From the IMG/VR virus record IMGVR_UViG_3300008114_000019, positions 1 to 64,000 of that record: a stretch of 64,000 nucleotides of DNA; one strand, 5' to 3'. This stretch comes from a virus. The translations under genes were made by a program, and so were the position numbers. The notes below the pieces were generated by a model, which saw nothing but the letters and a program-made list of their open reading frames with translations, did not search any database and had not been told where the DNA came from. This document shows, piece by piece, positions 1-64,000 of the stretch; within the stretch, counting starts at the first letter, position 1, and every line of letters begins with the position of its first letter.

Positions 1-387
1 TGCCGTAGATCCATATCTAACATATAAATTATTTCCATAACCCCATCCTGGACTCCATCCACCTGCTGCACTATTTGGAAATGCATGATAATCAAAAGAT
101 CCAATTGATATAGATGGGGTTGCAGGGTAATCCCAAAATGTATAATCTCCTGCACCAAATGTAATAGTTCCTTTTGGACTTACATAAATATTGTTTGTGT
201 AAACTGTGTCTCCCCATTTAAGAGGGGTATTCAAGTTCATTAAAAAGGCTTGATCTCCACCGTTTACCTGATAGGTATCACAAGGTGCTGCCTCTGCATG
301 AGCCTGCTGTGGCGTGCAGGAAAGAAGTAGTATTGTTGCTACTACAAAGACAAAGATTGCTCTGCGAAGAGTCCTAAAAGCGTTAAT
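1..387 (-). CDS. Partial secreted protein, signal peptide or lipobox, no normal start codon
   Basis: Translation of the minus strand gives a charged start (RTLRRA), a hydrophobic stretch and then LLLSC followed by TPQQAHAEA. This fits either a Sec signal peptide cut after AHA or a lipobox (L-L-S-C). The exported part has an aromatic beta-rich segment (VYTNNIYVSPKGTITFG) that resembles nidogen-like (NIDO) repeats; that is only a resemblance. The reading frame is open to the window edge, so the C-terminus is missing. Upstream in frame there is a stop at 388-390 and then ATT, with no ATG, GTG or TTG before the hydrophobic region. A TTG at 404 in the neighbouring frame would need a -1 shift. An extended -10 promoter lies at 419-427. 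Function unknown; possibly a virion or cell-surface protein. Confidence 0.6.
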   Translation of the reverse strand, partial: MNAFRTLRRAIFVFVVATILLLSCTPQQAHAEAAPCDTYQVNGGDQAFLMNLNTPLKWGDTVYTNNIYVSPKGTITFGAGDYTFWDYPATPSISIGSFDYHAFPNSAAGGWSPGWGYGNNLYVRYGSTA

Positions 388-418
388 TTAATAACTACCC
401 CCAATAAGAGATAGTATA

Positions 419-427
419 ATTATAACA
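419..427 (-). promoter_or_regulatory. Extended -10 promoter TGTTATAAT
   Basis: A perfect TATAAT preceded by TGT lies in the gap between the terminase gene and the left-edge secreted protein, oriented towards the latter. About 25 bases of leader with a GGGGG run would follow. Confidence 0.5.
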
Positions 428-433
428 TTTTTT

Positions 434-2218
434 TCAAATTAGTTTAAACTGCTCTAGATATTCTAGTGCTTCTTTAGGTGGCTCTGGTCTAATTACATTA
501 TTATTAACAAACACATCTTTATACTTATCTTGCTTTGGTCTATCTGCAAATGTATGAACCTCTACCTCTAAATTAATATCTTTGGGTGTATTAGCAATTG
601 CACCAAATATAGCACCACAAACTGCGTCTGCTAAGTCTTTAGATTTTTTACGAGGATGATCTACCTTATCATTTTTCATAATTTTTAGTTCAGTTAATTC
701 TTCAAACAATAATTCAATTGATGGCATAACAAGTCTTTCTTCATATACAAGCATTGCCATGTCTTCATAATGTTTTTTAGCAACAGATACGGTATCTGTT
801 TTCATTCCAACTGCTTTTAATTCATTTTGAATATCAAATGATTGCCAACGATCAAACGTTACTAAACCTATATTAAATCCATTTCTTCTTAAGTTTTGAA
901 TCCATTGCTTTACTTCTGATAGGTTTACTGGACCTTCTGTTTTAGGTTCCCACCAAACCACTGCATCTACAACAACAATTGGAGATACCTGCTCATAGTC
1001 TTTTATAACTTGAACGTTTACCCATTTTTCAACATGAGCAATTGCTACAGCACACTTGTCATGTTTTTGGGCTAAGTCAGCATGAACATAATATGTTTTA
1101 TCTGGATCAGGTTTAAATGCTTCATCAAATCTCTTAAAGTTATCTATAGGATTTCTACCAGTCATACAGGCTCTAACTTTGTCTGCCTGCTTAAAAAATG
1201 CATCTGAAGCATATGTAGGAACACATGCAAAACGCATCATTGCATCACCAAGATCTGTATAAAATGCTAATTTAAAATCATCAATTTTTCTAGTTGGGTT
1301 TACTTCCCAGGTAGGTCTTTTCAATGCAAATACTCCAGGATATTTATAAGAAACAATCTCGTCCTCTTCCCACGAAATATCAAACGTGTTGCCTACTTCA
1401 TTTTCTGGCAATGCTGGATTTAAAATAAATCTATGAGTTTTTTCAATAACATCTTTTTCTAAAATAACATCATCATATCTTTGTGATATAAAGTCTCCAA
1501 CATATCTTGGAAATGATAATAATACTACCTTTCCTAAATCTGGAAAGCGAGAATCTACTGATCCACGAAATGCTTTATAAATATTTTCTGCTGTCTTTCC
1601 TTGTTCGTTACCAGTTCCAACTTCTGAAGCAAAGCCAGAAATTTCATCAAGCACTGCAAGTAAAAGGTTTAAACCTTCGTGTGATTCTCTTTCCGAATGT
1701 CCAGAATAAACTGTAATTGATTTATTAAATTCTATACTATCTGCTTTTGCGTAAAACTTTCCTACAAACCACGGAGATTTTTCAATCTTAGTTTTAAAAC
1801 CTTTAAAGAAAACGTTCTTGGCTTGTTGTGCGTTAATAGCAACGTTAATTAAATCAATAGCATCACCTGATGGTTTACCAAAATATTTAGCAGGATCCTT
1901 TAAACAAAGCAACTTATAAACAATATAACAACAAGCAACAGTAGATGTAAAGTCTTTTCCACTACCTTTTCCTAACTGGAGAATAATTTCATTCTTAGTA
2001 TATTTATTATAATACTCTGTACCTTCTTTTTCACCTAAAAGTTCTATCAGTTCTTCTTTTTTATAAATTTGACTCATAGCCTCAACTATGTCATATTGAA
2101 TTTTTGATAACCCAGGTTGTCCTAAATAATCTTCATGTTCAATAAATGTTTTAGCATCTACTGGAATTTCTTCAAATGGATTATCTTTTAATACTTCTAA
2201 AAAATCATCAAACATCAT
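434..2218 (-). CDS. terL: Terminase large subunit
   Basis: ATP-driven DNA packaging motor and headful or site-specific nuclease. Counting from the chosen ATG, Walker A GKGSGKD is near residues 83-89 and Walker B LLLAVLDE near 185-192. The C-terminal RNase H-like nuclease shows acidic residues in HADLAQ (about 381), VTFDRW (about 456) and DLADAV (about 531). About 594 residues is normal for the family. A TTG start at 2251 would also be open, but the ATG pair at 2218/2215 sits only 8-11 bases inside the end of the upstream putative small subunit, which suggests translational coupling. No strong ribosome-binding site is seen for either start. It is unusual in lying at the far end of the genome from the portal gene. 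Confidence 0.93.
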   Translation of the reverse strand: MMFDDFLEVLKDNPFEEIPVDAKTFIEHEDYLGQPGLSKIQYDIVEAMSQIYKKEELIELLGEKEGTEYYNKYTKNEIILQLGKGSGKDFTSTVACCYIVYKLLCLKDPAKYFGKPSGDAIDLINVAINAQQAKNVFFKGFKTKIEKSPWFVGKFYAKADSIEFNKSITVYSGHSERESHEGLNLLLAVLDEISGFASEVGTGNEQGKTAENIYKAFRGSVDSRFPDLGKVVLLSFPRYVGDFISQRYDDVILEKDVIEKTHRFILNPALPENEVGNTFDISWEEDEIVSYKYPGVFALKRPTWEVNPTRKIDDFKLAFYTDLGDAMMRFACVPTYASDAFFKQADKVRACMTGRNPIDNFKRFDEAFKPDPDKTYYVHADLAQKHDKCAVAIAHVEKWVNVQVIKDYEQVSPIVVVDAVVWWEPKTEGPVNLSEVKQWIQNLRRNGFNIGLVTFDRWQSFDIQNELKAVGMKTDTVSVAKKHYEDMAMLVYEERLVMPSIELLFEELTELKIMKNDKVDHPRKKSKDLADAVCGAIFGAIANTPKDINLEVEVHTFADRPKQDKYKDVFVNNNVIRPEPPKEALEYLEQFKLI

Positions 2219-2741
2219 GGACAACTGTAACCACTTCGCTTTCTTTGGCAATACTTGAAAGTCGTCTCATGATTTCATCACGAACTTGTGGATACTCAGA
2301 AGCAACATCTTTTAATATGTTCATAAGAACTTCTTGTTTTCTTTCTATCTGAACCATTTCTTCTGCCAATTCCTTGTTTTCTAAAAGACCTGCTTTTTGT
2401 AACATATCTATTCTTCTAGATTCAATATCTAATACAAGTTTAATACCCTGACTTTTAGCATTAAGGTTGGCTGTAGTAGTTGCATCTTCAATAACTTCAT
2501 ATGCTTTTGTTATTAATTTACTATAATGTGTATCAGCAGCAACTAAGGCTTCCTTTGCTCTAGCACGAATAGCATCATTAGCGGAAGCCATAACCTTCCA
2601 CTCATTAATTAAACTAACTACTTGTTGTCTTGGTATTGCAAGTTGCTTAGATATCCTTGTAGGATCGCTTCCTTTTAAATATTCTTCAACAACTTTATTT
2701 ACCTGATCTAAATGCTGAACTAGGTCTTGCTCAGTTGACAT
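2208..2741 (-). CDS. Putative terminase small subunit (HTH DNA-binding protein)
   Basis: 177 residues from the ATG at 2741, which has an AAGGAAA ribosome-binding site eight bases upstream; a longer open frame to 2825 is unlikely. Residues about 17-48 (around DPTRISKQLAIPRQQVVSLI) look like a helix-turn-helix, followed by a long charged helical region. Size, position directly before terL with an 11-base overlap, and the N-terminal DNA-binding fold fit a small terminase that recognises the packaging site. There is no family-specific motif, so the role is inferred from context. Confidence 0.6.
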   Translation of the reverse strand: MSTEQDLVQHLDQVNKVVEEYLKGSDPTRISKQLAIPRQQVVSLINEWKVMASANDAIRARAKEALVAADTHYSKLITKAYEVIEDATTTANLNAKSQGIKLVLDIESRRIDMLQKAGLLENKELAEEMVQIERKQEVLMNILKDVASEYPQVRDEIMRRLSSIAKESEVVTVVHDV

Positions 2742-3789
2742 CAGTTTTTCCTTTATATATGTTATACAACATTTTAGCCCAAACATAGTGAAACGCTGTG
2801 CCGTAATGTCTGCCATCTCTGGCAATCATAGTATACTTATCGTCTTTGTGACTTTCTGTATAGTTAAATACTCCCTCTTCAATTTCTTGCATTTGTTCTA
2901 TATCTGTAGTAACAATATAATTATCTAAATTACATAGTCTAAAGAATGCATCTGTTCCTCTAACATAGGAAAACAAATACAATTTTATATTGTTTGATTT
3001 GCAATATACTTCTAAAAACATTAGATATTGATACATATAGATATACAAAGTATGAACAAATACTGACAACGTAGTATCCTGCTTTACAATAGAGTGTCTA
3101 TAGTTGTCATTTAGTGCATAGAATGTATCTCCTGGTCCCATAGGTTTATCAAATTCTGCCGTACTGTCTGAATTTAATGCATAGAACCTATTTAAATCTG
3201 GCAAATCTAAAAATATTTCATCTGGATTGCCATACTTATCTATATACTTAAAGGTACTTGCAACAATATCAAATATACTTTTTCCTGGAGTGCCAATGTT
3301 GTAATAACCAGAGACCTTTTCATTTTCCGATATCATCTTATATAATAAATAAGACCAAGTCTCATTTGTATATAGTCCTTGTCCATAAGTTACTGAACAA
3401 CCATTAAAAAGAATATGCTTTCCTTCATGATCTTTTTTAAATTCATCTGCTCTAAAACCCTGTCTGTTAGGAACAAAATCATCTTCTGGAAAATCAACCC
3501 ATAGTTGACTATCATCTAATTTTTTAGAATCTCTGTACAATCCTTCAATTAAATTATTCCATCCAGTCAACTGTCTTGAAAATGGAAGTTCTACCTTTTC
3601 GTTTTGTAGCAAAGTTTTATAACTTTGTTTAGCAGTTTTTGTAAACTCACTATTGAGGGTTTCATATAAATTAACCCCATCTTGTTTTGGTAAAGGTTGA
3701 TAATTTCTATTTTTTTCATTATAATTAAATAGATTATCGTACATTTCTTCTTCTGTTCTTATTTCATTAGGGTCAAACTGATCTTTCAT
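2731..3789 (-). CDS. SGNH/GDSL-like hydrolase domain protein
   Basis: 352 residues. After an acidic N-terminal region of about 120 residues comes FNGCSVTYGQGL (Ser about 132, SGNH block I), then NIGTPGKS (block II glycine, about 167) and near the C-terminus RDGRHYG, giving the D-x-x-H pair (Asp 325, His 328) of block V. The block III Asn is less clear. SGNH enzymes cleave esters or act on acylated sugars. A virion deacetylase or esterase acting on host surface polymers is possible, but the location between the terminase and nuclease genes gives no direct support. Overlaps the small-terminase start by 11 bases. Confidence 0.65.
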   Translation of the reverse strand: MKDQFDPNEIRTEEEMYDNLFNYNEKNRNYQPLPKQDGVNLYETLNSEFTKTAKQSYKTLLQNEKVELPFSRQLTGWNNLIEGLYRDSKKLDDSQLWVDFPEDDFVPNRQGFRADEFKKDHEGKHILFNGCSVTYGQGLYTNETWSYLLYKMISENEKVSGYYNIGTPGKSIFDIVASTFKYIDKYGNPDEIFLDLPDLNRFYALNSDSTAEFDKPMGPGDTFYALNDNYRHSIVKQDTTLSVFVHTLYIYMYQYLMFLEVYCKSNNIKLYLFSYVRGTDAFFRLCNLDNYIVTTDIEQMQEIEEGVFNYTESHKDDKYTMIARDGRHYGTAFHYVWAKMLYNIYKGKTDVN

Positions 3790-3790
3790 T

Positions 3791-4066
3791 TTATAACTCC
3801 TCCTTGTTGTAAACCTTTGAAACCTTTAATAAAATTAAATATCCAATCAAGTCATCCAAATCATTGTCTCCATAAAATTCAGACCCTCTGGATATTCTTG
3901 ACAACTTGTCATCAATTCTTATTTTTATTTGTTCATCTGAACTTCCTTTAGAAAATATTCTAATAGGATCAAGTGCGGAATCGCCATATGATTTATTTTT
4001 TTCAATAAGCATAGTCTTTATATTATCGCAAATATTAGCAATGGTGTGCTGAGTTGTTGTAGTCAT
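3791..4066 (-). CDS. MazG-like / DUF1599-type nucleotide protein
   Basis: 91 residues. The conserved pattern EKNKSYGDSALDP, followed by a D-K-L-S-R-I helix and then DLDDLIGYLILL, matches the small helical proteins related to MazG and the DUF1599 (nucleotide modification associated domain 1) group. Such proteins bind or hydrolyse nucleoside triphosphates through acidic helices. Start is ATG at 4066, overlapping the end of the upstream HTH gene by four bases. A role in dNTP pool cleaning beside the phage's own ribonucleotide reductase is inferred. Confidence 0.6.
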   Translation of the reverse strand: MTTTTQHTIANICDNIKTMLIEKNKSYGDSALDPIRIFSKGSSDEQIKIRIDDKLSRISRGSEFYGDNDLDDLIGYLILLKVSKVYNKEEL

Positions 4067-4221
4067 CTTTTTGATTTCCTCAATCCAAATTTAGCCAAAT
4101 ACACGTATACTGTCTCGACACTACAGCCACATTCTTTAGCAATTTCTTCTGGTGACTTTCTATCCATAAGATATCTCTTACGCATAAAAACTTCACTAGT
4201 ATACATTTTACCAGAAGCCAT
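4063..4221 (-). CDS. Small HTH protein, 52 residues
   Basis: A short gene exactly filling the gap between the RuvC-like and MazG-like genes. ATG at 4221 has GAGGT just upstream, and the stop overlaps the next start as ATGA. The core DRKSPEEIAKECGCSVETVY is a textbook helix-turn-helix with basic ends (MRKRY and LRKSKR). It resembles the HTH found in resolvases and sigma-like proteins and in phage small regulators. Probably a DNA-binding regulator or accessory packaging factor; exact role unknown. Confidence 0.7.
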   Translation of the reverse strand: MASGKMYTSEVFMRKRYLMDRKSPEEIAKECGCSVETVYVYLAKFGLRKSKR

Positions 4222-4222
4222 G

Positions 4223-4810
4223 TTAAACCTCGACTCTCATGGCTTTTTGCCAGTTATTTATAGCCCAATGGCCTATAGCACAAGCATCAGCAACATCGTT
4301 ATCATTTATATTTTTATCATATATTGTATTAACAAACCTTATAGTTCTTTCTTTTCTTAAGTTTCTTTCATATGTTTTATACCAAGACTCTGATTTGCCA
4401 GGGTTTTTATTTACAATTAATACTCTTTCTTCTTTTGATATCTTCTTATTACCTATAAAGTTTTGCCATGTAATTGGTGAGACTGATCCAACTGTTGATA
4501 CCCCGCAAATCTTCAAGGCACCAATGATAGCACCCTGTACAAGGGCCAGGTCAGCAGCAGTTTTTGGACTATTCATAAATACTGTATGCTCTATAACTAC
4601 AGCATCTATATCATATAAATCAAACAAGGCCTGAGTTTTTATACAAGCGTCTCCAACCTTTTCATAATTTGTGTTTCCAGTAAAATTAATTTTTCCAAAA
4701 AATCCAAGTTGTTTATTATTATAAACAGAAAAAGCCAAACTATTTGTACTTGCATCTATTGCACAAATATTATTAGGCATCATTTCAATGCCCCACTTAT
4801 TCTTTGTCAT
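4223..4810 (-). CDS. RuvC-like Holliday junction resolvase
   Basis: 195 residues with the RNase H fold of RuvC-type resolvases. AIDAST carries the first catalytic Asp (19), VVIEHT the Glu (74), and NDNDVADA the final acidic pair (Asp 172, Asp 175). It would cut four-way junctions formed during recombination-dependent replication so that the DNA can be packaged. The ATG at 4810 is preceded by GAGG at about ten bases; an alternative ATG pair at 4783/4780 would also keep all catalytic residues. Overlaps the zinc-ribbon gene by 14 bases. Confidence 0.85.
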   Translation of the reverse strand: MTKNKWGIEMMPNNICAIDASTNSLAFSVYNNKQLGFFGKINFTGNTNYEKVGDACIKTQALFDLYDIDAVVIEHTVFMNSPKTAADLALVQGAIIGALKICGVSTVGSVSPITWQNFIGNKKISKEERVLIVNKNPGKSESWYKTYERNLRKERTIRFVNTIYDKNINDNDVADACAIGHWAINNWQKAMRVEV

Positions 4811-5081
4811 TAATAATAATCCTCATTTTTTTTAAAGCCTTAACAACTTCTACTGGATTAATTAAACAAAACGTACAAATTGGTTCATCATTATATATTG
4901 ATAAATCATTGCCACAGTTTTTGCACTTTCTAGTTTTACCAATTCTTTTTTGTCTGCGTGATATGACATATCTTTCAGCAATCTTTTCTTTAGTTGCAGC
5001 ATCCCTGCATTCTTCAGAACAATAAATCTGATATGTTACTTTTGCTTTAAACTTATCTTCACACCACTTACAGTTCTTCAC
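4797..5081 (-). CDS. Double zinc-ribbon protein
   Basis: 94 residues with two cysteine clusters. The first is CKWC near residue 4 with C-S-E-E-C near 21-25, and the second is CKNCG near 53 with CTFC near 69. The spacing suits two zinc-binding knuckles, with a basic linker (RRQKRIGKTRK) suggesting nucleic-acid binding. Coupled by overlap to the Cas4-like gene upstream and the RuvC-like gene downstream, so it may act with these nucleases. Function not known. Confidence 0.65.
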   Translation of the reverse strand: MKNCKWCEDKFKAKVTYQIYCSEECRDAATKEKIAERYVISRRQKRIGKTRKCKNCGNDLSIYNDEPICTFCLINPVEVVKALKKMRIIINDKE

Positions 5082-5907
5082 CGAGGTTCTCCAAGGAATC
5101 TATTTTAATAGTTCCCGCCTCTGCTTCAGAACATGCTTTTTGAATTGGACATCTTGCACAAATTTTTGAGTTAGATCTATAATTCCTTTTAGGAATAGTT
5201 TTATCTACCCATGCTTTGCGAACTGTTCTCATCCAATCAAATGCCTGGTTAACCCACCTGCGGTAATGATCGTTTAGTTCAATAGGAAGTGTAAGTAACT
5301 CATGATTATTTTTATTTTCATAAATTAATACACCCTTATCTTTTTTAAATACTTTCATATAAATAAGAACTTGTTTTAAATGATCCATTTTTGGTTTTCT
5401 ATGAATTTTTCTATATTCAAAACCTTCACTTGGTACAGTTTTAATTTCACCAACAATGTCAGTTCCGTTATAATGCAACATAGCATCAGCAAATCCATTA
5501 ATTGGAGGATCTTCAGATTTTACAGCCAACTCCATTGCTGGATGTATTTGTTGATTATACTTTCTTGGTTCTGGATCAAACTCTAAATCTTCAGCAAGGA
5601 CTCCAGATTTCAATAAAGCATCTTGAATTCTACCGTGACTTAAATTACCACCTGTTCTATTTGCAACACCATAAGCATCTGCATTGTCTTCCCAAACAGT
5701 TCCCTCAAAAGCCAAGTACCAAAATCTTGGACACTCGCCATGATTCCATACAAGTGTTGATGGAGAAAAACTATATTTTTTTGCGTACTTAGGTTTTAAT
5801 CCTACTGTATATCCCTTTTCAATTGATTCAATTAAACCTTTAGTAAAGTCTACATCACCATTGTGTATTTCTTTTTTAATCATAACTTGCTGTAGTAAAT
5901 TTTTCAT
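5068..5907 (-). CDS. Cas4/RecB-like PD-(D/E)XK nuclease with iron-sulfur cysteines
   Basis: 279 residues. The nuclease core is NGFADAML (Asp 141), GEIKT (Glu 154, Lys 156) and a following KQVLIY (Gln 179), the RecB-type motif order. Four cysteines, one N-terminal (59) and three C-terminal (249, 252, 258 in CARCPIQKAC), match the Cas4/AddB iron-sulfur staple. Such phage enzymes are 5'-3' exonucleases that make single-stranded ends for recombination. There is no CRISPR array here, so a role in recombination or DNA processing is more likely than spacer acquisition. It follows an extended -10 promoter and starts a transcription unit. Confidence 0.88.
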   Translation of the reverse strand: MKNLLQQVMIKKEIHNGDVDFTKGLIESIEKGYTVGLKPKYAKKYSFSPSTLVWNHGECPRFWYLAFEGTVWEDNADAYGVANRTGGNLSHGRIQDALLKSGVLAEDLEFDPEPRKYNQQIHPAMELAVKSEDPPINGFADAMLHYNGTDIVGEIKTVPSEGFEYRKIHRKPKMDHLKQVLIYMKVFKKDKGVLIYENKNNHELLTLPIELNDHYRRWVNQAFDWMRTVRKAWVDKTIPKRNYRSNSKICARCPIQKACSEAEAGTIKIDSLENLGEEL

Positions 5908-5924
5908 GTTTATCCTTTTAATAT

Positions 5925-5933
5925 AGTATAGCA
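5925..5933 (-). promoter_or_regulatory. Extended -10 promoter TGCTATACT
   Basis: In the gap before the Cas4-like gene, with an AAAGGAT ribosome-binding site between it and the ATG at 5907. The same nine-base sequence precedes the ribonucleotide reductase gene. Confidence 0.5.
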
Positions 5934-5935
5934 GA

Positions 5936-6250
5936 CTATCGTGTGATGTACTTAAGTGCAGAAACTAAATCATTAATTGATTCTGCAGCAGTATAGTATA
6001 TGTTCTTTCTTGCTCTATCATTTTTATCAACATTTGTCATCCAAGTTGCTTTAAAGGCCATCTTTGCCGCTATTGCCTGTAATCTAACAATTTCTATTGT
6101 GGCAACATTCATTGGAATATCTGGCTTAACTATTACCTTTGCAATAAAGGTTAATGCAGTTGTAAGTTCTTCATCATTCATATACTCTGCAATTTCTGCA
6201 AGACCGTTTATTTGTTCTAAAGTTGTTTTACTGTTTTCAGCCTGTAACAC
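5936..6250 (-). CDS. Hypothetical helical protein
   Basis: About 104 residues, predicted all-helical, no recognised motif. The ATG at 6262 has no ribosome-binding site. A GTG four codons in (6250) is preceded by GGAGG at five bases, so I prefer that start. It overlaps the end of the first oxygenase-like gene by 14 bases and ends just before the Cas4-like gene's promoter, so it is the last gene of the oxygenase array unit. Function unknown. Confidence 0.55.
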   Translation of the reverse strand: MLQAENSKTTLEQINGLAEIAEYMNDEELTTALTFIAKVIVKPDIPMNVATIEIVRLQAIAAKMAFKATWMTNVDKNDRARKNIYYTAAESINDLVSALKYITR

Positions 6251-7013
6251 CGAATCCTCCATTATCTTGTGGTATTATTCCTAACTCTAAACCTTCTTCA
6301 TGATATTGATCCCAACTAATTTGAAATCTAGGGTGTTGATTTAAATCATCAATATATTTTTTTCTTACTTCGGGATGATGCTCATTATCTAATGGATTTT
6401 CATCTCCTGTAAATCTATAGTTGTCTGGAGGACAATAATCAAAACTAACTATCTCAACATATTCTCCAGGCTTCCAATGTCTTTTTGGTCTCCAGTGAAC
6501 TTGATTAACGGCACTAAACAACATAGCATCACCATTTCTAAGATCATAATGTTCACCATCAATTACTAATTGCCAATCGTCAACATTGCCACCAATTTGA
6601 TAATTAAATGTAACCAAATTTTCATCAGCGTCTATATGAGGTGGTAGTGATGGTGCATACTTTCCATCTCCATATTGCATATCATATTTAATATAATTAT
6701 AATGACATAACTTTATTTCTTCTTTATAAACTGGCTTTGCGTATGAGTCCATGATGTCTTCTATTTCTTTTGGACATTCAAATTCTATTAATTCCCTAGA
6801 CATCACTGTAATTTTTTTAGGATAAAATCTATTCATGGCAGATATTATTTCATAGTCTGATTCAATTATGTCATCAACTACTATGTTTCTATTTGCTTCA
6901 ATAACATTTCTTAATGCCTTTGCTTGATCCTCAGTAAAAGGTTTTTCAATATAAATTGGAAGTTTGGTATTATATTTATCAAAACTTGTTAAGAAATTAT
7001 GCATTTTAGTCAT
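6237..7013 (-). CDS. 2OG-Fe(II) oxygenase-like protein, array copy A
   Basis: 258 residues from ATG 7013, which overlaps the previous stop as ATGA and has GGAAGG nine bases upstream. PPHIDAD gives an H-x-D pair (about 126 and 128), and QVHWRPK gives the distal His (about 173) with Arg two residues later. This is the facial-triad pattern of double-stranded beta-helix oxygenases. The Arg position differs from the classical H-(x)10-R spacing, so the 2-oxoglutarate contact is uncertain. It is the longest member, with a C-terminal extension of about 60 residues. Substrate unknown. Confidence 0.7.
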   Translation of the reverse strand: MTKMHNFLTSFDKYNTKLPIYIEKPFTEDQAKALRNVIEANRNIVVDDIIESDYEIISAMNRFYPKKITVMSRELIEFECPKEIEDIMDSYAKPVYKEEIKLCHYNYIKYDMQYGDGKYAPSLPPHIDADENLVTFNYQIGGNVDDWQLVIDGEHYDLRNGDAMLFSAVNQVHWRPKRHWKPGEYVEIVSFDYCPPDNYRFTGDENPLDNEHHPEVRKKYIDDLNQHPRFQISWDQYHEEGLELGIIPQDNGGFGVTG

Positions 7014-7648
7014 CAATAAGAACCTTCCGTTGGATTTGAAGTTACCCCAGGTGTTTGTTCCCAAATGGCATACTGATAATCTCTTCTACTCAAAATTTCT
7101 TCTTTTTCTTGTTCAGATTTAAAGTTGTGAAACTTAGGAACAAAATGTAAAAATAAAGCCTCTAAAAATTCTTCATCTTTAAATTCTTTTTTAGGTCTCC
7201 AGTGAACTTGGTGTGTTCCAGAAAATGTTAGTGCTTGATTATCTTTAAGTGTAAATGTTTCTTCAGACTTCCAGTTATCTACAACTATTTCCCAATCAAC
7301 ATTAGATTTTACTTGTACATCAATTGTAAATCTTTTACCTTCAAAAGCATTATCGATATGTGGAAACAACAACGGATTAAACCACAATTTTCTGCAATCA
7401 GATATTGTTTTTTGATATCTAGAAAAATTATATTCTGCAAGAACTAGGCCTTCTCCAATAATGTCCTCAGCAACTTTAGTAACACTGTCTATAATATCTT
7501 GTGGTAACTTAATGTGCCAACTTACATAACTTAGATGTTGTTGAAAAGATGTATGCTCAGTATTTTGTACTAAATCATATATTCTTCTTGTTTGATCTTC
7601 TGTAAAAAAATTATCTAATACTACATTGGGAGCATCTTTATATATCAT
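7013..7648 (-). CDS. 2OG-Fe(II) oxygenase-like protein, array copy B
   Basis: 211 residues, clearly paralogous to its neighbours. FPHIDN (His 97, Asp 99) and HQVHWRPKK (His 149, Arg 151) are the putative metal triad and anion-binding Arg. The N-terminus (LDNFFTEDQTRRI) has the DNFF-type start common to phage prolyl-hydroxylase-like proteins. Overlaps the next gene upstream by four bases and the next downstream by one, so the array is tightly co-translated. Confidence 0.7.
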   Translation of the reverse strand: MIYKDAPNVVLDNFFTEDQTRRIYDLVQNTEHTSFQQHLSYVSWHIKLPQDIIDSVTKVAEDIIGEGLVLAEYNFSRYQKTISDCRKLWFNPLLFPHIDNAFEGKRFTIDVQVKSNVDWEIVVDNWKSEETFTLKDNQALTFSGTHQVHWRPKKEFKDEEFLEALFLHFVPKFHNFKSEQEKEEILSRRDYQYAIWEQTPGVTSNPTEGSY

Positions 7649-8301
7649 TTTGTTTCCTTTGTTTTTATTGGAACTGGCTGTCTTTCTATACCAGTCTTCT
7701 CTCTAATTCTATGTGACCAATATTCTAAAATTAACTTTTGATCTTTGCTCCATGGCCTATGCTCAGCGTATCTAAAATGAGCAAATAGCATATCAACTCT
7801 ATCATTATCTAATAATTTTTTATTTTCTCTCCAATGTATTTGTTGAGTGCCAGCAAAAACTAAACCATCGTTATTTTCTAAATTAAAAGATTCTCCCTCT
7901 ACAACTACTGCCCATGGTGTAGTAGAGTTTAACTGTATGTCAAGTGTTATTCTTTGTCCATCTTTTTCATGAGTATCAAAATGTGGAAAAAGTTTTGGCT
8001 CATAACCATATTCGTTAGAGTATCTTGCAAATGATAATTCTGTTAAAAACATCTGTTCATTTAAAAGATTGCTCATCCACATATTTAAATATTTTTCTAA
8101 TTCTGTGTTCTGAAATGTCCAGGCTCTGTGTCCTACAAAGTCTTGAGTAATGTAATTATCTTTTACTTTTTCTACTTCGTTATATATAAGTTTATTTTGT
8201 TCTTCAGTTATAATATTTTTATAAATGAATACTTCAAAATCTCTATTTGGAACAATTCCTTTTTCTAACTCTTCATTATAAATTGCTGGATCAAATCCCA
8301 T
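7645..8301 (-). CDS. 2OG-Fe(II) oxygenase-like protein, array copy C
   Basis: 218 residues from ATG 8301 with an AAGGAAGG ribosome-binding site. Putative ligands are in LFPHFDTH (His 107, Asp 109) and QQIHWREN (His 156, Arg 158). Closest in sequence to copy D: both begin MxFDPxxYxEELE and share the GQR-T-DIQ-type strand after the H-x-D motif. A recent duplication is likely. Substrate unknown. Confidence 0.7.
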   Translation of the reverse strand: MGFDPAIYNEELEKGIVPNRDFEVFIYKNIITEEQNKLIYNEVEKVKDNYITQDFVGHRAWTFQNTELEKYLNMWMSNLLNEQMFLTELSFARYSNEYGYEPKLFPHFDTHEKDGQRITLDIQLNSTTPWAVVVEGESFNLENNDGLVFAGTQQIHWRENKKLLDNDRVDMLFAHFRYAEHRPWSKDQKLILEYWSHRIREKTGIERQPVPIKTKETK

Positions 8302-8303
8302 TA

Positions 8304-9017
8304 TTATTGTCCTTCCTTGAACACTTTATCCACAACTGCTGTCCACCCCTCTTTACCGCCCCAATTATTTAATGATTGTTCTGATAAAGGTATAGGATCT
8401 AAAGCAATTCCTGAATCTTTTTGATATTTTGACTCCCAATAACGCATAATATTTTCTTGATTTGGACTTAACAATCTATTATTTTCATATCTAAAATGTG
8501 CAAATATCGCAGCACAGTAATCTAATTTTTTAAAGTTATATTTATCTCTCCAGTGAATTTGTTGAGTACCAGAAAAAACTATGCCTTCATTTTGATTGGT
8601 TTTGTACTTTTTATTTTCAACAACTAGATCCCAATCTATATTTGAATCAATCTGAACTGACATAGTCACTCTCTGTCCATCTTGAACATGGTTATCATAA
8701 TGTGGATAAAGTTTAGGTTCATATCCAAATTCTGGTGCGTATATACATAACTCTATATCAACTAGTATTACTTTTTCTCCAAGATTTTTACTAAGAACAT
8801 CCTCTAGTCTTTGAGTTATTTCTGGATAACGAACTACCCATTTTCTTTGACCAGCATATCCTACGGTTATGTAATAATGCTCAAATCTTTTATAGTGATG
8901 TTTTAATGTATTGATATGATCTTCTAATAAAACATCTTTAATAGAAAAGACCTTAAAGTCTTTATTGTCTACAAAACCATTTTCTAGTTCTTCACTATAA
9001 ACTGATGGATCAAACAT
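8304..9017 (-). CDS. 2OG-Fe(II) oxygenase-like protein, array copy D
   Basis: 237 residues from ATG 9017, which has AAGG at nine bases; the TTG at 9026 is less likely. LYPHYDNH (His 106, Asp 108) and QQIHWRDK (His 155, Arg 157) form the putative triad. It shares its N-terminal signature and overall length with copy C, and has a C-terminal tail rich in W, G and K not seen in the other copies. Two bases separate it from copy C. Confidence 0.7.
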   Translation of the reverse strand: MFDPSVYSEELENGFVDNKDFKVFSIKDVLLEDHINTLKHHYKRFEHYYITVGYAGQRKWVVRYPEITQRLEDVLSKNLGEKVILVDIELCIYAPEFGYEPKLYPHYDNHVQDGQRVTMSVQIDSNIDWDLVVENKKYKTNQNEGIVFSGTQQIHWRDKYNFKKLDYCAAIFAHFRYENNRLLSPNQENIMRYWESKYQKDSGIALDPIPLSEQSLNNWGGKEGWTAVVDKVFKEGQ

Positions 9018-9028
9018 TATTGACAACC

Positions 9029-9568
9029 TTATTCTCTGTTCGTTGGTGCTTTAAAGAAAAAGAATAACATATTTACATAATCATCTTTTTCAAAGTTTTT
9101 TTGCGGTCTACCGTGATATTGTTTAAATGGTCTAAGAAGCACTGCCTGATTATCTATTAATTCATAGTTTGTTCCATCTATTGTAATCGGCCATGTTATA
9201 TTAGATGCCAATTGATAATCAATTAGAGTTGTATCAAGTTTTGAATCAAAGTGAGCGTTAAGTTTAGGATTACCTGTATTAGAAGAATACTCTGCATATA
9301 CAGTACTAATATATTCACAATCACCATATTGTTCTCTAATTATTGTTTTTAACTTTTCAATAATATATTCTGGTGTTGGAAGTATCTCAGCCATGAGTCT
9401 TCCATTATCTCTGTCTATCATGACTACATCATCTTGATTTATCAAGGAACCATTTTCATCTACTAAAATTGAAACATGTGGTCTTGTTTCCATTTCATGT
9501 TGAACCATGGCAGCAAGATCTTCACGTTCTTTTCTTGTAAACAAATCATTAAATACTATATTTTCCAT
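9029..9568 (-). CDS. 2OG-Fe(II) oxygenase-like protein, array copy E (divergent)
   Basis: About 179 residues from the ATG at 9568; an ATG at 9586 would add six residues. I prefer 9568 because TATAAT ends exactly six bases before it, as in other leaderless genes here. LNAHFDSK (His 106, Asp 108) keeps the H-x-D pair. The distal motif reads QYHGRPQ, with Gly replacing the Trp of the H-W-R signature. It is the first gene of the five-gene array in transcription order and the most divergent. Confidence 0.65.
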   Translation of the reverse strand: MENIVFNDLFTRKEREDLAAMVQHEMETRPHVSILVDENGSLINQDDVVMIDRDNGRLMAEILPTPEYIIEKLKTIIREQYGDCEYISTVYAEYSSNTGNPKLNAHFDSKLDTTLIDYQLASNITWPITIDGTNYELIDNQAVLLRPFKQYHGRPQKNFEKDDYVNMLFFFFKAPTNRE

Positions 9569-9574
9569 ACTACT

Positions 9575-9580
9575 ATTATA
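9575..9580 (-). promoter_or_regulatory. -10 TATAAT for leaderless array copy E
   Basis: TATAAT with six bases (AGTAGT) to ATG 9568 would place transcription start on the A of the start codon. There is no TG extension; a weak TTAGAA lies 17 bases upstream. It overlaps the stop codon of the preceding nuclease gene. Confidence 0.4.
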
Positions 9581-9860
9581 CCCCATCCGTTAATTGTTCT
9601 AATATATCCATCTCAATAATTGCTAACCTTGTTTTATTATTACCTTCTCCCAAAACTACAACTATTGCTGGATCCATGTTTTTCTTAATGGCATCAGTTA
9701 CAGCCTTAGCCCAAACCTCTTTATTTAAAGTAAAAGACTTTGAAACTTCTTTAAAATCAATTACAAAATTATTCCAAGAAGCATCACCTTTTGTAGTGTT
9801 TCTTCCAGAGTTCTTGTGCTGTTTAGCACCTATTCTTTTACTTTCGCTCTTCTCGCTCAT
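9576..9860 (-). CDS. Small PD-(D/E)XK (Hjc-like) nuclease
   Basis: 94 residues. Basic N-terminus (SKRIGAKQHKNSGR), then TKGDAS with the first acidic residue (about 26), and FVIDFKE with the D-x-K pair (about 35-37). A W-A-K-A helix and an IVVVLG strand follow. This order matches minimal Holliday-junction or VRR-type nucleases. It lies just downstream of recA and a small Cys-rich protein, consistent with recombination. Catalytic assignment is by motif only. Confidence 0.55.
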   Translation of the reverse strand: MSEKSESKRIGAKQHKNSGRNTTKGDASWNNFVIDFKEVSKSFTLNKEVWAKAVTDAIKKNMDPAIVVVLGEGNNKTRLAIIEMDILEQLTDGV

Positions 9861-10020
9861 AGTCCTTCTTTGTTTTATGTATTAGCGTTACCTTGCTTAA
9901 ATGTTTTTCTTTACACATCCAGGTTAACTCTTTAGTCTCTGGATAAGACCTTAAGGTTAACACTATAGCCTTACATTTATGGCAAACAAACTTGCCATTG
10001 TAAACAGTATAGTTAGACAC
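9838..10020 (-). CDS. Small zinc-finger protein
   Basis: 60 residues starting with GTG at 10020. CHKC near residue 13 and a later C-K-E-K-H near 36 could hold one zinc ion, and the C-terminus is highly basic (HKTKKDYEREERK). It overlaps the end of recA by eight bases and the PD-(D/E)XK nuclease start by 23 bases, so it is part of the replication operon. Function unknown; nucleic-acid binding is plausible. Confidence 0.55.
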   Translation of the reverse strand: MSNYTVYNGKFVCHKCKAIVLTLRSYPETKELTWMCKEKHLSKVTLIHKTKKDYEREERK

Positions 10021-11020
10021 TAAGTTTATTCTTAATCATATCTTGAAGATCAAGATCCTCTCTTACTCTGTCTATAAATGCTTCCCTACCCTGAATTTTT
10101 GTACCATCATCTAGTTGATACCAAGCCCCTGTTCTATTTATGATTCCTGCATTTTCTGCAGTATCAACAAGGTCACCTATAGCATCTACACCAAGACTAT
10201 CCCCTCTAAAATAAAAGTCATACTCTCCAGATTGAAAGCCTGGTGATGTTTTTGAAAATTGTAGTTCCCACCTAATTTTTCTACCAATTTTTTCTTCTAT
10301 TAACTTGTCACCAATTTTAATTTTACCTTTAAGTGCTTGGTTGTCTGATTCAGAAGAGAAAAGTTTAATAACACAGGAAGAATAAAACTTTGTAGCCTGT
10401 CCACCTGATGGTTGTTGACTAGTATACATTGCATTAATATTATTTCTTGATTGAGAAATTAGTACTAACAATGTTGGCTTTACCTTGTTGTTTGCATAAT
10501 TTAACATTTTCCAAGCATTACTAAAGTCACGAGACTCAGCACCAATTTGTTTTGTATTTTCTAACGCCTTCATTTCATCAGTATCTTTTTCAAAATAAAT
10601 AGCAGGAAGCATAGATGTTATTGAGTCAACAACAATTAAATCAACTCCAGCATTCATTAATCCAACACCAACGTCAACCATATCGCTGATAGTTCTTGCT
10701 TGTGAGTAAATAAGTTTTTCTGGATCTACGCCAAGTGACTTAGCCCAATCTTCAGAGTATGACATTTCGGAATCAATCCAAGCACAAACCTTACCTTCTT
10801 TTTGTGCAAGAGCAATCATTTGTAAACACATAGATGATTTTGCAGAAGATTTACTTCCCCAAATTAAAACTTGTCTGCCATATGGAAGACCACCACCCAA
10901 TGCACGATTCAAACCAAAACTTGGTGTAGGCTGATATTCAAAATTAATTCCAACTCCATTACCAAGTCTTTTGCGTAACTTAGGATCTAACTGTGACAAT
11001 ACTTCTTCTACGCTAACCAT
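10013..11020 (-). CDS. recA: RecA-like recombinase
   Basis: 335 residues with the RecA core: P-loop region at 55-62, Walker B LIVVDSIT at 128-135, and a QSRNN segment near the L1/L2 DNA-binding region. It would pair single-stranded DNA for recombination-dependent replication and repair. The P-loop reads GSKSSAKS rather than the usual GPESSGKT: the Gly before the Lys is Ala. T4 UvsX also lacks this Gly, so activity is likely retained. It overlaps the polymerase gene by eight bases and is probably co-translated. The N-terminal helical domain of bacterial RecA is short here. Confidence 0.92.
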   Translation of the reverse strand: MVSVEEVLSQLDPKLRKRLGNGVGINFEYQPTPSFGLNRALGGGLPYGRQVLIWGSKSSAKSSMCLQMIALAQKEGKVCAWIDSEMSYSEDWAKSLGVDPEKLIYSQARTISDMVDVGVGLMNAGVDLIVVDSITSMLPAIYFEKDTDEMKALENTKQIGAESRDFSNAWKMLNYANNKVKPTLLVLISQSRNNINAMYTSQQPSGGQATKFYSSCVIKLFSSESDNQALKGKIKIGDKLIEEKIGRKIRWELQFSKTSPGFQSGEYDFYFRGDSLGVDAIGDLVDTAENAGIINRTGAWYQLDDGTKIQGREAFIDRVREDLDLQDMIKNKLSV

Positions 11021-14000
11021 TGATATCCTCCAAAATTACGGTTCCGTCTTTTGTCTTACCTAAAGTAAATTTATATGCATGCCCTTCTTCTAACTTCATA
11101 TATGCTTGTGCAAATGATGTTGGAAATACCATGACTGAATGTAAATCTCTTGATGTATCTGCTAATGTTAGTGATGCCATTTTTTTACCTGCTTTTGTTA
11201 TTCTAGGTTTAAATGATACCACATACATCTCTTCTTCTGTAAAAGGTAGTTGTTTATAATTTAAAAACTTAACCAAAGCATTTGTAGAACCTTTAATTTG
11301 ATCTACTGGGACTGCAGATAAAATCCTATTATCATTAACAAGTATTAAATATGTTTGTCCAGTTTCTATGGTAGTCTGCTCTTCATCAAATATTCCAACG
11401 CTACCAGTTTTATCTAAAACTTCAACTCTGGACCAACCTTTACTTCTTTTAATATTCTTTACCATTCCCATAATTACAAATGATCCCTTTTCATCATAGT
11501 CTTCTATGTCTTTAATAAAAGCATGATAATGTGCTGGAACTGTAATATTAAACTCTGGTAAATTTAAAATTTCATATAAGTTGTGACGAATATCTTCATC
11601 GTTTCTTGGATTATCTGGAAAAGTTGCGGCACCAATTAACTTTAATGCATTGAGTGCTCTACTGTTTACACCATTACCTTTAGTAAAAGTAAACTCTTCT
11701 AATTCTTTATATGAATTAAATGGTCTAGCATCAATATATTTTTTAGCAATATTGTCTGATATATATTTAATAGCAGATAGTCCAAATCTAATCCCCTTGC
11801 CCTCAATTTTAAAATCTATGTCTGAATCATTAATATGTGGAAGTTTAACAGGAATACCCATTCTTTTTGCTTCAATCAAATATTCAGTACGAGTATCTTT
11901 GTTGCTTTCATTTTTAAGTAAAGCAAACATAAACTCAAGTGGATAATAGTATTTTAACCACGCTGTCCAATACGAGAGCGTAGAATAAGCAACCGCATGA
12001 GACTTGTTGAACGAATATCCCGCATGTGCTTCAAAGTCATGCCATAGATCACGAGCAACGTTAGGAGCAACATACTTAGAAGCACCTTCAACAAACTTTT
12101 CTTTAAAAACATCAAACTCCCTTGCATCTTTCTTTTTACCAATAATTTTTCTAACTTTGTCTGCATCAGCCATTGTCATGCCGCCAAGATGTACGCAAGC
12201 CTGCATAACTTGTTCTTGATACAGAATACATCCATAAGTATCGGATGTAAATTCTTTCATTACTTGATGAACATATGAAACATTTTGTTTACCATGTTTG
12301 CGAGCCAAATAATCTTTACCAATAGTATTCATAGCACCTGGTCTAACTAATGCGTTAGATGCTGCAAGTTCGTTTAAATTCTTAACGCCCATCTTAACTA
12401 ATAGATTGGTGTATGGTGTTGCTTCACATTGAAAAACACCTTTTGTATAGCCATCAGAAAGCATTTCATATACCTTAGAATCTTCCATATTAATTTTTAA
12501 TGGATCTATATCTACATAATGATTTTGTTTAATCATACCTATAGCATCTTTAATAACGCTTAATGTTTTTAAACCAAGTGCATCTATTTTAATTAAACCA
12601 ATTCTCTCTGCTTCTTCCATGTCAATGCCAACAACTGGAATTCTTTCATCACTTCCTGGTGAAGATCTTGTTTCTAATGGTGCATATCTAAATATTGGAT
12701 TTTTACTTGTTACAACACCTGCAGCATGAATACCAGTACCACGAATACGTCCACGTAACTGTTCTCCGTAAATCTCAACCTCTGGATATTTTTCTCTAAA
12801 CCATTCTGTTGTTTTTGAAGTACAATATTCATCCCACGTATCTACTAACTTTAAAACCTTGTTTACATCTGATAGAGGAATGTTTAATACTCTTGCAACA
12901 TCTCTAACAACACCCTTATCTTTAAACTGTAAAAATGTAGCAATAGATGCAACATGTCTATACTGTCTAACTAGATAATCTTTTACTTCGTCACGACGTG
13001 AATCTTGAATATCTGTATCAATATCTGGAAAGTCATTACGTTCTGGATTAATAAACCTAAAGAAGAGTAATCCATGTTTAATTGGATCAATGTCTGTAAT
13101 ATTTAAAGCATAACATAAGAGTGAGCCAGCAGAAGATCCTCTACCTGGGCCTACCATGATACCTTCTTTTTTAGCCCAGTTAATCATACTTTGCACAACC
13201 AAAAAGTATGGACCAAACTTCTTATCTTTAATTACCTTCAACTCTTCATTAAGTCGTTCCACATATACAGCATCGTCTGACAAACCCTTATCTCTCAAAC
13301 CCTGCATTGCAATTTCTTTTAATTCTTTATCTGGGTTTCTATATTGAACTGGTAATAGGTCTAAACCATCTTGTAGGTCATAGTCTTCTACCTTATTGGC
13401 AATCTCTATAGTGTTGGAATATATATCTTCTCTAAATATACCCTGCTTTTCCATAGCAGACTTAATCTCTTCATAACTTAATAAATGTATGTCAAACTTA
13501 TTAAATGTTATTTGTCTATCCTTGCCATATAGATAATCTAAACGCTCCATCATATCTTTATGTTTTTTAGATTTTTCGTATGTATGATCTTTCTCTATCT
13601 TGGCATGAGTATTTAGCAATAATTTAAATTCTTGTACTTCCCTTTGTTCTTTACAACTATGATGACAGTCTGGAGTAACTACTACCTTTACACCAAACTC
13701 ATCAGCAAGTTCAATGAGTTGTTTATTTATTTCAGCAGGATTATGTGGCATTACCTCAATATAATAATCATCTTTAAATGTATCTTTAAACCACTCTATA
13801 TATTTTTTTGCTACAGCAAAGGCATTTTCTTCTAAGGCTTTAACAAGCACACTGCTTGGACAAGCAGATGTTACTATAATACCTTCTGAATATTGCTTTA
13901 ATGTTTCAAAATCAAATCTTGGCTTTTTAAAATATCCCTCAGTCCAAGCGATTTCATTAATCTTATTTAAATTTTCTAAACCAACTTTATTTTTAGCGAG

Positions 14001-14285
14001 AAGGACTATATGGTTATAGACTAAATCAAGTTGACCGTCTCTCTCAGACTTGTCTCTTGTATCAAATCTATCTTGACACATATAGCCTTCTACGCCAAGA
14101 ATAGGCTTAACGTTCTTTGCTTTTGCACCTCGATACAGTTCTCTATGCCCAGATAAGGTTCCGTGATCTGTAATTGCAATTGCTTGCATACCCAAATCAA
14201 CTGCACGGTCTATATATTCTTCTGGAGTAGCAACACCATCAAATAATGAATAGTGTGTGTGAACGTGTAAGCCTACATAACTCAT
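11013..14285 (-). CDS. dnaE: DNA polymerase III alpha subunit (C-family, DnaE type)
   Basis: 1090 residues, near full length for DnaE. The N-terminal PHP domain (HVHTHYSLFDG near 7-17, ITDHGT near 38-43) keeps its metal-binding histidines. The palm has GPGRGSSAGS at 379-388 and the catalytic PDIDTD at 420-425. A C-terminal OB-fold (FVIMGMVKNIKRSKGW followed by a VEVLDKTG strand) is at about 965-1010. It replicates phage DNA, probably with host clamp and loader since none are seen here. Start ATG 14285, three bases after the SSB gene. Confidence 0.95.
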   Translation of the reverse strand: MSYVGLHVHTHYSLFDGVATPEEYIDRAVDLGMQAIAITDHGTLSGHRELYRGAKAKNVKPILGVEGYMCQDRFDTRDKSERDGQLDLVYNHIVLLAKNKVGLENLNKINEIAWTEGYFKKPRFDFETLKQYSEGIIVTSACPSSVLVKALEENAFAVAKKYIEWFKDTFKDDYYIEVMPHNPAEINKQLIELADEFGVKVVVTPDCHHSCKEQREVQEFKLLLNTHAKIEKDHTYEKSKKHKDMMERLDYLYGKDRQITFNKFDIHLLSYEEIKSAMEKQGIFREDIYSNTIEIANKVEDYDLQDGLDLLPVQYRNPDKELKEIAMQGLRDKGLSDDAVYVERLNEELKVIKDKKFGPYFLVVQSMINWAKKEGIMVGPGRGSSAGSLLCYALNITDIDPIKHGLLFFRFINPERNDFPDIDTDIQDSRRDEVKDYLVRQYRHVASIATFLQFKDKGVVRDVARVLNIPLSDVNKVLKLVDTWDEYCTSKTTEWFREKYPEVEIYGEQLRGRIRGTGIHAAGVVTSKNPIFRYAPLETRSSPGSDERIPVVGIDMEEAERIGLIKIDALGLKTLSVIKDAIGMIKQNHYVDIDPLKINMEDSKVYEMLSDGYTKGVFQCEATPYTNLLVKMGVKNLNELAASNALVRPGAMNTIGKDYLARKHGKQNVSYVHQVMKEFTSDTYGCILYQEQVMQACVHLGGMTMADADKVRKIIGKKKDAREFDVFKEKFVEGASKYVAPNVARDLWHDFEAHAGYSFNKSHAVAYSTLSYWTAWLKYYYPLEFMFALLKNESNKDTRTEYLIEAKRMGIPVKLPHINDSDIDFKIEGKGIRFGLSAIKYISDNIAKKYIDARPFNSYKELEEFTFTKGNGVNSRALNALKLIGAATFPDNPRNDEDIRHNLYEILNLPEFNITVPAHYHAFIKDIEDYDEKGSFVIMGMVKNIKRSKGWSRVEVLDKTGSVGIFDEEQTTIETGQTYLILVNDNRILSAVPVDQIKGSTNALVKFLNYKQLPFTEEEMYVVSFKPRITKAGKKMASLTLADTSRDLHSVMVFPTSFAQAYMKLEEGHAYKFTLGKTKDGTVILEDING

Positions 14286-14288
14286 CTA

Positions 14289-14945
14289 TTACCAGTCAGT
14301 GTTTGTTGACGAAGTAGTAGATGGAGAATCAAACCCCAAATAGAAAGCCTCTTGTTCTGCATAAGGAACTTTCTTAAGAGCCATTTCTAGTGGGTATGGT
14401 TCAATACCTTCCCAATTAAATGGTTCTTTGTCTGGAGCAGATGGAATTAATGTGTAACTAGTTTCAGTTCCCTGACCGTTACGTTTTAATTTCCATGTAA
14501 GATTTGAAATGCTTCCTGTTTCTAAAGCATATTCACGAATTGTGTTAAAGGATGATTGCTTGCTTAATCCCATTGACCAAATTGCAACATATGGTGCTTC
14601 AATGCCATCGTCTACAACAACGTTGCAGTAAAAACGAAGACGGCCTCTCCAGCCAGCCTTTGGATCCTTACGATGCATTTCTTCAGCCCAATCACGACCT
14701 TCTGTTTCCATTGTATCTACAGCACGACGCTTGTAGTCTTTTGGATTTACGTGTTCTTTAACAACTAGTGCTAGTCCACGTTTTTCATTATAGTTAGCAG
14801 AATCTTCATCAAGTTCTTCAATGAATCTGATTTTTGCTGATTGACCATCTGCAAGTTTTAACCACTTAACTTTTGGTCCTGTACTTTCATATTTTGGTTT
14901 GTCGAGCAGGGCGTTGATATTTTTTAATCCCTTTACTACGCTCAT
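14289..14945 (-). CDS. Single-stranded DNA-binding protein (gp32-like)
   Basis: 218 residues. The opening VKWLKLADGQSAKIRFIEEL and the RLRFYCNVVVDDG strand pattern match the OB-fold of phage single-strand-binding proteins encoded beside replicases. Histidine and cysteine residues (KEHVNP, FYC) hint at a gp32-like metal site but are incomplete. The tail (STTSSTNTDW) is short and only weakly acidic. AAAGGAG precedes the ATG, and an extended -10 promoter lies about 27 bases upstream. Placed between primase and polymerase genes, it fits a replisome role. Confidence 0.75.
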   Translation of the reverse strand: MSVVKGLKNINALLDKPKYESTGPKVKWLKLADGQSAKIRFIEELDEDSANYNEKRGLALVVKEHVNPKDYKRRAVDTMETEGRDWAEEMHRKDPKAGWRGRLRFYCNVVVDDGIEAPYVAIWSMGLSKQSSFNTIREYALETGSISNLTWKLKRNGQGTETSYTLIPSAPDKEPFNWEGIEPYPLEMALKKVPYAEQEAFYLGFDSPSTTSSTNTDW

Positions 14946-14969
14946 TCGTTCTCCTTTGTTTGTTCTATT

Positions 14970-15914
14970 CTATTTTAGCATAGCGATTATAGAGTTGTCA
15001 AATCTAAATTCAAGTTTCTTTATAGATTCGTCATCCATGTCGCCAATATCCTTGTACTGCTTTTCTAACTTTATTACACCAACACGAGAGCCAAGTTTTT
15101 CCATGAGCCTGTCTTTCATATTGCTTCCTGCTTCATCATTGTCTGCAATAACAATAATATCATTAAAATATTTTTTAAGCAACTCTACCTGTTGACTAGA
15201 TATTGTTGCTCCAAGTGTTGCAACTGCTGCAAAACCAACTTGATCTAATCGTATAGCATCAAATGAAGATTCTACAATATAAACTTTACTTGCAGTCTTT
15301 ACTCGATTAAGATTAAATAATGTTTTAGATTTTGGCATACCTGGCGTATTTTTAAACTCTTTACCTTCAACAGATCTACCAACAAATCCTATCAGCATAC
15401 CGTCTGGTGAGTGTACAGGTATAGTTACCATGTCTTGTTTTTCAGAATAGCCAAGATTAAACTTTAGCATAGACTCTTTAGTTATTTTTCTTTTAGAATA
15501 ATAATCAATTGCTCTTTGTGACTCCATAGCCTGATTATTTAATCTTTTAATTGTCAATTCATCAAATTGAACAAAGTCTGGTTTAACAAATAATTTCTTA
15601 TTAATTTGTTTTTCAATATCCACATTTTGTTCTTTATCCTTAATAAATCTCACAGATTCAAAATATGTTCTACCTGTAGAATGCATAACAAATTCAATTA
15701 AGTCAGATATTTTGTTACAAGAAAAACAAAAGAACATGCCAGTATTCATATTTACTTCACCTGCTGGAGTTCTGTGATTATTATGAAATGGACAAAATAC
15801 AATAAATTCAGAGCCTACTTCTGACTCAATATTTAAACCTGATCCCTCAATGACTCTTTCGATTTGCTCTTTTGTGTATATATTGGTGTTGCCTGACTTA
15901 TTCCGTCTATCCAT
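14970..15914 (-). CDS. dnaG: DnaG-type primase
   Basis: 314 residues. The N-terminal CHC2 zinc ribbon is CPFH (Cys 41, His 44) with CFSC (Cys 63, Cys 66). The TOPRIM catalytic domain shows VYIVESSFDA (Glu 215) and VIADNDEAG (Asp 258, Asp 260). It lacks the C-terminal helicase-binding domain of bacterial DnaG, so coupling to the phage helicase may differ. The start at 15914 overlaps the preceding small gene by 82 bases in another frame; it has an AAGAG-rich ribosome-binding site and no later start keeps the zinc ribbon. Confidence 0.92.
   Translation of the reverse strand: MDRRNKSGNTNIYTKEQIERVIEGSGLNIESEVGSEFIVFCPFHNNHRTPAGEVNMNTGMFFCFSCNKISDLIEFVMHSTGRTYFESVRFIKDKEQNVDIEKQINKKLFVKPDFVQFDELTIKRLNNQAMESQRAIDYYSKRKITKESMLKFNLGYSEKQDMVTIPVHSPDGMLIGFVGRSVEGKEFKNTPGMPKSKTLFNLNRVKTASKVYIVESSFDAIRLDQVGFAAVATLGATISSQQVELLKKYFNDIIVIADNDEAGSNMKDRLMEKLGSRVGVIKLEKQYKDIGDMDDESIKKLEFRFDNSIIAMLK
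14972..14980 (-). promoter_or_regulatory. Extended -10 promoter TGCTAAAAT
   Basis: Overlaps the last codons of the primase gene and points to the SSB-polymerase-recA operon; its ribosome-binding site follows at 14950. Confidence 0.35.
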
Positions 15915-16159
15915 TCACTCTTTCTCTTTCCTACATATATTCCGTATATTGTTAGTTCAAATTCAAAACTTTTGGCTTTTAGATTATAGTCTATCGTAAA
16001 GTCAGGTTCTATGTCAAATTTTGGCACGTAACCAGATAGCCTCATCTCTGATACTAGTAGTTTTACATATTCAGACTTAAGCCTTTCAATGGCTGCATCA
16101 TCGTGTATGGTTCCACTAAGGTTGAAATGCTTAATAGGCTTATGATGATAATTGTCCAC
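15833..16159 (-). CDS. Hypothetical replication-region protein
   Basis: 108 residues beginning with GTG at 16159. No recognised family. The middle has alternating strands (FDIEPDFTIDYN, FEFELTIYGIYVG) and the C-terminus is basic and Ser-rich. The last 82 bases overlap the primase gene. TATAAT formed by the stop region of the helicase gene lies five bases before the GTG, so leaderless expression is possible. Position suggests a replication accessory role only by association. Confidence 0.6.
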   Translation of the reverse strand: MDNYHHKPIKHFNLSGTIHDDAAIERLKSEYVKLLVSEMRLSGYVPKFDIEPDFTIDYNLKAKSFEFELTIYGIYVGKRKSEWIDGISQATPIYTQKSKSKESLRDQV

Positions 16160-16165
16160 ATAATA

Positions 16166-17392
16166 TTATAACTGCTTATCTTCATAATCTTTATATCTAT
16201 AGTATCCCTTATCAAAGTCTACCTGAACTAAGAACTCACCCATAAATCCATTTCTGTTCTTTCTAAAAGCACACTCAATAATGTCGCTATTAGATGCACG
16301 ACCTAGAGCCATAACCCAATCAGCATCATACGCAATTTGTCTAGACCATGCAGTTTGACCCAATGTAGGAACACTGCTTAAATCATTTACATCATCTGGA
16401 GTTGCAGAAGATATTGCAATAATAGGGATCTCCTCACCAATAGCCATGAGTTTCAATTCTCTTGAAAGGTTTTTCATTCGTACCGTTTCGTTATCAGACC
16501 TTTGGTTTGGACTCATTAATTGTAAATAATCTACAATAACAAAGTCTGGTTTATATTGATCTATTTTGCCACGTAATACTGATGGATTGATTTCTCCACC
16601 ACTATCGTTTGAAATAATATGAAACTCTGGTTTTCCTGAAATCTTATTTGCATGCCATTTATTAAACATATCAAGTTCAATCTCGCCCTTACTTAATTTT
16701 CTATGTGACCAAAGTCCTTCGCCCATTATTGTGTAAACACGATTTCTAACTTCTGCCTCACCCATTTCCAGAGATATGATCAATGGAGATTTGCCTTGTT
16801 TCCAGGCCTGTACGGCAAAATACAGGGCTAACCAAGACTTACCTATACCTGGGTATGCAAGAAAAACCCCTAGTTGTCCTGGCATAATTCCTGACGGTAA
16901 ATAGTTATCAAAACCTGGAAGTCCAGTGGTAATTCCTACTAAACCAAGTTCTTGTTGTTTTTTAAGATTTTCAAAATATGCAATTGCTGATTGTAAGTCT
17001 GTAACATCAATATCACGTATTGCAGATGTATTCTTTTTTAATTCTGAGGTTTTTGTAATAAGATTATTTAATGCTTCAGCACCCTTATTATCTGAAACAT
17101 CAGAAGCAGCAGATCTTAATATATCTTTAAGACTATCGTTTAAATATTCTATTTGTAATTCTTCTAAATGATGTTTGGTTGATCCTACATTTTCTGCTGG
17201 TTTAAAATCTCTAAATTTTTCTACAACAAGTGATACTGGAGGAACTGTAGAATTTTGTTCAAAATATATTCTAATAAAATTCCAAATGTCATTATGAGTT
17301 TTTAACAGATTATCAATATTGTTTTGAAGCAATACATGTAATTGTTTATCTTGTAGTACTGCAGAAATTACTTTTGCTTCAACATTATTCAC
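16166..17392 (-). CDS. dnaB: Replicative DNA helicase, DnaB type
   Basis: 408 residues with an N-terminal helical domain and a C-terminal RecA fold. Walker A is PGIGKS at 181-186, the SLEMG motif is at 207-211, and Walker B FVIVDYLQLMSP is at 284-295. A downstream RKNRNG arginine-finger region is present. It unwinds DNA ahead of the polymerase and recruits primase. The GTG start at 17392 has AAAGGAG seven bases upstream. It overlaps the upstream small gene by eight bases. Confidence 0.93.
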   Translation of the reverse strand: MNNVEAKVISAVLQDKQLHVLLQNNIDNLLKTHNDIWNFIRIYFEQNSTVPPVSLVVEKFRDFKPAENVGSTKHHLEELQIEYLNDSLKDILRSAASDVSDNKGAEALNNLITKTSELKKNTSAIRDIDVTDLQSAIAYFENLKKQQELGLVGITTGLPGFDNYLPSGIMPGQLGVFLAYPGIGKSWLALYFAVQAWKQGKSPLIISLEMGEAEVRNRVYTIMGEGLWSHRKLSKGEIELDMFNKWHANKISGKPEFHIISNDSGGEINPSVLRGKIDQYKPDFVIVDYLQLMSPNQRSDNETVRMKNLSRELKLMAIGEEIPIIAISSATPDDVNDLSSVPTLGQTAWSRQIAYDADWVMALGRASNSDIIECAFRKNRNGFMGEFLVQVDFDKGYYRYKDYEDKQL

Positions 17393-17693
17393 TTAACCAC
17401 TCCTTTGCTTTACGTCGTCTTTCTAGTCTTTCAAAATCATCTTTTTCTTTTTCTATTTTAGCATTCCAAATTTTTTCAGCATTATATGCAAAATAGTTCC
17501 AACTAGGATTTTGTGCTACTTTAAAATAATACTCAAGTAGATCATAGCAAGTTCCCAAACCATATGATTCTATAAGGGCATCAGCAGACCATTGCTCTGC
17601 CCATTTATTAATTGATGGCTGTTGCCCATATCTAATCTTGTGGTGTTTAGCGTATGTTCCTAGCAAAGCCATGCGGTCTTTGCGTTCAGCCAC
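17385..17693 (-). CDS. Small basic protein before helicase, possible loader
   Basis: 102 residues, GTG start overlapping the previous stop (TAGTG). The N-terminal half is helical and aromatic (INKWAEQW, CYDLLEYYFKV); the C-terminal half is a charged helix (KIEKEKDDFERLERRRKAKEWL). Small helical proteins encoded immediately upstream of phage helicases are often loaders or primosome factors, and that is the basis for the suggestion. No motif proves it. An ATG at 17672 is an alternative start. Confidence 0.55.
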   Translation of the reverse strand: MAERKDRMALLGTYAKHHKIRYGQQPSINKWAEQWSADALIESYGLGTCYDLLEYYFKVAQNPSWNYFAYNAEKIWNAKIEKEKDDFERLERRRKAKEWLSE

Positions 17694-17902
17694 TACTCGA
17701 TTATTTCTGCTTTTGCTTCATTAATTTTTTCAGTAAGTTTACTTTCAACAAAACCATAAACTCTTTCAAATGCTTCGCTTGTAGTTTCTCCGTCTTTCTT
17801 AGAATCTACGACACCAAGATCTAATCTTAGTGATTGAAAGTTGCCTAGATTTAATGTATAACCAAGAGTAATAGAAACCTTGGTGCTATCGTTTTCTTGC
17901 AT
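17693..17902 (-). CDS. Small conserved-looking beta-rich protein
   Basis: 69 residues. ATG 17902 follows a perfect AAGGAG at five bases, which decides against the GTG at 17908. The pattern VSITLGYTLNLGNFQSLRLD followed by a long helix looks like a compact beta-alpha fold. I recognise the general look from phage replication regions but not a named family. First gene after the HTH protein in the replication operon. Confidence 0.6.
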   Translation of the reverse strand: MQENDSTKVSITLGYTLNLGNFQSLRLDLGVVDSKKDGETTSEAFERVYGFVESKLTEKINEAKAEIIE

Positions 17903-17917
17903 ACCCACTCCTTATTG

Positions 17918-18463
17918 CTAGTTAATCGATTCGTTCCAAATTGGAATAAATCTACCATCTTCTGTCTTCGTATACTTAAGTATACCATCACCCATTCTTC
18001 TAGTCAATTCCTGTGTACTAGGAGTAATGTCGTTTGTAATAAGATTATCTTTCCTTGGTCTACCTATATGGTACGAAGCAAGTATATCACGTATATCTTT
18101 TACTTGTGATTCAGAATAATATGATCTTACCTGCCATCCTCTTGCCCCGCCTTTTTGTGATCCAGTAGGGAATGGTATAATACCTCTTCTCATTAAAGAT
18201 GGCATATATTTTTTATGTCTATTTACAAGTTCTGCTGTTTGTCTAACAGTATATGCACGCTCTCTTTTATTTTTAAAATCAGAAATTAAACAACTTTCAA
18301 TTCTATCTTTATTAATATTATATACAGACATTATTCCATTAGATTTATTAAAATGATGTATTCTTACTAAATCACCATTAAGGAACCAAACTTTTTTATT
18401 ACCAGGTATTACAGGGGCGAGATTGTATGCTTCGCTCTCAAGATTTCCTTTTCTAACAGCCAT
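17918..18463 (-). CDS. HTH DNA-binding protein (MerR/excisionase-like)
   Basis: 181 residues from ATG 18463 with an AGGAGG ribosome-binding site; the upstream in-frame codons to 18523 are unlikely. The N-terminal half has a small beta-barrel look (VWFLNGDLVRIHHFN). The middle YTVRQTAELVNRHKKYMPSL is a winged-helix or helix-turn-helix start, followed by basic segments and GRPRKDN, which resembles an AT-hook. A transcription or replication-initiation factor is likely. It stands at the head of the replication genes, so it could regulate them. Confidence 0.65.
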   Translation of the reverse strand: MAVRKGNLESEAYNLAPVIPGNKKVWFLNGDLVRIHHFNKSNGIMSVYNINKDRIESCLISDFKNKRERAYTVRQTAELVNRHKKYMPSLMRRGIIPFPTGSQKGGARGWQVRSYYSESQVKDIRDILASYHIGRPRKDNLITNDITPSTQELTRRMGDGILKYTKTEDGRFIPIWNESIN

Positions 18464-18600
18464 GATCCTCCTATAACGCTCTGTGGTGGGTTCATAAATT
18501 CTCTTACCCCACACGACATACAATATAACTCTAAGTGAAGACGTGAACTATAAAGTCTGTCAACAAACATTCTTCCTTTACATTTTTTGCATTTTAACAT
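18409..18600 (-). CDS. Small zinc-ribbon protein
   Basis: 63 residues. CKKC near residue 4 and CMSCG near 27 form a four-cysteine zinc ribbon with a conserved-looking RLHLELYC strand. The start overlaps the preceding stop (TAATG) and the end overlaps the HTH gene by 55 bases. Similar small ribbon proteins accompany phage regulatory proteins; DNA or RNA binding is inferred. Confidence 0.6.
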   Translation of the reverse strand: MLKCKKCKGRMFVDRLYSSRLHLELYCMSCGVREFMNPPQSVIGGSWLLEKEILRAKHTISPL

Positions 18601-19040
18601 TAATTAGGTATTCCAAGTGCAATGATATTTATACCAATAGAAACATTGCCACTTGTTTTAAACTTTACAACTCCATCCACTTTTGACACTGTGACATTTT
18701 TTAAAACTACAGATACGTCATATCCAGCGGATGTTCCATCAATATTGATTGGTGTAGCAGTAACAATTGGGGCATATTTAAATCCAGAATAACTTAAAGA
18801 AAATGGAAGTTCGTTTCCAGCATTTACCGTACTGTTATTTGCAACCTCTACATACCCGCCAACCATTCTCATTTCAGATGATTTGACATCTTGTTTTCCA
18901 GAAGAGATAGTATCTATTGTTAAATATTTATTAAGTGAAGGTGAAACCTGATTAGAAAGTGTATTAAGGGTATCTGCTATTTGATATATATACGCAACAT
19001 CAAGTGGTTGACCACGATTTGGGAGAGGTATTCTAGCCAT
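18600..19040 (-). CDS. Tail-tip or fibre-associated structural protein
   Basis: 146 residues. N-terminal helix (AYIYQIADTLNTLSNQV), then a beta-rich region with repeated Gly-Val-Ser patterns, typical of small virion proteins. It is the last gene of the tail module and has no ribosome-binding site; TGGTATAAT ends nine bases before its ATG, so it may be expressed with an almost absent leader. Structural role inferred from position and composition. Confidence 0.5.
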   Translation of the reverse strand: MARIPLPNRGQPLDVAYIYQIADTLNTLSNQVSPSLNKYLTIDTISSGKQDVKSSEMRMVGGYVEVANNSTVNAGNELPFSLSYSGFKYAPIVTATPINIDGTSAGYDVSVVLKNVTVSKVDGVVKFKTSGNVSIGINIIALGIPN

Positions 19041-19049
19041 AGTTATTCT

Positions 19050-19058
19050 ATTATACCA
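19050..19058 (-). promoter_or_regulatory. Extended -10 promoter TGGTATAAT
   Basis: Nine bases from hexamer to ATG 19040, giving a predicted leader of only two to three bases. It sits in the short gap after the 19059-19604 gene. Confidence 0.5.
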
Positions 19059-19604
19059 TTAAAGGTCTTGTTCATCACTAATCAGATATGTAGCAGCATC
19101 AAAAGCCTGCTTTACCTGCGTAACCTTTTGTATTCTAAATTTCATATGTGTTGGTCCTGTGGTTGGATATGTCATAGAATATTGAGCACCTTGTGAAGTT
19201 CCAACCCATGTCCAACTTCCCCAAGTTAATCCTGTTTTCCATTGAACATAAACATCAAAATTTTTTATTGAAGCCTGTTGCTCTTGTAATATTTTTTCTG
19301 TAGGAGTTGGATCTGTAATTAATAGTGCTGGCATCGTCCAAGTAATAGATGCCATATGGTTTGGTTTATCTATAGAAATATTGTGTGAAATATTTGTTGT
19401 TGATATATTATTAATATCAAAACCAACTTCATCAAAAGTACTGGTTGAACCTAATTTATATATTGGTGACCAGTGTGATGATCTATTTTTATCTTCAGAA
19501 ACAACCCTATATCTTACTTGATAAGACAAACTATCATTATCTCCTATGTAGTTAGGAAGATCTTTTTTAAGAATTGTTATTTTTTTAATATTGCTATCAA
19601 CCAT
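19059..19604 (-). CDS. Minor tail protein with fibronectin III-like fold
   Basis: 181 residues. LSYQVRYRVVSEDKNRSSHW and later FDVYVQWKT with WTWVGTS are strand patterns of fibronectin III-like modules, ending in HMKFRIQKVT. Such domains decorate phage tail tips and may contact host carbohydrates. Overlaps the preceding gene's stop (TAATG). No catalytic motif. Confidence 0.6.
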   Translation of the reverse strand: MVDSNIKKITILKKDLPNYIGDNDSLSYQVRYRVVSEDKNRSSHWSPIYKLGSTSTFDEVGFDINNISTTNISHNISIDKPNHMASITWTMPALLITDPTPTEKILQEQQASIKNFDVYVQWKTGLTWGSWTWVGTSQGAQYSMTYPTTGPTHMKFRIQKVTQVKQAFDAATYLISDEQDL

Positions 19605-20767
19605 TACTCAACATCCACACTAAATCTAAACTCTATGTAGTTGCTGGTATTAGGACTTTTAATGATAGGTAGGGAATCAACATTTCTTATTACTGAATAT
19701 CCAGTTAAACCATATGCTGGATTTAAATTATTTTTGCTTTCTATTCTTAAAGCATCTATTGCTACATAATATGAATCATCTATAGTATCTGCTACTGATA
19801 CACCAGTAAGAACTTGAGCATAAACCTTAACAGTGTCAACAGACTTCCAAGGAAAACCTTGTGTTATGTTTATATCTTTTAGTTCTTTGTTAACAACAAA
19901 ATACCTGTTTACGTCAAAATCATAAGAAGAATTATCATTAACATGATCAACTCTTGCTTCCATTCTTGCATATGCACTAGGCACACTTGATGCTAAAAAC
20001 TCTACTAAAATTCTGACTGCAATTTTGGAAGTATCAATATCTGGATCAGTTCCATCTTTATTTAATACACTAAAGGCTAATCTAAGTTCGTCAGATGTAG
20101 AGTATTTGGACAAATCCATAGATGTGCCAGATAGTTGAATAAAGTTTCCTGAACCAACAAGGGAGCCTGTTGATCCAGTGAGGGTTGAAGAATTTCCTCT
20201 CATAACAATCATATTATTTAAAAATCTTGATCTTTCATTTTTAAGGTATCTAGAATCATTTAAAAAAATAGGATTATCAGCATTGGTTTGAAAAATATCT
20301 AACTCTACTGATTGGGCATTTACGGTAAAAAAATCTTTGATTATGTTTGGAATTAAAGGATCATCTAATGGTTCCGAAACAAAGTTTAATGTTGTAGATC
20401 CATCAATCTTCCAGTTTTCAAATTGAGTAAACGATAGTAAAGATTTGCTATTTGAGGATCCTACTATAGGGTTAAAGCCTGCAGAGTAAATGCCAACCTC
20501 TGTTATTTCATATCTTTCTTCTGTTGGTAATTCAGCAGTAAGAACAATTTTTGATATACCGTCTTCATTTACTATACCCTTTGAAGAAACTGGAACTCTT
20601 AGCATTTCAAAATCTAACTCAGTTTTAGATGAATAGTCTGGTAATCCTCCACTTACGTATGGCTCTAGAGGTCGTGCTCCACAACCAACTGCTATATAAG
20701 AACCATATGAGGGAATTTGTCCAAGCAAATATTTGGATATTATGCTTTTACCTTTATCAGTAATCAT
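19604..20767 (-). CDS. Tail fibre or baseplate-like protein
   Basis: 387 residues. The N-terminus (ITDKGKSIISKYLLGQIPSY then IAVGCGARPLEP) and the RYEITEVGIYSAG segment near 120 are typical of phage fibre attachment domains (tail-collar type). The rest is beta-rich. It would attach the host-recognition parts to the tail tip encoded just upstream. Ribosome-binding site TAGGAG; an extended -10 TGATACAAT lies in the upstream gene's tail. Confidence 0.65.
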   Translation of the reverse strand: MITDKGKSIISKYLLGQIPSYGSYIAVGCGARPLEPYVSGGLPDYSSKTELDFEMLRVPVSSKGIVNEDGISKIVLTAELPTEERYEITEVGIYSAGFNPIVGSSNSKSLLSFTQFENWKIDGSTTLNFVSEPLDDPLIPNIIKDFFTVNAQSVELDIFQTNADNPIFLNDSRYLKNERSRFLNNMIVMRGNSSTLTGSTGSLVGSGNFIQLSGTSMDLSKYSTSDELRLAFSVLNKDGTDPDIDTSKIAVRILVEFLASSVPSAYARMEARVDHVNDNSSYDFDVNRYFVVNKELKDINITQGFPWKSVDTVKVYAQVLTGVSVADTIDDSYYVAIDALRIESKNNLNPAYGLTGYSVIRNVDSLPIIKSPNTSNYIEFRFSVDVE

Positions 20768-20781
20768 TAAAATCTCCTAAG

Positions 20782-21264
20782 TTATATTGTATCATAGTAA
20801 CCAGTTCCTGAAATTAAAATATTTACCTCTACCTGCTCATCACTTTCTATATTTATTAATTCTATAACTAAGTTTTCAGTAGAAGGGTCTATATATATGT
20901 TTTCACCATTTGAGCCATTACCAACATCTGGCACCTTTTTGCTTAAATCAATTGTAAAGTTTTTAAAATATTCATAAGATGTTCCAGACACAGGGGCCAT
21001 TGTGTATGAGTTATAGTTTTGTAAAATTTTATTATTATTTTGTATGTTTTCATGTAAAAGCGTAGATCCAAAAACAGTATCATTTCTATCAATATTAATG
21101 ATTTCTTGACTACCAATTTCTTCAAATATAATGCTAGACATTATATCTATAGATACTTCTTGATCTCCAACAATGATGTATTGAGGATCTGCAACTTTAA
21201 CCAATGAATTATTATTTTTAGGATCATAAACTATCTGTGGTGTATTTGGGGTTGCGTCACTCAT
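20782..21264 (-). CDS. Small tail structural protein
   Basis: 160 residues from ATG 21264, chosen because GAGGT lies seven bases upstream and because it overlaps the large tail gene by only eight bases; ATG 21276 is possible. Acidic, Asn-rich and beta-rich, ending in EQVEVNILISGTGYYD. Position between the large tail-tip protein and the fibre supports a baseplate-peripheral role. No recognised motif. Confidence 0.55.
   Translation of the reverse strand: MSDATPNTPQIVYDPKNNNSLVKVADPQYIIVGDQEVSIDIMSSIIFEEIGSQEIINIDRNDTVFGSTLLHENIQNNNKILQNYNSYTMAPVSGTSYEYFKNFTIDLSKKVPDVGNGSNGENIYIDPSTENLVIELINIESDEQVEVNILISGTGYYDTI
20785..20793 (-). promoter_or_regulatory. Extended -10 promoter TGATACAAT
   Basis: Overlaps the end of the 20782-21264 gene and faces the fibre gene at 20767, with its ribosome-binding site after it. 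One mismatch to TATAAT. Confidence 0.35.
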
Positions 21265-24200
21265 CTGATACCTCATAACAGTATATCTTCATTGTTGGAC
21301 CATTTGAAGATCTTGAATATGTAATATTATATACAACAAATCTTTTATCTTCTGCTGCTATAACATTTTCTCCATTTATATCTTTATAATATACACTTAT
21401 TAAATCTCCCAATTGAATTATTGGTGTAGCAAATATATCTAAACTAATTGCATTTTTAGGATCTATTGTTTTATCAATAATCCAACCAAGCAACGACTCT
21501 GCCTCATCATGTGATTGTACATAAGGAACATCAATGGTAAACTCTTTTGTTCCATATTTTGATTTACTATTTTTTAATTTGTTATATTTATTTTTTAATT
21601 TAACGTTTGATTGTATTGTTGCATCATCTAAATATTGTGTTTTAATATTGTTTGAATTTTCTTTATAGTAATCTTCTACTGTTAATGTATTATTAGTTGA
21701 CTGAGTAAAGGCAACACCTTGAATTCTTAAATAGTTTCCAGATGTTTCATCTAAAGATAAGGCTGTGTCTGTAGCATTAAAAATTAAAAATTCTGCCCCA
21801 TATGCGTCTGGCACAAACCCTGAAACGGTGTATCCTTTAATTTGATTAAATGTTGGAGAAATCCTTGAATATAGTGCTGGATATGCTTTATCAAACTTAA
21901 TATTAAAATAAGCACACTCTCTCATAATTGATCCAAATTCGTCAAAGTAAAAATTATAAGATGGTGGCTCTGCTGGACTAATTCCAGATAAATGTGTAGA
22001 TTGAACAACTGAACTAAGAGCGTGTTTTCTAAATGCTTCGTTAGAAGTTATTTCTTGGTTATCAAATATTTTATTAAATGGAACATCTAGACTTTCTGTC
22101 ATATTTTTTGAATAGTTGCTGCCAAGTGCAAATATATTTTCAAACATAACTTTGGATGTTCCTCTAGTAAAAACACACATATTGTTATAAATTGGAAGAG
22201 GATTTGTATCATCTACTATAGCAACGATATTATTATTTATATATAGGTAAAACTTTCTTGTTTGGTTTATATCTAAATACTCAACTGCTATATCATATAC
22301 TGTTGAATTTTCTTCTCCTGTCATTCTATATTGACCAGTAAAGTTACCGTCGTCTACCAAAATATTTGTTGACCCAGACCAAAGTTTAACTGGTACGCCA
22401 AGGGTACCCTCGCTATCCTTTCCTATTTTATAAAATAACAAATTGGCAATACTTGATCCATTGCTATACTTATCTATATTATTTTCTGTTAATGCAATTA
22501 TTTCAAAATAATATCCAACGTTGGTTGATGGATTAACCATAACTCCTAACCCTCCAGAACCACCACCAATACTAATATTTTGAGATGGTTCACTTCCTGG
22601 AGATACATAATATGTCATACTTCCTACAGGTGACTGACCTCTAATTTCATTATTTTCAATGTTGCCAATTATTCTTAATCTGGTTCCAAAATGCTTAAAC
22701 TTATTATTTAATGGTTTATAAACATAGTTAATATAATCAATTGGTTTTTGTTCAAAAGCAAATGCAGGGCCTGTCATTACTAAAGCAGAAGACTGAACGC
22801 TTCCAGATTTATTATTAATTGAATTTTTATCATCATATTCTGACACGTAAGAACCTGATAAAAAGTTTTTAATTTTGCTTGTTCTAGTAGTTTGCTTTGC
22901 TATATTATTATTTATTCCAGCAGGACCAACAACAACAGTTTTATCCAAATCTTTATCTGAAAACAAATACTCAGAATACATATTGCATCCCCTTACGTTA
23001 TTATTGTTAGTCCAGTATGGGTCTAGTCCTGAGTAATGATTGGTAATTTCTGTACCAAACTGTGCTCTTCCATTCTTAATAACAGCACCGCTTTTTAAAA
23101 CCTTAACTCCATTTTTTTCTATATATTCTAGTTCTGTATAAATTCTTACTAATCCAGTTGGATACATCTTTCCATTAAAAGGAAGTTGTGAAAAATAATT
23201 TTCATAATCTTGAACACTTGTTATCCAAGTATTTCCAAATCCTGAAACATTATATTCAACTGCATCATATCTTATAACTTCTCCATTTGAATAAAAATAA
23301 CCATTATAGTTTCCTAACCAATATACGTTTTCTCCAAGATCTATTGTATTGTTGATTAAAATATTATTTTCAACCAATGGAGCAACATCAATAAGGGGAG
23401 AGGCAAGAGGTATTGCTGATAAAATATAAGAAGACATTGTGCTTGCTGATTCATTAACAGTTTTAGTATTATTTTTACCAGATACTTCCCATAAAAGCGT
23501 TGGCTTATATACCCAAGTTTTTTCTTTATCTAAAAGGGTTGCTTGTTTTATAGAACCTAAAGTTTTTTGAATATACCTTGTTGTATAATTAATTTTTCCA
23601 GAATTTAAAACTTTTGTATCTACCAAAGATGCACTAATTATGTTTTCTTTTTTATTAACTAAGTTATTATTTGAACCATAAACAATCATGTCTACTGACC
23701 TATCGTTTATTTTTGGAACAGTGTAGTTTTTGCTCATTACAACTAAGTCATTTTCTTCATTAAAATACATTGCTGATTGAGAAGATACGGCTAAATCATT
23801 TAATACCTGTGCAATATTTTTTTCTTCATTACAAAAAAAGAAAGGTATTATTAGTTCTTTTTCATTATCAACTTTTTTAAATTTATAGTTAGAAAATCCA
23901 GCATAATCTAACAAAATAGATATTGCAAAATTAACAGAAACATTGGTCAAAAATAAACTAGGAGCATTAATTTGTTCTAAATAAAAATATAAGTCTCTAA
24001 GTTCTATAGAAGTCTTTCCATTTTTTATATCTGTTTGAGGTATATTGTCTGAATAAAACTTTTTTAAAGGTATATAGTTATAATCATTTGTTCCAGTAAA
24101 CACCTCTTCATAAAAACTAAATTTAACATTGTTGTTTAAATATTGAGAAATTATGCTTAAACTGTTATTTTTATTAAATGCCAAACTAGGATCAATAATA

Positions 24201-25516
24201 TCTAAATTACCACCAGATGCCAATAGTTGGCCAACAGGTAAACCGTTTAAGTTTAAGTCAGATATTGACTTATTAAGTGTATAACTTGTAACATTGTCAC
24301 TAATGTCTGCAACTAGTCTAGGAGACAATTCAATTAATTCAAAAACACTATCAAATTTATTCATGGTAGTTACAACAACTCTTAATCCATCTATGTATTC
24401 AAATTGATTATATTTAATATTTTTTTCATTATTGTCAAAATAAGAAAATGGTGAAGATAATTCTGTAACTACTGATGCCTTATCTATTTCTTTTTCTAAT
24501 AGTCTCCATCCATATTCTGCAGCAAAATTATCATATCCTAAACCATTAAATACATACAGAGTTCCTATTGTTCCACTATAGGCATCTCTTACTAAAAATG
24601 CATCTCCATAACTTCCTGTTTGTGGTAGTTGAGAACTAGACAATAAAATTGTTATAAAGTTAAAGGTATCCTTATATTTTAATGGAGCAATAATTCCATA
24701 TTTTAATTCAATGTGACCGTCAGACTTGATTATTTTACTTCCATCACTTCTTGTAGAGTTTTCATCAAAGTTAATTAAATCTGTCCAAATATTATTTCTT
24801 AACTTTTGTACCTTCCATATTGATGGAGTTGTTTGATTTTCATATCCATAAAATGGATCGTCTATGGTTCCTGACACTGTAGAAAAAGATCCTAAATCAG
24901 TATTTCCTACGTTAGTTTGCATCTTAATAACTATTCTATTAGTTGGTATACTATTTTTATATACTACAAATGGTGCAACGTCATCTATATAGTTTTTACC
25001 ATTTTGTATGTTTTTTGCTATACCTCTCTCAATTCCATCTTCAGTTCTATAAGAACTCCAGTATTTAAAATAATCTCTTTTATCTGACATATAGTATCTT
25101 GGTCTATCTGATAAGTATGAATTTGGATTGTGAAAATATTTATTGTTAAAATATCTTATTTTATTAATTCCAGATCTTGGTCTAAATTTACCAAAACAGT
25201 CTTCTAAAGAAAATAATTGAGATTCCTTTTCTTTATTTGAAATAAATAGTTGAGGCTCATTAGAATCGTCAACACCACCATCTACAACAATATCTGCATT
25301 GGTTGCATTTGTATAAAAATTTCCAGTATCCTTATAATCATATGAATCAAATATTTGTTTATATTTAGATAAATTTTCTAATGGCCTATATCTATAATTT
25401 CCTATCTTTAATAAATTATCTGAACTATTAAGATTCCATTCTGCCAAAACCAAACCTTTAATACCTACTGTGTTTGAGTTTTCAAAAACTTCTTTTACAT
25501 CTTCTTTTATAAACAT
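21257..25516 (-). CDS. Large tail-tip protein (tail-associated, adsorption type)
   Basis: About 1419 residues from ATG 25516, which overlaps the upstream stop (TAATG) and has GGAAGAAG upstream. Asn-, Ser- and Tyr-rich. The N-terminal 400 residues look like a tail-hub region. Around residues 1060-1180, YYFEIIALTENN followed by FYLYINNNIVAIVDD suggests a concanavalin-like lectin domain. The end (PIIQLGDLISVYYKD then IYCYEVSDE) resembles the closing segment of siphovirus tail-hub proteins. It follows tape measure and a Dit-like gene, the normal place for the tail-associated protein. Confidence 0.7.
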   Translation of the reverse strand: MFIKEDVKEVFENSNTVGIKGLVLAEWNLNSSDNLLKIGNYRYRPLENLSKYKQIFDSYDYKDTGNFYTNATNADIVVDGGVDDSNEPQLFISNKEKESQLFSLEDCFGKFRPRSGINKIRYFNNKYFHNPNSYLSDRPRYYMSDKRDYFKYWSSYRTEDGIERGIAKNIQNGKNYIDDVAPFVVYKNSIPTNRIVIKMQTNVGNTDLGSFSTVSGTIDDPFYGYENQTTPSIWKVQKLRNNIWTDLINFDENSTRSDGSKIIKSDGHIELKYGIIAPLKYKDTFNFITILLSSSQLPQTGSYGDAFLVRDAYSGTIGTLYVFNGLGYDNFAAEYGWRLLEKEIDKASVVTELSSPFSYFDNNEKNIKYNQFEYIDGLRVVVTTMNKFDSVFELIELSPRLVADISDNVTSYTLNKSISDLNLNGLPVGQLLASGGNLDIIDPSLAFNKNNSLSIISQYLNNNVKFSFYEEVFTGTNDYNYIPLKKFYSDNIPQTDIKNGKTSIELRDLYFYLEQINAPSLFLTNVSVNFAISILLDYAGFSNYKFKKVDNEKELIIPFFFCNEEKNIAQVLNDLAVSSQSAMYFNEENDLVVMSKNYTVPKINDRSVDMIVYGSNNNLVNKKENIISASLVDTKVLNSGKINYTTRYIQKTLGSIKQATLLDKEKTWVYKPTLLWEVSGKNNTKTVNESASTMSSYILSAIPLASPLIDVAPLVENNILINNTIDLGENVYWLGNYNGYFYSNGEVIRYDAVEYNVSGFGNTWITSVQDYENYFSQLPFNGKMYPTGLVRIYTELEYIEKNGVKVLKSGAVIKNGRAQFGTEITNHYSGLDPYWTNNNNVRGCNMYSEYLFSDKDLDKTVVVGPAGINNNIAKQTTRTSKIKNFLSGSYVSEYDDKNSINNKSGSVQSSALVMTGPAFAFEQKPIDYINYVYKPLNNKFKHFGTRLRIIGNIENNEIRGQSPVGSMTYYVSPGSEPSQNISIGGGSGGLGVMVNPSTNVGYYFEIIALTENNIDKYSNGSSIANLLFYKIGKDSEGTLGVPVKLWSGSTNILVDDGNFTGQYRMTGEENSTVYDIAVEYLDINQTRKFYLYINNNIVAIVDDTNPLPIYNNMCVFTRGTSKVMFENIFALGSNYSKNMTESLDVPFNKIFDNQEITSNEAFRKHALSSVVQSTHLSGISPAEPPSYNFYFDEFGSIMRECAYFNIKFDKAYPALYSRISPTFNQIKGYTVSGFVPDAYGAEFLIFNATDTALSLDETSGNYLRIQGVAFTQSTNNTLTVEDYYKENSNNIKTQYLDDATIQSNVKLKNKYNKLKNSKSKYGTKEFTIDVPYVQSHDEAESLLGWIIDKTIDPKNAISLDIFATPIIQLGDLISVYYKDINGENVIAAEDKRFVVYNITYSRSSNGPTMKIYCYEVSDE

Positions 25517-26148
25517 TATACTTCTTCCAAAGACAAATTTATATCCCACAAGTCATGCTTGCTATATCCTCTTTTATTTACACTATATGAAAAATCTGAA
25601 AATAATACCTCTACAACTTCTTGATATTCAGCAAGTCTGTTTACTGTATTATCCTCCTCATCAAAACTAATATATTTATCATATGAGATAAATAGATAAA
25701 AAGAACCTTTATGATTTAAATACCAGTGTAATAACTCATTTCCTCCTGCTCCACCGTCTACTGTATATTTATCTAATCCATTTTCTTCTTTGCCAGTTTC
25801 TTTATCAAAATTTGCAATACTAGAAAAAGATCTAGATGGTAAGTTTTGCCAACTTACAGAAAAAGTACTTTTATCTGCAATATAAAATGATCTCATTTTC
25901 CCATTAATAGTTCTTTCTTTTTGTTCAATTCTATTGTTTTTAATATCTATTGGACCACGGTTATGATCTGATAATATTATAAATCTACTATTTTCAATAG
26001 GATCTGGCACGGCATTTACTTCATGTCCATCTGGAACATGAACCATTCCACCTGTGCCTTGCACAAGAGTTCCAGGGGTATCTGAAAATAGTAGTGCCTG
26101 TGGTCTACCGTATTTTTTTCTACCAGCAAGATAATTTAAATTTGACAT
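25516..26148 (-). CDS. Distal tail (Dit-like) protein
   Basis: 210 residues immediately after the tape measure gene, the usual place for the distal tail protein that caps the tube and carries the baseplate. The segment FYIADKSTFSVSWQNLPSRS and the closing DLWDINLSLEEV match the beta-sandwich style of these proteins. The assignment rests mainly on gene order. Confidence 0.6.
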   Translation of the reverse strand: MSNLNYLAGRKKYGRPQALLFSDTPGTLVQGTGGMVHVPDGHEVNAVPDPIENSRFIILSDHNRGPIDIKNNRIEQKERTINGKMRSFYIADKSTFSVSWQNLPSRSFSSIANFDKETGKEENGLDKYTVDGGAGGNELLHWYLNHKGSFYLFISYDKYISFDEEDNTVNRLAEYQEVVEVLFSDFSYSVNKRGYSKHDLWDINLSLEEV

Positions 26149-29100
26149 TATATTCTATTCCCTTTGATTCTTTGAGAATCTATTTGTTTAATCTGCATCA
26201 TTACTGTTCTAGCAATTTCGTTAGGATTTGCATCAGACTTAACATTAACACTCAAGTTATAATTATACACTGAAGATGATCCAGGGTTTTCACCTTTATT
26301 AATTGCTCTTAAGTTATCTACCCCGAATTTATCTACACCATATTTACTTACAATAAATTCACCAGGAGTTAGCATTGCTGGCACGGTATCTGTACCAACT
26401 GCAAAACCACCAGAAGCAAATTTTTGAATCATTCCACCCATAGATTTTTTGTTTAAATATTTAACTGGAATATAACTTGAGGTTCCACTGCCATAAATAT
26501 TTGACAAAGTTGCGGTAGTTGTTTTATATTGAGTAGACCCCATTACTCCTGGTACAGCCATAGATAATGGTTTATATTTATTTGATGATAAGAATGATGT
26601 GCTTGGTTTATTACCACTAGATGATGAAGATGGTTTTTTACCATCAGGTTTTTTGCCATCAGATTTTGTATCATCTGCAGTAGTTGTAGTTGGTGGTGGC
26701 TCAGTACTAAAACCACTAAATGTCATTGTTGATAATGTTTTCATGGTTTCAAGAATTTGATCATAAGTAGTCTTTATTTGTCCTACTACACCAAGTGCTC
26801 CATTCAATGCATCCTTATATTTGCCTGCTGCTGCTTCAGCACCTTCAATTCTAAGTTTTTGTTCTTCCCACTCAGTTTTAGTCATATTGGCAACTTTAAA
26901 TACTTCTGTGACCGCTTTAATTTCTTCATTAATAAGATCAACTTTAACTTGTGCCAATCTTGCTTGTTCTTGTAATGGTGCAATAGTATCTTGTTCAATT
27001 CTATAATTTTGCTCTTTTAATAGTTTTACCTTTTCTTCTAGTTGATCTCTAGTTAACCCATTAGCAGTTAGTGCATTTATTTGTGCATCTCTTGCTGCTT
27101 CCATTCCATTTCTTTGTTGATCAATTGCATCTTGAGCATTTTGAGCACGAAGTTCTTGTGCTGCTCTGGCTGCAGCGTATATATCTCCTTGAGATAATGC
27201 CTCAGCAAGTGATATTCTACTTTTTTCTTGTCTAGATATTACTTCATTAATTTTAGAAATCTTATCAAGGGCTGCAAATTGTTTATCATATTTTTCTGTA
27301 ATTGCCTCTGCTTGGTCAGTAATACTCTTTAGTCCATCCTCATATCTAGCAATTTGATAACTATTAGCATCTTGAATATTTCTTGCTAACTTAATTTGTT
27401 TATTGCTATTATCAATAATTAGTTGTTGTGCATCAAGTTCGCCTTTTCTTTTTTGTCTAATAATTTTTTCTTGTATATCAAATAACTTCATTGCTGCGTC
27501 ATATCCAGGATCAAACTGACTTGAATATTGTTTTGATGCTATTGCTAAATCAAAAGTTTCTTTAACACTTAGTTGTCTTTCTTTAACTAACTTTAGAACA
27601 TCTGCTCCTTTTGCTTGTGCTACTGCTGCAGCAAATGCACTATCTTTTATTGCATCGTAAGCATTAGAAAGAGACATTCCAGACTTAGTTAATACATTAA
27701 ATGCAATTGCTTGATTTCTACTATCTGCAACACTCTTTCTTTGACTTTCTATATAATCACCAATAGCAATGTTATTAAGAGATGTTTGTAAAACCTTTAC
27801 ATCTTTAAACATTGATTTATATTTATCATAATCATCTGGTGATAGACCTGTGACAAAATCTATAACATTTTGATTTGCACCCTGTCCTCTAAGTCTTTGT
27901 GCCAAACCACCAAACCCTAATGTCTCTTTAGCAAGTTTCCTTAAGGCACTTCCAGATGCTTCCCAACCAACTGTAAGTTCTTGTGTAGCCTTTCTTACAT
28001 CTCTTAGTTTCTTTACTATTTCGTCTAATGGTGATCCTGTTGGTCCCCCGCCAGCATTGGCGTCATCTTCTGCATCTGGAGCAGCAGATGTGTCTGGCAT
28101 CTTTGCCTCTGTTACTTTATATGCACCATAGCCAATAAAATCATTAATTGTTTTTCCTGCATTACCCGCCTGTAATGCCCAATTCTTATAAGCCTTAATA
28201 AAACCAGGGTCTCCCTTAAGATTTAACAATGCTGTTGAAGCGGCTAAGAAGTTTCTTCTTTGATCTTCTGGCATCATTTGCCAATCTTGACCTCTTGCTA
28301 CAAGTTCGTCAAGTGCTTCTTGTCCAACTGTTTTTACTGCAAATTCTAACGTTAAATCTTTAGCACTAGTATTATTTATTTCTTCTAACATCTTAGAAAT
28401 TTTTGCAGATGCACCAGAACTTTGTGCGTAGTCTAACAATATTGGAACATCTATTCCTTCACCAATTTGAGAAAGTTGACTAATAGCATTAAAAGCCTCT
28501 AGTTCTTTTCTTGATTCTTCTGGAGTTTTTGATTCAAAACTATATATAAATTCTAATGCTTTATCTGAACTTGCAAACTGATCTGCTAACGCATAAATTA
28601 AGTTTGCATCTTTACCGCCAACTTTTGGCATTATATTTAAAATTTTATCTATATCTTCTTGACTTGTAAATTTATTTAAAATATTGGCTACTGTTGATGG
28701 GTCTAAATCTTGAGATGCCATACTTAATACTAAGTTTATTTTTGTTGCATCTGATAACTTAGATTTGCTTATTTTGGTTTCTGCTTCTGTTGCTAATGCT
28801 GATAAAATAGGACTATCTTTATAGGCTTGTTTTAATGATTCTTTTGCTGCATCTGATATTTCTTTTAATGCGTTAGCATCTGCACCACTTAGAGTTTTTT
28901 GCAAAACATCATAATTTTGTTTGCTTTGATCTAACAATGCTGCTTTCTTTTTTTCTCTTTCTAATATTAACTCATTAACTCTATTAAGATCTCCAGCAAT
29001 TTTGGCGGCTTCTATTTTTTTACTATATTCAACTTCTGTTACGTCTAACATTTGTTGTTGAGTTTCTAACAAAACTTTCATTCTTGCAAAAACAGTTGCA

Positions 29101-32100
29101 CCACTTTCATTAAAGTTTCCTCCACCTGCTATTGCACGCTGTACTTCAGTGGCTTTTTGAGCATATGTTAATGAAGTAAAATCAGTAATTCTAGGCTTAG
29201 TTGCACCAAGAAGTCTATTTCTTTGATCTTCAATAAGTTTAGTTTGAATTGTTATTCCGTCTTTTAATACATTCTCTCCATCTGGACCCAACATGCTAAT
29301 AAGTTTTGTATTAACAGCAATAGAGAAATCATAATCTTGTATTGCATCTCCAATATTTGCTGCAATGCTACGTGCTTGTTTATAGTTTAATGCTCCAGAT
29401 ACAACTGATCCAATAAGTTGGTTTGATAAATCTTCTATTGCACTTTCTTTGCCAAACTTAGAAATTGATTTTTGAATAGATTCAACTCTTGCTTTTCCTT
29501 CATCAGAAGCAACAAAACTTTCACCAAATGTGGTTTTACCTGTTTTTATTTGGAAAGGAGATGAGAAGTTTGCACGTCTTCTATTCATAATTTCAGTTGC
29601 TGTTACAGTACCAGCAAATTTAGAAAATTCTTGCATAGGTTTTGTACCTGTACCCATGGCATCAATTAGGTTTAGGGTAGCCTTCATTTCATCTTTCTTT
29701 GCTTTATTTAATTTAAATATACCAAAAGCAAGTAATCCTATTAACGATACAACTGCTGCCAGTGGAGCAGACATCATTCCAAACAACATTGATACCATCA
29801 TAATTGGCATCATTAATTGTTGTGCAGTATCTCCAACTTTTCCACCCATCATAGATGCAGCCATAACTCCAGTAGTTGCTGCCATACCAATCATTCCAGC
29901 ACCTGGTCCTCTTGCACCACCTGCAACTCTACCCTTGCCTCCACCTGTACCACTAACCATCATTTGATTTTGTTTTGCTAATTTTTCTTGTTGTCTTCTA
30001 ATTGATTTATCTGTTGCTGTAACACCAGTTGACTTTCCATATAGTACATTTGATGATTGCGATGCAAGGCCTGCTGCACCTGCTGCACCAAGTTGTTTAC
30101 CAGCAACATTAAAGTCATCAACATACTCTTTCATTCCTATAAGTCCACCTTGAGCAAATTGTTGACCAACTATCATTGGTTCTTTTGCTGGAGAAGCAAT
30201 ACCTGCTCCCTTTTTAACTCCATCTACAACATTTTTTGTAACTGCTTTTGTAATTTTTACTCCCATATCACCCAAATATGGTTTAGTCATTTCTACTAAT
30301 CTTGTAACCGTTGCTGTTATGGACTTTGTAATATGGGACATTGTAGCAACTTCCCATTGTTTTGTTGTTGGATTTAATGTTTGAAAAGATTTTTTAGTCT
30401 TTCCGCTAGAACTCATTCTTTCACTTTGAGTAAACATACTTGGTCTTTGAGTTAATGCAAATTGTTGTGCTTGTTGTCTAACTCCTCTATAAGAACCTGA
30501 AAGGTTTGTTCTTCCTTGTCCACCCATTCTTCCAGATTGAGTTCCAACTGCACCCACAGTTCTAATTTCTGCAACTGCTGCATCAAAAGCAGCACCAACT
30601 GCTTTACCTTCTATACTAATTGCTTGAGCAGTTCTTCTCATTGCTGGAACAACTATTCTTTCTAAGTCCTCATCTTTAACAAACTGCATACCAGATTTTT
30701 CTAATGCAGTTGTTGCATTTATAATTAATTGTCCACCAAGAGCAGCCCACTGACTTTTAACTGCAGGATCATTTAATTTCATTCCCATTGATTTGGCCAT
30801 TACTGCCATTAATGGTGCTGCTGCTGCACTTCCTGCATTTTTAAAATATGAAACAATATCTGCTGTAGGAGCACCAACTTTTCCTCCAGCAAGAGTGTTT
30901 AAACTTTCTGGTAAAAATACAGTAGCATTTTTGTATCCTTTACCAAGTGGATCCAAACCTGCCTGATAACCTTTTATTGTTCCATTTACTAATGCACTTA
31001 CTAATGCTGGATTTGCTTTTGCATTTGCTGCTGGAACAACTGCTTCTCCTGGAGAAAGCATTGCTGGAACTTTATCTCCAGTACCAGTACCTGGAACACT
31101 TACTATGCCTTTTGCATAACCCTTTGGCTGTTGAGCGGTTCCACCTCTACCTCTAACAGCACCTAAACCAAACATGCTTTGTGTTGCTATTGCCTGTTGA
31201 TATGCTGTTGATAAATTTCTAACTGCTGTTGCTTCTGATGTAAATCTTTGTGTTAGTTTCATATGTGCTTGATCTAATGAAGATGCAACCGCTGAAGCCT
31301 GCAACTGTTGTTGTGTTAAATAGTTAGTTTGTTCACCCAAATACTGAGTAGAACTTCCAGTTTTATTAAACAATGATTTTACTGCTGTAAAGCCCTTAAT
31401 TATGTTTGCAATACCGTTAGCCAATAAACCAAATGACATTAACGCAAGTGGTCCTACTCCTGCTAGTACTGCCGTTAATAAAACAATTACCTTTTTTGTG
31501 CCGTCCCCAAAATCATTAAATTTTTCAAAAACATTACCAAAAAACTTAACAATTGGAGTCAAGGCCTTTAAAAATTCTGCACCTACAGGAGCAATTGCTG
31601 TTTTAAGATCTTGAATTTCTTTTTTAAATTTATACATAGGAGATTCTTCAACCTTTTTTAATTCTCGTTCAGACAATATAGCAAGTTCTTCTGTAGTTGC
31701 CTGTGTCAATTTAGCAACTGTTTGAGCCTGGCTTCCTTCTTTAATAACATTTTGAAACAATGTAGAAATACGAGCAAACTGAAACTTACCAAACAGTTGT
31801 TCAATTGCTCTAGCACGATTTAGTGGATCTAGTTGATCAAATGCCTTAGCCATACCAATAACAAGATTTCTTACATCGCCTTGATTTGCTTCAACAATTC
31901 CTTTAATATTTATACCCATTGTGCCAAGTACTTTGGCTGCTTTTTCAGTTGGGTTAATCATAGATGCAAGACCAGATTTAAGAGCGTTAGCACCTTCTCC
32001 AGCCTGAATACCACCTTCACGCATTGCTGTCATAAAGAATGCTAAGTCTTGAACATCTCCACCAAGTTGTTTAATTACTGGTGCTGCTTTAGGAATTGCA

Positions 32101-33116
32101 GTTGTTAAATCATCAATATTTAAAATTGTTTGGTTTTCTACGGCGTTTAAAAAGTTAATATCTTCTGATAATTGTATAGTTTCTCGTCCAAATGCAGATG
32201 TTAAAGAAATAATAGTATCAAGAGACTTTTGTTGATCGATTCCACCAAGTACGGCTAACTTATTTGCTTGGCTTACTTGCTCTAACAAATCTGTTCCCAT
32301 TTTACCTGTTGCTGCAACATCTGCAGCCATCTTCATAGTATCTGCTACTGCTACTCCATATTTGGTAAACTCATTGGCAAGTGCTTGAACATCTTTCAAT
32401 GCTTTTGCTGTTTCTGTATTTGTTGTAAAGAGATCACCATAAACACGTTTAAATCTAATCGCTTGCTCTTCTAATTCCATAAATGTTTTTGATGCAATTG
32501 TTCCAAAAGATATTAATGGAATTGTAAAACCAACCATAAGTTGACGGCCAGCCCATTGTGTATTTTTACCAAAGTTTAATAAGTTTGTAGAACCCTGTCT
32601 AAGCAGTTGATTTAATATTGCTTGTTTTTGAGCAGCCATTGCTACTTTAGTGCCATAATCATTCATGTCCAAAGTTAATGGACGAATTGACATTGCTTTA
32701 AGAGCACCACTTGCATCTCTGCCCATTTTAATATATTGAGTTTGTAATGTTTTTACATTTTCTCTTGCAACTTTATTAATAGTGTCAAACTCAGATTTAA
32801 ATAACTTTCCAAAAGTTCTTGTAGATGCACCAGTATATCTAAAGTACTCTCTCATTGAGAGTTGATTTTTTTCTAATGCTGTATTAAATGCATCAGTTGT
32901 TGTTTTTATTTTTTTCATTTCGGCATAGAATTTGCCGCCAGCATTTATTTGATTTACTAGATTTTGAGAAAGATTGTTAGATACTGCAACACCTGCAGCA
33001 CCTGTTTTTGCCATTGAGGTGTGAAAGGCTGATATCTGGCGTTGTAACGCTTTTAACTGCGTTAACGCTTCACCAGTGTCAATACCAATTTTTATCTTGG
33101 ATTCTACATCAGCCAT
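26148..33116 (-). CDS. Tape measure protein
   Basis: 2322 residues, the longest gene. Mostly helical. Hydrophobic stretches lie near residues 535-565 (LLTAVLAGVGPLALMSFGLL) and 1080-1150. It carries two copies of the TDxVPAMLxPGE motif common in tape measure proteins, near residue 680 and near the C-terminus. It sets tail length and passes DNA through the membrane. At roughly 0.15 nm per residue, the tail would be about 350 nm. Start ATG 33116 with AGAGGT. Position after the chaperones is canonical. Confidence 0.95.
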   Translation of the reverse strand: MADVESKIKIGIDTGEALTQLKALQRQISAFHTSMAKTGAAGVAVSNNLSQNLVNQINAGGKFYAEMKKIKTTTDAFNTALEKNQLSMREYFRYTGASTRTFGKLFKSEFDTINKVARENVKTLQTQYIKMGRDASGALKAMSIRPLTLDMNDYGTKVAMAAQKQAILNQLLRQGSTNLLNFGKNTQWAGRQLMVGFTIPLISFGTIASKTFMELEEQAIRFKRVYGDLFTTNTETAKALKDVQALANEFTKYGVAVADTMKMAADVAATGKMGTDLLEQVSQANKLAVLGGIDQQKSLDTIISLTSAFGRETIQLSEDINFLNAVENQTILNIDDLTTAIPKAAPVIKQLGGDVQDLAFFMTAMREGGIQAGEGANALKSGLASMINPTEKAAKVLGTMGINIKGIVEANQGDVRNLVIGMAKAFDQLDPLNRARAIEQLFGKFQFARISTLFQNVIKEGSQAQTVAKLTQATTEELAILSERELKKVEESPMYKFKKEIQDLKTAIAPVGAEFLKALTPIVKFFGNVFEKFNDFGDGTKKVIVLLTAVLAGVGPLALMSFGLLANGIANIIKGFTAVKSLFNKTGSSTQYLGEQTNYLTQQQLQASAVASSLDQAHMKLTQRFTSEATAVRNLSTAYQQAIATQSMFGLGAVRGRGGTAQQPKGYAKGIVSVPGTGTGDKVPAMLSPGEAVVPAANAKANPALVSALVNGTIKGYQAGLDPLGKGYKNATVFLPESLNTLAGGKVGAPTADIVSYFKNAGSAAAAPLMAVMAKSMGMKLNDPAVKSQWAALGGQLIINATTALEKSGMQFVKDEDLERIVVPAMRRTAQAISIEGKAVGAAFDAAVAEIRTVGAVGTQSGRMGGQGRTNLSGSYRGVRQQAQQFALTQRPSMFTQSERMSSSGKTKKSFQTLNPTTKQWEVATMSHITKSITATVTRLVEMTKPYLGDMGVKITKAVTKNVVDGVKKGAGIASPAKEPMIVGQQFAQGGLIGMKEYVDDFNVAGKQLGAAGAAGLASQSSNVLYGKSTGVTATDKSIRRQQEKLAKQNQMMVSGTGGGKGRVAGGARGPGAGMIGMAATTGVMAASMMGGKVGDTAQQLMMPIMMVSMLFGMMSAPLAAVVSLIGLLAFGIFKLNKAKKDEMKATLNLIDAMGTGTKPMQEFSKFAGTVTATEIMNRRRANFSSPFQIKTGKTTFGESFVASDEGKARVESIQKSISKFGKESAIEDLSNQLIGSVVSGALNYKQARSIAANIGDAIQDYDFSIAVNTKLISMLGPDGENVLKDGITIQTKLIEDQRNRLLGATKPRITDFTSLTYAQKATEVQRAIAGGGNFNESGATVFARMKVLLETQQQMLDVTEVEYSKKIEAAKIAGDLNRVNELILEREKKKAALLDQSKQNYDVLQKTLSGADANALKEISDAAKESLKQAYKDSPILSALATEAETKISKSKLSDATKINLVLSMASQDLDPSTVANILNKFTSQEDIDKILNIMPKVGGKDANLIYALADQFASSDKALEFIYSFESKTPEESRKELEAFNAISQLSQIGEGIDVPILLDYAQSSGASAKISKMLEEINNTSAKDLTLEFAVKTVGQEALDELVARGQDWQMMPEDQRRNFLAASTALLNLKGDPGFIKAYKNWALQAGNAGKTINDFIGYGAYKVTEAKMPDTSAAPDAEDDANAGGGPTGSPLDEIVKKLRDVRKATQELTVGWEASGSALRKLAKETLGFGGLAQRLRGQGANQNVIDFVTGLSPDDYDKYKSMFKDVKVLQTSLNNIAIGDYIESQRKSVADSRNQAIAFNVLTKSGMSLSNAYDAIKDSAFAAAVAQAKGADVLKLVKERQLSVKETFDLAIASKQYSSQFDPGYDAAMKLFDIQEKIIRQKRKGELDAQQLIIDNSNKQIKLARNIQDANSYQIARYEDGLKSITDQAEAITEKYDKQFAALDKISKINEVISRQEKSRISLAEALSQGDIYAAARAAQELRAQNAQDAIDQQRNGMEAARDAQINALTANGLTRDQLEEKVKLLKEQNYRIEQDTIAPLQEQARLAQVKVDLINEEIKAVTEVFKVANMTKTEWEEQKLRIEGAEAAAGKYKDALNGALGVVGQIKTTYDQILETMKTLSTMTFSGFSTEPPPTTTTADDTKSDGKKPDGKKPSSSSSGNKPSTSFLSSNKYKPLSMAVPGVMGSTQYKTTTATLSNIYGSGTSSYIPVKYLNKKSMGGMIQKFASGGFAVGTDTVPAMLTPGEFIVSKYGVDKFGVDNLRAINKGENPGSSSVYNYNLSVNVKSDANPNEIARTVMMQIKQIDSQRIKGNRI

Positions 33117-33140
33117 TCATTAGTACCTCTTATTTAGTTT

Positions 33141-33461
33141 TTATGGTAAATTATTAAGAAGTGCTGCATCTGCTAATTTAACTCCAGATGCTTCTTCAAT
33201 AATCTTATATACCGTTGGAAGATCCATATTTTCTTCTAACGCTGCCAAATCTTCTGAAAGTTCTGGCTTATATTGTCTCATTGCAATTTGAATACATTCC
33301 ATTAAAATATTCATTGATTTTTCATTATCTTCTGCGACCGCTGCTACACCTTCAAATTTCTTCATGAAAGGACGTAGGAGAGAAATTTTCAGTGGTCTTA
33401 CTTTGATTTTTGTGCCGTCAATAAGCGTAACTGTTTTTTCTTCGTTAACAGTAGTTGCCAT
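33141..33461 (-). CDS. Tail assembly chaperone, short paralogue
   Basis: 106 residues with the start LIDGTKIKVRPLKISLLRPF and a helical body that closely parallels the N-terminal half of the next gene upstream. It sits directly before the tape measure gene, so it should help keep that protein unfolded and load it into the tail. Strong AAGGAGG ribosome-binding site and its own extended -10 promoter. It ends at its own stop with no visible slippery extension. Confidence 0.75.
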   Translation of the reverse strand: MATTVNEEKTVTLIDGTKIKVRPLKISLLRPFMKKFEGVAAVAEDNEKSMNILMECIQIAMRQYKPELSEDLAALEENMDLPTVYKIIEEASGVKLADAALLNNLP

Positions 33462-33487
33462 TTTTCCTCCTTATAAGGTTAAATCTA

Positions 33488-33496
33488 ATTATATCA
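33488..33496 (-). promoter_or_regulatory. Extended -10 promoter TGATATAAT
   Basis: Lies in the 51-base gap between the two chaperone genes, with the AAGGAGG site of the second following it. Identical to the motif before the first chaperone. Confidence 0.55.
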
Positions 33497-33512
33497 CAGG
33501 AGGACCTATATT

Positions 33513-34196
33513 TTAACCAACAACCTCTTCATAACCTAAGCCATGACCAATACCAAACCCTGCTTTCTTTGCTTTTGCTCCACGAAGGTTTGTAATATCA
33601 CTTGCATCTTTTCCTTTATATAATACTCTTTTTTTCATTTCTTCCCAAGCATTATCATTTTTATCTTTATCGATATCTACCCCCTGCATTGCCGCTGCAA
33701 ATTTTTTATCACCATAATCTAATTCTCTCTTTACTTCTAATATAGATATTAACTCTGGCATAGAAATAGATCTTTCTAACTCTTCATAGTTTTTCCAAGC
33801 ACCTATTAAAAAAGCCTCAGATTCTAATTTTACAAGATCTAGGTCTTGCCAACTTGATCCATCACTTTGAGACTTTGCTTGATTTTCAACAGTTTCTTCT
33901 TGATCACTATTTATTTTTATTCCAGCACAGTACTCTAAAACCTTATACACTGTTTTTATATCTAAATTATCTTCTATTGATTCTATTGAATCAGAAATAG
34001 ATGGATAAAATTCTTGCATTGCAATTCTGACAGACTCAACCATTATTTCTATAGCCTCATCCTCTGTGCTATCTTTATTTATTTTATTAAAACTATCTAA
34101 TATGCCACGTAAATATTTTATTTTAGATGGACCAACTGTTATTTTTGTACCGTCTATTAATTCAATAATATTTTCTTCATAAACTTTATTAGCCAT
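33513..34196 (-). CDS. Tail assembly chaperone, long paralogue (G-T-like)
   Basis: 227 residues. Residues 1-95 (LIDGTKITVGPSKIKYLRGI and following) align with the short chaperone. After a polar linker comes a second domain with LESEAFLIGAWKNYEELERS and SILEVKRELDYGDKKFAAAM. In many phages such a second domain is added by a -1 frameshift; here it is fused in frame. It appears leaderless: TGATATAAT ends six bases before the ATG. Confidence 0.7.
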   Translation of the reverse strand: MANKVYEENIIELIDGTKITVGPSKIKYLRGILDSFNKINKDSTEDEAIEIMVESVRIAMQEFYPSISDSIESIEDNLDIKTVYKVLEYCAGIKINSDQEETVENQAKSQSDGSSWQDLDLVKLESEAFLIGAWKNYEELERSISMPELISILEVKRELDYGDKKFAAAMQGVDIDKDKNDNAWEEMKKRVLYKGKDASDITNLRGAKAKKAGFGIGHGLGYEEVVG

Positions 34197-34202
34197 TAAA
34201 TC

Positions 34203-34211
34203 ATTATATCA
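34203..34211 (-). promoter_or_regulatory. Extended -10 promoter TGATATAAT, leaderless
   Basis: Exactly six bases (GATTTA) separate TATAAT from ATG 34196, so predicted +1 is the A of the start codon. It lies immediately downstream of the tail-tube terminator. Confidence 0.6.
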
Positions 34212-34219
34212 AATAGAAA

Positions 34220-34242
34220 AGCCCACCGTTTTGGGGTGGGCT
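34220..34242 (-). terminator. Intrinsic terminator after tail tube gene
   Basis: Perfect 8-bp stem (AGCCCACC with GGTGGGCT), seven-base loop, and TTTTCTATTT following on the minus strand. It is 20 bases after the tail-tube stop codon. Confidence 0.85.
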
Positions 34243-34261
34243 AATCTTGTAAAATTACTTA

Positions 34262-34912
34262 CTAAGCAATTGTACGGTCAACGATCTTACCATACATACC
34301 GTCATCTAACGGCAACATACGGAAAGTTACGTCAAACATAGATGCTGCATCACGTTTTGCTGATGCTACTACGTTTTCGATTGACAAAGCACGGTATCCG
34401 ATATAGATACGTTCCTTATCGATTGATGGGTCACCAGTTCCTGGACCAACGGCTACTAAACCACGTTCTAGAGGAACGTCGCCCAATTCACCTGAGTTGA
34501 TGTCGAAACTTTGGCTTCCTGTACCAATACCTGTTGCGGTTGATAGTTCATCTAAGTCATTTACGTTTGCTGCTACTGCCACTAGAAGATTTTCTAATGT
34601 TGCTTCTGCAAATGATGTTGCCAAAGATACTTGCATGCCGTCTTTGAAAAGACGAGCAACGTCAAGAACTTGATCAACTTGAACTTCACCGAAAGATGGT
34701 TGGAATGTAAGTTCAATACCATTGCTGGTATAACCTACGTTTGTAAAGTCAGTATCATCAGCCAAAGTATCTTTGTATGATGTTGCTGCTTCAAATGCTG
34801 GTAGTGGTCCACCAACAGTACCGATTGCTTGTGCTAAAGCACCATCATTGTATGTAAACAATGCGGCAGCACCAACGATAATGTTATTGGACGATCCACG
34901 AGAATATGCCAT
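34262..34912 (-). CDS. Major tail tube protein
   Basis: 216 residues, Ala- and Gly-rich with a beta-rich core. GIELTFQPSFGEVQVDQVLD and DVTFRMLPLDDGMYGK are typical of siphovirus tube proteins. Position between connector and chaperone genes is canonical. It is a self-contained unit: a consensus promoter upstream, AAGGAGAGGTG before the ATG and a strong terminator after. This predicts abundant monocistronic mRNA, as expected for the tube subunit. Codon third positions look more GC-rich than in neighbours, consistent with high expression. Confidence 0.85.
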   Translation of the reverse strand: MAYSRGSSNNIIVGAAALFTYNDGALAQAIGTVGGPLPAFEAATSYKDTLADDTDFTNVGYTSNGIELTFQPSFGEVQVDQVLDVARLFKDGMQVSLATSFAEATLENLLVAVAANVNDLDELSTATGIGTGSQSFDINSGELGDVPLERGLVAVGPGTGDPSIDKERIYIGYRALSIENVVASAKRDAASMFDVTFRMLPLDDGMYGKIVDRTIA

Positions 34913-34946
34913 TTATTTCACCTCTCCTTGTAAAGGGTTTTATTAA

Positions 34947-34975
34947 ATTGTAAAGCGTTGTTTCCTCAAAATCAA
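34947..34975 (-). promoter_or_regulatory. Sigma70-type promoter for tail tube gene
   Basis: TTGATT (34970-34975), a 17-base spacer and TACAAT (34947-34952), in the gap between the tail terminator gene and the tube gene. Unlike most promoters here it has a recognisable -35. Confidence 0.65.
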
Positions 34976-34991
34976 GTATAACACCATTTTC

Positions 34992-35525
34992 TTATCCCTT
35001 ATGCCAGTCATAATCAAGTATAATCTTGTTTCCAGCATAGGTTCTGGCTGTTCCAAAGTCTATGATATCTCTAGTTTCTTGAAGTTGATAGGTTTTAAAG
35101 GTATGAAAGTATAGGGGAAGAGACATATCTTTAAGTGCTATGTTTGGACCAGGTACAACGGTATCTTGATTATCTCTTATCCACTTATTTATGTCAACAG
35201 CAGACTCGTCTAGCCCATTTAAAAGATCTTGAATTTTTTGACTTACTATAATAGTTCTTTCAACTGCATCTTCACCAAAATTATAAAAATAGTACATTAT
35301 TTGTTCACAATATATGTGTGGAAAATTTTTTCTATTCATTCTAAACATTCTGTCATATACTGCAAATGTTCCTGTTGAATTTGGAAATGTTTCAGTTAGA
35401 GCAGCAATATCTGTTGGACTAGTAGGAAAAAACGGTATCGTTAAATCTTGATCAAAAAACTCACTAACCTTATTTTGTAAGTAAGCATTAATTAATGATG
35501 GTGGATGATGTATTGTGGCAGCCAT
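34992..35525 (-). CDS. Tail terminator-like protein
   Basis: 177 residues immediately before the tail tube gene. The opening PPSLINAYLQNKVSEFFDQD and the alpha-beta make-up suit the tail terminator (completion) protein that caps the tube at the head end. The assignment relies on gene order head-stopper, neck, terminator, tube. Overlaps the upstream gene by one base. Confidence 0.55.
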   Translation of the reverse strand: MAATIHHPPSLINAYLQNKVSEFFDQDLTIPFFPTSPTDIAALTETFPNSTGTFAVYDRMFRMNRKNFPHIYCEQIMYYFYNFGEDAVERTIIVSQKIQDLLNGLDESAVDINKWIRDNQDTVVPGPNIALKDMSLPLYFHTFKTYQLQETRDIIDFGTARTYAGNKIILDYDWHKG

Positions 35526-36193
35526 TATGCAATCACCGCATTAGCAATCCATTTGTATCCAGTTGAATATCCAACACCTTTACCGTTACGTTTTCCTGCT
35601 GCCATGTTTGTTTTAAATACTTGTGGTCTTTTTATGTAATCATATAATCCAGATGCCTTTAAAAATGATTGTTTAAAATATTGAAGAAAGAATATATCTA
35701 TGGTTGATTCAAAACTACCCTGTGCATCTTCTCCACCAGGATTATTTACTTTAACTGCATTTCTAGTAAATACTGTTTCTCCATCTTGTTCAAAAACCAA
35801 TACAGGAGATTTTTTAGGTCTTATTGTAACTGGCACACCATTTTCCATTATTCTTGCTTTATTATAAAATGGCTCTGTAGATCCACTTTTAACTTGAGAT
35901 GATTGTGTAAATGTTGACATTACTGATAGTCCTAATCCACTAACAGTATACTGTATATCAAATAATCTAGACTCTGGACTTCCAGATTTATACCACTCGT
36001 ATACGTGTTGCAATGCTGCTGGATCTATTCTAGCGTTTGTATCAATAAATTCTTTTAAGGCTTCTATTGTTTGTTTTCCAAGATTATTTAAAAATACTTG
36101 TTTGCCACCCTCTACTCCTTCTAAAAATCCCATAGAGTATTTTACAATATTGTCCATATCTTTTTTAAATTGTTTTGTATCAAACCTTATCAT
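35525..36193 (-). CDS. Neck / HK97 gp10-like protein
   Basis: 222 residues. N-terminal helical region with conserved-looking GKQTIEALKEFIDTNARIDP and HVYEW, then a beta region with VTIRPKKSPVLVF. It ends in basic Gly-rich residues. This layout resembles HK97 gp10-type minor tail components. Overlaps its neighbours by four and one bases, within the connector operon. Confidence 0.6.
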   Translation of the reverse strand: MIRFDTKQFKKDMDNIVKYSMGFLEGVEGGKQVFLNNLGKQTIEALKEFIDTNARIDPAALQHVYEWYKSGSPESRLFDIQYTVSGLGLSVMSTFTQSSQVKSGSTEPFYNKARIMENGVPVTIRPKKSPVLVFEQDGETVFTRNAVKVNNPGGEDAQGSFESTIDIFFLQYFKQSFLKASGLYDYIKRPQVFKTNMAAGKRNGKGVGYSTGYKWIANAVIA

Positions 36194-36639
36194 AAATCTA
36201 CCGCCTGATTGTCAGATCTTTTAATAATAATCTTATAGTATTCTGTTTTACCAAATAATCCAGAGTATGGACTAAGTGTTGCAATTTCAAAAAGAGTTGA
36301 CTTGCCAGCACGAACTCCTCCTGTTTCAACATATATAGGGTTACCTTCTCCGTCTGATATGTTTGTTATAAGAAGATTAGTTAATGCAATTCCACTGTTT
36401 ATATCGTTAAACCTAATATCATTTGGTACCCTGCCAGTTAGAACTGTATCAAATACAATTGCTACATTCTGTACCTGCTGTTCTTCTTTATTTCTAATAT
36501 TGCCAGATGCAAAGTAGCATTTTATATCTTTAAATTTTGACCATTGCTTTTTAATATTACCGTATTGACCTTGTTCAACTGCTGAATAGTATACTTCTGC
36601 TGTCATTGGGTATAAAAAGTTGTCGTCTAAACATGTCAT
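36190..36639 (-). CDS. Head-tail stopper-like connector
   Basis: 149 residues, beta-rich: MTAEVYYSAVEQGQYGNIKK, a W-S-K-F-K-D strand, and a C-terminal YYKIIIKRSDN. Size and position between the adaptor and neck genes suit the stopper that closes the portal channel. Overlaps both neighbours by four bases. The assignment is by context. Confidence 0.55.
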   Translation of the reverse strand: MTCLDDNFLYPMTAEVYYSAVEQGQYGNIKKQWSKFKDIKCYFASGNIRNKEEQQVQNVAIVFDTVLTGRVPNDIRFNDINSGIALTNLLITNISDGEGNPIYVETGGVRAGKSTLFEIATLSPYSGLFGKTEYYKIIIKRSDNQAVDL

Positions 36640-37550
36640 AGTATTCCTAATCTTGTAATATTCTTAGTATATTTTGATAATATTTGATCAACTATTATAT
36701 TACCTGTACCGCTAAATAATTTATCAGCATTAAATTTAACCTTGTATTGGTCAGTTTGATATTCTTCAACATATCTTTTATATTGATCAAGTCTTCCACA
36801 TTTAATATCATTAATTAACATCTCTGTTGCTGCTTGAATGTCTGCTGGAACTGTTTTATAACCAGCATCTAGAACTAGTGTGTAATCGTATCCTGTTGGA
36901 AAAGTAACTGTATCCCAACCATAATATCCTAAATCTCCATATGATACTGGAACATTTGGAAGTGTTTTTTCTAATCTATTCCAAGAGTCTGTAGAGTCTG
37001 GAGTAAATGCTTGAATTGCAGAGTTGTCAAGTGTTAATTTAAAATATTTTTCATTTACTTCTTCTTCTGCATCAAAAACTAAAACATCATTTTCATAAAC
37101 CTTTAAAACCTTATATGCATTTATCCATAAAGGAATATAGTCTAAGCCTTCTCCAACTGTTTGATAAATAATTTTTTTGTTGTAAAAACCATCAGTAATA
37201 AAAGAGTCTATTATTGATCTTGCAATAAGTTCATTATATGTTGCTTCTGTTATTTCTGAAGCAGTAGTTCCAAGTTTGTTTGGATTAGTATATGGTCTAA
37301 TAATATCTAAATTATCTTCAAAAATTATTTCTTCATCTGAGTTTAAAATTTTAACATCATAGTTTCTATCAAACTCTATTTTTGATAATGGCAACGTATA
37401 TGTTAATTGTGAATTTTCATCTGATGTTATATTGTATATATCAACAAAGTGTTCCACCAAATCCTCTAATCTAAGAGTATAAATGTCTCCACTTGTTGGG
37501 ACATCAAACTTAATTGTTAGTGGGTATGGTGGAACCCTTAATGCTTCCAT
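36636..37550 (-). CDS. Head-tail adaptor protein
   Basis: 304 residues. The C-terminal helical part (VPADIQAATEMLINDIKCGR then LDQYKRYVEEYQ, KVKFN and GNIIVDQILSKY) is the usual signature of gp6-like head-tail connectors binding under the portal. The N-terminal half is a beta-rich extension that the smallest adaptors lack. It follows the acidic protein gene and precedes the stopper. Confidence 0.7.
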   Translation of the reverse strand: MEALRVPPYPLTIKFDVPTSGDIYTLRLEDLVEHFVDIYNITSDENSQLTYTLPLSKIEFDRNYDVKILNSDEEIIFEDNLDIIRPYTNPNKLGTTASEITEATYNELIARSIIDSFITDGFYNKKIIYQTVGEGLDYIPLWINAYKVLKVYENDVLVFDAEEEVNEKYFKLTLDNSAIQAFTPDSTDSWNRLEKTLPNVPVSYGDLGYYGWDTVTFPTGYDYTLVLDAGYKTVPADIQAATEMLINDIKCGRLDQYKRYVEEYQTDQYKVKFNADKLFSGTGNIIVDQILSKYTKNITRLGIL

Positions 37551-37553
37551 TGT

Positions 37554-37991
37554 TTATAAGCCGTATTCCTTTGCAACTTGTTCTGGACTTAAAACTGTAA
37601 TATGATCACGCTTTGACCATTCTTTTGCTTCGTCTGGTGTAACATAATTAATACCAATTTTAACCTGTCCAACACCCATCCAAGATACATTTCTTGTTGA
37701 TCTAATTGCAACCTTTTCTTTATCTTTTTTAGGTTTAGCAACTTCTTTTTCTTTTTTAGGTTTAGGTTGTTTTGCAACTCCAATTGCACCAGTTGATAAT
37801 GGTGATAAGCCTTGAACAAGTTCTTCAACTGCTTCTTTTTTATCTTCTGGAATTACTGCTTCTTCTGGAGCCAATATTGCTGGTTGTGGTTTAACTTCTT
37901 CTACAGTATCTTCAACAACTGCTTCTTGAATAGTATTTTCTTCAATTGTTTCTGATGTTTGTGAATCTAAGTTATTGTCTAATTCTGACAT
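37554..37991 (-). CDS. Acidic/basic linker protein near capsid
   Basis: 145 residues in three parts: a Glu/Thr/Val-rich acidic N-terminus, a PKPKKEKEVAKPKKDKEK basic block near 75-95, and a C-terminal domain with VKIGINYVTPDEAKEWSKRD and SPEQVAKEYGL. It may be a capsid decoration or completion protein. Function not recognised. It has its own promoter TGATATAAT after the capsid terminator and a GGAGG ribosome-binding site. Confidence 0.5.
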   Translation of the reverse strand: MSELDNNLDSQTSETIEENTIQEAVVEDTVEEVKPQPAILAPEEAVIPEDKKEAVEELVQGLSPLSTGAIGVAKQPKPKKEKEVAKPKKDKEKVAIRSTRNVSWMGVGQVKIGINYVTPDEAKEWSKRDHITVLSPEQVAKEYGL

Positions 37992-38008
37992 ATATTCCTC
38001 CTTTTAGT

Positions 38009-38017
38009 ATTATATCA
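38009..38017 (-). promoter_or_regulatory. Extended -10 promoter TGATATAAT
   Basis: Between the capsid terminator and the 37991 start, repeating the terminator-then-promoter layout seen after the tail tube gene. Confidence 0.6.
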
Positions 38018-38031
38018 TTTAATTAAATATT

Positions 38032-38065
38032 AAAGGGAGTAAGAAAATTAATCCCTACTCCCTTT
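38032..38065 (-). terminator. Hairpin terminator after capsid gene
   Basis: 10-bp perfect stem (AAAGGGAGTA with TACTCCCTTT) around a 14-base loop, 16 bases after the capsid stop. The following tract AATATTTAATT is AT-rich but not a pure T run, so efficiency is uncertain. Confidence 0.6.
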
Positions 38066-38081
38066 AAATTTGGGTTACAGA

Positions 38082-39227
38082 TTAAGCATCTGCTGCTGCG
38101 TCTGCGTAAGCAACTGCATCTAGTTCTTCCCATTGAATACCAAAACGAACGAAAACTGTATATTCTACAGTATCTTTCTTAGGTTTGTATTCACGGTTAA
38201 CTGTGATGTCTCGTTGGAAGCCCCATACACGGTTCTGTGGGAATGTCAAATCGACATATCCTGCAGGGTAGTAAGGAACTTCTTGAACGTCAATTCCGAG
38301 TACACGAGTTGTACGTGCTGCTCCAAATGTTTGTCCAACTCCATCTAGGTAGCCTTGACGATTTGATTCGGTGCTTCCTGGACGGAAAGCAAATGCTTCT
38401 GCTACTGCGTCTGCAAGTGTTCCGTTGTGCTTAACAATTCCTTGGAATACGTCTGTACCTGCGTAGAACTTAAGATTGTTCTTAAGTGCACGGTATTTAC
38501 GTGGCATTGCAAGAATTATGTTTTGCATAACTTCTGGTGTCCAGCGGTTGCTGGCTACGGTGACAACTGATTCGTGTGCACCTGAACCAACGGCTTTTGC
38601 ACGGTTAATGAAACCGTTCATGATGGACAAGAATGATCCTGTTGATCCATCACCATTGATTGCAAGGTCTTCGATATCGTTACCGAATGCATTAGTCATC
38701 AATCTTACGATATGATCTTCTAATGCTGCACCTTCAATATTGTCTTCTAATGCTTCTGATGATACTTCCCAATCTAAGCGAATTTTCTTTGTAGTTAATT
38801 CAACTTTTGAGAATGTTGCACCAGCGTTTGTGTAATCGCCTAGACCTTGTGCGGCTGCACGAATTACACGTTCTCCAACGTTAACTTTTTCAAGTTCCAT
38901 TGTGTTTGCTCTCATGGTCACTCTGCGACCGTCTTGAGCCAATACAGTTGCATCCCACACGTAGTCAATAAAACGACGTGCTTGTTCAGGACGTAGGATA
39001 CCGCTTCCAGTATCACCTGAAGGATTTACTGCATTTGGACCAGTTGTAACTCCTGATAATGCATCAGGGATGTTGTTTAAGACACCACCAGTTGCGTAGT
39101 TACCTGGAACGTTTTCTGCTGTATCAGAGCCAGATGCGAATGCACCTTGTGCTTGGTATAAGCCTGGTGCTTCGTTACCGATGTTTCCATCAGTACCTGG
39201 TTGATTTTTGATTATTTCTTCCGACAT
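38082..39227 (-). CDS. Major capsid protein
   Basis: 381 residues from ATG 39227 with GGAGGTGA upstream; the frame is open to 39293 but that part lies inside the protease gene. The N-terminal 85 residues are Gly/Asn-rich and may be cut off during maturation. The body has RFIDYVWDATVLAQDGRRVT and IDWEV-like strands, ending in VFVRFGIQWEELDA, in line with HK97-fold capsids. Position after the protease-scaffold gene is canonical. Third codon positions look more GC-rich than average, consistent with high expression. Confidence 0.85.
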   Translation of the reverse strand: MSEEIIKNQPGTDGNIGNEAPGLYQAQGAFASGSDTAENVPGNYATGGVLNNIPDALSGVTTGPNAVNPSGDTGSGILRPEQARRFIDYVWDATVLAQDGRRVTMRANTMELEKVNVGERVIRAAAQGLGDYTNAGATFSKVELTTKKIRLDWEVSSEALEDNIEGAALEDHIVRLMTNAFGNDIEDLAINGDGSTGSFLSIMNGFINRAKAVGSGAHESVVTVASNRWTPEVMQNIILAMPRKYRALKNNLKFYAGTDVFQGIVKHNGTLADAVAEAFAFRPGSTESNRQGYLDGVGQTFGAARTTRVLGIDVQEVPYYPAGYVDLTFPQNRVWGFQRDITVNREYKPKKDTVEYTVFVRFGIQWEELDAVAYADAAADA

Positions 39228-39250
39228 ATATTTCACCTCCGAGTGATTTT

Positions 39251-40579
39251 CTATCTGAATAGATCGGCTGTTTTGAGGAAACGTCCGCCCCATAGGGATT
39301 TTTCAACCATTGCTGGTTGTAACTGTACGACCTCGCCGAGATCGCCAGACTTTCGGAAAGCGGTGTCAGATTCTACTGATTCCATTCTCTTTCCAAACTC
39401 ATTAACTGCACCATTTGTTTCAATTAGTGCATCTTGTGTTTTTGCAACTTGTGATTTTGTATCAACAAGTGCTTTATTTAAATCTGCAACTTCTGCCTGT
39501 AAAGACTTTACTGTTGCAAGTAGATCGCTAAAGGCTGATGTAAGAGTATTCTTAACTTCTGTTACTGCCTCAACAATAACATCGTCTGCTTTAGATACTT
39601 CTGTAGTCACTTCTTCAGTAACTTCTGCTACTGCTTCTACTGTATCTGCTTTTTCAGCATCTACAACTGCTTCTGCGGCTGGTGCATCTTCTGCAACAAC
39701 TTCTGCAGCAGGAGCATCAACTACTGCATCTGCCTCTGGAGCAACCTCAACATTTTCAACTGCAATATCAGATTTTTCAACAATCTCTGCTACTACTTCT
39801 GTTGTTTCTGTCATAGGACTTACCTCCTTGGTAATCTTAGAAGTATTAATGCCTTTAGCACTATCAACTAAGAACTTTATCATATCGATTTTTTCGCTAT
39901 CCGTTTTTTCAACGAATCCTATATTTTTCATTTCATTACCAGTCGTTGGACTGATTTCTTTTTCATTTTCTGAAACCATAACAATTCCTGTTTCTGAATC
40001 CCAGAACACATTTTCTAAAGTTGTATTGTCACCTTTAACTACTGCAACACCATCTACTTTTTCTACAGACATAATGTTTGCAAATTGATTTGCTGGAGAA
40101 TCTACAAGACTCAATTCAACAAGATCATAGTCTTTAATAATTCTAATTTGAGAATCTAACTTCTCATCAAAAGCATCGTCCCACTTATTCATTTTTCCAC
40201 CAATAGAAAAACCTGTTAGTGTTCCATCCAAAACCTTTTCCCATGTGCTTTGAGCACCTTTGGATACGTAAGCAGAAACAAAAACACCATTATAAAATTT
40301 CTTAGATTCTGTATCAAAATATTTTTCTTGTTTGAATGAAACCATTTTGCCTACTGCTAATGGTTGGTGCATTTCTCTTATGTTACCTCGAAAATTTTCA
40401 AATGCCTTCATGCTGGCTTCTGTAGTAACAATGTCCATTTGACGATCTACGTTATCCAATGAGGCAAAGCCTGAAACAATACGTCGTTCTTTATCAACCT
40501 TACTAAAAGGCATAGAAAGGCGGACATTCTCGCCTTCTGTATTCCATTGGGCTTTTAATATAGACATCGTACTATACAT
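39251..40579 (-). CDS. Prohead protease (XkdF-like) fused to scaffold-like region
   Basis: 442 residues. Residues 18-170 match XkdF-type serine proteases: EMHQPLAVGKM (His 71), LTGFSIGGKM (Ser 125) and VELSLVDSPANQ (about 154-165). After residue 230 comes a long Ala/Glu/Val-rich region, then a coiled coil (LLATVKSLQAEVADLNKAL) typical of scaffolds. A protease-scaffold fusion directs capsid assembly and then removes itself. ATG 40579 has AAAGGG; two direct repeats lie upstream. Confidence 0.8.
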   Translation of the reverse strand: MYSTMSILKAQWNTEGENVRLSMPFSKVDKERRIVSGFASLDNVDRQMDIVTTEASMKAFENFRGNIREMHQPLAVGKMVSFKQEKYFDTESKKFYNGVFVSAYVSKGAQSTWEKVLDGTLTGFSIGGKMNKWDDAFDEKLDSQIRIIKDYDLVELSLVDSPANQFANIMSVEKVDGVAVVKGDNTTLENVFWDSETGIVMVSENEKEISPTTGNEMKNIGFVEKTDSEKIDMIKFLVDSAKGINTSKITKEVSPMTETTEVVAEIVEKSDIAVENVEVAPEADAVVDAPAAEVVAEDAPAAEAVVDAEKADTVEAVAEVTEEVTTEVSKADDVIVEAVTEVKNTLTSAFSDLLATVKSLQAEVADLNKALVDTKSQVAKTQDALIETNGAVNEFGKRMESVESDTAFRKSGDLGEVVQLQPAMVEKSLWGGRFLKTADLFR

Positions 40580-40601
40580 TATAGAACCCTTTTATACACA
40601 C

Positions 40602-40622
40602 GTTATAAACATGTTATAAACA
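40602..40622 (-). repeat. Tandem direct repeat upstream of protease gene
   Basis: GTTATAAACA occurs twice (40602-40611, 40613-40622) with an 11-base period, one helical turn, in the portal-protease gap. Could be an operator for a dimer or a factor-assisted promoter. Confidence 0.45.
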
Positions 40623-40628
40623 GGCTAA

Positions 40629-42224
40629 CTAGTTTGAAGATCTACCCTCGCCCTTTGGATTTCTACCACTTATAGTTGCAGTTCCATCAGACTGGTTATT
40701 CAATCTTTCACCATCTCTTGCACGGTTGGCATCATTATTCATAGTTTCTGGTTTAGCCACAAAGGGATCATCCCCACCATCTCTTTGTGGAAGACCCAAT
40801 GCTACTCGTGCTTCGTTAGGCATCATAATTTGTGTTTTTACATATCTTTCAAGTATTTGTGATTGGGCTATCTCATCCGTTAAGGTAAGTTCATTAAATT
40901 TAAACTCTAAGATGTCTTGTTTCTCACGTATAATCTTATTAATTTGTTTCTCAAGTTGTGCCTGTGCTGGTCTTGCTACTTGTTCCTTAAAAGTACGATC
41001 TTGGGCTATTGCTGCAGCAATGGCTGCTGAATCAGACCCACCAAGTTTAGAAAGTGGTACCTGATGAGCAACCAAAATATCATCACGATTCTGTTTTCTG
41101 TATTCTTTAAATGAGCCTTCTTGCACTCCAGACTCAATAGGCTCCATCTTAAACTCTACTTTGTTATTTTCTGAATCTCCAGGAAGAGGTATATACAAAG
41201 TTCTATGATTTTGACCCTTTAATCCAGTCTGTAAAAATCTAAACATCTTGTCTTCTGCATCAGCAGAAAGTTTGGCACCCTTCATTGTTACCACATATCT
41301 TGGAACTGCTTTGTTGCCAAAGTAATCTATGTTATATTGTGAGGCTAACTGATCACCATGTAGTGATGAAATTGCTGAGATAATATCTGGTACTCCATAA
41401 AATGTATTTAATGGTGAGTATTGTTTAAAGTGAATAATTTCATTTGGTCTTGGATCAGCAGTTACTGGGTTTGGATTAGTTGCACCAAAGTTTCTAAAGT
41501 AAACTACCTTATTTGCAATAACCTGAACATATCCATCTCTTAATCTGCGACAACGCATTGTTGTTGCTGGAATGTGTCCAATATATCCAATTTCTCCACG
41601 AGTAGTTCTACCAATTTCCATATATCCATTACCTATGGCTTGAACATCTGTATATATCTTTTCCATAGTTGTTGTAAATGAATCATCTTGGTTTAAACTT
41701 TCTAACCAGTCACGTAATTCAATTTTTGCTCTTTCAATTCTTTTTCTAGCACGACTTACTGCTAATTCATCTGAAGAGCCATCTAATTTAAGCATTGTTC
41801 TTTTTGATACTTCAAAATCATATCCCAAACCTACAATATTTTCAACCTTAGCATCGATGGCTGCATGATTAGCAAAAGAGGTATCGTAATAGTTAGCAAG
41901 TTCATAAACGTTCCATGGTGGCGTAATAACATCAAATAGTCCATAACCATTTCTAAACACATTACCTGGATTTATTTGATTAGAATGAGCACCGTTAACG
42001 CCTTGAGGAACTGCTATAGCATTATCAATATAAGATTGTTGAGTTGTGTCTACTAATGCTTTAGACATTCTTGCTGCACGACGTTTAAAATTATTATCCA
42101 AACCAGAATAGTTTTTTAACTCTTCCCAATTTTTATTAAATGGATCTGAGTTTGCAAAAGCGTTTTGAGATTGTTCGCTATCGTCTAATCTTGCACCAAT
42201 AACATAATCAAAGTCATCACTCAT
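40629..42224 (-). CDS. Portal protein
   Basis: 531 residues. ITPPWNVYELANYYDTSFAN, then DVQAIGNGYMEIGRTTRGEI and the RPNEIIHFKQYSPLNTFYG stretch are the classical HK97/SPP1-type portal core; SAISSLHGDQLASQYNIDYF continues it. It ends in a Gly/Asn-rich tail. It forms the dodecameric channel for DNA. Located directly before the protease and capsid genes and overlapping the small gene upstream by one base. Confidence 0.92.
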   Translation of the reverse strand: MSDDFDYVIGARLDDSEQSQNAFANSDPFNKNWEELKNYSGLDNNFKRRAARMSKALVDTTQQSYIDNAIAVPQGVNGAHSNQINPGNVFRNGYGLFDVITPPWNVYELANYYDTSFANHAAIDAKVENIVGLGYDFEVSKRTMLKLDGSSDELAVSRARKRIERAKIELRDWLESLNQDDSFTTTMEKIYTDVQAIGNGYMEIGRTTRGEIGYIGHIPATTMRCRRLRDGYVQVIANKVVYFRNFGATNPNPVTADPRPNEIIHFKQYSPLNTFYGVPDIISAISSLHGDQLASQYNIDYFGNKAVPRYVVTMKGAKLSADAEDKMFRFLQTGLKGQNHRTLYIPLPGDSENNKVEFKMEPIESGVQEGSFKEYRKQNRDDILVAHQVPLSKLGGSDSAAIAAAIAQDRTFKEQVARPAQAQLEKQINKIIREKQDILEFKFNELTLTDEIAQSQILERYVKTQIMMPNEARVALGLPQRDGGDDPFVAKPETMNNDANRARDGERLNNQSDGTATISGRNPKGEGRSSN

Positions 42225-42619
42225 TATTCTTCGTCTCCGTACTTAGCAATGGTTGCTTTTGCTGCGGCAACTGCACCAAGATCGTTAAGGTTAGGAATTA
42301 ATCCTGCCTTCATTCTGTCTACTTGTTCAGAATACTCTTCGTCAGTAACCCTTCCCATACCTGGAAAAAATACAGCCTCGCCATCTGGTTCTCCATAATA
42401 TGCTGCTGCTCTTTTTATTTCTGCCAATGCTGCAATGTCATTTTTCATGGCTGGTATATTTAAAATATTGCCACTTCCATCAGTAAACCATCTACCATTT
42501 GCTCTTTTCCAAACATAAATACCCCAGTCATAGTTTTTATCAATAAATGTTATCTTTGAATCGCCAATTTGGCCTTTCATACGAGGTTTGCTTTTTTTGT
42601 TTGGATTTTGATTATTCAT
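42224..42619 (-). CDS. Small portal-associated protein of unknown function
   Basis: 131 residues from the ATG at 42619. ATG 42625 is excluded in practice because it would lie one base after the -10 hexamer. Basic N-terminus (NKKSKPRMKGQ), then a W-rich strand segment (WGIYVWKRANGRWFTDGSG) and a helical end. No known family. It leads the portal operon and seems nearly leaderless. A head-assembly role is inferred from context. Confidence 0.6.
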   Translation of the reverse strand: MNNQNPNKKSKPRMKGQIGDSKITFIDKNYDWGIYVWKRANGRWFTDGSGNILNIPAMKNDIAALAEIKRAAAYYGEPDGEAVFFPGMGRVTDEEYSEQVDRMKAGLIPNLNDLGAVAAAKATIAKYGDEE

Positions 42620-42626
42620 AACCATT

Positions 42627-42635
42627 AGTATACCA
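42627..42635 (-). promoter_or_regulatory. Extended -10 promoter TGGTATACT
   Basis: Seven bases from hexamer to ATG 42619, so predicted +1 is one base before the start codon. Drives the portal-protease-capsid genes. Confidence 0.5.
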
Positions 42636-42637
42636 TA

Positions 42638-45600
42638 TTATGTTGGATTAAGGACATATTGTTGCCATGATGAACCAATATAGATAGGATTTTCAGAACT
42701 TTTTGTCAACAACTGCTTTTCTCCATCATTTCCTATTATAATTTTATTTGTTCCCATATAGGTTTTATAAATATTAGAAGGAATATCGCCAAAATCTGAA
42801 GAAGATGTCTTAATTAATACTCCAAACCACAAATATCCTTCATTCCAAAACTCCCAATCAAAACTAAACGGAGTCTCTGCACCTATAATATACTGCTGTT
42901 TTACCTCATCCCAGATTCTAGTTATAGAACTTTGCCTTTGTTGTAATCCAGTTAATTTATAATAAGATATATGGTTATAGGTTAAAGGACCATTAAGATT
43001 TATTGATCCAGTAAAGGAATTAAACTTAAGCGGAGTTGCAAAAGATACACTTAAAAAGTACCAGTTTGTACTATCTATTACTGGATTTGCAACCAAGACT
43101 CCGTTTAAGTAATATGATATTCCATTTTGTAATTGACCAGTTTTTGAATCAATAGCGTATATTCTTCCTCTTTGTCCAGAATCTCCATTTGAAACAATGT
43201 AAAAATTAATTGTTGATTCAACTGTATTTATTTGAAATATTTGAACTGGTGTATAGGTAAATTTATTATTATCACTTTTAATTGCTATTTGTATAGTGGA
43301 TACAGAAAAAGTTGAGTCCTTATTTTCATTGATTGGCATACTAATGCCTCTGTTTTGATAATAATTAAAATCACCTTTTAGTTTTATTCCAGAATATCTG
43401 GTTAGGTGCAGGTATGGGTTGGAATGCTTATAAATGCTTATTGGATTTTTTCCTTTATAGTCATTATATATTCCATTCTTAATATATGGATATAACTTGG
43501 TTCCAGACTTTGTACTAATAGGAGTAGAAGCATTTTGTTCTAATGATCTAGACGATAACTCTAGTGATTTAATTTTTATTTTTCTATTAAATGTTGATCT
43601 TACTCTAAATCTTAAATGTGTTGACATAGATAAACTTTCAAAACTAACAGATGAAGGTGGATATATAATAGTATCGTTTTCAACTAAAAATATAGTGTTT
43701 TGCCAATCTGGGTAGTTGTCTAGGTTTAATATTCCGCTTTTTAGGGCTGGAGCAATTGTTGTAAAAGACTCAAAAGATTTATTTATACCTGTTTTTGTAA
43801 ATTGAAAAGACACATAAGACTGAACTAATGAGTTAACTGAGTCATATTCATAACTTAAATCTGATCTATTATATTGTAAGTCTTCATAATTATTATACCC
43901 ACTAAATAAAGAATTGTCTAGTACTTCATAAGATTGTTGTATTGGTGTTGCAAATTTTTCATTTAATTGACCATATGTCCAACCACCCTCGTCTTCAACA
44001 ATCTTAAAAATAGAAGGTGATGGAAAGTTAATATTATATTGAATATAGTCCAATGAGTATTCTTTTTTATTAGAAGAATTCGTGATATATTTAGCGAAAT
44101 ACTTTAATGGAACATAGTCTTCCCAATAACCAGAGATGCCTATGTCAAGATAATATTTGTTATATTTTACTGTTGGGTGAAGTGTATAACTTGCCAAATC
44201 ATGTTCAATATGAACATTTATATTACTATCATCTTTAATTATTCCACTCTCTTGAAATTGTGAGTCAAAAAGTTTATGATTATTTTTTGTTGATAACCCA
44301 AATCTATACATTTTTTGATTAAAACAAGAACTACCATCTTCATTATTTAATAATATAAGTTTTAATGAATCCTTGTTTCCAAAAAAAGTTGCAACATCTT
44401 TTCCAAATGTAGATATTAATTTTTCTAAATATATTCCAATTTCAATATATGCATCTATTTCGTATGTTGCTTCATGAAGTATTGTTTCTGTTCCTAATAC
44501 ATTAATTTTATATATTAAGTCCCCATCATCTGTTGTAGATATTGAAAAGAAATCTGAATTATTTTTATTTTTAATCAATAATATTGTTGAATCTAATAAT
44601 GTGGTTGTTTTAAAAATACCATGTAAAGAACTAATTTCTTCATTTAAAATATTAAAATTATTAAAAGTATAGGATCCAGAATTGTTTAAAAAACTAACCC
44701 ATAAATTATTTTCATCTTGTTCGCCTAACAACTCATTATACCAACTATCAATATCAACATTATTACTTATTGACATATTAGGAAGTTCATAATCTGGATT
44801 ACTTAAATAACTATTATTATAATTTAAATTATCTATTTTTCCTTGTTGCCATTTTCCAATATTGGGATAATGATAGTTCGTACCATAATCTGAAAAAGAA
44901 TAGTCTATATGTGCTGACTTACCACTATAAGAGGAATCTACCGCTTCAAGACCTTGTACCGCTTGACCATACACCCATCTTTTTTTTGAAACTATTTCTG
45001 GTATTACATAAGGATATATAGCAAAACAATCTAACTCAAATGGATAAATATTTTCATAAGAATAAAAACCAAGCCAATCCTGATCTTTATTATTTTCATC
45101 CAGTTTTGATAAAAGATTGAGTATAGAGTTGTCAACGTTTAAATCTGCAACCTTTTCTCCATTTAAAAATAACAAAACTTTATTTTCTAAATATACTATT
45201 TGGATTAACATTGGTCTAAACCATTCTCCAACATAAACAGACTTAAAGTTATTATCTATAACTAAAGTTATAAAACAATCGTCTACATATAAGCCGTCAT
45301 TAGAATTTATTGGACCAAATATTCTTTTACTTTCTAGAGTATCAACTCCAACCCTTATCCACATCTCTACAGTATAATTATTGTATCTTCCAGAATCATT
45401 TAAAAATCCAAAGCCTGGAAAAATTATAGATGGTTTTGCTGTTTGATCTTCATTAATATTTGGAAATAACTTTGTAACATTCGAAGCACCATAAACTAAA
45501 GGAACACCAAAGTTTTGTGCATATATTTTATTATTATTAACAAGGTAGTAACCATAGTTTGTATCTGATCCGTATGACTTTGCCACAATTCCTTGAGAGG

Positions 45601-46246
45601 CTTCTATAGATATGTCAGATGGAATATTTATAACGCTTGAACCCATAGAATAGTTTTGAAATTCTTCTGACCACTGACCTATCGATAAACCATTTAAAAA
45701 GAATTCATAATCTTCGCTTCCATTAGCACTAGCAGAATATCCTATTTTTATTATTGCTTGAATTGTTGTATTTTGATCAATAACTTTAAATGTTTCTGAT
45801 AATAAAAACCATTTATTGTTTACAGATATTGGAACATTTTTTAAAACTTCAACTGGATTACCTGTGTTAACATCAGTATACTTATAACCTATTGCTACGG
45901 AGTTAAGATGTAAACTAGTTGAATAAAAATAACAGGATATGGCAAAAGTATCTAGTTCTGAGTTAAAATCTTGAAAATTAAATAAAGGATCACTAGTTAA
46001 AACTGCAACTTTGTTTATAGTAGTAGACGGTATGCCAGTTACTTTATATAAAGACTCTGTAAGAAAAGGCTGAGTAGATATGCTAGTTTCTTCTGAAATG
46101 GTGCAATCAGTAACTGTCCAAGAACTTATATCTTTTTGCTCTACATCTAAGAGCATTACGTAGTCAGATTTATCGTCTAATGCCCAGAGTGATATTGGAT
46201 GCTCTGAAAAAATTTTTTCTGCATAAAGATTGGATGGGTTAGACAT
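42638..46246 (-). CDS. Giant LamG/concanavalin-like virion protein
   Basis: 1202 residues, rich in Asn, Ser, Tyr and Ile. Residues about 300-420 (YTVEMWIRVGVDTLES, a DDCFITLVIDN strand and QIVYLENKVLLFLNGEKVA) form a LamG-like jelly-roll, and a related segment occurs near residues 1020-1100 (YLNGVLVANP). Such domains bind carbohydrates. It lies between the reductase and portal genes, away from the tail genes, so it could be a head fibre or a side tail fibre. Own extended -10 promoter with an AGGAG site. Confidence 0.65.
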   Translation of the reverse strand: MSNPSNLYAEKIFSEHPISLWALDDKSDYVMLLDVEQKDISSWTVTDCTISEETSISTQPFLTESLYKVTGIPSTTINKVAVLTSDPLFNFQDFNSELDTFAISCYFYSTSLHLNSVAIGYKYTDVNTGNPVEVLKNVPISVNNKWFLLSETFKVIDQNTTIQAIIKIGYSASANGSEDYEFFLNGLSIGQWSEEFQNYSMGSSVINIPSDISIEASQGIVAKSYGSDTNYGYYLVNNNKIYAQNFGVPLVYGASNVTKLFPNINEDQTAKPSIIFPGFGFLNDSGRYNNYTVEMWIRVGVDTLESKRIFGPINSNDGLYVDDCFITLVIDNNFKSVYVGEWFRPMLIQIVYLENKVLLFLNGEKVADLNVDNSILNLLSKLDENNKDQDWLGFYSYENIYPFELDCFAIYPYVIPEIVSKKRWVYGQAVQGLEAVDSSYSGKSAHIDYSFSDYGTNYHYPNIGKWQQGKIDNLNYNNSYLSNPDYELPNMSISNNVDIDSWYNELLGEQDENNLWVSFLNNSGSYTFNNFNILNEEISSLHGIFKTTTLLDSTILLIKNKNNSDFFSISTTDDGDLIYKINVLGTETILHEATYEIDAYIEIGIYLEKLISTFGKDVATFFGNKDSLKLILLNNEDGSSCFNQKMYRFGLSTKNNHKLFDSQFQESGIIKDDSNINVHIEHDLASYTLHPTVKYNKYYLDIGISGYWEDYVPLKYFAKYITNSSNKKEYSLDYIQYNINFPSPSIFKIVEDEGGWTYGQLNEKFATPIQQSYEVLDNSLFSGYNNYEDLQYNRSDLSYEYDSVNSLVQSYVSFQFTKTGINKSFESFTTIAPALKSGILNLDNYPDWQNTIFLVENDTIIYPPSSVSFESLSMSTHLRFRVRSTFNRKIKIKSLELSSRSLEQNASTPISTKSGTKLYPYIKNGIYNDYKGKNPISIYKHSNPYLHLTRYSGIKLKGDFNYYQNRGISMPINENKDSTFSVSTIQIAIKSDNNKFTYTPVQIFQINTVESTINFYIVSNGDSGQRGRIYAIDSKTGQLQNGISYYLNGVLVANPVIDSTNWYFLSVSFATPLKFNSFTGSINLNGPLTYNHISYYKLTGLQQRQSSITRIWDEVKQQYIIGAETPFSFDWEFWNEGYLWFGVLIKTSSSDFGDIPSNIYKTYMGTNKIIIGNDGEKQLLTKSSENPIYIGSSWQQYVLNPT

Positions 46247-46261
46247 AGATTCTCCTAGTCT

Positions 46262-46270
46262 ATTTTATCA
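46262..46270 (-). promoter_or_regulatory. Extended -10 promoter TGATAAAAT
   Basis: Overlaps the hydroxylase stop codon and faces ATG 46246, which has TAGGAG in between. One mismatch to TATAAT. Confidence 0.4.
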
Positions 46271-46798
46271 CACAATGCGTGTAAACCAACGAGGTAATGT
46301 AAACCTTGTTCCTTTAACTATTGGTCTAACACCATGAACAAAATTTGCATTGTCTGGAAAACATAGCAAATCTCCAGGTTCTGGTTTAAAAGACATTTCA
46401 TATTTTGGAAAGTATATGTCTCCACCTTGATACTCATTATTTAAATAAACCAGAGTTGCTATATCTTGTGGCCTAGAAGCATCAAAATGCTCATGCATTC
46501 CTCTGCCCTCAACAAATTTTGCAATATGTGTTTTTTCATTAATAAAGTTTTCAAACTTAGAGTTATAGTTATTTAAAACAAAATCATAAACCCTAAATGC
46601 AACATTTTGAATTACATCAAGAATAGCAGGATCCAACTCTTTTATTTCGTGATATGTATGAACTGTAAACTCTTGTTCATGATTGCCATAATTAGAGAAT
46701 AGTTCTTGATGATTTTTAGCATAATCTGTTACTAACTTTGCCTCTTCAGGGTTCATAAAACCTTTAACATACTTAATCTGAGATTTAAAATCTTCCAT
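46268..46798 (-). CDS. Prolyl 4-hydroxylase-like 2OG-Fe(II) oxygenase
   Basis: 176 residues with a complete classical motif: MHEHFD (His 104, Asp 106), then LVYLNNEYQGGDIYFP, the PGDLLCFP turn, distal His 155 and Arg 165 in VKGTRFTLPRW. This is the standard P4Hc arrangement needing iron and 2-oxoglutarate. Substrate could be a proline or lysine in a virion or host protein. Encoded two bases after the reductase gene. Confidence 0.88.
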   Translation of the reverse strand: MEDFKSQIKYVKGFMNPEEAKLVTDYAKNHQELFSNYGNHEQEFTVHTYHEIKELDPAILDVIQNVAFRVYDFVLNNYNSKFENFINEKTHIAKFVEGRGMHEHFDASRPQDIATLVYLNNEYQGGDIYFPKYEMSFKPEPGDLLCFPDNANFVHGVRPIVKGTRFTLPRWFTRIV

Positions 46799-46800
46799 AT

Positions 46801-48831
46801 TTAGCCTATCTTTATTTCACAAACATCTGTAGTGCAGTATGCCTCACCTTGTGCTTCTAGATTTTCTACTCCGTCGTAGATAGCATCCCAGTTAATTTTA
46901 GCAATCTTTCCTACATAACTATTATACTCTTCTTCAGTAATTTCAGTATATGGTTGTTGAGGGTATACAGTGTTTCCCATAGGTAAAAATGATACCGCTT
47001 TCAGTTGTCCCTCGTACATGTGTAAGGCTGGAGCAACATATTTAGACTCTGTTTCTTTGTCAAAAGACAAGGTTACAGATACACCATTATCTGACCAATA
47101 TTTTTGAGCAGTTGCTGCAAGAGCAATTTTTTCAAAAAGACTAACATCTTTTTCTGCTCTTTCGTGTTCTGAAGCAATTGGAAAATAAACAACCTTTGTA
47201 TTTGCAGAAACAACATCATCTTCTATTTTATATCCAGCAGCCTTAAATAGATGAACCATAGGATCAGATTCACCAAATCTAATTGCTCTCATAAAAAATT
47301 TACCACCTGGACCCCAATGAACTCCTGGAGTTGCTCCAGAAAGAATACTTACGCTACCTGATGGTTTAACTGTTGTAACCCTTATTGATTCACGAACACA
47401 TAACCATTCTGAATATTGGTGATCATATTTTCTAATATTTGAATATCCTTCATCCATCCACTCACGAACTGTTGGCAAACCATGTTTATCTGAGAATGAT
47501 GCAATACCAGTAAGAGAGGTTCCAATTCTTCTGTTACGTTGCATAATTCCATTTGTTTGTTGCCAATGTGTTGGAACTAGTGTTACAGTTTTGCCATAAA
47601 GATATGCAAACTTTAGTGTTCTTAAAAAGTCTTCTTTATCTTCATGTCTATTTAAATGAACTTCAACCAAAGTACATAGTTCATATGATTCTAATGGTTG
47701 TTCAGCACATGGATTAAAGCCCATTACTCTATAGTCTTTTCCATCTGCAGGATCTTTTAATCTACCATAATTTCTTGCTACATCTAACCATATAAAACCT
47801 GGTTCTCCATTATTAACTATTAGGTCTACATAATCTTCATATTTAGTTCCTACTGTTGCTGATATGGAGTTATTAGACATCCATGCCCAACCTGGATTTT
47901 CTGAATCAAAAGAATTTCTTTCTGGAAAAACCTCTGGATTTTTTAAATTAATAAAATCTTTATCTCCAGCAGATCCTAATGCAAGTGTTGCTGATCTACG
48001 AACGTTTCCTGCAACCACACATGTTCCAATTAAGTTTACAATATCTACAATTGCTCTAGAGTCTAGTTTTTCCCCTATCCTATTACCAATAACTTTATTG
48101 ATTTGATCATGTAATTTAATTAATGGTTCTGGTCCTGATGCTACCCCGCCAAATCCTTTAATAGGTGCACCAAATGGTCTTATCAAATCATAATTAAATT
48201 TTTGTTTTGCCTGACTTTGTCTCAAATATGAGTTTAGTAATAATCTAACAGATTCTACCCAACCTTCTCTAGTATCTGGAATTTCATAAGTTGATTCAAC
48301 TTCTGATGGTGCATATATAGAAAATTCTTTATCTTGTCCAACGGTATCAAAGCCAACTCCAATACCCAACATGAGAGCATCCATAACCCATGCAAACAGT
48401 GCTCCTGGGTCATTTCTATCTAGGTCCTTAGTAGATACCATGGCACAGTTTTGAAGGGCTGCAGAGTTCCTTTTTTCCATTGTCATAGGGGTTCCAAAGG
48501 CCCACATACCACGACCTGGTGGTGTCCATTTAAGGTTAAACATACGATCAAATGCTTCTTGAGCAGACTTTTGTGCCTTATAGTCATTCCATGGTAATCT
48601 ATTTTCTTTTGCATGATTTTTTTGTACTGAGTACATGCCCTCGATTACACGCTTACAAACCTCATACCATCTTTCTTTAGTTCCATCTTCCTTGACACGA
48701 GAATAAGTTCTTATAAAAGTAATCTCTCCTAAAGAGTTATTTCCAGCATCACTAAAACCAAATGGACTGTCTATAACTGTATATTTTGCTATAAAGTCCT
48801 CTGGAAGTTTAAAACTAAAAAAGTCTGACAT
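46801..48831 (-). CDS. Class II (adenosylcobalamin) ribonucleoside-triphosphate reductase
   Basis: 676 residues. Matches the monomeric Lactobacillus leichmannii-type enzyme: Cys 129 (ALQNCA), N-P-C-A-E at 373-377 with radical Cys 375, redox partner Cys 386 (eleven residues later, the same spacing as in the model enzyme), and the C-terminal CTTDVC pair (Cys 666 and 671). It makes deoxynucleotides without oxygen dependence but needs B12 from the host. Start ATG 48831 with AGGAG; an extended -10 promoter and an inverted repeat lie upstream. Confidence 0.93.
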   Translation of the reverse strand: MSDFFSFKLPEDFIAKYTVIDSPFGFSDAGNNSLGEITFIRTYSRVKEDGTKERWYEVCKRVIEGMYSVQKNHAKENRLPWNDYKAQKSAQEAFDRMFNLKWTPPGRGMWAFGTPMTMEKRNSAALQNCAMVSTKDLDRNDPGALFAWVMDALMLGIGVGFDTVGQDKEFSIYAPSEVESTYEIPDTREGWVESVRLLLNSYLRQSQAKQKFNYDLIRPFGAPIKGFGGVASGPEPLIKLHDQINKVIGNRIGEKLDSRAIVDIVNLIGTCVVAGNVRRSATLALGSAGDKDFINLKNPEVFPERNSFDSENPGWAWMSNNSISATVGTKYEDYVDLIVNNGEPGFIWLDVARNYGRLKDPADGKDYRVMGFNPCAEQPLESYELCTLVEVHLNRHEDKEDFLRTLKFAYLYGKTVTLVPTHWQQTNGIMQRNRRIGTSLTGIASFSDKHGLPTVREWMDEGYSNIRKYDHQYSEWLCVRESIRVTTVKPSGSVSILSGATPGVHWGPGGKFFMRAIRFGESDPMVHLFKAAGYKIEDDVVSANTKVVYFPIASEHERAEKDVSLFEKIALAATAQKYWSDNGVSVTLSFDKETESKYVAPALHMYEGQLKAVSFLPMGNTVYPQQPYTEITEEEYNSYVGKIAKINWDAIYDGVENLEAQGEAYCTTDVCEIKIG

Positions 48832-48867
48832 TGTTTTCTCCTATTAAATAAAATTGAATAAGTACTA

Positions 48868-48876
48868 AGTATAGCA
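48868..48876 (-). promoter_or_regulatory. Extended -10 promoter TGCTATACT for the reductase
   Basis: Followed by a 31-base leader region with AGGAGAAAAC before ATG 48831. The spacer and -35 region coincide with the inverted repeat at 48876-48900. Confidence 0.5.
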
Positions 48877-48900
48877 GAGTTTTTTAAAATTAAAAACTCT
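48876..48900. repeat. Inverted repeat over the reductase promoter spacer
   Basis: AGAGTTTTT and AAAAACTCT around a seven-base loop. No T-run follows on the minus strand, so it is more likely an operator or a weak structure than a terminator. It also ends 20 bases after the small zinc-ribbon gene. Confidence 0.45.
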
Positions 48901-48920
48901 CATTATATTTTATTTGTGCG

Positions 48921-49064
48921 TTAGTGAAATGACATTGCTGTATGTTGTTTTGGACTACAACGTTCACATAATGTATATGTGTTTTTAGTATATGGACATG
49001 TTGTACTTTTTATTTTATGACCAACAATAAAACAAACTATTTTATTTAAGGTAGAGGAACCCAA
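48921..49064 (-). CDS. Tiny zinc-ribbon-like protein, non-ATG start
   Basis: Up to 47 residues from a TTG at 49064. The clear part is CFIVGHKI, then TTCPYT and LCERCSP, giving Cys-x4-His and later Cys, Cys-x2-Cys, the usual look of small phage zinc-ribbon proteins. It overlaps the upstream gene by 19 bases. No ATG or GTG is available before the motif; the only canonical-type start is TTG with GGAAG about twelve bases upstream, and ATA 49040 is an alternative. It fills the only long gap in this region. Confidence 0.55.
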   Translation of the reverse strand: MGSSTLNKIVCFIVGHKIKSTTCPYTKNTYTLCERCSPKQHTAMSFH

Positions 49065-49675
49065 TGTTGTAATTCACTTCCACTCATATACATAACTGGA
49101 GAGATATCATAAGCAATAGTAATTCTTGGTTTATCAAATGGCCAAGGTCCTATTCCATGAGGATGACCAGTTTCTGATAATATTGCTCTATTATTTTTAT
49201 TAATGTTTTGAGTTGAATCATTATCATGACCACCAATTTTGTAATAAGTAAATGATGGTTCAGCATCTACACAATAATAGCCATGAAAATTTGGTGCACC
49301 AGTTCCACCCAAATGATCATGATAATGAGTTGATTCATTTATTGGTGGTTCTGCAATTCCATCGGTGTTAAACCAACCTTGAACCATGTATGATTGTTTT
49401 TTATAGTCAATATTATAATACTCACAAGCCTCTACTGTTAATTCTCTAAGTGCAGAAAATAACTTATGAATTTGTGGATTATAACATTGAAAAATATTAA
49501 ATTTTGTTCCTAAATTATGAACACCACCAATATTGGCAGCAAACTCTTTAGAAACTTTTGGATAAATACCATCAAATAAATCTTTTTCAAGTTTTAACAA
49601 ATATCTTGAAAGTTGTGTTAAATCATTATCAAGATGTCTTTCAAAAAATTTATGTGCTGGTTTTATAGTTATCAT
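49046..49675 (-). CDS. Putative beta-helix oxygenase, H-D-H / H-P-H type, copy 2
   Basis: 209 residues, paralogue of the next gene upstream. Shared motifs: KFFERHL at the N-terminus, QGWFN near 99, HYHDHLGGTGAP near 117-128, FHGYYCV, NRAILSETGHPH near 163-173, and PRITIAYD. The clustered His residues and the Arg in the closing strand suggest a cupin-fold iron enzyme, possibly 2-oxoglutarate dependent. The exact H-x-D triad is not standard, so this is tentative. ATGA overlap with copy 1. Confidence 0.55.
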   Translation of the reverse strand: MITIKPAHKFFERHLDNDLTQLSRYLLKLEKDLFDGIYPKVSKEFAANIGGVHNLGTKFNIFQCYNPQIHKLFSALRELTVEACEYYNIDYKKQSYMVQGWFNTDGIAEPPINESTHYHDHLGGTGAPNFHGYYCVDAEPSFTYYKIGGHDNDSTQNINKNNRAILSETGHPHGIGPWPFDKPRITIAYDISPVMYMSGSELQHWVPLP

Positions 49676-50337
49676 ATCAACGGTATCCAGTGTTGTTCAT
49701 GATCTTTGCCAACTTCTTTTAATTCACCCAAAGTTACAATATCATAAGCAACTGTAATTCTTGGTCCATCCCAATCCCAATCACCTTGTGCATGAGGATG
49801 TCCCATTTCTGAAAATATAGCACGGTTATCAATATTTTTATTTTCAACATCTTTACCAAAAACTCTGTAATAAGTTGATGATGGTTCTGCTTTTACGCAA
49901 TAGTATCCATGAAAATTATTTGGAGCACCAGTATGTCCATGATCGTGCCAATCTAATTTTCCTTTTTTCTTATGATTAATATTGAACCATCCCTGTAACA
50001 TAAATCTTTGTTTTTCAAAATCTATTTCATAATATTCGCATGCTTCTTTGGCCATGTCTTGAATACTTTTATATAATTCATATATTCCATCAATATGAAA
50101 TTGAAATACGTTATATTCTCTCCACTTAACTGTAGAAACACTGCCAGATTCTTTCCAAAAGTCTTCTTTTGTAACTGGCGTAATACCATCTAGTTCTACT
50201 CTTTCAATGCTTTGATATCTATCAGTTAACTCACTTGCTAATAAATCTAAATCATTATTTAAATGTCTTTCAAAAAATTTATGTGGCTTAATTGATTGTT
50301 GAATACCACGTAATTCTGGTGGTGGACCTTGTCTCAT
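49672..50337 (-). CDS. Putative beta-helix oxygenase, H-D-H / H-P-H type, copy 1
   Basis: 221 residues. LDWHDHGHTGAPNNFHGYY (His 131, Asp 132, His 133) and MGHPHAQGDWDWDGPRITVA (His 180, His 182, Arg 193) are shared with copy 2. The N-terminus KPHKFFERHLNNDL is also shared. Such proteins are common in aquatic phages and usually lie near structural genes; substrate unknown. TAGGAAAA precedes the ATG and TGCTACAAT lies further upstream. Confidence 0.55.
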   Translation of the reverse strand: MRQGPPPELRGIQQSIKPHKFFERHLNNDLDLLASELTDRYQSIERVELDGITPVTKEDFWKESGSVSTVKWREYNVFQFHIDGIYELYKSIQDMAKEACEYYEIDFEKQRFMLQGWFNINHKKKGKLDWHDHGHTGAPNNFHGYYCVKAEPSSTYYRVFGKDVENKNIDNRAIFSEMGHPHAQGDWDWDGPRITVAYDIVTLGELKEVGKDHEQHWIPLI

Positions 50338-50360
50338 TTTTTTCCTATCTACTTACAACT

Positions 50361-50369
50361 ATTGTAGCA
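50361..50369 (-). promoter_or_regulatory. Extended -10 promoter TGCTACAAT
   Basis: In the 49-base gap before the oxygenase pair; one mismatch to TATAAT. A TAGGAAA ribosome-binding site follows. Confidence 0.4.
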
Positions 50370-50386
50370 TATAGGATATTTTATTG

Positions 50387-51640
50387 TTAATCTGGTATTT
50401 CTGAAGGGGAGTAGTCGTTATAATGAACTAGTCCACCTGCTATAACTAAACCGATTGGATATCTTCCAAAACTATAAACAGTTCTAGTTTCATTAACAAT
50501 TTCAACACTTTCAATAACAACTAGTGAATCTCTTGTTATTATTTTATCTCCAGGCTGTATATCTCTTGAAGATATAAATTGATAAAGTCCATTTTTAATT
50601 ACAAACATGTCTTCTAATAAAGAAAATCTCATATCTGGATTGTTGTTAAACATAACAGTCTCATGTACTGTTGTTGGTGTAATCTTAGTTACTTCTGCTT
50701 CTAATTCTCTGTAATTTGTTAAATTACCTTTCTTTTTCCATAGAACAATTTTAAATAGATCTCCAACAGGCATTTCTTCAAATGCTTTTACTATTAACTT
50801 GTCTCCAAGTTGAATATCTTTTGCTTTTTTATTTCCAGTTGTTGTAAGAACTGGAGCATCTTCGTCTACACAATATGTAGTTGGTGAAAAACCAAATACT
50901 CTAAATGGAGAGAATCCAAATACTCTGAAAGGTGAGAAACCAAACACGTTGAATGGTGAAAAACCGAATACGTTAAATGGTGAGAAGCCAAATACTGTAA
51001 AAGGTGAAAAACCAAATACACCAAAAGGTACAAAAGAAAATGTTGTTGTTACTTGTGCTGAATAATCTGAAAATTCTGAATCTCCGTTAGCGTTAGTTGC
51101 TTCAACTCTGTATTGTTGTGCTGTTCCTGCTTCTTGTGCTACTGTTGCACTTGTTGTTGTTCCTGTGTTTCCTGATTTACCGTCGTTTGATTCCCAATAA
51201 TAGTTTGTAATTACTTTTCCACCGTTTGCTGGTGCAGTCCATGAAATTTGATCTTGATCAGCATTTGGTGATGATGCACTTGGTGCTGCTGGTTTTGCTG
51301 GAACAGTTGTTGCTGTAATTGAGTTTGATGCTGCTGATGCATCAGATGTTCCATAAGCATTTGTAGCAGTAACTGTAAAAGTATAAGATGTGTCAGATTG
51401 TAAACCTGTCACTGTGATAGGAGATGATGATCCAGATGCTGTATAACTACCTGGAGTTGAAGTAACTGTAAAAGAATCTGCAGCATATGTAGGATCTGCT
51501 GTAAACGTTACTGTTGCTGCACCATTATTAAATGGTCTGGCTGTTCCAACATCTGTTGCTGTGCCAATAGTTGGTGCTTTTGGCATAAGAAAGTCGTTAG
51601 CACCTTGTGATCTCTTACCACTTTTTTTATTTACAGCCAT
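50387..51640 (-). CDS. FN3 - FGFSPF repeat - Hint domain virion protein
   Basis: 417 residues. Two fibronectin III-like domains (about 22-112 and 113-199), then an octapeptide array F-G-F-S-P-F-x-V (201-253, six FGFSP cores), and a Hint (hedgehog/intein) domain from Cys 257. Block A CVDEDAPVLT and LGDKLIV are clear. The block B T-x-x-H equivalent reads LLED, so His is lost. The end GLVIAGGLVHYND has HYN followed by Asp instead of a Cys, Ser or Thr. This suggests cleavage at most, not splicing. Shares array and Hint with the gene at 60070. Confidence 0.8.
   Translation of the reverse strand: MAVNKKSGKRSQGANDFLMPKAPTIGTATDVGTARPFNNGAATVTFTADPTYAADSFTVTSTPGSYTASGSSSPITVTGLQSDTSYTFTVTATNAYGTSDASAASNSITATTVPAKPAAPSASSPNADQDQISWTAPANGGKVITNYYWESNDGKSGNTGTTTSATVAQEAGTAQQYRVEATNANGDSEFSDYSAQVTTTFSFVPFGVFGFSPFTVFGFSPFNVFGFSPFNVFGFSPFRVFGFSPFRVFGFSPTTYCVDEDAPVLTTTGNKKAKDIQLGDKLIVKAFEEMPVGDLFKIVLWKKKGNLTNYRELEAEVTKITPTTVHETVMFNNNPDMRFSLLEDMFVIKNGLYQFISSRDIQPGDKIITRDSLVVIESVEIVNETRTVYSFGRYPIGLVIAGGLVHYNDYSPSEIPD
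50880..51040 (-). repeat. 24-bp coding repeats, octapeptide array of first Hint protein
   Basis: Tandem 24-base units encoding FGFSPFxV with x in the order G, T, N, N, R, R. Neighbouring units differ mostly at synonymous positions, so the protein repeat appears to be under selection. Confidence 0.85.
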
Positions 51641-51660
51641 TATATCTCCTTGTTCTCTTT

Positions 51661-51669
51661 ATTATACCA
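51661..51669 (-). promoter_or_regulatory. Extended -10 promoter TGGTATAAT
   Basis: Just after the fibre gene's stop region and before the first Hint protein gene, with an AAGGAG site between it and ATG 51640. Confidence 0.55.
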
Positions 51670-51674
51670 AGTCT

Positions 51675-53405
51675 TTATGCAGTTAAATCGCCGTATACGA
51701 CCCAAGTATCTGCTGCTCTTTTAAACAGGGTAGCAGATGACCATTGAGTACGTAATTTAAGTCCAGGTGTGGCATTAATTGTTGAAGAACTGTCTGGTGC
51801 TATTGTTACTTGACCTGACCCAGTTTGTAAAATATCAATTGATGTTCCAATTGGAAAATCTACAACATTGTCTCCTGGTATGGTTAATGTCATTGGATTA
51901 TTAGCATTCATTTCAATCAAACTATCTCTTTCTGATAACGCAGATAGTGTATAATTTGATGTTTTTTGAATGATAGGTGTACGTGAAGGAACTGCTTCTT
52001 TTGTTTGTGTACCGTCTGTAAATACGATACCATTTGCAGATGCAGTAATTGCTCCTGTAGCACTTATTGAATTTGCTTCAAGTGCTAATACTGCTAAGGT
52101 GTCTAATGATCCTTCACTAAAGTTAACTGTAGTTGCTGGTTCTGTTGTAACTCCGTCAAATAATTTCCATTTGCCGTCTGTAACATCTTTTACGATACCA
52201 GAATGTTTTTGTGTTCCATCATTGTAAGAAACAACAACACCCATATCTGACACATTATTAGCATTTGTATGTCCAAGTTGTAACAATGTATCTTCAATTT
52301 GAATTTGTGTTGCAGATACTAACACATTACTTCCATTAACTACAAAATCTCCGTCAACTGTTAGATTTTGATCTATTGTTACGTTTCCAGTAAAATCTGC
52401 TCCAGATAGTGAGGCTAGATTTCCAAGAGTTATGGCAAGATCTGTAATTTTATTTTGATCAATTGTTCCTGATATAGAATTATTTGTAACAGAGTTATCA
52501 AGTGGATTTCTTGCATCAGAAAGACGTGCATCATCTGTAAATACTATAGCCAGGGTATTTGTAATACCGTGAACATTAGAGGTATCAGATTCGTGATTGC
52601 TTAAATCTGTAAGTGTAACTAATGTTGCTGTATTTGATATACCATGAACATTTAATGTTTCTAGGTTATGATTTGAAATTGCATTATCTGCATAGTCTTC
52701 TAAATCTATAATTGCATTTGCAATAGATTGTGAAAGAGACTCTTCTACTCCATCAGTATATGATTGTGCATTTCCTAAAGCAACGGCAGCAACATTATCG
52801 GCATATGCTTCTGCTGTTGTTATAGCATTTGAAATTTCACCTTGTAGTCCTGAAACAGCACAAGCAATATCATTTGCAACAAGATTTGCTAATAAGTCTA
52901 TTTCATCTGCGACATTGTTTGCTAAAGTATTTATATTGTTATCTGTGTATTCATTAGCGGCATCTAAACTACTATTAATGCTATTTGCTAAGTTTAGATA
53001 AAAATCTCCATCATTATTAATGGCATTTGCCAATTCTGCAAGGGTATCTAGTATAAGTGGTGCATTATTTGTTAAATCTGCTATAGCATTAGATACTGCA
53101 TTTTCTACATCTACAATTCTAGCAATTGTATTAGATATTTGACCATCTGGTATTACGGTATTAGCATTTAATGTGGCAACACCATTTGCTACACCTTTTT
53201 CAGTTAATAAAATGTAATCGTCTAGGTTTCCGCCTAAATCTTCTATATTTTTAAAGTAGGGAAGGTCATCCCAGTGTGTGGTTTGATCACCAATTTTAAA
53301 TTGACCTGTATCTGTTTCAAAACCAATTTCTCCAGAGCCTAAAATAGGATTAGCATTGGACCATTGTTCAGCAGTTCCTCTGCGTTGTAACATCCTTGTT
53401 GCCAT
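51675..53405 (-). CDS. Long tail fibre with phage tropism-type N-terminus
   Basis: 576 residues. The start RRGTAEQWSNANPILGSGEI, followed by TGQFKIGD and WDDLPYF, is the common N-terminal fibre domain (hyaluronidase/major tropism determinant type). Residues 100-270 are a long coiled Asn/Ala helix region. The C-terminal about 90 residues (PIGTSIDILQTGSGQVTIAP and DTWVVYGDLTA) recur in the protein at 60976. Host binding or virion fibre. Strong AAGGAG site. Confidence 0.8.
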   Translation of the reverse strand: MATRMLQRRGTAEQWSNANPILGSGEIGFETDTGQFKIGDQTTHWDDLPYFKNIEDLGGNLDDYILLTEKGVANGVATLNANTVIPDGQISNTIARIVDVENAVSNAIADLTNNAPLILDTLAELANAINNDGDFYLNLANSINSSLDAANEYTDNNINTLANNVADEIDLLANLVANDIACAVSGLQGEISNAITTAEAYADNVAAVALGNAQSYTDGVEESLSQSIANAIIDLEDYADNAISNHNLETLNVHGISNTATLVTLTDLSNHESDTSNVHGITNTLAIVFTDDARLSDARNPLDNSVTNNSISGTIDQNKITDLAITLGNLASLSGADFTGNVTIDQNLTVDGDFVVNGSNVLVSATQIQIEDTLLQLGHTNANNVSDMGVVVSYNDGTQKHSGIVKDVTDGKWKLFDGVTTEPATTVNFSEGSLDTLAVLALEANSISATGAITASANGIVFTDGTQTKEAVPSRTPIIQKTSNYTLSALSERDSLIEMNANNPMTLTIPGDNVVDFPIGTSIDILQTGSGQVTIAPDSSSTINATPGLKLRTQWSSATLFKRAADTWVVYGDLTA

Positions 53406-53420
53406 GTTTTGTCTCCTTGT

Positions 53421-53435
53421 GTAGGTCTCACCTAC
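53421..53435. promoter_or_regulatory. Leader hairpin / plus-strand terminator-like structure
   Basis: GTAGGT-CTC-ACCTAC stem-loop. Read on the plus strand it is followed by TTTTATTTTTTAATTT, a good intrinsic terminator for antisense transcripts. On the minus strand it lies in the leader just before the fibre's ribosome-binding site. Confidence 0.5.
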
Positions 53436-53452
53436 TTTTATTTTTTAATTTA

Positions 53453-53461
53453 ATTATAACA
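53453..53461 (-). promoter_or_regulatory. Extended -10 promoter TGTTATAAT
   Basis: In the 69-base gap before the fibre gene at 53405; perfect TATAAT with TGT. The leader hairpin at 53421-53435 follows. Confidence 0.55.
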
Positions 53462-53474
53462 GTTTTTTAACGCT

Positions 53475-53930
53475 CTAATTAAATTCACTTTCTGGATTTC
53501 CACCATCAAATGTTGCAGCCCATGTTGTTGAAAATGGGGTTCCTCCATTTAATGTAGAAATTTGTGGATCGTCATATTGTGCAGCATCCCAAAAGATTGT
53601 TACAATTCTTCCGTCTCCATCAATTGCTGTATCATGAATGTGATCTGGAATATTTTGCACATCGTTGCTTGTTGCAATTGTAAACCAATCAGTTTCATAA
53701 TAAACTTTTAATCTTTCTACCGTGGTATCAAACCACATATCCCCATTTTCTGGAGATAGAGGGGCAGTATTTCCAACTGGTGTACCACCAGCAAGAGAAT
53801 CTACATAGTCCTTAGTAGCAGCATGATTACCTAATGTAGGTTCCCCTACTGCTACTGCGTTTCCAAATGAACCGCCGTTAGTTACGACTAGTCCATTCTT
53901 GACTTTAAAATCTTTTAGATTTGTAGTCAT
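53475..53930 (-). CDS. Small fibre-related structural protein
   Basis: 151 residues. NLKDFKVKNGLVVTNGGSFG at the start parallels the N-terminus of the long fibre upstream (FKIKNGLIVEGT), pointing to a common attachment module. It continues with NHAATKDYVDSLAGG, a motif seen in many phage fibres, and GDMWFDTTVERLKVYYETDW. Strong AGGGGGC ribosome-binding site. Confidence 0.65.
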   Translation of the reverse strand: MTTNLKDFKVKNGLVVTNGGSFGNAVAVGEPTLGNHAATKDYVDSLAGGTPVGNTAPLSPENGDMWFDTTVERLKVYYETDWFTIATSNDVQNIPDHIHDTAIDGDGRIVTIFWDAAQYDDPQISTLNGGTPFSTTWAATFDGGNPESEFN

Positions 53931-53952
53931 TTACTGCCCCCTAAATTTTTTA

Positions 53953-56283
53953 CTAGACTAACAATGTACCAACAACTGTTACATCTGAGTTATTGTTGGC
54001 TGTTGTTACTCTTAGTCTTACATCTGTTCCAGATACGTCTGCAGAAATTGTGGATGCGGATCCATTTGTTCCTACAATTGCGTATTCTGTAATTGCGATG
54101 TTATCTGAAGAGTCAAGAGTTAAGATAACTTTTGAAACTTCTGTGTGTGAACCGTAAGCAACTTTTACTAAGAATTCTGCTGAGCGGAATGATGCTTTTG
54201 CCCAATCGAATGCTGTAATTGTGCTTGCTGTTGCAACTTCTACTGTTGCTGCAACTTGTCTAGCAACACTGTTAACATCAATTTCTGTGAAGTTAGGAAC
54301 TACTGCTTCAAGAGCATCTACTGCACGTTGATCTGTAAAGTAAAGGTTTGTTGTTCCTTCTGTCAAATCATCTGTGTCAGAATCAGCAACACCATTTTCA
54401 GCGGTAATTACTAATCCAGCAGCGTTTCCTGTAATTGTTATATTTGTTAATGTTGCGTTTGTTAACAAATCTGCTGCAGAGTCTTTAGCACGAGCATCAG
54501 TAAAGTAGTGATTGTTTGTGCCTTCGTCTAAGTCATCTGTAGTAGAGTCGTCTACTCCATTTTCTGCAGTAACGATAAGTTGTCCAGAAACTTCAGTAAT
54601 AGAAATGTTAGTTTGGGTTGAACCAGTTAACACATCTCTTACTCTTTGAGCAGTGAAGTATTCATTGCTTGTTCCTTCTGCTACATCGTCTGTAGAAAGA
54701 GTTACACTGTTTCCAAGTGCTGTTGCATAACCATTGATAGTAATGCTACTGTTATCAAGTGCTCCATTTGGAATATTTTGCAGTGTATTGCTTGAACCAC
54801 TAATTGTTTTGTTTGTTAGTGTTTGAGATTCACTTGTACCAACAATTTCTCCAACACCGTGAGTTGCTGTATCATCTGCGTGGTCGCTAACAGCGTTTGC
54901 TGCTGCACCATTAGCATCGTACCAAGTATCAACGGTTGTACGGTCTACTGAAACTTCAAGACCATCTACTGTAATACCTGTACCTGCAACTACAGAACCT
55001 GAACCAGAGAATTGTGTCCAGTCTTGGTTGTCAAAACCACTAATGTAGTGATTTGATTGAACCCAGGATGTGTTGTTATATGTTGTACCTTCCATCACGA
55101 ATACTGCTGCACCAATAAGTTCATCATTGTTATCTGCATCTGCTGCACGAGACAATGTATATGAACCACCAGAAACTGCTGCATCATAAATACCGTTTTG
55201 TGTTGCTGTTGTTTGATTTGTTAACAATACACGGTATGTGTCATCAACTCCATGACCATCAATTGACAATGGTGTAGAACCTGTTAATGGTACGTTAGAT
55301 GTAGCAAGAACGTTTACTGCTTGCTTCCAATCAAGACCAGAAACTGCGTTATCTACATATGAGTTAGTTGCAATTTCATTACCTGCTGATGCTGAGCCAA
55401 CATATGCTGCACCGTCTGGATTAATAACAATATCTCCATTTGCTGTAGATAATGTTAAGTTGTTATTAGCATTGATATATAAATCATTGCCATCAACATC
55501 AATTGTGCTATTGTTAGCCCCATCATTAAATGTAAGCACATCACCAATTGTTTTGTTGGTAAGTGTTTGTGTATCTGATGTACCAACAACGTTACCTAAA
55601 ACGCCGTGTACTCCTGAAGATGCACCTGTGTGTGTATCAAGGTTATCTTGAACATCACTTGCTGCACCTGAAGCATCGTACCAAGTATCTACTACTGAAC
55701 GATCTACTGCAATTTGTCCAGCAGATATTGCAAGACCACAACCTAGATCTGCAGAGATTGTTCCAGTGTTACCAAAGGTTATTCCATCTCCACCATCAAG
55801 TGAGTCCCATACTCTTTGTTCTGTAAAGTACTTGTTTGTTGTACCTTCATCTAAATCATCAGTTGTAGAATCATCTACACCGTTTTCTGCTGCGATGTGT
55901 AATTCTCCACCAACTTCTGTTATAGAAATATTAGTTTGTGTTGAGTTAGTTAAAATATCTTTTACTTTTTGTGCTGTAAAGTACTCATTTGATGTACCTT
56001 CAGTTAAATTATCAGTAGTAAAGTTAGAAATATCTGATACTTGACCAGTTACATCTCCAACTAAATCTGCTGTAATTACATTTGCAGCAAAGTTAGCATT
56101 TCCATCACGAAGTACTACTGTGTTTGCTGTTGCGTTTGCTGTTGCTGATCCACCAATCAAACCTATAATGTAATTTTGATCTTCTTGTTTTTTTGTCAAA
56201 ATGTCATAGTTATTGATGGTACCAGTTGTTCCTTCAACGATTAAACCATTCTTAATCTTGAAGTTTTTATTTATTACTGCCAT
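53953..56283 (-). CDS. Long repetitive tail fibre
   Basis: 776 residues. Five copies of a unit of the form TDDLxEGTxNxYFTxxRxxD lie along the chain, and longer segments (VGTSxxQTLTNKTI, TWYDAxGAA) occur twice, indicating internal duplication. N-terminus FKIKNGLIVEGTTGTINNYD is shared with the next gene. The C-terminus is a compact beta domain. Probably a trimeric receptor-binding fibre. Higher GC in third positions than most genes suggests strong expression. Confidence 0.75.
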   Translation of the reverse strand: MAVINKNFKIKNGLIVEGTTGTINNYDILTKKQEDQNYIIGLIGGSATANATANTVVLRDGNANFAANVITADLVGDVTGQVSDISNFTTDNLTEGTSNEYFTAQKVKDILTNSTQTNISITEVGGELHIAAENGVDDSTTDDLDEGTTNKYFTEQRVWDSLDGGDGITFGNTGTISADLGCGLAISAGQIAVDRSVVDTWYDASGAASDVQDNLDTHTGASSGVHGVLGNVVGTSDTQTLTNKTIGDVLTFNDGANNSTIDVDGNDLYINANNNLTLSTANGDIVINPDGAAYVGSASAGNEIATNSYVDNAVSGLDWKQAVNVLATSNVPLTGSTPLSIDGHGVDDTYRVLLTNQTTATQNGIYDAAVSGGSYTLSRAADADNNDELIGAAVFVMEGTTYNNTSWVQSNHYISGFDNQDWTQFSGSGSVVAGTGITVDGLEVSVDRTTVDTWYDANGAAANAVSDHADDTATHGVGEIVGTSESQTLTNKTISGSSNTLQNIPNGALDNSSITINGYATALGNSVTLSTDDVAEGTSNEYFTAQRVRDVLTGSTQTNISITEVSGQLIVTAENGVDDSTTDDLDEGTNNHYFTDARAKDSAADLLTNATLTNITITGNAAGLVITAENGVADSDTDDLTEGTTNLYFTDQRAVDALEAVVPNFTEIDVNSVARQVAATVEVATASTITAFDWAKASFRSAEFLVKVAYGSHTEVSKVILTLDSSDNIAITEYAIVGTNGSASTISADVSGTDVRLRVTTANNNSDVTVVGTLLV

Positions 56284-56294
56284 TTTGTTTCTCC

Positions 56295-56741
56295 TTATGC
56301 CCTAAGTCCCATACGTGCGTAACGTACGGTGACAGGCTTTATAACGCTATCTGGAGTGACTGTTAAGGCCACGGTATTTCCAGAGCGTGAGACGCTTATG
56401 GTTCCAATATTCCCATCATTGTCTATTGTCCCATATTCGCTGACGTTAATATTTGTTCCGTCAACTAATATAGTCAATTCTGTTGCGTAGAAGTAGTTAT
56501 CTCCTTGTGTTGTTTTAGAAATTGAAACAAGGTACTTAACCATTCTCCATTCTGTTGAACTAAAACTATCTATTACTGTTGTGTTTTGAATTTCTGATAT
56601 TGTGTTGTCGTTATTACCAAATGTACCAAGACGAGTAGCCTGGGCAGCGGTAGTGTCAATTAAATCTTCATAGTCTTGTTGAGATGGCCTATCGCCAGTC
56701 TCATAACGTGATTTTACTGTAGGAATAGATACTTGTGCCAT
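56295..56741 (-). CDS. Small fibre-base protein, leaderless
   Basis: 148 residues from ATG 56741, with no proper ribosome-binding site. TGTTATAAT ends six bases upstream, so +1 should be the start codon. SRYETGDRPSQQDYEDLIDT is a typical N-terminal helix of fibre-attachment proteins, followed by beta strands (YATELTILVDGTNINVSEYG). It directly precedes the repetitive fibre gene. A structural role is inferred. Confidence 0.6.
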   Translation of the reverse strand: MAQVSIPTVKSRYETGDRPSQQDYEDLIDTTAAQATRLGTFGNNDNTISEIQNTTVIDSFSSTEWRMVKYLVSISKTTQGDNYFYATELTILVDGTNINVSEYGTIDNDGNIGTISVSRSGNTVALTVTPDSVIKPVTVRYARMGLRA

Positions 56742-56747
56742 ATCCAC

Positions 56748-56756
56748 ATTATAACA
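56748..56756 (-). promoter_or_regulatory. Extended -10 promoter TGTTATAAT, leaderless
   Basis: Six bases (GTGGAT) to ATG 56741. No -35 seen. Confidence 0.6.
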
Positions 56757-56771
56757 TTATTTTATTTCATT

Positions 56772-57497
56772 TTATACAAATATGTAGGTTCCAACATGTA
56801 CTACCTTAACATGTGGTGCTACATATACAGAACCACCCAATTTACGCCAAAGTGTACAAAAGAAGTAATCTTCTGATAAAAGCCTTTGTTCTTCTTCGTC
56901 TACCTGTGTTTTCCAAAAGTCATAAATATACTCACCTTTTTTAATTCCACCCAAATCTAATTGATCACTTTTATATTTACCGACATGTTCTTTCATCTGT
57001 TCAAAAACATTACGTTTAATTAATAATAAACCAGTACCTATGTTTTTTACTTCTAGTGGTTTTGTAGGATTTTCTTGTATTTTTTTTATATCTTCTTTAT
57101 TAACAAAATTTATATTGACATAAGAACCATATCTTTTTAAGTCAGTCTTTTTTAATTCTGCTGCCTTTTCTACGTTAGCCCAATTAATTGCCTTCATTGG
57201 CACGGCAGCACCAATAACATCCAAACCAGAATTTATCATATCTATAACACCATCAGCATTAAAGCCCTCATCGCCATCAATAAATAACAGGTAGTCAGCA
57301 TCTGATCTTAAAAACATCTCTGTTAGGGTATTTCTAGCCCTATTAATTAAAGACTCGTTATATAGATCATTAAATGTTACCTTGTATCCTTGATAGGTTA
57401 GTTTCATTACTAATCCCATTACGCTTTTCATAAAGTAGCCATGGCATACCCCGCCATACATTGGAGTTGCTATAAAGATGCTAGGTTTTTTATCCAT
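56772..57497 (-). CDS. GT-A glycosyltransferase
   Basis: 241 residues. PSIFIATPMYGG at the start, NESLINRARNTLTEMFLRSD, and the metal-binding DGD (Asp 74, Asp 76 in LLFIDGDEGF) mark a GT-A fold with similarity in style to Anp1-like transferases. SEDYFFCTLWRKLGG near the end is the acceptor-side motif. It uses a nucleotide sugar. Adjacent to a hydroxylase gene four bases upstream, it may glycosylate a hydroxylated virion residue. Appears leaderless (TAGAAT at six bases). Confidence 0.85.
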   Translation of the reverse strand: MDKKPSIFIATPMYGGVCHGYFMKSVMGLVMKLTYQGYKVTFNDLYNESLINRARNTLTEMFLRSDADYLLFIDGDEGFNADGVIDMINSGLDVIGAAVPMKAINWANVEKAAELKKTDLKRYGSYVNINFVNKEDIKKIQENPTKPLEVKNIGTGLLLIKRNVFEQMKEHVGKYKSDQLDLGGIKKGEYIYDFWKTQVDEEEQRLLSEDYFFCTLWRKLGGSVYVAPHVKVVHVGTYIFV

Positions 57498-57501
57498 GTG
57501 T

Positions 57502-58155
57502 CTATTCTACACCATGGTATATTTCATTTTTAAAAGGTCTGTCATGTAACCACGTAACTATTGCATATTTTGTTCCTGATGTAACTGGATAAGCCTTATG
57601 ACGATATGCATAATTTGAAGGAAACAAAATTAGCATTCCAGCAGTGGGTTTAATCGTTATATTAAAGTTTACAAATTCAATTTGACCACCTTCATAATCA
57701 TCATTAAGGTATAAAATTGCTGACAAGGATCTTCCAGAACCAGTTCCACCATCATAATGAGAATGATATTCTTGACCAAAAGAATACTTTAACATATTAT
57801 ATTCTTCATGCCATAACTTACCCTCTACCCCATATCTTTTGTTATAATCTATAGTGGTAGAAAGAAGAAGCATATACATTTGATTATGAATTTTTTGTGC
57901 TAATGAACTTCCTAAGTTTGATTGATAAGTAATACCCATATTGTAATTAGTTCTATGATTTTGATCATATCCTACACCCATAGTTTCTGCTCTAGACCAA
58001 TGCAAATCACTGTTTGGATTAGAACATTCTCTTTCTACATCTATAATAGTTTGTAACGAATCTTTCCAAACATCATTATATATATCTATACATCCTGCTA
58101 TTGTTTTGCTTGGTTTTATAACTCCAGGGTATAAACCGTTAATCATTTCTGACAT
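57502..58155 (-). CDS. Prolyl 4-hydroxylase-like 2OG-Fe(II) oxygenase
   Basis: 217 residues with a full catalytic set: EYHSHYDGG (His 133, Asp 135), AILYLNDDYEGGQIEF, distal His 186 in YRHKAYPVTSG and Lys 196 as the 2-oxoglutarate-binding base, as in collagen-type prolyl hydroxylases. It is the best candidate for hydroxylating Pro or Lys in a phage fibre, especially given the glycosyltransferase next to it and a collagen-like gene 5.7 kb away. Confidence 0.87.
   Translation of the reverse strand: MSEMINGLYPGVIKPSKTIAGCIDIYNDVWKDSLQTIIDVERECSNPNSDLHWSRAETMGVGYDQNHRTNYNMGITYQSNLGSSLAQKIHNQMYMLLLSTTIDYNKRYGVEGKLWHEEYNMLKYSFGQEYHSHYDGGTGSGRSLSAILYLNDDYEGGQIEFVNFNITIKPTAGMLILFPSNYAYRHKAYPVTSGTKYAIVTWLHDRPFKNEIYHGVE
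57504..57509 (-). promoter_or_regulatory. -10 TAGAAT for leaderless glycosyltransferase
   Basis: TAGAAT lies six bases before ATG 57497; TG is shifted one base from the usual extension. It sits at the end of the hydroxylase gene. Confidence 0.3.
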
Positions 58156-58169
58156 ATCTATCTTCTATT

Positions 58170-58394
58170 CTAAAGTATATAGTTGCTATAGCCAATAACC
58201 TGTAAAGGAATTGGGGGTACGTTGTTTGGACCATATCCTTCTACTGTTATTGTTGTAAATCTTATTCTAAATGGCAAGGTGTAGTTTATTTCTACTGTTC
58301 TAGGTTTGTAAGATATGTTGGTTTGATAATAGTTTGAAGTTTCAATGCGTCTTACTTTTTGTTTATTATCATCAACAATAATTGCTGTTGCCAT
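58170..58394 (-). CDS. Hypothetical small beta protein
   Basis: 74 residues, predicted all-beta (PRTVEINYTLPFRIRFTTIT and PLQVIGYSNYIL). No motif recognised. Start overlaps the previous stop by one base (TAATG). Probably a small virion component. Confidence 0.5.
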   Translation of the reverse strand: MATAIIVDDNKQKVRRIETSNYYQTNISYKPRTVEINYTLPFRIRFTTITVEGYGPNNVPPIPLQVIGYSNYIL

Positions 58395-58801
58395 TAGTCA
58401 GTTACATCTTCAAGGATGATCAGGCTACCTTGTGCAACTGTCCAGACTATTTCAGTTGTTGATAACTCGATATCGAAGATATCTCCTGTTTCGAGATTAT
58501 GTGACTCTTCTGCTGTAAGTCTAACTGTAAATTCTCCAGCCAAGTCATCTGCATCTGCTGCTGGACTCAAAGCCATAATTGTAGTTGCATTGTCTGTTAT
58601 AACTCCAAGATCTGAAGAGTTGTTTGGTCTTTTAATTTTCATAGCAATAGTCCAGTCTGGAATATTTAAAGGAACCTGCAAATCATCTGTTACGTAAACT
58701 TTAAATGCTGAGGTGTCACCACGTACTACTGTCCATTTAACAGTTGGGGGTTTAGCACCTACGTTATATAAATCTTGAGAAGAATTTCTTAGAGTGGCCA
58801 T
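58394..58801 (-). CDS. BppU-like N-terminal domain protein
   Basis: 135 residues. VVRGDTSAFKVYVTDDLQVP, IPDWTIAMKIKRP and GDIFDIELSTTE follow the immunoglobulin-like strand order of the phage baseplate upper protein N-terminal domain. This likely anchors a fibre to the baseplate. No ribosome-binding site; TGATATAAT ends six bases upstream, so the mRNA should be leaderless. Confidence 0.65.
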   Translation of the reverse strand: MATLRNSSQDLYNVGAKPPTVKWTVVRGDTSAFKVYVTDDLQVPLNIPDWTIAMKIKRPNNSSDLGVITDNATTIMALSPAADADDLAGEFTVRLTAEESHNLETGDIFDIELSTTEIVWTVAQGSLIILEDVTD

Positions 58802-58807
58802 ATTGTA

Positions 58808-58816
58808 ATTATATCA
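58808..58816 (-). promoter_or_regulatory. Extended -10 promoter TGATATAAT, leaderless
   Basis: Six bases (TACAAT) to ATG 58801. No recognisable -35 upstream. Confidence 0.6.
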
Positions 58817-58831
58817 TGTTTGAATGAATAA

Positions 58832-59359
58832 TTATGAAAGACCGTTTTTTAATGCTCCCCAGGTACCATTACCTTTAGCAGTAACTACAAGAACTCCATT
58901 AGATGCATCTGCATAAGCACAAACTGCCACTGCACCAGCACCACTGGCTGGTCTAACATTTGTTAATCCTCCACCAGTTTTTACATATAAAATATCACCA
59001 GCAACAAATTCAGATGTGTTGACGTCTGGCAATACTCCAGACACTACACAAACTCCTTGTGCATTATTTGCTGTAGTTGATTTTAACAATCCTAATATTG
59101 GTGCTGTAGTTGATGGAACTGCTTTATTTACAGTTGTTAAATCTTGTTCAGTATTATGACCATTAATAAATACAGGAGAACCTGCTGCTATTGATCCACC
59201 AGATGTATTAATTACATCTAACTTCATGTAAGATAATCCAAGTCCAGCAAGTGTACTATCTAATGAATTTGCTAGAGATGCAATATCTCCATGTACATTT
59301 ACGCTATCATCAACTTGTGGATATGGTAAATTATATATGCTTGATTGACCTGTTGCCAT
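58832..59359 (-). CDS. Virion surface protein of unknown fold
   Basis: 175 residues, rich in Ala, Gly, Ser and Val. VINTSGGSIAAGSPVFINGH then GVLPDVNTSEFVAGDILYVK recalls the short beta-barrel surface modules common in phage decoration or fibre proteins. It is the first minus-strand gene left of the divergent lysozyme promoter and appears leaderless. Role inferred from composition and context. Confidence 0.55.
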   Translation of the reverse strand: MATGQSSIYNLPYPQVDDSVNVHGDIASLANSLDSTLAGLGLSYMKLDVINTSGGSIAAGSPVFINGHNTEQDLTTVNKAVPSTTAPILGLLKSTTANNAQGVCVVSGVLPDVNTSEFVAGDILYVKTGGGLTNVRPASGAGAVAVCAYADASNGVLVVTAKGNGTWGALKNGLS

Positions 59360-59365
59360 GTAAAT

Positions 59366-59374
59366 ATTATATCA
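59366..59374 (-). promoter_or_regulatory. Extended -10 promoter TGATATAAT, leaderless
   Basis: Six bases (ATTTAC) to ATG 59359. It is divergent from the lysozyme promoter 47 bases away. Confidence 0.6.
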
Positions 59375-59420
59375 TTTTAAATTATTTTTTGTATTATCTT
59401 ACTAATATAACATTTTTGAT

Positions 59421-59449
59421 TTGACATGCTGGCAAATAGATGTTATACT
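59421..59449 (+). promoter_or_regulatory. Consensus promoter of lysozyme gene
   Basis: TTGACA, a 17-base spacer ending in TGT, then TATACT. This is the strongest promoter seen. Predicted +1 is 59456, exactly the A of an in-frame ATG. Confidence 0.8.
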
Positions 59450-59453
59450 TGAT

Positions 59454-59479
59454 ACATGACACCTACCAGGGTGTCATGT
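59454..59479 (+). promoter_or_regulatory. Hairpin at predicted 5' end of lysozyme mRNA
   Basis: Perfect 10-bp stem ACATGACACC / GGTGTCATGT with a six-base loop and TTTT following, between the predicted transcription start and the AGGAGG site at 59486-59491. It could be an attenuator, an operator or an mRNA-stabilising structure. Confidence 0.65.
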
Positions 59480-59497
59480 TTTCTTAGGAGGAAAACT

Positions 59498-60073
59498 ATG
59501 AAAAAAGATAAAAAATTTTTAATAGGATTACTCGCAAGTCTTGGGTTACTTTCAGTATTTATGAATATTTCTAATGCTCAAGGTGTTGAAACAAACCCCA
59601 AAAATGATCAATATACAACATTTACCGCTGAAGCGGTTTTTTTGCTTTCTAGACCAGATCACCTAGACAAGCCATCTAGAGATAACGTAAGGGTTCTTGC
59701 TGAATATCAAGATAAGGGCCAACTTACAGATATAGAATTAAAAACTTTACTATCTGCCTGTGGTTTTGAGGGTAAAAACCTAATAGAGGCTTGGGCTATT
59801 GCTAAAAAAGAGTCAATGGGTAACGCTTTGGCCTTTAATGGTAATAGTAAAACTGGAGATAGGTCTTATGGCTTGTTTCAAATCAATATGATTGGTGCTT
59901 TAAATGAAGATAGAAAAGAAAAATATAATTTAGAATATACCAGTCAACTTTTAAATCCATCAATTAACTGTCAGGTTGCTTATATAATGAGTGATGGTGG
60001 AAAAGATTGGTCTCCTTGGAAAAATATAACTCCTAGAACCAGAGAGTTCATGTACCAGTTTCCAAAAGATTAA
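59498..60073 (+). CDS. Exported lysozyme-like endolysin
   Basis: 191 residues from ATG 59498 (AGGAGG upstream). Residues 1-27 form a signal peptide (basic KKDKK, then a hydrophobic core ending SNA). The lysozyme-like or lytic transglycosylase domain has AIAKKES with catalytic Glu 105, then SYGLFQINMIG (123-133) and NCQVAYIMSDGG. It cuts peptidoglycan after export, so lysis may rely on Sec rather than only a holin. An in-frame ATG at 59456 would add 14 basic residues. The stop overlaps the convergent Hint gene by three bases. Confidence 0.87.
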   Translation: MKKDKKFLIGLLASLGLLSVFMNISNAQGVETNPKNDQYTTFTAEAVFLLSRPDHLDKPSRDNVRVLAEYQDKGQLTDIELKTLLSACGFEGKNLIEAWAIAKKESMGNALAFNGNSKTGDRSYGLFQINMIGALNEDRKEKYNLEYTSQLLNPSINCQVAYIMSDGGKDWSPWKNITPRTREFMYQFPKD

Positions 60074-60966
60074 TCTACTGGATAAGCATTATATACAAAT
60101 AGAGAGTCTGCAACGATCAAACCAAAAGGTTCTCTTATAAAATCGTAGACATCTCTGTCTTCTTTTACTACTTCTATTTTGTTAACAATATAACGTGGTT
60201 CATTTTCAAATTCTTTACTTTTAACTATTTCATCACCTATTTTTAATTCAGAAGAAACAATAAACATCAATTTGTTATCTCTTATTACTAAAATATCTTC
60301 TTGAGTAGAAAATCTTTTATATTGATCATCATTAATTATAATGGTTTCTAAAACATTAGTTTTTGTAACTTTTGTTACTATGGATTCTATAGTTTTATAT
60401 TCTTTATTTGTTTCACCTATCCAAGATCTAAGACCCTCATGATTAGTTACTGGCAAATCATCAAATGTTCTAGTAATTAAGATATCTCCAACAACTATAT
60501 CTTTTGCTAATGCATATCCTTCTTTAGTTAATACTGGTGTGTCTTGATCTATGCAATATGGGCTAGGGACATAAGTGGTTGGTGAGAATCCAAAGACTCT
60601 AAATGGTGAAAATCCAAATACGTTAAAAGGTGAAAATCCAAAAACGTTAAAAGGAGAAAATCCAAATACTGTAAAAGGAGAAAATCCAAATACTCCAAAT
60701 GGTGTAAAACTAAACTGTCTAACAGTTAAATCAACAGTTGATTCGTAATCTGCTGGAGTAGTTACTGCTGGATTTTGTTCAACAATTAATCCATCATTTG
60801 CTAACTCTGATGGTTCTCCAGAAACTGTAGTTGTAACATTTCCTAAAGAAAAACCTTCTGAAACTACATCTAATTGAGCCTGTGCACTTGTTCTTCCAAT
60901 AAAGTTAGGAACTAGTTTCATTCCTTTTGCTACTACATATTTAACTAATTTTCCAAACAAAGCCAT
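60070..60966 (-). CDS. PASTA - FGFSPF repeat - Hint domain virion protein
   Basis: 298 residues. A PASTA-like domain (about 18-83; VPNFIGRTSAQAQ then IVEQNPAVTTP), which in other proteins binds peptidoglycan fragments, is followed by the FGFSPFxV array (85-129, five cores) and a Hint domain starting at Cys 138. CIDQDTPVLT and VGDILI are clear. Block B has TQED in place of T-x-x-H, and the end reads LFVYNAYPVD. The N-terminal domain differs entirely from that of the FN3 version, showing modular exchange. Confidence 0.8.
   Translation of the reverse strand: MALFGKLVKYVVAKGMKLVPNFIGRTSAQAQLDVVSEGFSLGNVTTTVSGEPSELANDGLIVEQNPAVTTPADYESTVDLTVRQFSFTPFGVFGFSPFTVFGFSPFNVFGFSPFNVFGFSPFRVFGFSPTTYVPSPYCIDQDTPVLTKEGYALAKDIVVGDILITRTFDDLPVTNHEGLRSWIGETNKEYKTIESIVTKVTKTNVLETIIINDDQYKRFSTQEDILVIRDNKLMFIVSSELKIGDEIVKSKEFENEPRYIVNKIEVVKEDRDVYDFIREPFGLIVADSLFVYNAYPVD
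60580..60714 (-). repeat. 24-bp coding repeats, octapeptide array of second Hint protein
   Basis: Tandem 24-base units with variable residue order G, T, N, N, R, one unit fewer than in the 50387-51640 gene. The order of variants is conserved between the two genes. Confidence 0.85.
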
Positions 60967-60975
60967 GATAATCTC

Positions 60976-61626
60976 CTATGCGATCAAATCGCCGACTAGA
61001 AGCCAGGTGTTTGTATCAAATTTAAACAAGGATGCACCTGAATACCTTGCTGCAATAGATCTATTTCCATTTTTACTATTTAAAGTAACTCCTGTATCTG
61101 GAACAAATGTAACAGAGCCAGTGTTCATTCTAAATACATCTATTTCTGAACCTATTGGAAAAGCAATACTAGAATTAGGTGGAATTGTTACTGTCCAAGT
61201 TCCTGTAGAATCAAAAGTTATACTTTGACCAATATCACTTAATGTTAAACTATAGTTTTGTGTTCCGCTACCAGCCTGTTTATTAAAAGTAACCAATCCA
61301 CCATAAGATATCCAGTTTGTTCCATTGTAAAATTGTAAATCGTTAATTGCTGCACCACCAGCAGTTTGTCTAACAAAACAAACAGTCCCTCTTACTGGAG
61401 AAGTTAATGCCGCATCTCTTGCTGCAGGATTTAAATAATTATTTACTCCAGCCTTTGCTGTAATTACTGCATTAGTATCTGAAAATGTAACATTACTTTG
61501 AAATTCATGTGTTCCAGACCAAATATAGTTTGCAGCAGTGTTCGTATTTCCACCAATTGCATAAAATGTATCTGTTTCTTGATCATAAACATATGCTGTT
61601 TTACCGCCAGTATTTAGTGATGCCAT
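60976..61626 (-). CDS. Fibre protein with shared C-terminal domain
   Basis: 216 residues. DQETDTFYAIGG near the start, an ARDAALTSPVRGTVCFVRQ strand and the C-terminal block FPIGSEIDVFRMNTGSVTFV to LVGDLIA, which aligns with the end of the 51675-53405 fibre. So two fibres share this tip domain. TAATG overlap with the mini-gene upstream. Confidence 0.7.
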   Translation of the reverse strand: MASLNTGGKTAYVYDQETDTFYAIGGNTNTAANYIWSGTHEFQSNVTFSDTNAVITAKAGVNNYLNPAARDAALTSPVRGTVCFVRQTAGGAAINDLQFYNGTNWISYGGLVTFNKQAGSGTQNYSLTLSDIGQSITFDSTGTWTVTIPPNSSIAFPIGSEIDVFRMNTGSVTFVPDTGVTLNSKNGNRSIAARYSGASLFKFDTNTWLLVGDLIA

Positions 61627-61724
61627 TATGCACCAATTCCTATTGCTTTAAGTTCTTCTTCTGTTAAACCTAGTGCAACTAATTTTGCAATTGCAATTTC
61701 TTTTAAAACTATGTTATCAGCCAT
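61626..61724 (-). CDS. Mini-protein, 32 residues
   Basis: ATG 61724 and stop 61626, joined by TAATG overlaps to genes on both sides, which is strong evidence for translation. The sequence is a single amphipathic helix (VLKEIAIAKLVALGLTEEEL) with a short AIGIGA end. Its middle resembles a helix-turn segment in fibre proteins. Possible small assembly factor; function unknown. Confidence 0.65.
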   Translation of the reverse strand: MADNIVLKEIAIAKLVALGLTEEELKAIGIGA

Positions 61725-62164
61725 TATGCACCTATGGTATCCCAATCTTCTGTTGTGCCATTATAAATTTTCATTTCTAGTGGACTAGATCCTTTTACAA
61801 CCCAAAGAGTTCCGTCTGTTGGTGTTGATGGCTCTATTGCTGTATAAACTGCTGTTGGATATTCTGGTGCATTGCCTGGTGTTGAATCAATATCTAACCA
61901 TAACAATCCTTCTTGAACAACTGTAGGTTGAGTATTTGAAACTACTGAACCTGTTCCTAATGCCTCTAATGCATCAATTGAATCTTGAATATTTTTTAAA
62001 TGATATGCAATTGATGGGTTTACTAATGCTGCAGTATTACTATTTGTTTCGTCGTATGAACTTGATCCATAATGATATGTTCTTAGGGCAGACTGAATAT
62101 CTGCGGCATCTTCATAACCTGGAACTTTAGTCGAATATATATTTCCTATGCTAACATCAGCCAT
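61724..62164 (-). CDS. Small virion protein
   Basis: 146 residues. A helical N-terminal part (YHLKNIQDSIDALEALG) is followed by a WLDID-TPGNAPEYP section and a closing LWVVKGSSPLEMKIYNGTTE strand, typical of short fibre or head-decoration proteins. An extended -10 promoter precedes it. Confidence 0.55.
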   Translation of the reverse strand: MADVSIGNIYSTKVPGYEDAADIQSALRTYHYGSSSYDETNSNTAALVNPSIAYHLKNIQDSIDALEALGTGSVVSNTQPTVVQEGLLWLDIDSTPGNAPEYPTAVYTAIEPSTPTDGTLWVVKGSSPLEMKIYNGTTEDWDTIGA

Positions 62165-62181
62165 CTATCATCACCATCCTC

Positions 62182-62190
62182 ATTATACCA
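62182..62190 (-). promoter_or_regulatory. Extended -10 promoter TGGTATAAT
   Basis: Lies at the end of the 62183-62767 gene and before ATG 62164, with GAGGATGG between. Confidence 0.5.
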
Positions 62191-62767
62191 CGATAGATAT
62201 TACAAAATGAACTGTTTTTACACCATCTAAATCTTGCCAAGCAGATCCAGTGTACTCAACAGCATTTACTGTTACTGGAATTACTTGTAATCCACTTACT
62301 GGGTCATTTGTAAATGATCCTATTTCTATAGAAGATGCTATTGGGTTATTATTTGGAATGCTATATGTAATATTAAAATTTGCACTAGTTAAGGTTTGAG
62401 AAGTTTCTTCATCAACAATATAATTTACAGGTATATTAAACACCTTAGACCCATCAACAAATGTTCCAGTTAGTATTTTGTTATATTGAAGTGGACTTAA
62501 TTTAATTATTGGGTACCATTGAAATCCATTAGCACCATCTGAGTTATATTGATAAACGTATGAATATTCATTATCTGTTTTTAAAACATTAACACATAAG
62601 TCTTTTGCTTTTGGGGTTTGCCCAACAAGTGCTGTATTTGGATTTCCTACTGAAACATAGAATAAACTTCCACGTTCTCCTTCAGGTCCAAAGTCAACTT
62701 CTACGTTTACACTACTTGGTCCGCTTAATACTAAAAGTTCATCTGTGGTTAATACTACATCAGCCAT
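62183..62767 (-). CDS. Beta-rich virion protein
   Basis: 194 residues. A short GPEGERGS collagen-like triplet pair near residue 27 leads into beta strands (LFYVSVGNPN, SYVYQYNSDGANGFQWYP) and a C-terminal strand set. Related in style to fibre proteins that carry GxY linkers. Overlaps the previous stop (TAATG). Role inferred. Confidence 0.55.
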   Translation of the reverse strand: MADVVLTTDELLVLSGPSSVNVEVDFGPEGERGSLFYVSVGNPNTALVGQTPKAKDLCVNVLKTDNEYSYVYQYNSDGANGFQWYPIIKLSPLQYNKILTGTFVDGSKVFNIPVNYIVDEETSQTLTSANFNITYSIPNNNPIASSIEIGSFTNDPVSGLQVIPVTVNAVEYTGSAWQDLDGVKTVHFVISIVV

Positions 62768-63120
62768 TATGCACCAGTTACATCTGCTGTTACGCTAATT
62801 GTTCCCTTTAGAAGTGTATAAACAACTTCTATTCCATTTGATACTTGAACATCGTAATAGTATGTAGTTCCTGCGTCTAAACTTGATGCACCTAATTCTG
62901 GTAATATAACACATGTAATTTTTGTTTTATCATTACTAATAACTGCACTTGCTGCAAATGGACCCTCTTCTGGATCTGGTCCTGTTGATGAGGCAATTGA
63001 AAAGGCAGAGGTAAAGCCAGTTAAATCAAAAGTGTTACCTGCAGCATCTTTAGGGTATATAACAAATTCATAACGGTCACCCTTATAGTAACTAATGTTG
63101 TATGTGCCTGGAAATGCCAT
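62767..63120 (-). CDS. BppU-like small structural protein
   Basis: 117 residues. ISYYKGDRYEFVIYPKDAAG, TFDLTGFTSAFSIAS and the closing LLKGTISVTADVTGA fit the immunoglobulin-like baseplate N-terminal domain, similar in layout to the 58394-58801 protein. GGAGGG ribosome-binding site and extended -10 promoter. Confidence 0.6.
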   Translation of the reverse strand: MAFPGTYNISYYKGDRYEFVIYPKDAAGNTFDLTGFTSAFSIASSTGPDPEEGPFAASAVISNDKTKITCVILPELGASSLDAGTTYYYDVQVSNGIEVVYTLLKGTISVTADVTGA

Positions 63121-63135
63121 AAACCCTCCTGTTTT

Positions 63136-63144
63136 ATTATATCA
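63136..63144 (-). promoter_or_regulatory. Extended -10 promoter TGATATAAT
   Basis: In the short gap after the collagen-like gene, with GGAGGG between it and ATG 63120. Confidence 0.6.
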
Positions 63145-63146
63145 TG

Positions 63147-63875
63147 CTATGAAACTGATACGTATATTTTTTTTAGTGCTAAATTTGTAAGAAAATCTGA
63201 TTTAGCATAAGGTCTACAAAAGTTAAACCACATTTCTTTATTTTCAATATGAATAGTTTGATCAACTGTTAAATCAAATATTCCTTGATATTTAAATGAA
63301 CCAACCATAGTTAGAACTGACCTGTCTATTTCGGGGTATACGGTAGCAAACCAAAATTCTGTATTGTTGACAAAAGTCTCTAATGAAAAGTTATAGGTTA
63401 ATCTAACAATTGAGCCAATCTCTAAACTTCTAAAGGTAAAAGCCCTAGACTCTTCATTATAAAAGGTGTTGCAATTTGATGGTAAAAATGAATGGTTTTT
63501 TAAGATATTTTTCTTATCAATATATAAATCATGCCAACCATTTTCACCTTTAGATGGATCTATACTAAAAACTCTAGAAGATGTATTTTCATAACTAGCC
63601 CAACCTACTTGTTGTTTATAAACTGGAAAATAACTTTCTCCATTTTTACCGTCTTTACCATTTTTGCCATCTTTACCATTAGATCCTGGTTCGCCTTTAT
63701 CACCTTTATCTCCTTTAGGACCTTGTGTGCCTTGTGGTCCCATTGGTCCTTGTGGGCCTTGTGCACCTGTTGGTCCTGGAACTGGTAAAAATTGTAATTG
63801 TGGGGTTTCTTGCTCAATGGCATTAATTTTTTGTTTTTCTTGGATAGGAAATCCCATGCTACGTGATATTGCCAT
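63147..63875 (-). CDS. Collagen-like fibre protein
   Basis: 242 residues. After a 33-residue N-terminus come sixteen unbroken G-x-y triplets (about 34-81) including GPK, GDK, GDK and GEP, so Lys and Pro occupy the Y position modified in animal collagen. The C-terminal 160 residues form a beta-rich globular domain (GSIVRLTYNFSLETFV). Probably a trimeric triple-helical stalk with a binding tip. GGAGG site before ATG 63875. Confidence 0.8.
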   Translation of the reverse strand: MAISRSMGFPIQEKQKINAIEQETPQLQFLPVPGPTGAQGPQGPMGPQGTQGPKGDKGDKGEPGSNGKDGKNGKDGKNGESYFPVYKQQVGWASYENTSSRVFSIDPSKGENGWHDLYIDKKNILKNHSFLPSNCNTFYNEESRAFTFRSLEIGSIVRLTYNFSLETFVNNTEFWFATVYPEIDRSVLTMVGSFKYQGIFDLTVDQTIHIENKEMWFNFCRPYAKSDFLTNLALKKIYVSVS

Positions 63876-63885
63876 GAGAGCCTCC

Positions 63886-63987
63886 TTATTTTGTTATTTT
63901 TACTACTTTGACTGAACCTGTTGAATCTGTTATTTTTATAACAGAAGGTAAATCATTTTTAATATTTGAAATTTTTATAACTGGCAT
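63886..63987 (-). CDS. Mini-protein, 33 residues
   Basis: ATG 63987 to stop 63886. Three short strands alternate Ile/Val with Lys (VIKIS, VIKIT, VKVVKIT), suggesting a beta-hairpin repeat. No ribosome-binding site is visible upstream, so it could be leaderless or the tail end of a longer frame beyond the window. It sits directly before the collagen-like gene. Confidence 0.45.
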   Translation of the reverse strand: MPVIKISNIKNDLPSVIKITDSTGSVKVVKITK

Positions 63988-64000
63988 TATAAAGTACCAC

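Follow-up and report, generated by a model that had tools for sequence, protein, structure and literature searches.

The gene at positions 50387 to 51640 of the window (the whole stretch analysed here, 64,000 nucleotides of the IMG/VR virus record IMGVR_UViG_3300008114_000019) raises the question of what an intein-like domain does at the end of a phage protein. Intein-like domains are familiar as selfish elements, as processing domains of secreted bacterial proteins and as the lipid-transfer module of hedgehog. Here, the minus strand, which the initial annotation left unstated, encodes a 417-residue protein (P0001) in which a fibronectin type III (FN3) head is joined through a Phe/Pro-rich (F/P) array to a C-terminal Hint domain.

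The Pfam family fn3 matched P0001 in two stretches, with an E-value of 1.5e-8 for the protein and a score of 35.2 bits compared to the Pfam cut-off of 25. The first FN3 domain spans residues 41-105 (51326..51520, minus strand) and the second, FN3/Ig-like region covers approximately residues 117-198 (51047..51292, minus strand; limits set by eye). The best PKD_6 stretch, residues 144-192, scored under its Pfam cut-off, and titin and coronavirus spike chains, which the FN3/array part hit in a PDB sequence search, were taken as FN3 or chance matches. The array follows at residues 201-256 (50873..51040, minus strand) with seven octads, in order FSFVPFGV, FGFSPFTV, FGFSPFNV twice, FGFSPFRV twice and FGFSPTTY, in agreement with the FN3 domains and FGFSPFxV array described in the initial annotation. 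The Hint domain occupies residues 257-417 (50390..50872, minus strand). Its start at Cys257 (position 1) had been placed correctly, the block B His had rightly been called replaced, as the T/S..H position reads S340-L-L-E343 with Glu343 in place of His, and Asn408 near the end is indeed followed by Asp409.

A DNA pattern encoding GFSPF gave nine reverse-strand matches in the record, five in the P0001 gene and four in a paralogue, and 0 matches when read backwards. Codon usage differs between the array copies of P0001, and three pairs among three close relatives, which are not independent of each other, showed 12-18 synonymous and 0 nonsynonymous differences over 56 array codons. Since the reversed pattern is absent, the codons differ and the differences are only synonymous, an origin of the array by chance or by recent DNA slippage was ruled out.

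The paralogue (P0002, 298 residues; 60070..60966, minus strand; Hint profile 1.3e-69) had been overlooked by the initial annotation. It carries a PASTA domain at residues 19-82 (60721..60912, minus strand; Pfam E 3.9e-6, above cut-off), an array at residues 85-137 (60556..60714, minus strand) closely similar to that of P0001, and a Hint domain with Cys138 at position 1 (60073..60555, minus strand). Searched with the Hint profile, the 68,067-base record showed no Hint domain beyond those of P0001 and P0002. Among 26 chosen longer related records, the same profile gave two matches in 15, one in 7 and none in 4 (E <= 0.001), the match of G026, counted among the 7, being a stand-alone Hint-like gene.

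Directly upstream of the FN3 gene lies a tail-fibre-like gene (51675..53405, minus strand) that matches Mtd_N (5.6e-11) and phrog_8780 at positions 658-755, and directly upstream of the paralogue a fibre-like gene of 216 residues (60976..61626, minus strand; phrog_8780 positions 660-755); both share this C-terminal domain of about 100 residues. Single-linkage clustering puts the upstream gene of 111 of 120 distinct loci into the same group of fibre-like genes, and the gene that follows an ORF with the fibre-tip motif encodes an array protein in 96 of 97 cases. The pairing is informative and its frequency is not, because the loci were fetched around array genes. All 12 PASTA loci and 83 of the 116 FN3 loci have the tip motif; the 33 FN3 loci without it nearly all end, by eye, in GDL or a close variant. 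By position, the order of fibre gene and array gene presumably parallels the gp37-gp38 fibre-adhesin pair of T-even phages. Directly downstream of the FN3 gene, two adjacent genes (49046..50337, minus strand) are 2OG-Fe(II) oxygenase-like by eye, with 0 Pfam families at E <= 0.001; among four window genes of this kind that were run against Pfam, a match was present in two and absent from the two nearest the FN3 gene, and a 2OG-oxygenase-like cluster is present in 90 of 120 loci. The gene neighbourhood and the relatives of P0001 point to the label of virion protein that the protein had been given. The terminase is closest to Streptomyces phages (~55%), and an actinobacterial host is suggested for the window phage; WhiB was set aside as a host marker, its single match being below cut-off.

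We investigated the fold of the C-terminal domain by structure prediction, all models being single chains. The AlphaFold2 model of the P0001 Hint domain had a pLDDT of 92.1 and a pTM of 0.86. Its best Foldseek match was 2lwy, a bacterial intein-like (BIL) domain (E 4.5e-6), and VIA gave a Z of 16.3 to the RecA intein 5i0a (129 aligned residues, rmsd 2.0), with 6y75 (a BIL of T. thermophila) and 2lwy likewise, and a Z of 15.3 to hedgehog 1at0. In the same way, a profile built from 23 such Hint domains placed 2lwy first among PDB sequences (E 1.5e-4), and the model of a Ser-type domain was also a Hint fold (pLDDT 86.4; Z 16.5 to 1at0). The window model matches Hint structures along nearly its whole length; no S74 chain is among the structure matches listed, which by itself excludes nothing. 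With this model confidence and a match extending over 129 residues, the fold is that of the HINT superfamily. As modelled, the array-Hint domain is therefore a member of this superfamily, nearest to BIL domains, and the Hint fold that the initial annotation had expected is the one predicted.

The sequence markers of the individual Hint classes are present only in part. P0001 stayed below the Pfam cut-offs of Hint PF01079, Hint_2 and Intein_splicing (best 15.7 bits compared to 29.7); Intein_splicing matched 10 of 23 family members with a best E of 0.0033, and the jumbo-phage protein P0007 scored 26.2 for Hint_2 compared to a cut-off of 28.4. Class 1 inteins use Cys or Ser at position 1 (excerpts of PMC7664689 and PMC4031507), a residue found here as Cys257 and in 109 of 109 tabulated proteins. 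The class 1 Thr..His of block B is absent from P0001, which has Ser340..Glu343, and the His is found in 42 of the 109. Absent too is the class 1 ending of His-Asn, Cys/Ser/Thr and a C-extein, as P0001 reads HYN408-D409 and has nine residues to its end. The His-Asn end of type A BILs is His-Tyr-Asn in P0001 and is present in relatives, e.g. L028 (VHNK), and the window copy has a degenerate block G, type B BILs being defined without block G and with cleavage uncoupled from splicing. The sterol-recognition region of the hedgehog Hog domain is missing from P0001, which ends nine residues past Asn408, and hedgehog-like sterol transfer was rejected, there being no recognition region after the Hint domain.

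Using four family proteins, we scanned viral contigs and kept 30, 27, 80 and 79 loci, the last two sets being the best 80 of 192 and of 278 confirmed matches, with many loci repeating one contig; some of these IMG/VR contigs may be fragments, and the trees drawn from them are quick ones. The Hint profile, built from Cys-starting domains, matched 114 of 3412 distinct ORFs of the kept loci at 1e-3. After exclusion of proteins open at the C-end or with fewer than 110 residues left, 109 distinct proteins were tabulated, some with identical Hint sequences and many of them close relatives. The array beside a Hint domain, pointed out by the initial annotation in one gene, recurs in these 109 phage-contig proteins as a head-array-Hint architecture. 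The repeats that directly precede the Hint domain are of several kinds (FGFSPFNV, FGFTPFGA, FFAPPG, FSPPRF) and are Phe/Pro-rich in nearly all. In a phage collection searched by tblastn, neither P0001 (E 1e-3) nor the L028-type protein (E 0.01) had a match, for the L032- and L098-type proteins the sole match was to the FN3 part, in one record, and the Ser-type L168 protein matched 18 isolated jumbo-phage records weakly (7e-5 to 9e-3). Against bacterial genome contigs, P0006 gave 4 loci with at most one clear relative, on a 3.2-kb contig of a Chitinophagaceae bin.

Of the 109 tabulated proteins, 79 have Cys and 30 have Ser at position 1. At the block B His position, Cys-type domains have Glu (36), Gln (30) or His (13) and Ser-type domains His (29) or Thr (1). 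The terminal Asn is variable as well, many Hint domains having no Asn and some ending one residue past it. Because Cys1/Ser1 is constant while the block B His and the terminal Asn vary, the family, judged by these residues, keeps the first chemical step and loses what splicing needs. The initial annotation had considered splicing unlikely, and the HYND ending, the lack of a C-extein and the variable splicing residues of the family bear this out.

Alignment A3, made of 26 domains that start with Ser, shows no variation at the block B His or at the terminal Asp. Its rows were picked for their Ser start and L034, the sole Ser row without the block B His, was left out; the invariance of Ser1 is therefore by choice and that of His is limited to the chosen rows. 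On the quick Hint tree the Cys/Ser exchange is a single change, and thus counts once, and the block B His requires at least 9 changes. No co-evolution of Ser1 and the block B His was inferred from its presence in 29 of 30 Ser-type compared to 13 of 79 Cys-type domains, since the nucleophile changed once and the Hint tree offers a single independent pair, the well-supported part of the head tree three.

We propose that P0001 is a fibre-associated appendage subunit made as a precursor, of which the C-terminal Hint domain processes itself through Cys1/Ser1 and is then removed, a reading for which we see the chances as evenly balanced. The head, FN3 here and PASTA in the paralogue, would dock on the partner fibre, and the Hint domain would help the F/P-rich array to fold or assemble, or would shield it. 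Cys257 would attack the preceding peptide bond in an N-S acyl shift, the (thio)ester would be resolved, most simply by water, and the mature form would consist of head and array with a free C-terminus, the Hint domain being shed. Since the cutting residue is conserved, the Hint domain probably cuts itself free in the course of assembly. We consider it likely that Cys257 reacts with the bond before it in the living phage; for removal, as opposed to transfer, as the result, the odds are overall about even, and the conserved nucleophile fits transfer to another molecule equally as well as hydrolysis. The virion location, the cleavage, its hydrolytic outcome and the chaperone role are what we infer. 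Of the thioester-type cleavage before Cys257 put forward by the initial annotation, the nucleophile has thus held up, being kept in 109 of 109 proteins and lost in L214, while the cleavage itself is read from the sequence.

The main doubt on the activity of the window copy is the Glu in place of the block B His, which would suit a Hint domain that is catalytically dead or too slow and that stays on as a folding, capping or binding domain. The excerpts of PMC7664689, however, describe inteins without the block B His that can still splice. The fused copy L214, outside the 109, is degenerate and has by eye neither the nucleophile nor the block B His; L216, also outside the 109 and missed by the profile, has a Hint-like C-terminus with Ser at position 1 by eye. 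The fold may also serve without cutting, as stand-alone Hint-like genes suggest. These start 8-10 bases past the stop of a Hint-less PASTA gene on three contigs of two lineages, and their proteins, counted back ungapped by eye from a conserved VGD, have no Cys/Ser at position 1, a Ser lying one to three residues from it in both lineages. Their similarity to the family is weak (E 1.6e-5 and 9.9e-6; hhalign probability 83, E 8.7e-6, position 1 uncovered). Phage NCTB has one stand-alone Hint-like gene that starts after position 1 (E 1e-11) in addition to two fused Hint proteins; a viral-contig scan with the NCTB protein gave no match. The nucleophile thus seems to be missing where nothing is attached upstream and is kept, in 109 of 109 fused copies, where something is, which argues, in a small sample read by eye, for a nucleophile that acts on the bond before it. 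In view of this distribution, we consider a dead or slow domain unlikely, while keeping it in sight. The argument that the stand-alone genes encode chaperones acting in trans, drawn from the same sequences, is thin.

We then considered the forms without a Hint domain. Among 121 ORFs with an FN3 head, the profile detected a Hint domain in 84 and none in 37. By eye, 18 of the 37 have a Cys-rich tail and 13 stop either with the array itself, in FSPPFR, FTPR or FVPR, or after a short tail; another 3 are truncated where their contig ends, 1 has a broken frame (L188), and the remaining 2, L214 and L216, are Hint-like. In record G026 the FN3 and PASTA paralogues both end in SPPFR, in record G049 both end in PPNFR, and the Hint-fused L154 reads SPPR followed by the Cys of its Hint domain near the point where the G026 proteins stop. 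A search in three frames found no Hint remnants 3' of 8 Hint-less genes, and when 22 records encoding Hint-less proteins, most of them short, were searched in full, 1 gave a Hint-like match. The head-plus-array form would therefore need no acyl transfer at the junction, as Hint-less relatives end near there, though these forms could also reflect replacement of the function of the domain and not its removal.

These Hint-less forms bear on a reading in which another virion or host molecule resolves the (thio)ester at Cys1/Ser1 through one of its amines or hydroxyls, so that the array becomes covalently attached or capped, in the manner of hedgehog or of thioester adhesins. Such attachment would use the same conserved nucleophile, the splicing outlet is closed in many copies, in which the terminal Asn and the +1 nucleophile are unconserved, and the Cys-rich tails of some related arrays would offer another route to a covalent link. 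Nevertheless, relatives that stop near the junction imply that linkage is not essential, and the short stretch after Asn408 holds nothing resembling a sterol-recognition extension. We give covalent attachment a low probability compared to removal of the domain.

Both the array and the Hint domain are under purifying selection, and neither looks decaying. In 16 pairs of relatives, omega for the array was 0-0.08 in 14 of the 15 computable pairs and 0.40 in one, and omega for the Hint domain was 0.06-0.57 in 13 computable pairs. The same pieces may also be exchanged between heads. Over 480 of 480 bases, the Hint domain that follows the FN3 head of L024 is identical to the one that follows the PASTA head of L064, the PASTA side of this identity coming from L064 alone, one 6.3-kb contig that could be chimeric. 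Hint presence requires at least 10 changes on a quick tree of 103 heads, 5 of them forced by well-supported branches. Arrays of the same genome are more alike than arrays of different genomes (90.0 compared to 83.8%; 7 pairs, 30 of 5040 permutations), and the Hint domains of same-genome paralogues are not significantly so (7 pairs, 392 of 5040 permutations). The identity, the changes on the head tree and the likeness of same-genome arrays would suit an array-Hint cassette that serves as a swap unit for tip exchange by recombination, with the chemistry secondary; the conserved nucleophile is left unexplained by it and L064 may be a chimeric assembly, and we hold it to be very improbable as the main explanation.

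Removal of the Hint domain can also be considered in isolated phages. Erwinia, Dickeya and Yersinia jumbo phages have a collagen-repeat tail protein with a homologous C-terminal Hint domain. P0007 was matched by 60 records, 53 over >= 80%, several of which represent one genome in both GenBank and RefSeq. In a profile search of 17 sequences, the freshwater-phage Hint profile matched 6 of 6 full-length tail proteins (P0007, P0008, P0009, P0012, P0014 and P0015; E 3e-19 to 7e-5), the match starting at Cys in 5 of the 6 and covering only 27 positions in P0015. P0014 and P0012 match phrog_38766, 'virion structural protein'. The C-terminal Hint domain is common to these proteins and the freshwater array-Hint proteins; the jumbo-phage proteins, in contrast, replace the F/P array by collagen repeats (Pfam), and their block B reads T..H; close to the end they have HN, which in the isolated-phage copies is VHN with Thr next in 2 of 3. 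The Dickeya JA29 protein ends in ARNPK and had no match to the Hint profile, its relative AD1 runs on through ARNPTSSTSG and CIVF into the Hint domain, and JA11, JA13 and JA33 match P0007 over the same first 322 residues only. From these sequences, predicted tail-associated proteins that end in an intein-like domain occur in many uncultured phages of fresh water and also in some giant phages that have been isolated. It is hardly credible that the domain is a genuine intein capable of splicing, or the relic of one on its way through a structural gene: the fold, Cys1 and the isolated-phage copies just described would suit it, but the Hint domain is C-terminal in the tabulated proteins with at most ~50 residues after it, many copies are without Asn or end one residue past it, purifying selection acts on an architecture recurrent in 109 proteins, and for the window copy, with HYND and no C-extein, a spliced product is not predicted.

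The proposed self-removal can be set beside three known systems. Like the array-Hint domain, BIL domains of types A and B have the Hint fold, Cys1/Ser1, no C-extein nucleophile and variable proteins around them, and N-terminal cleavage is expected. Unlike BILs, the array-Hint domain closes phage appendage proteins at their C-terminus and is preceded by an F/P-rich or collagen-type repeat; its block B has mostly Glu/Gln in the Cys group, beside a group with Ser1, His and terminal Asp; and its family has natural Hint-less and stand-alone versions. BILs sit in variable, non-conserved bacterial proteins according to the available parts of PMC4031507 and PMC7765530, in which phage virions go unmentioned. 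The hedgehog autoprocessing domain likewise has the Hint fold and a C-terminal position and uses only the first acyl shift, as the array-Hint domain would, but the latter has no sterol-recognition region and no evidence of an acceptor molecule. With the S74-type intramolecular chaperones of phage fibres and tailspikes (K1F, T5), the proposed array-Hint domain would share a C-terminal position, self-removal and stand-alone look-alikes. Available sections of PMC10579305, and of PMC7824862 for S74, describe self-removing C-terminal domains with resembling stand-alone chaperones, with autoproteolysis by Ser/Lys and assembly into homotrimers (PMC10579305) or hexamers (PMC7824862). Fold and chemistry differ from those of the array-Hint domain, and the likeness is one of logic, not of membership; the removal can also be likened to that of the collagen C-propeptide, again with another fold and chemistry.

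If self-removal is true, the Hint domain gains a new biological job in phage tail assembly and phage fibres have a second self-removing end domain, besides S74. Extended further, Hint domains would make up a widespread class of C-terminal assembly domains that remove themselves, the second such class for phage fibre-associated proteins, with cis (Cys1/Ser1) and trans (stand-alone, nucleophile-less) forms, and the Cys group with Glu/Gln in block B may have a slow thioester that links the array to another molecule; we put this forward tentatively and would sooner doubt than adopt it. The His, Gln and Glu variants of block B behind an unchanged Cys offer natural material for Hint chemistry without the usual histidine, and the isolated jumbo phages make self-removal testable. 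The excerpts of PMC5259590 report no Hint domains in phage CBB and inteins in other genes, PMC3556154 in its available part also has inteins in other genes, the accessible portion of PMC6143709 makes no mention of mass spectrometry or a tail protein, and that of PMC7760394 covers virion mass spectrometry of other Erwinia jumbo phages with no mention of 'hint'.

The initial annotation knew of no described system of this form. In agreement with this, we found nothing in the open-licence PMC literature that joins a Hint domain, fibronectin type III and phage, nothing that joins intein-like and phage tail fiber, and nothing that joins thioester, adhesin, isopeptide and phage tail. Parts of the system are nevertheless annotated in databases: BFVD carries the labels 'Fibronectin type III', 'PASTA_pknB domain containing protein' and 'Hint domain containing protein', and a protein of phage NCTB is annotated as 'putative phage tail protein, contains intein domain'. 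Such 'intein domain' labels on NCTB tail proteins would make sense if the Hint domain removes itself from the tail protein that carries it.

In three related viral loci (L101, L104 and L107), a third kind of head is present, made of Cys-containing repeats in tandem (CTTSSPGAGVGNC...), downstream of which an F/P stretch is followed by a Cys-type Hint domain. In L121, L114, L115, L116, L136 and others, the FN3 head and F/P array are followed by a short Cys-rich tail in place of the Hint domain, with a very variable sequence (for example ...CWQACPSCCGSCGC). A Hint profile search of four long related records with FFPFFPP arrays (G022-G025) gave no Hint match at E ≤ 0.001. In the related locus L188, FN3-array versus Hint are encoded in separate frames (ORFs 2329-3084 and 2852-3637), reflecting either an assembly error or a broken gene.

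The isolated phage NCTB (LT598654.1) presents at least three Hint domains within a single tail-gene region (96419-103678), of which two are fused Hints with Cys1, in proteins of 506 and 1304 aa, and one is a stand-alone Hint of 153 aa.

In the window, the PASTA-array-Hint gene is adjoined, on the opposite strand, by a transglycosylase/lysozyme-like gene (59456-60073, +; SLT_3, 9.4e-15). The window also carries many 2OG-oxygenase-like genes (46268-46798, 57502-58155, 49046-50337 and 7013-9586), two assigned by Pfam 2OG-FeII_Oxy_3 and the rest by eye, and a collagen-like gene (63147-63875; Pfam Collagen, 1.5e-9), which could be a substrate for a prolyl hydroxylase. It further encodes a bacterial-type DNA polymerase III alpha with a PHP domain (11013-14285) and a B12-dependent ribonucleotide reductase (46801-48831).
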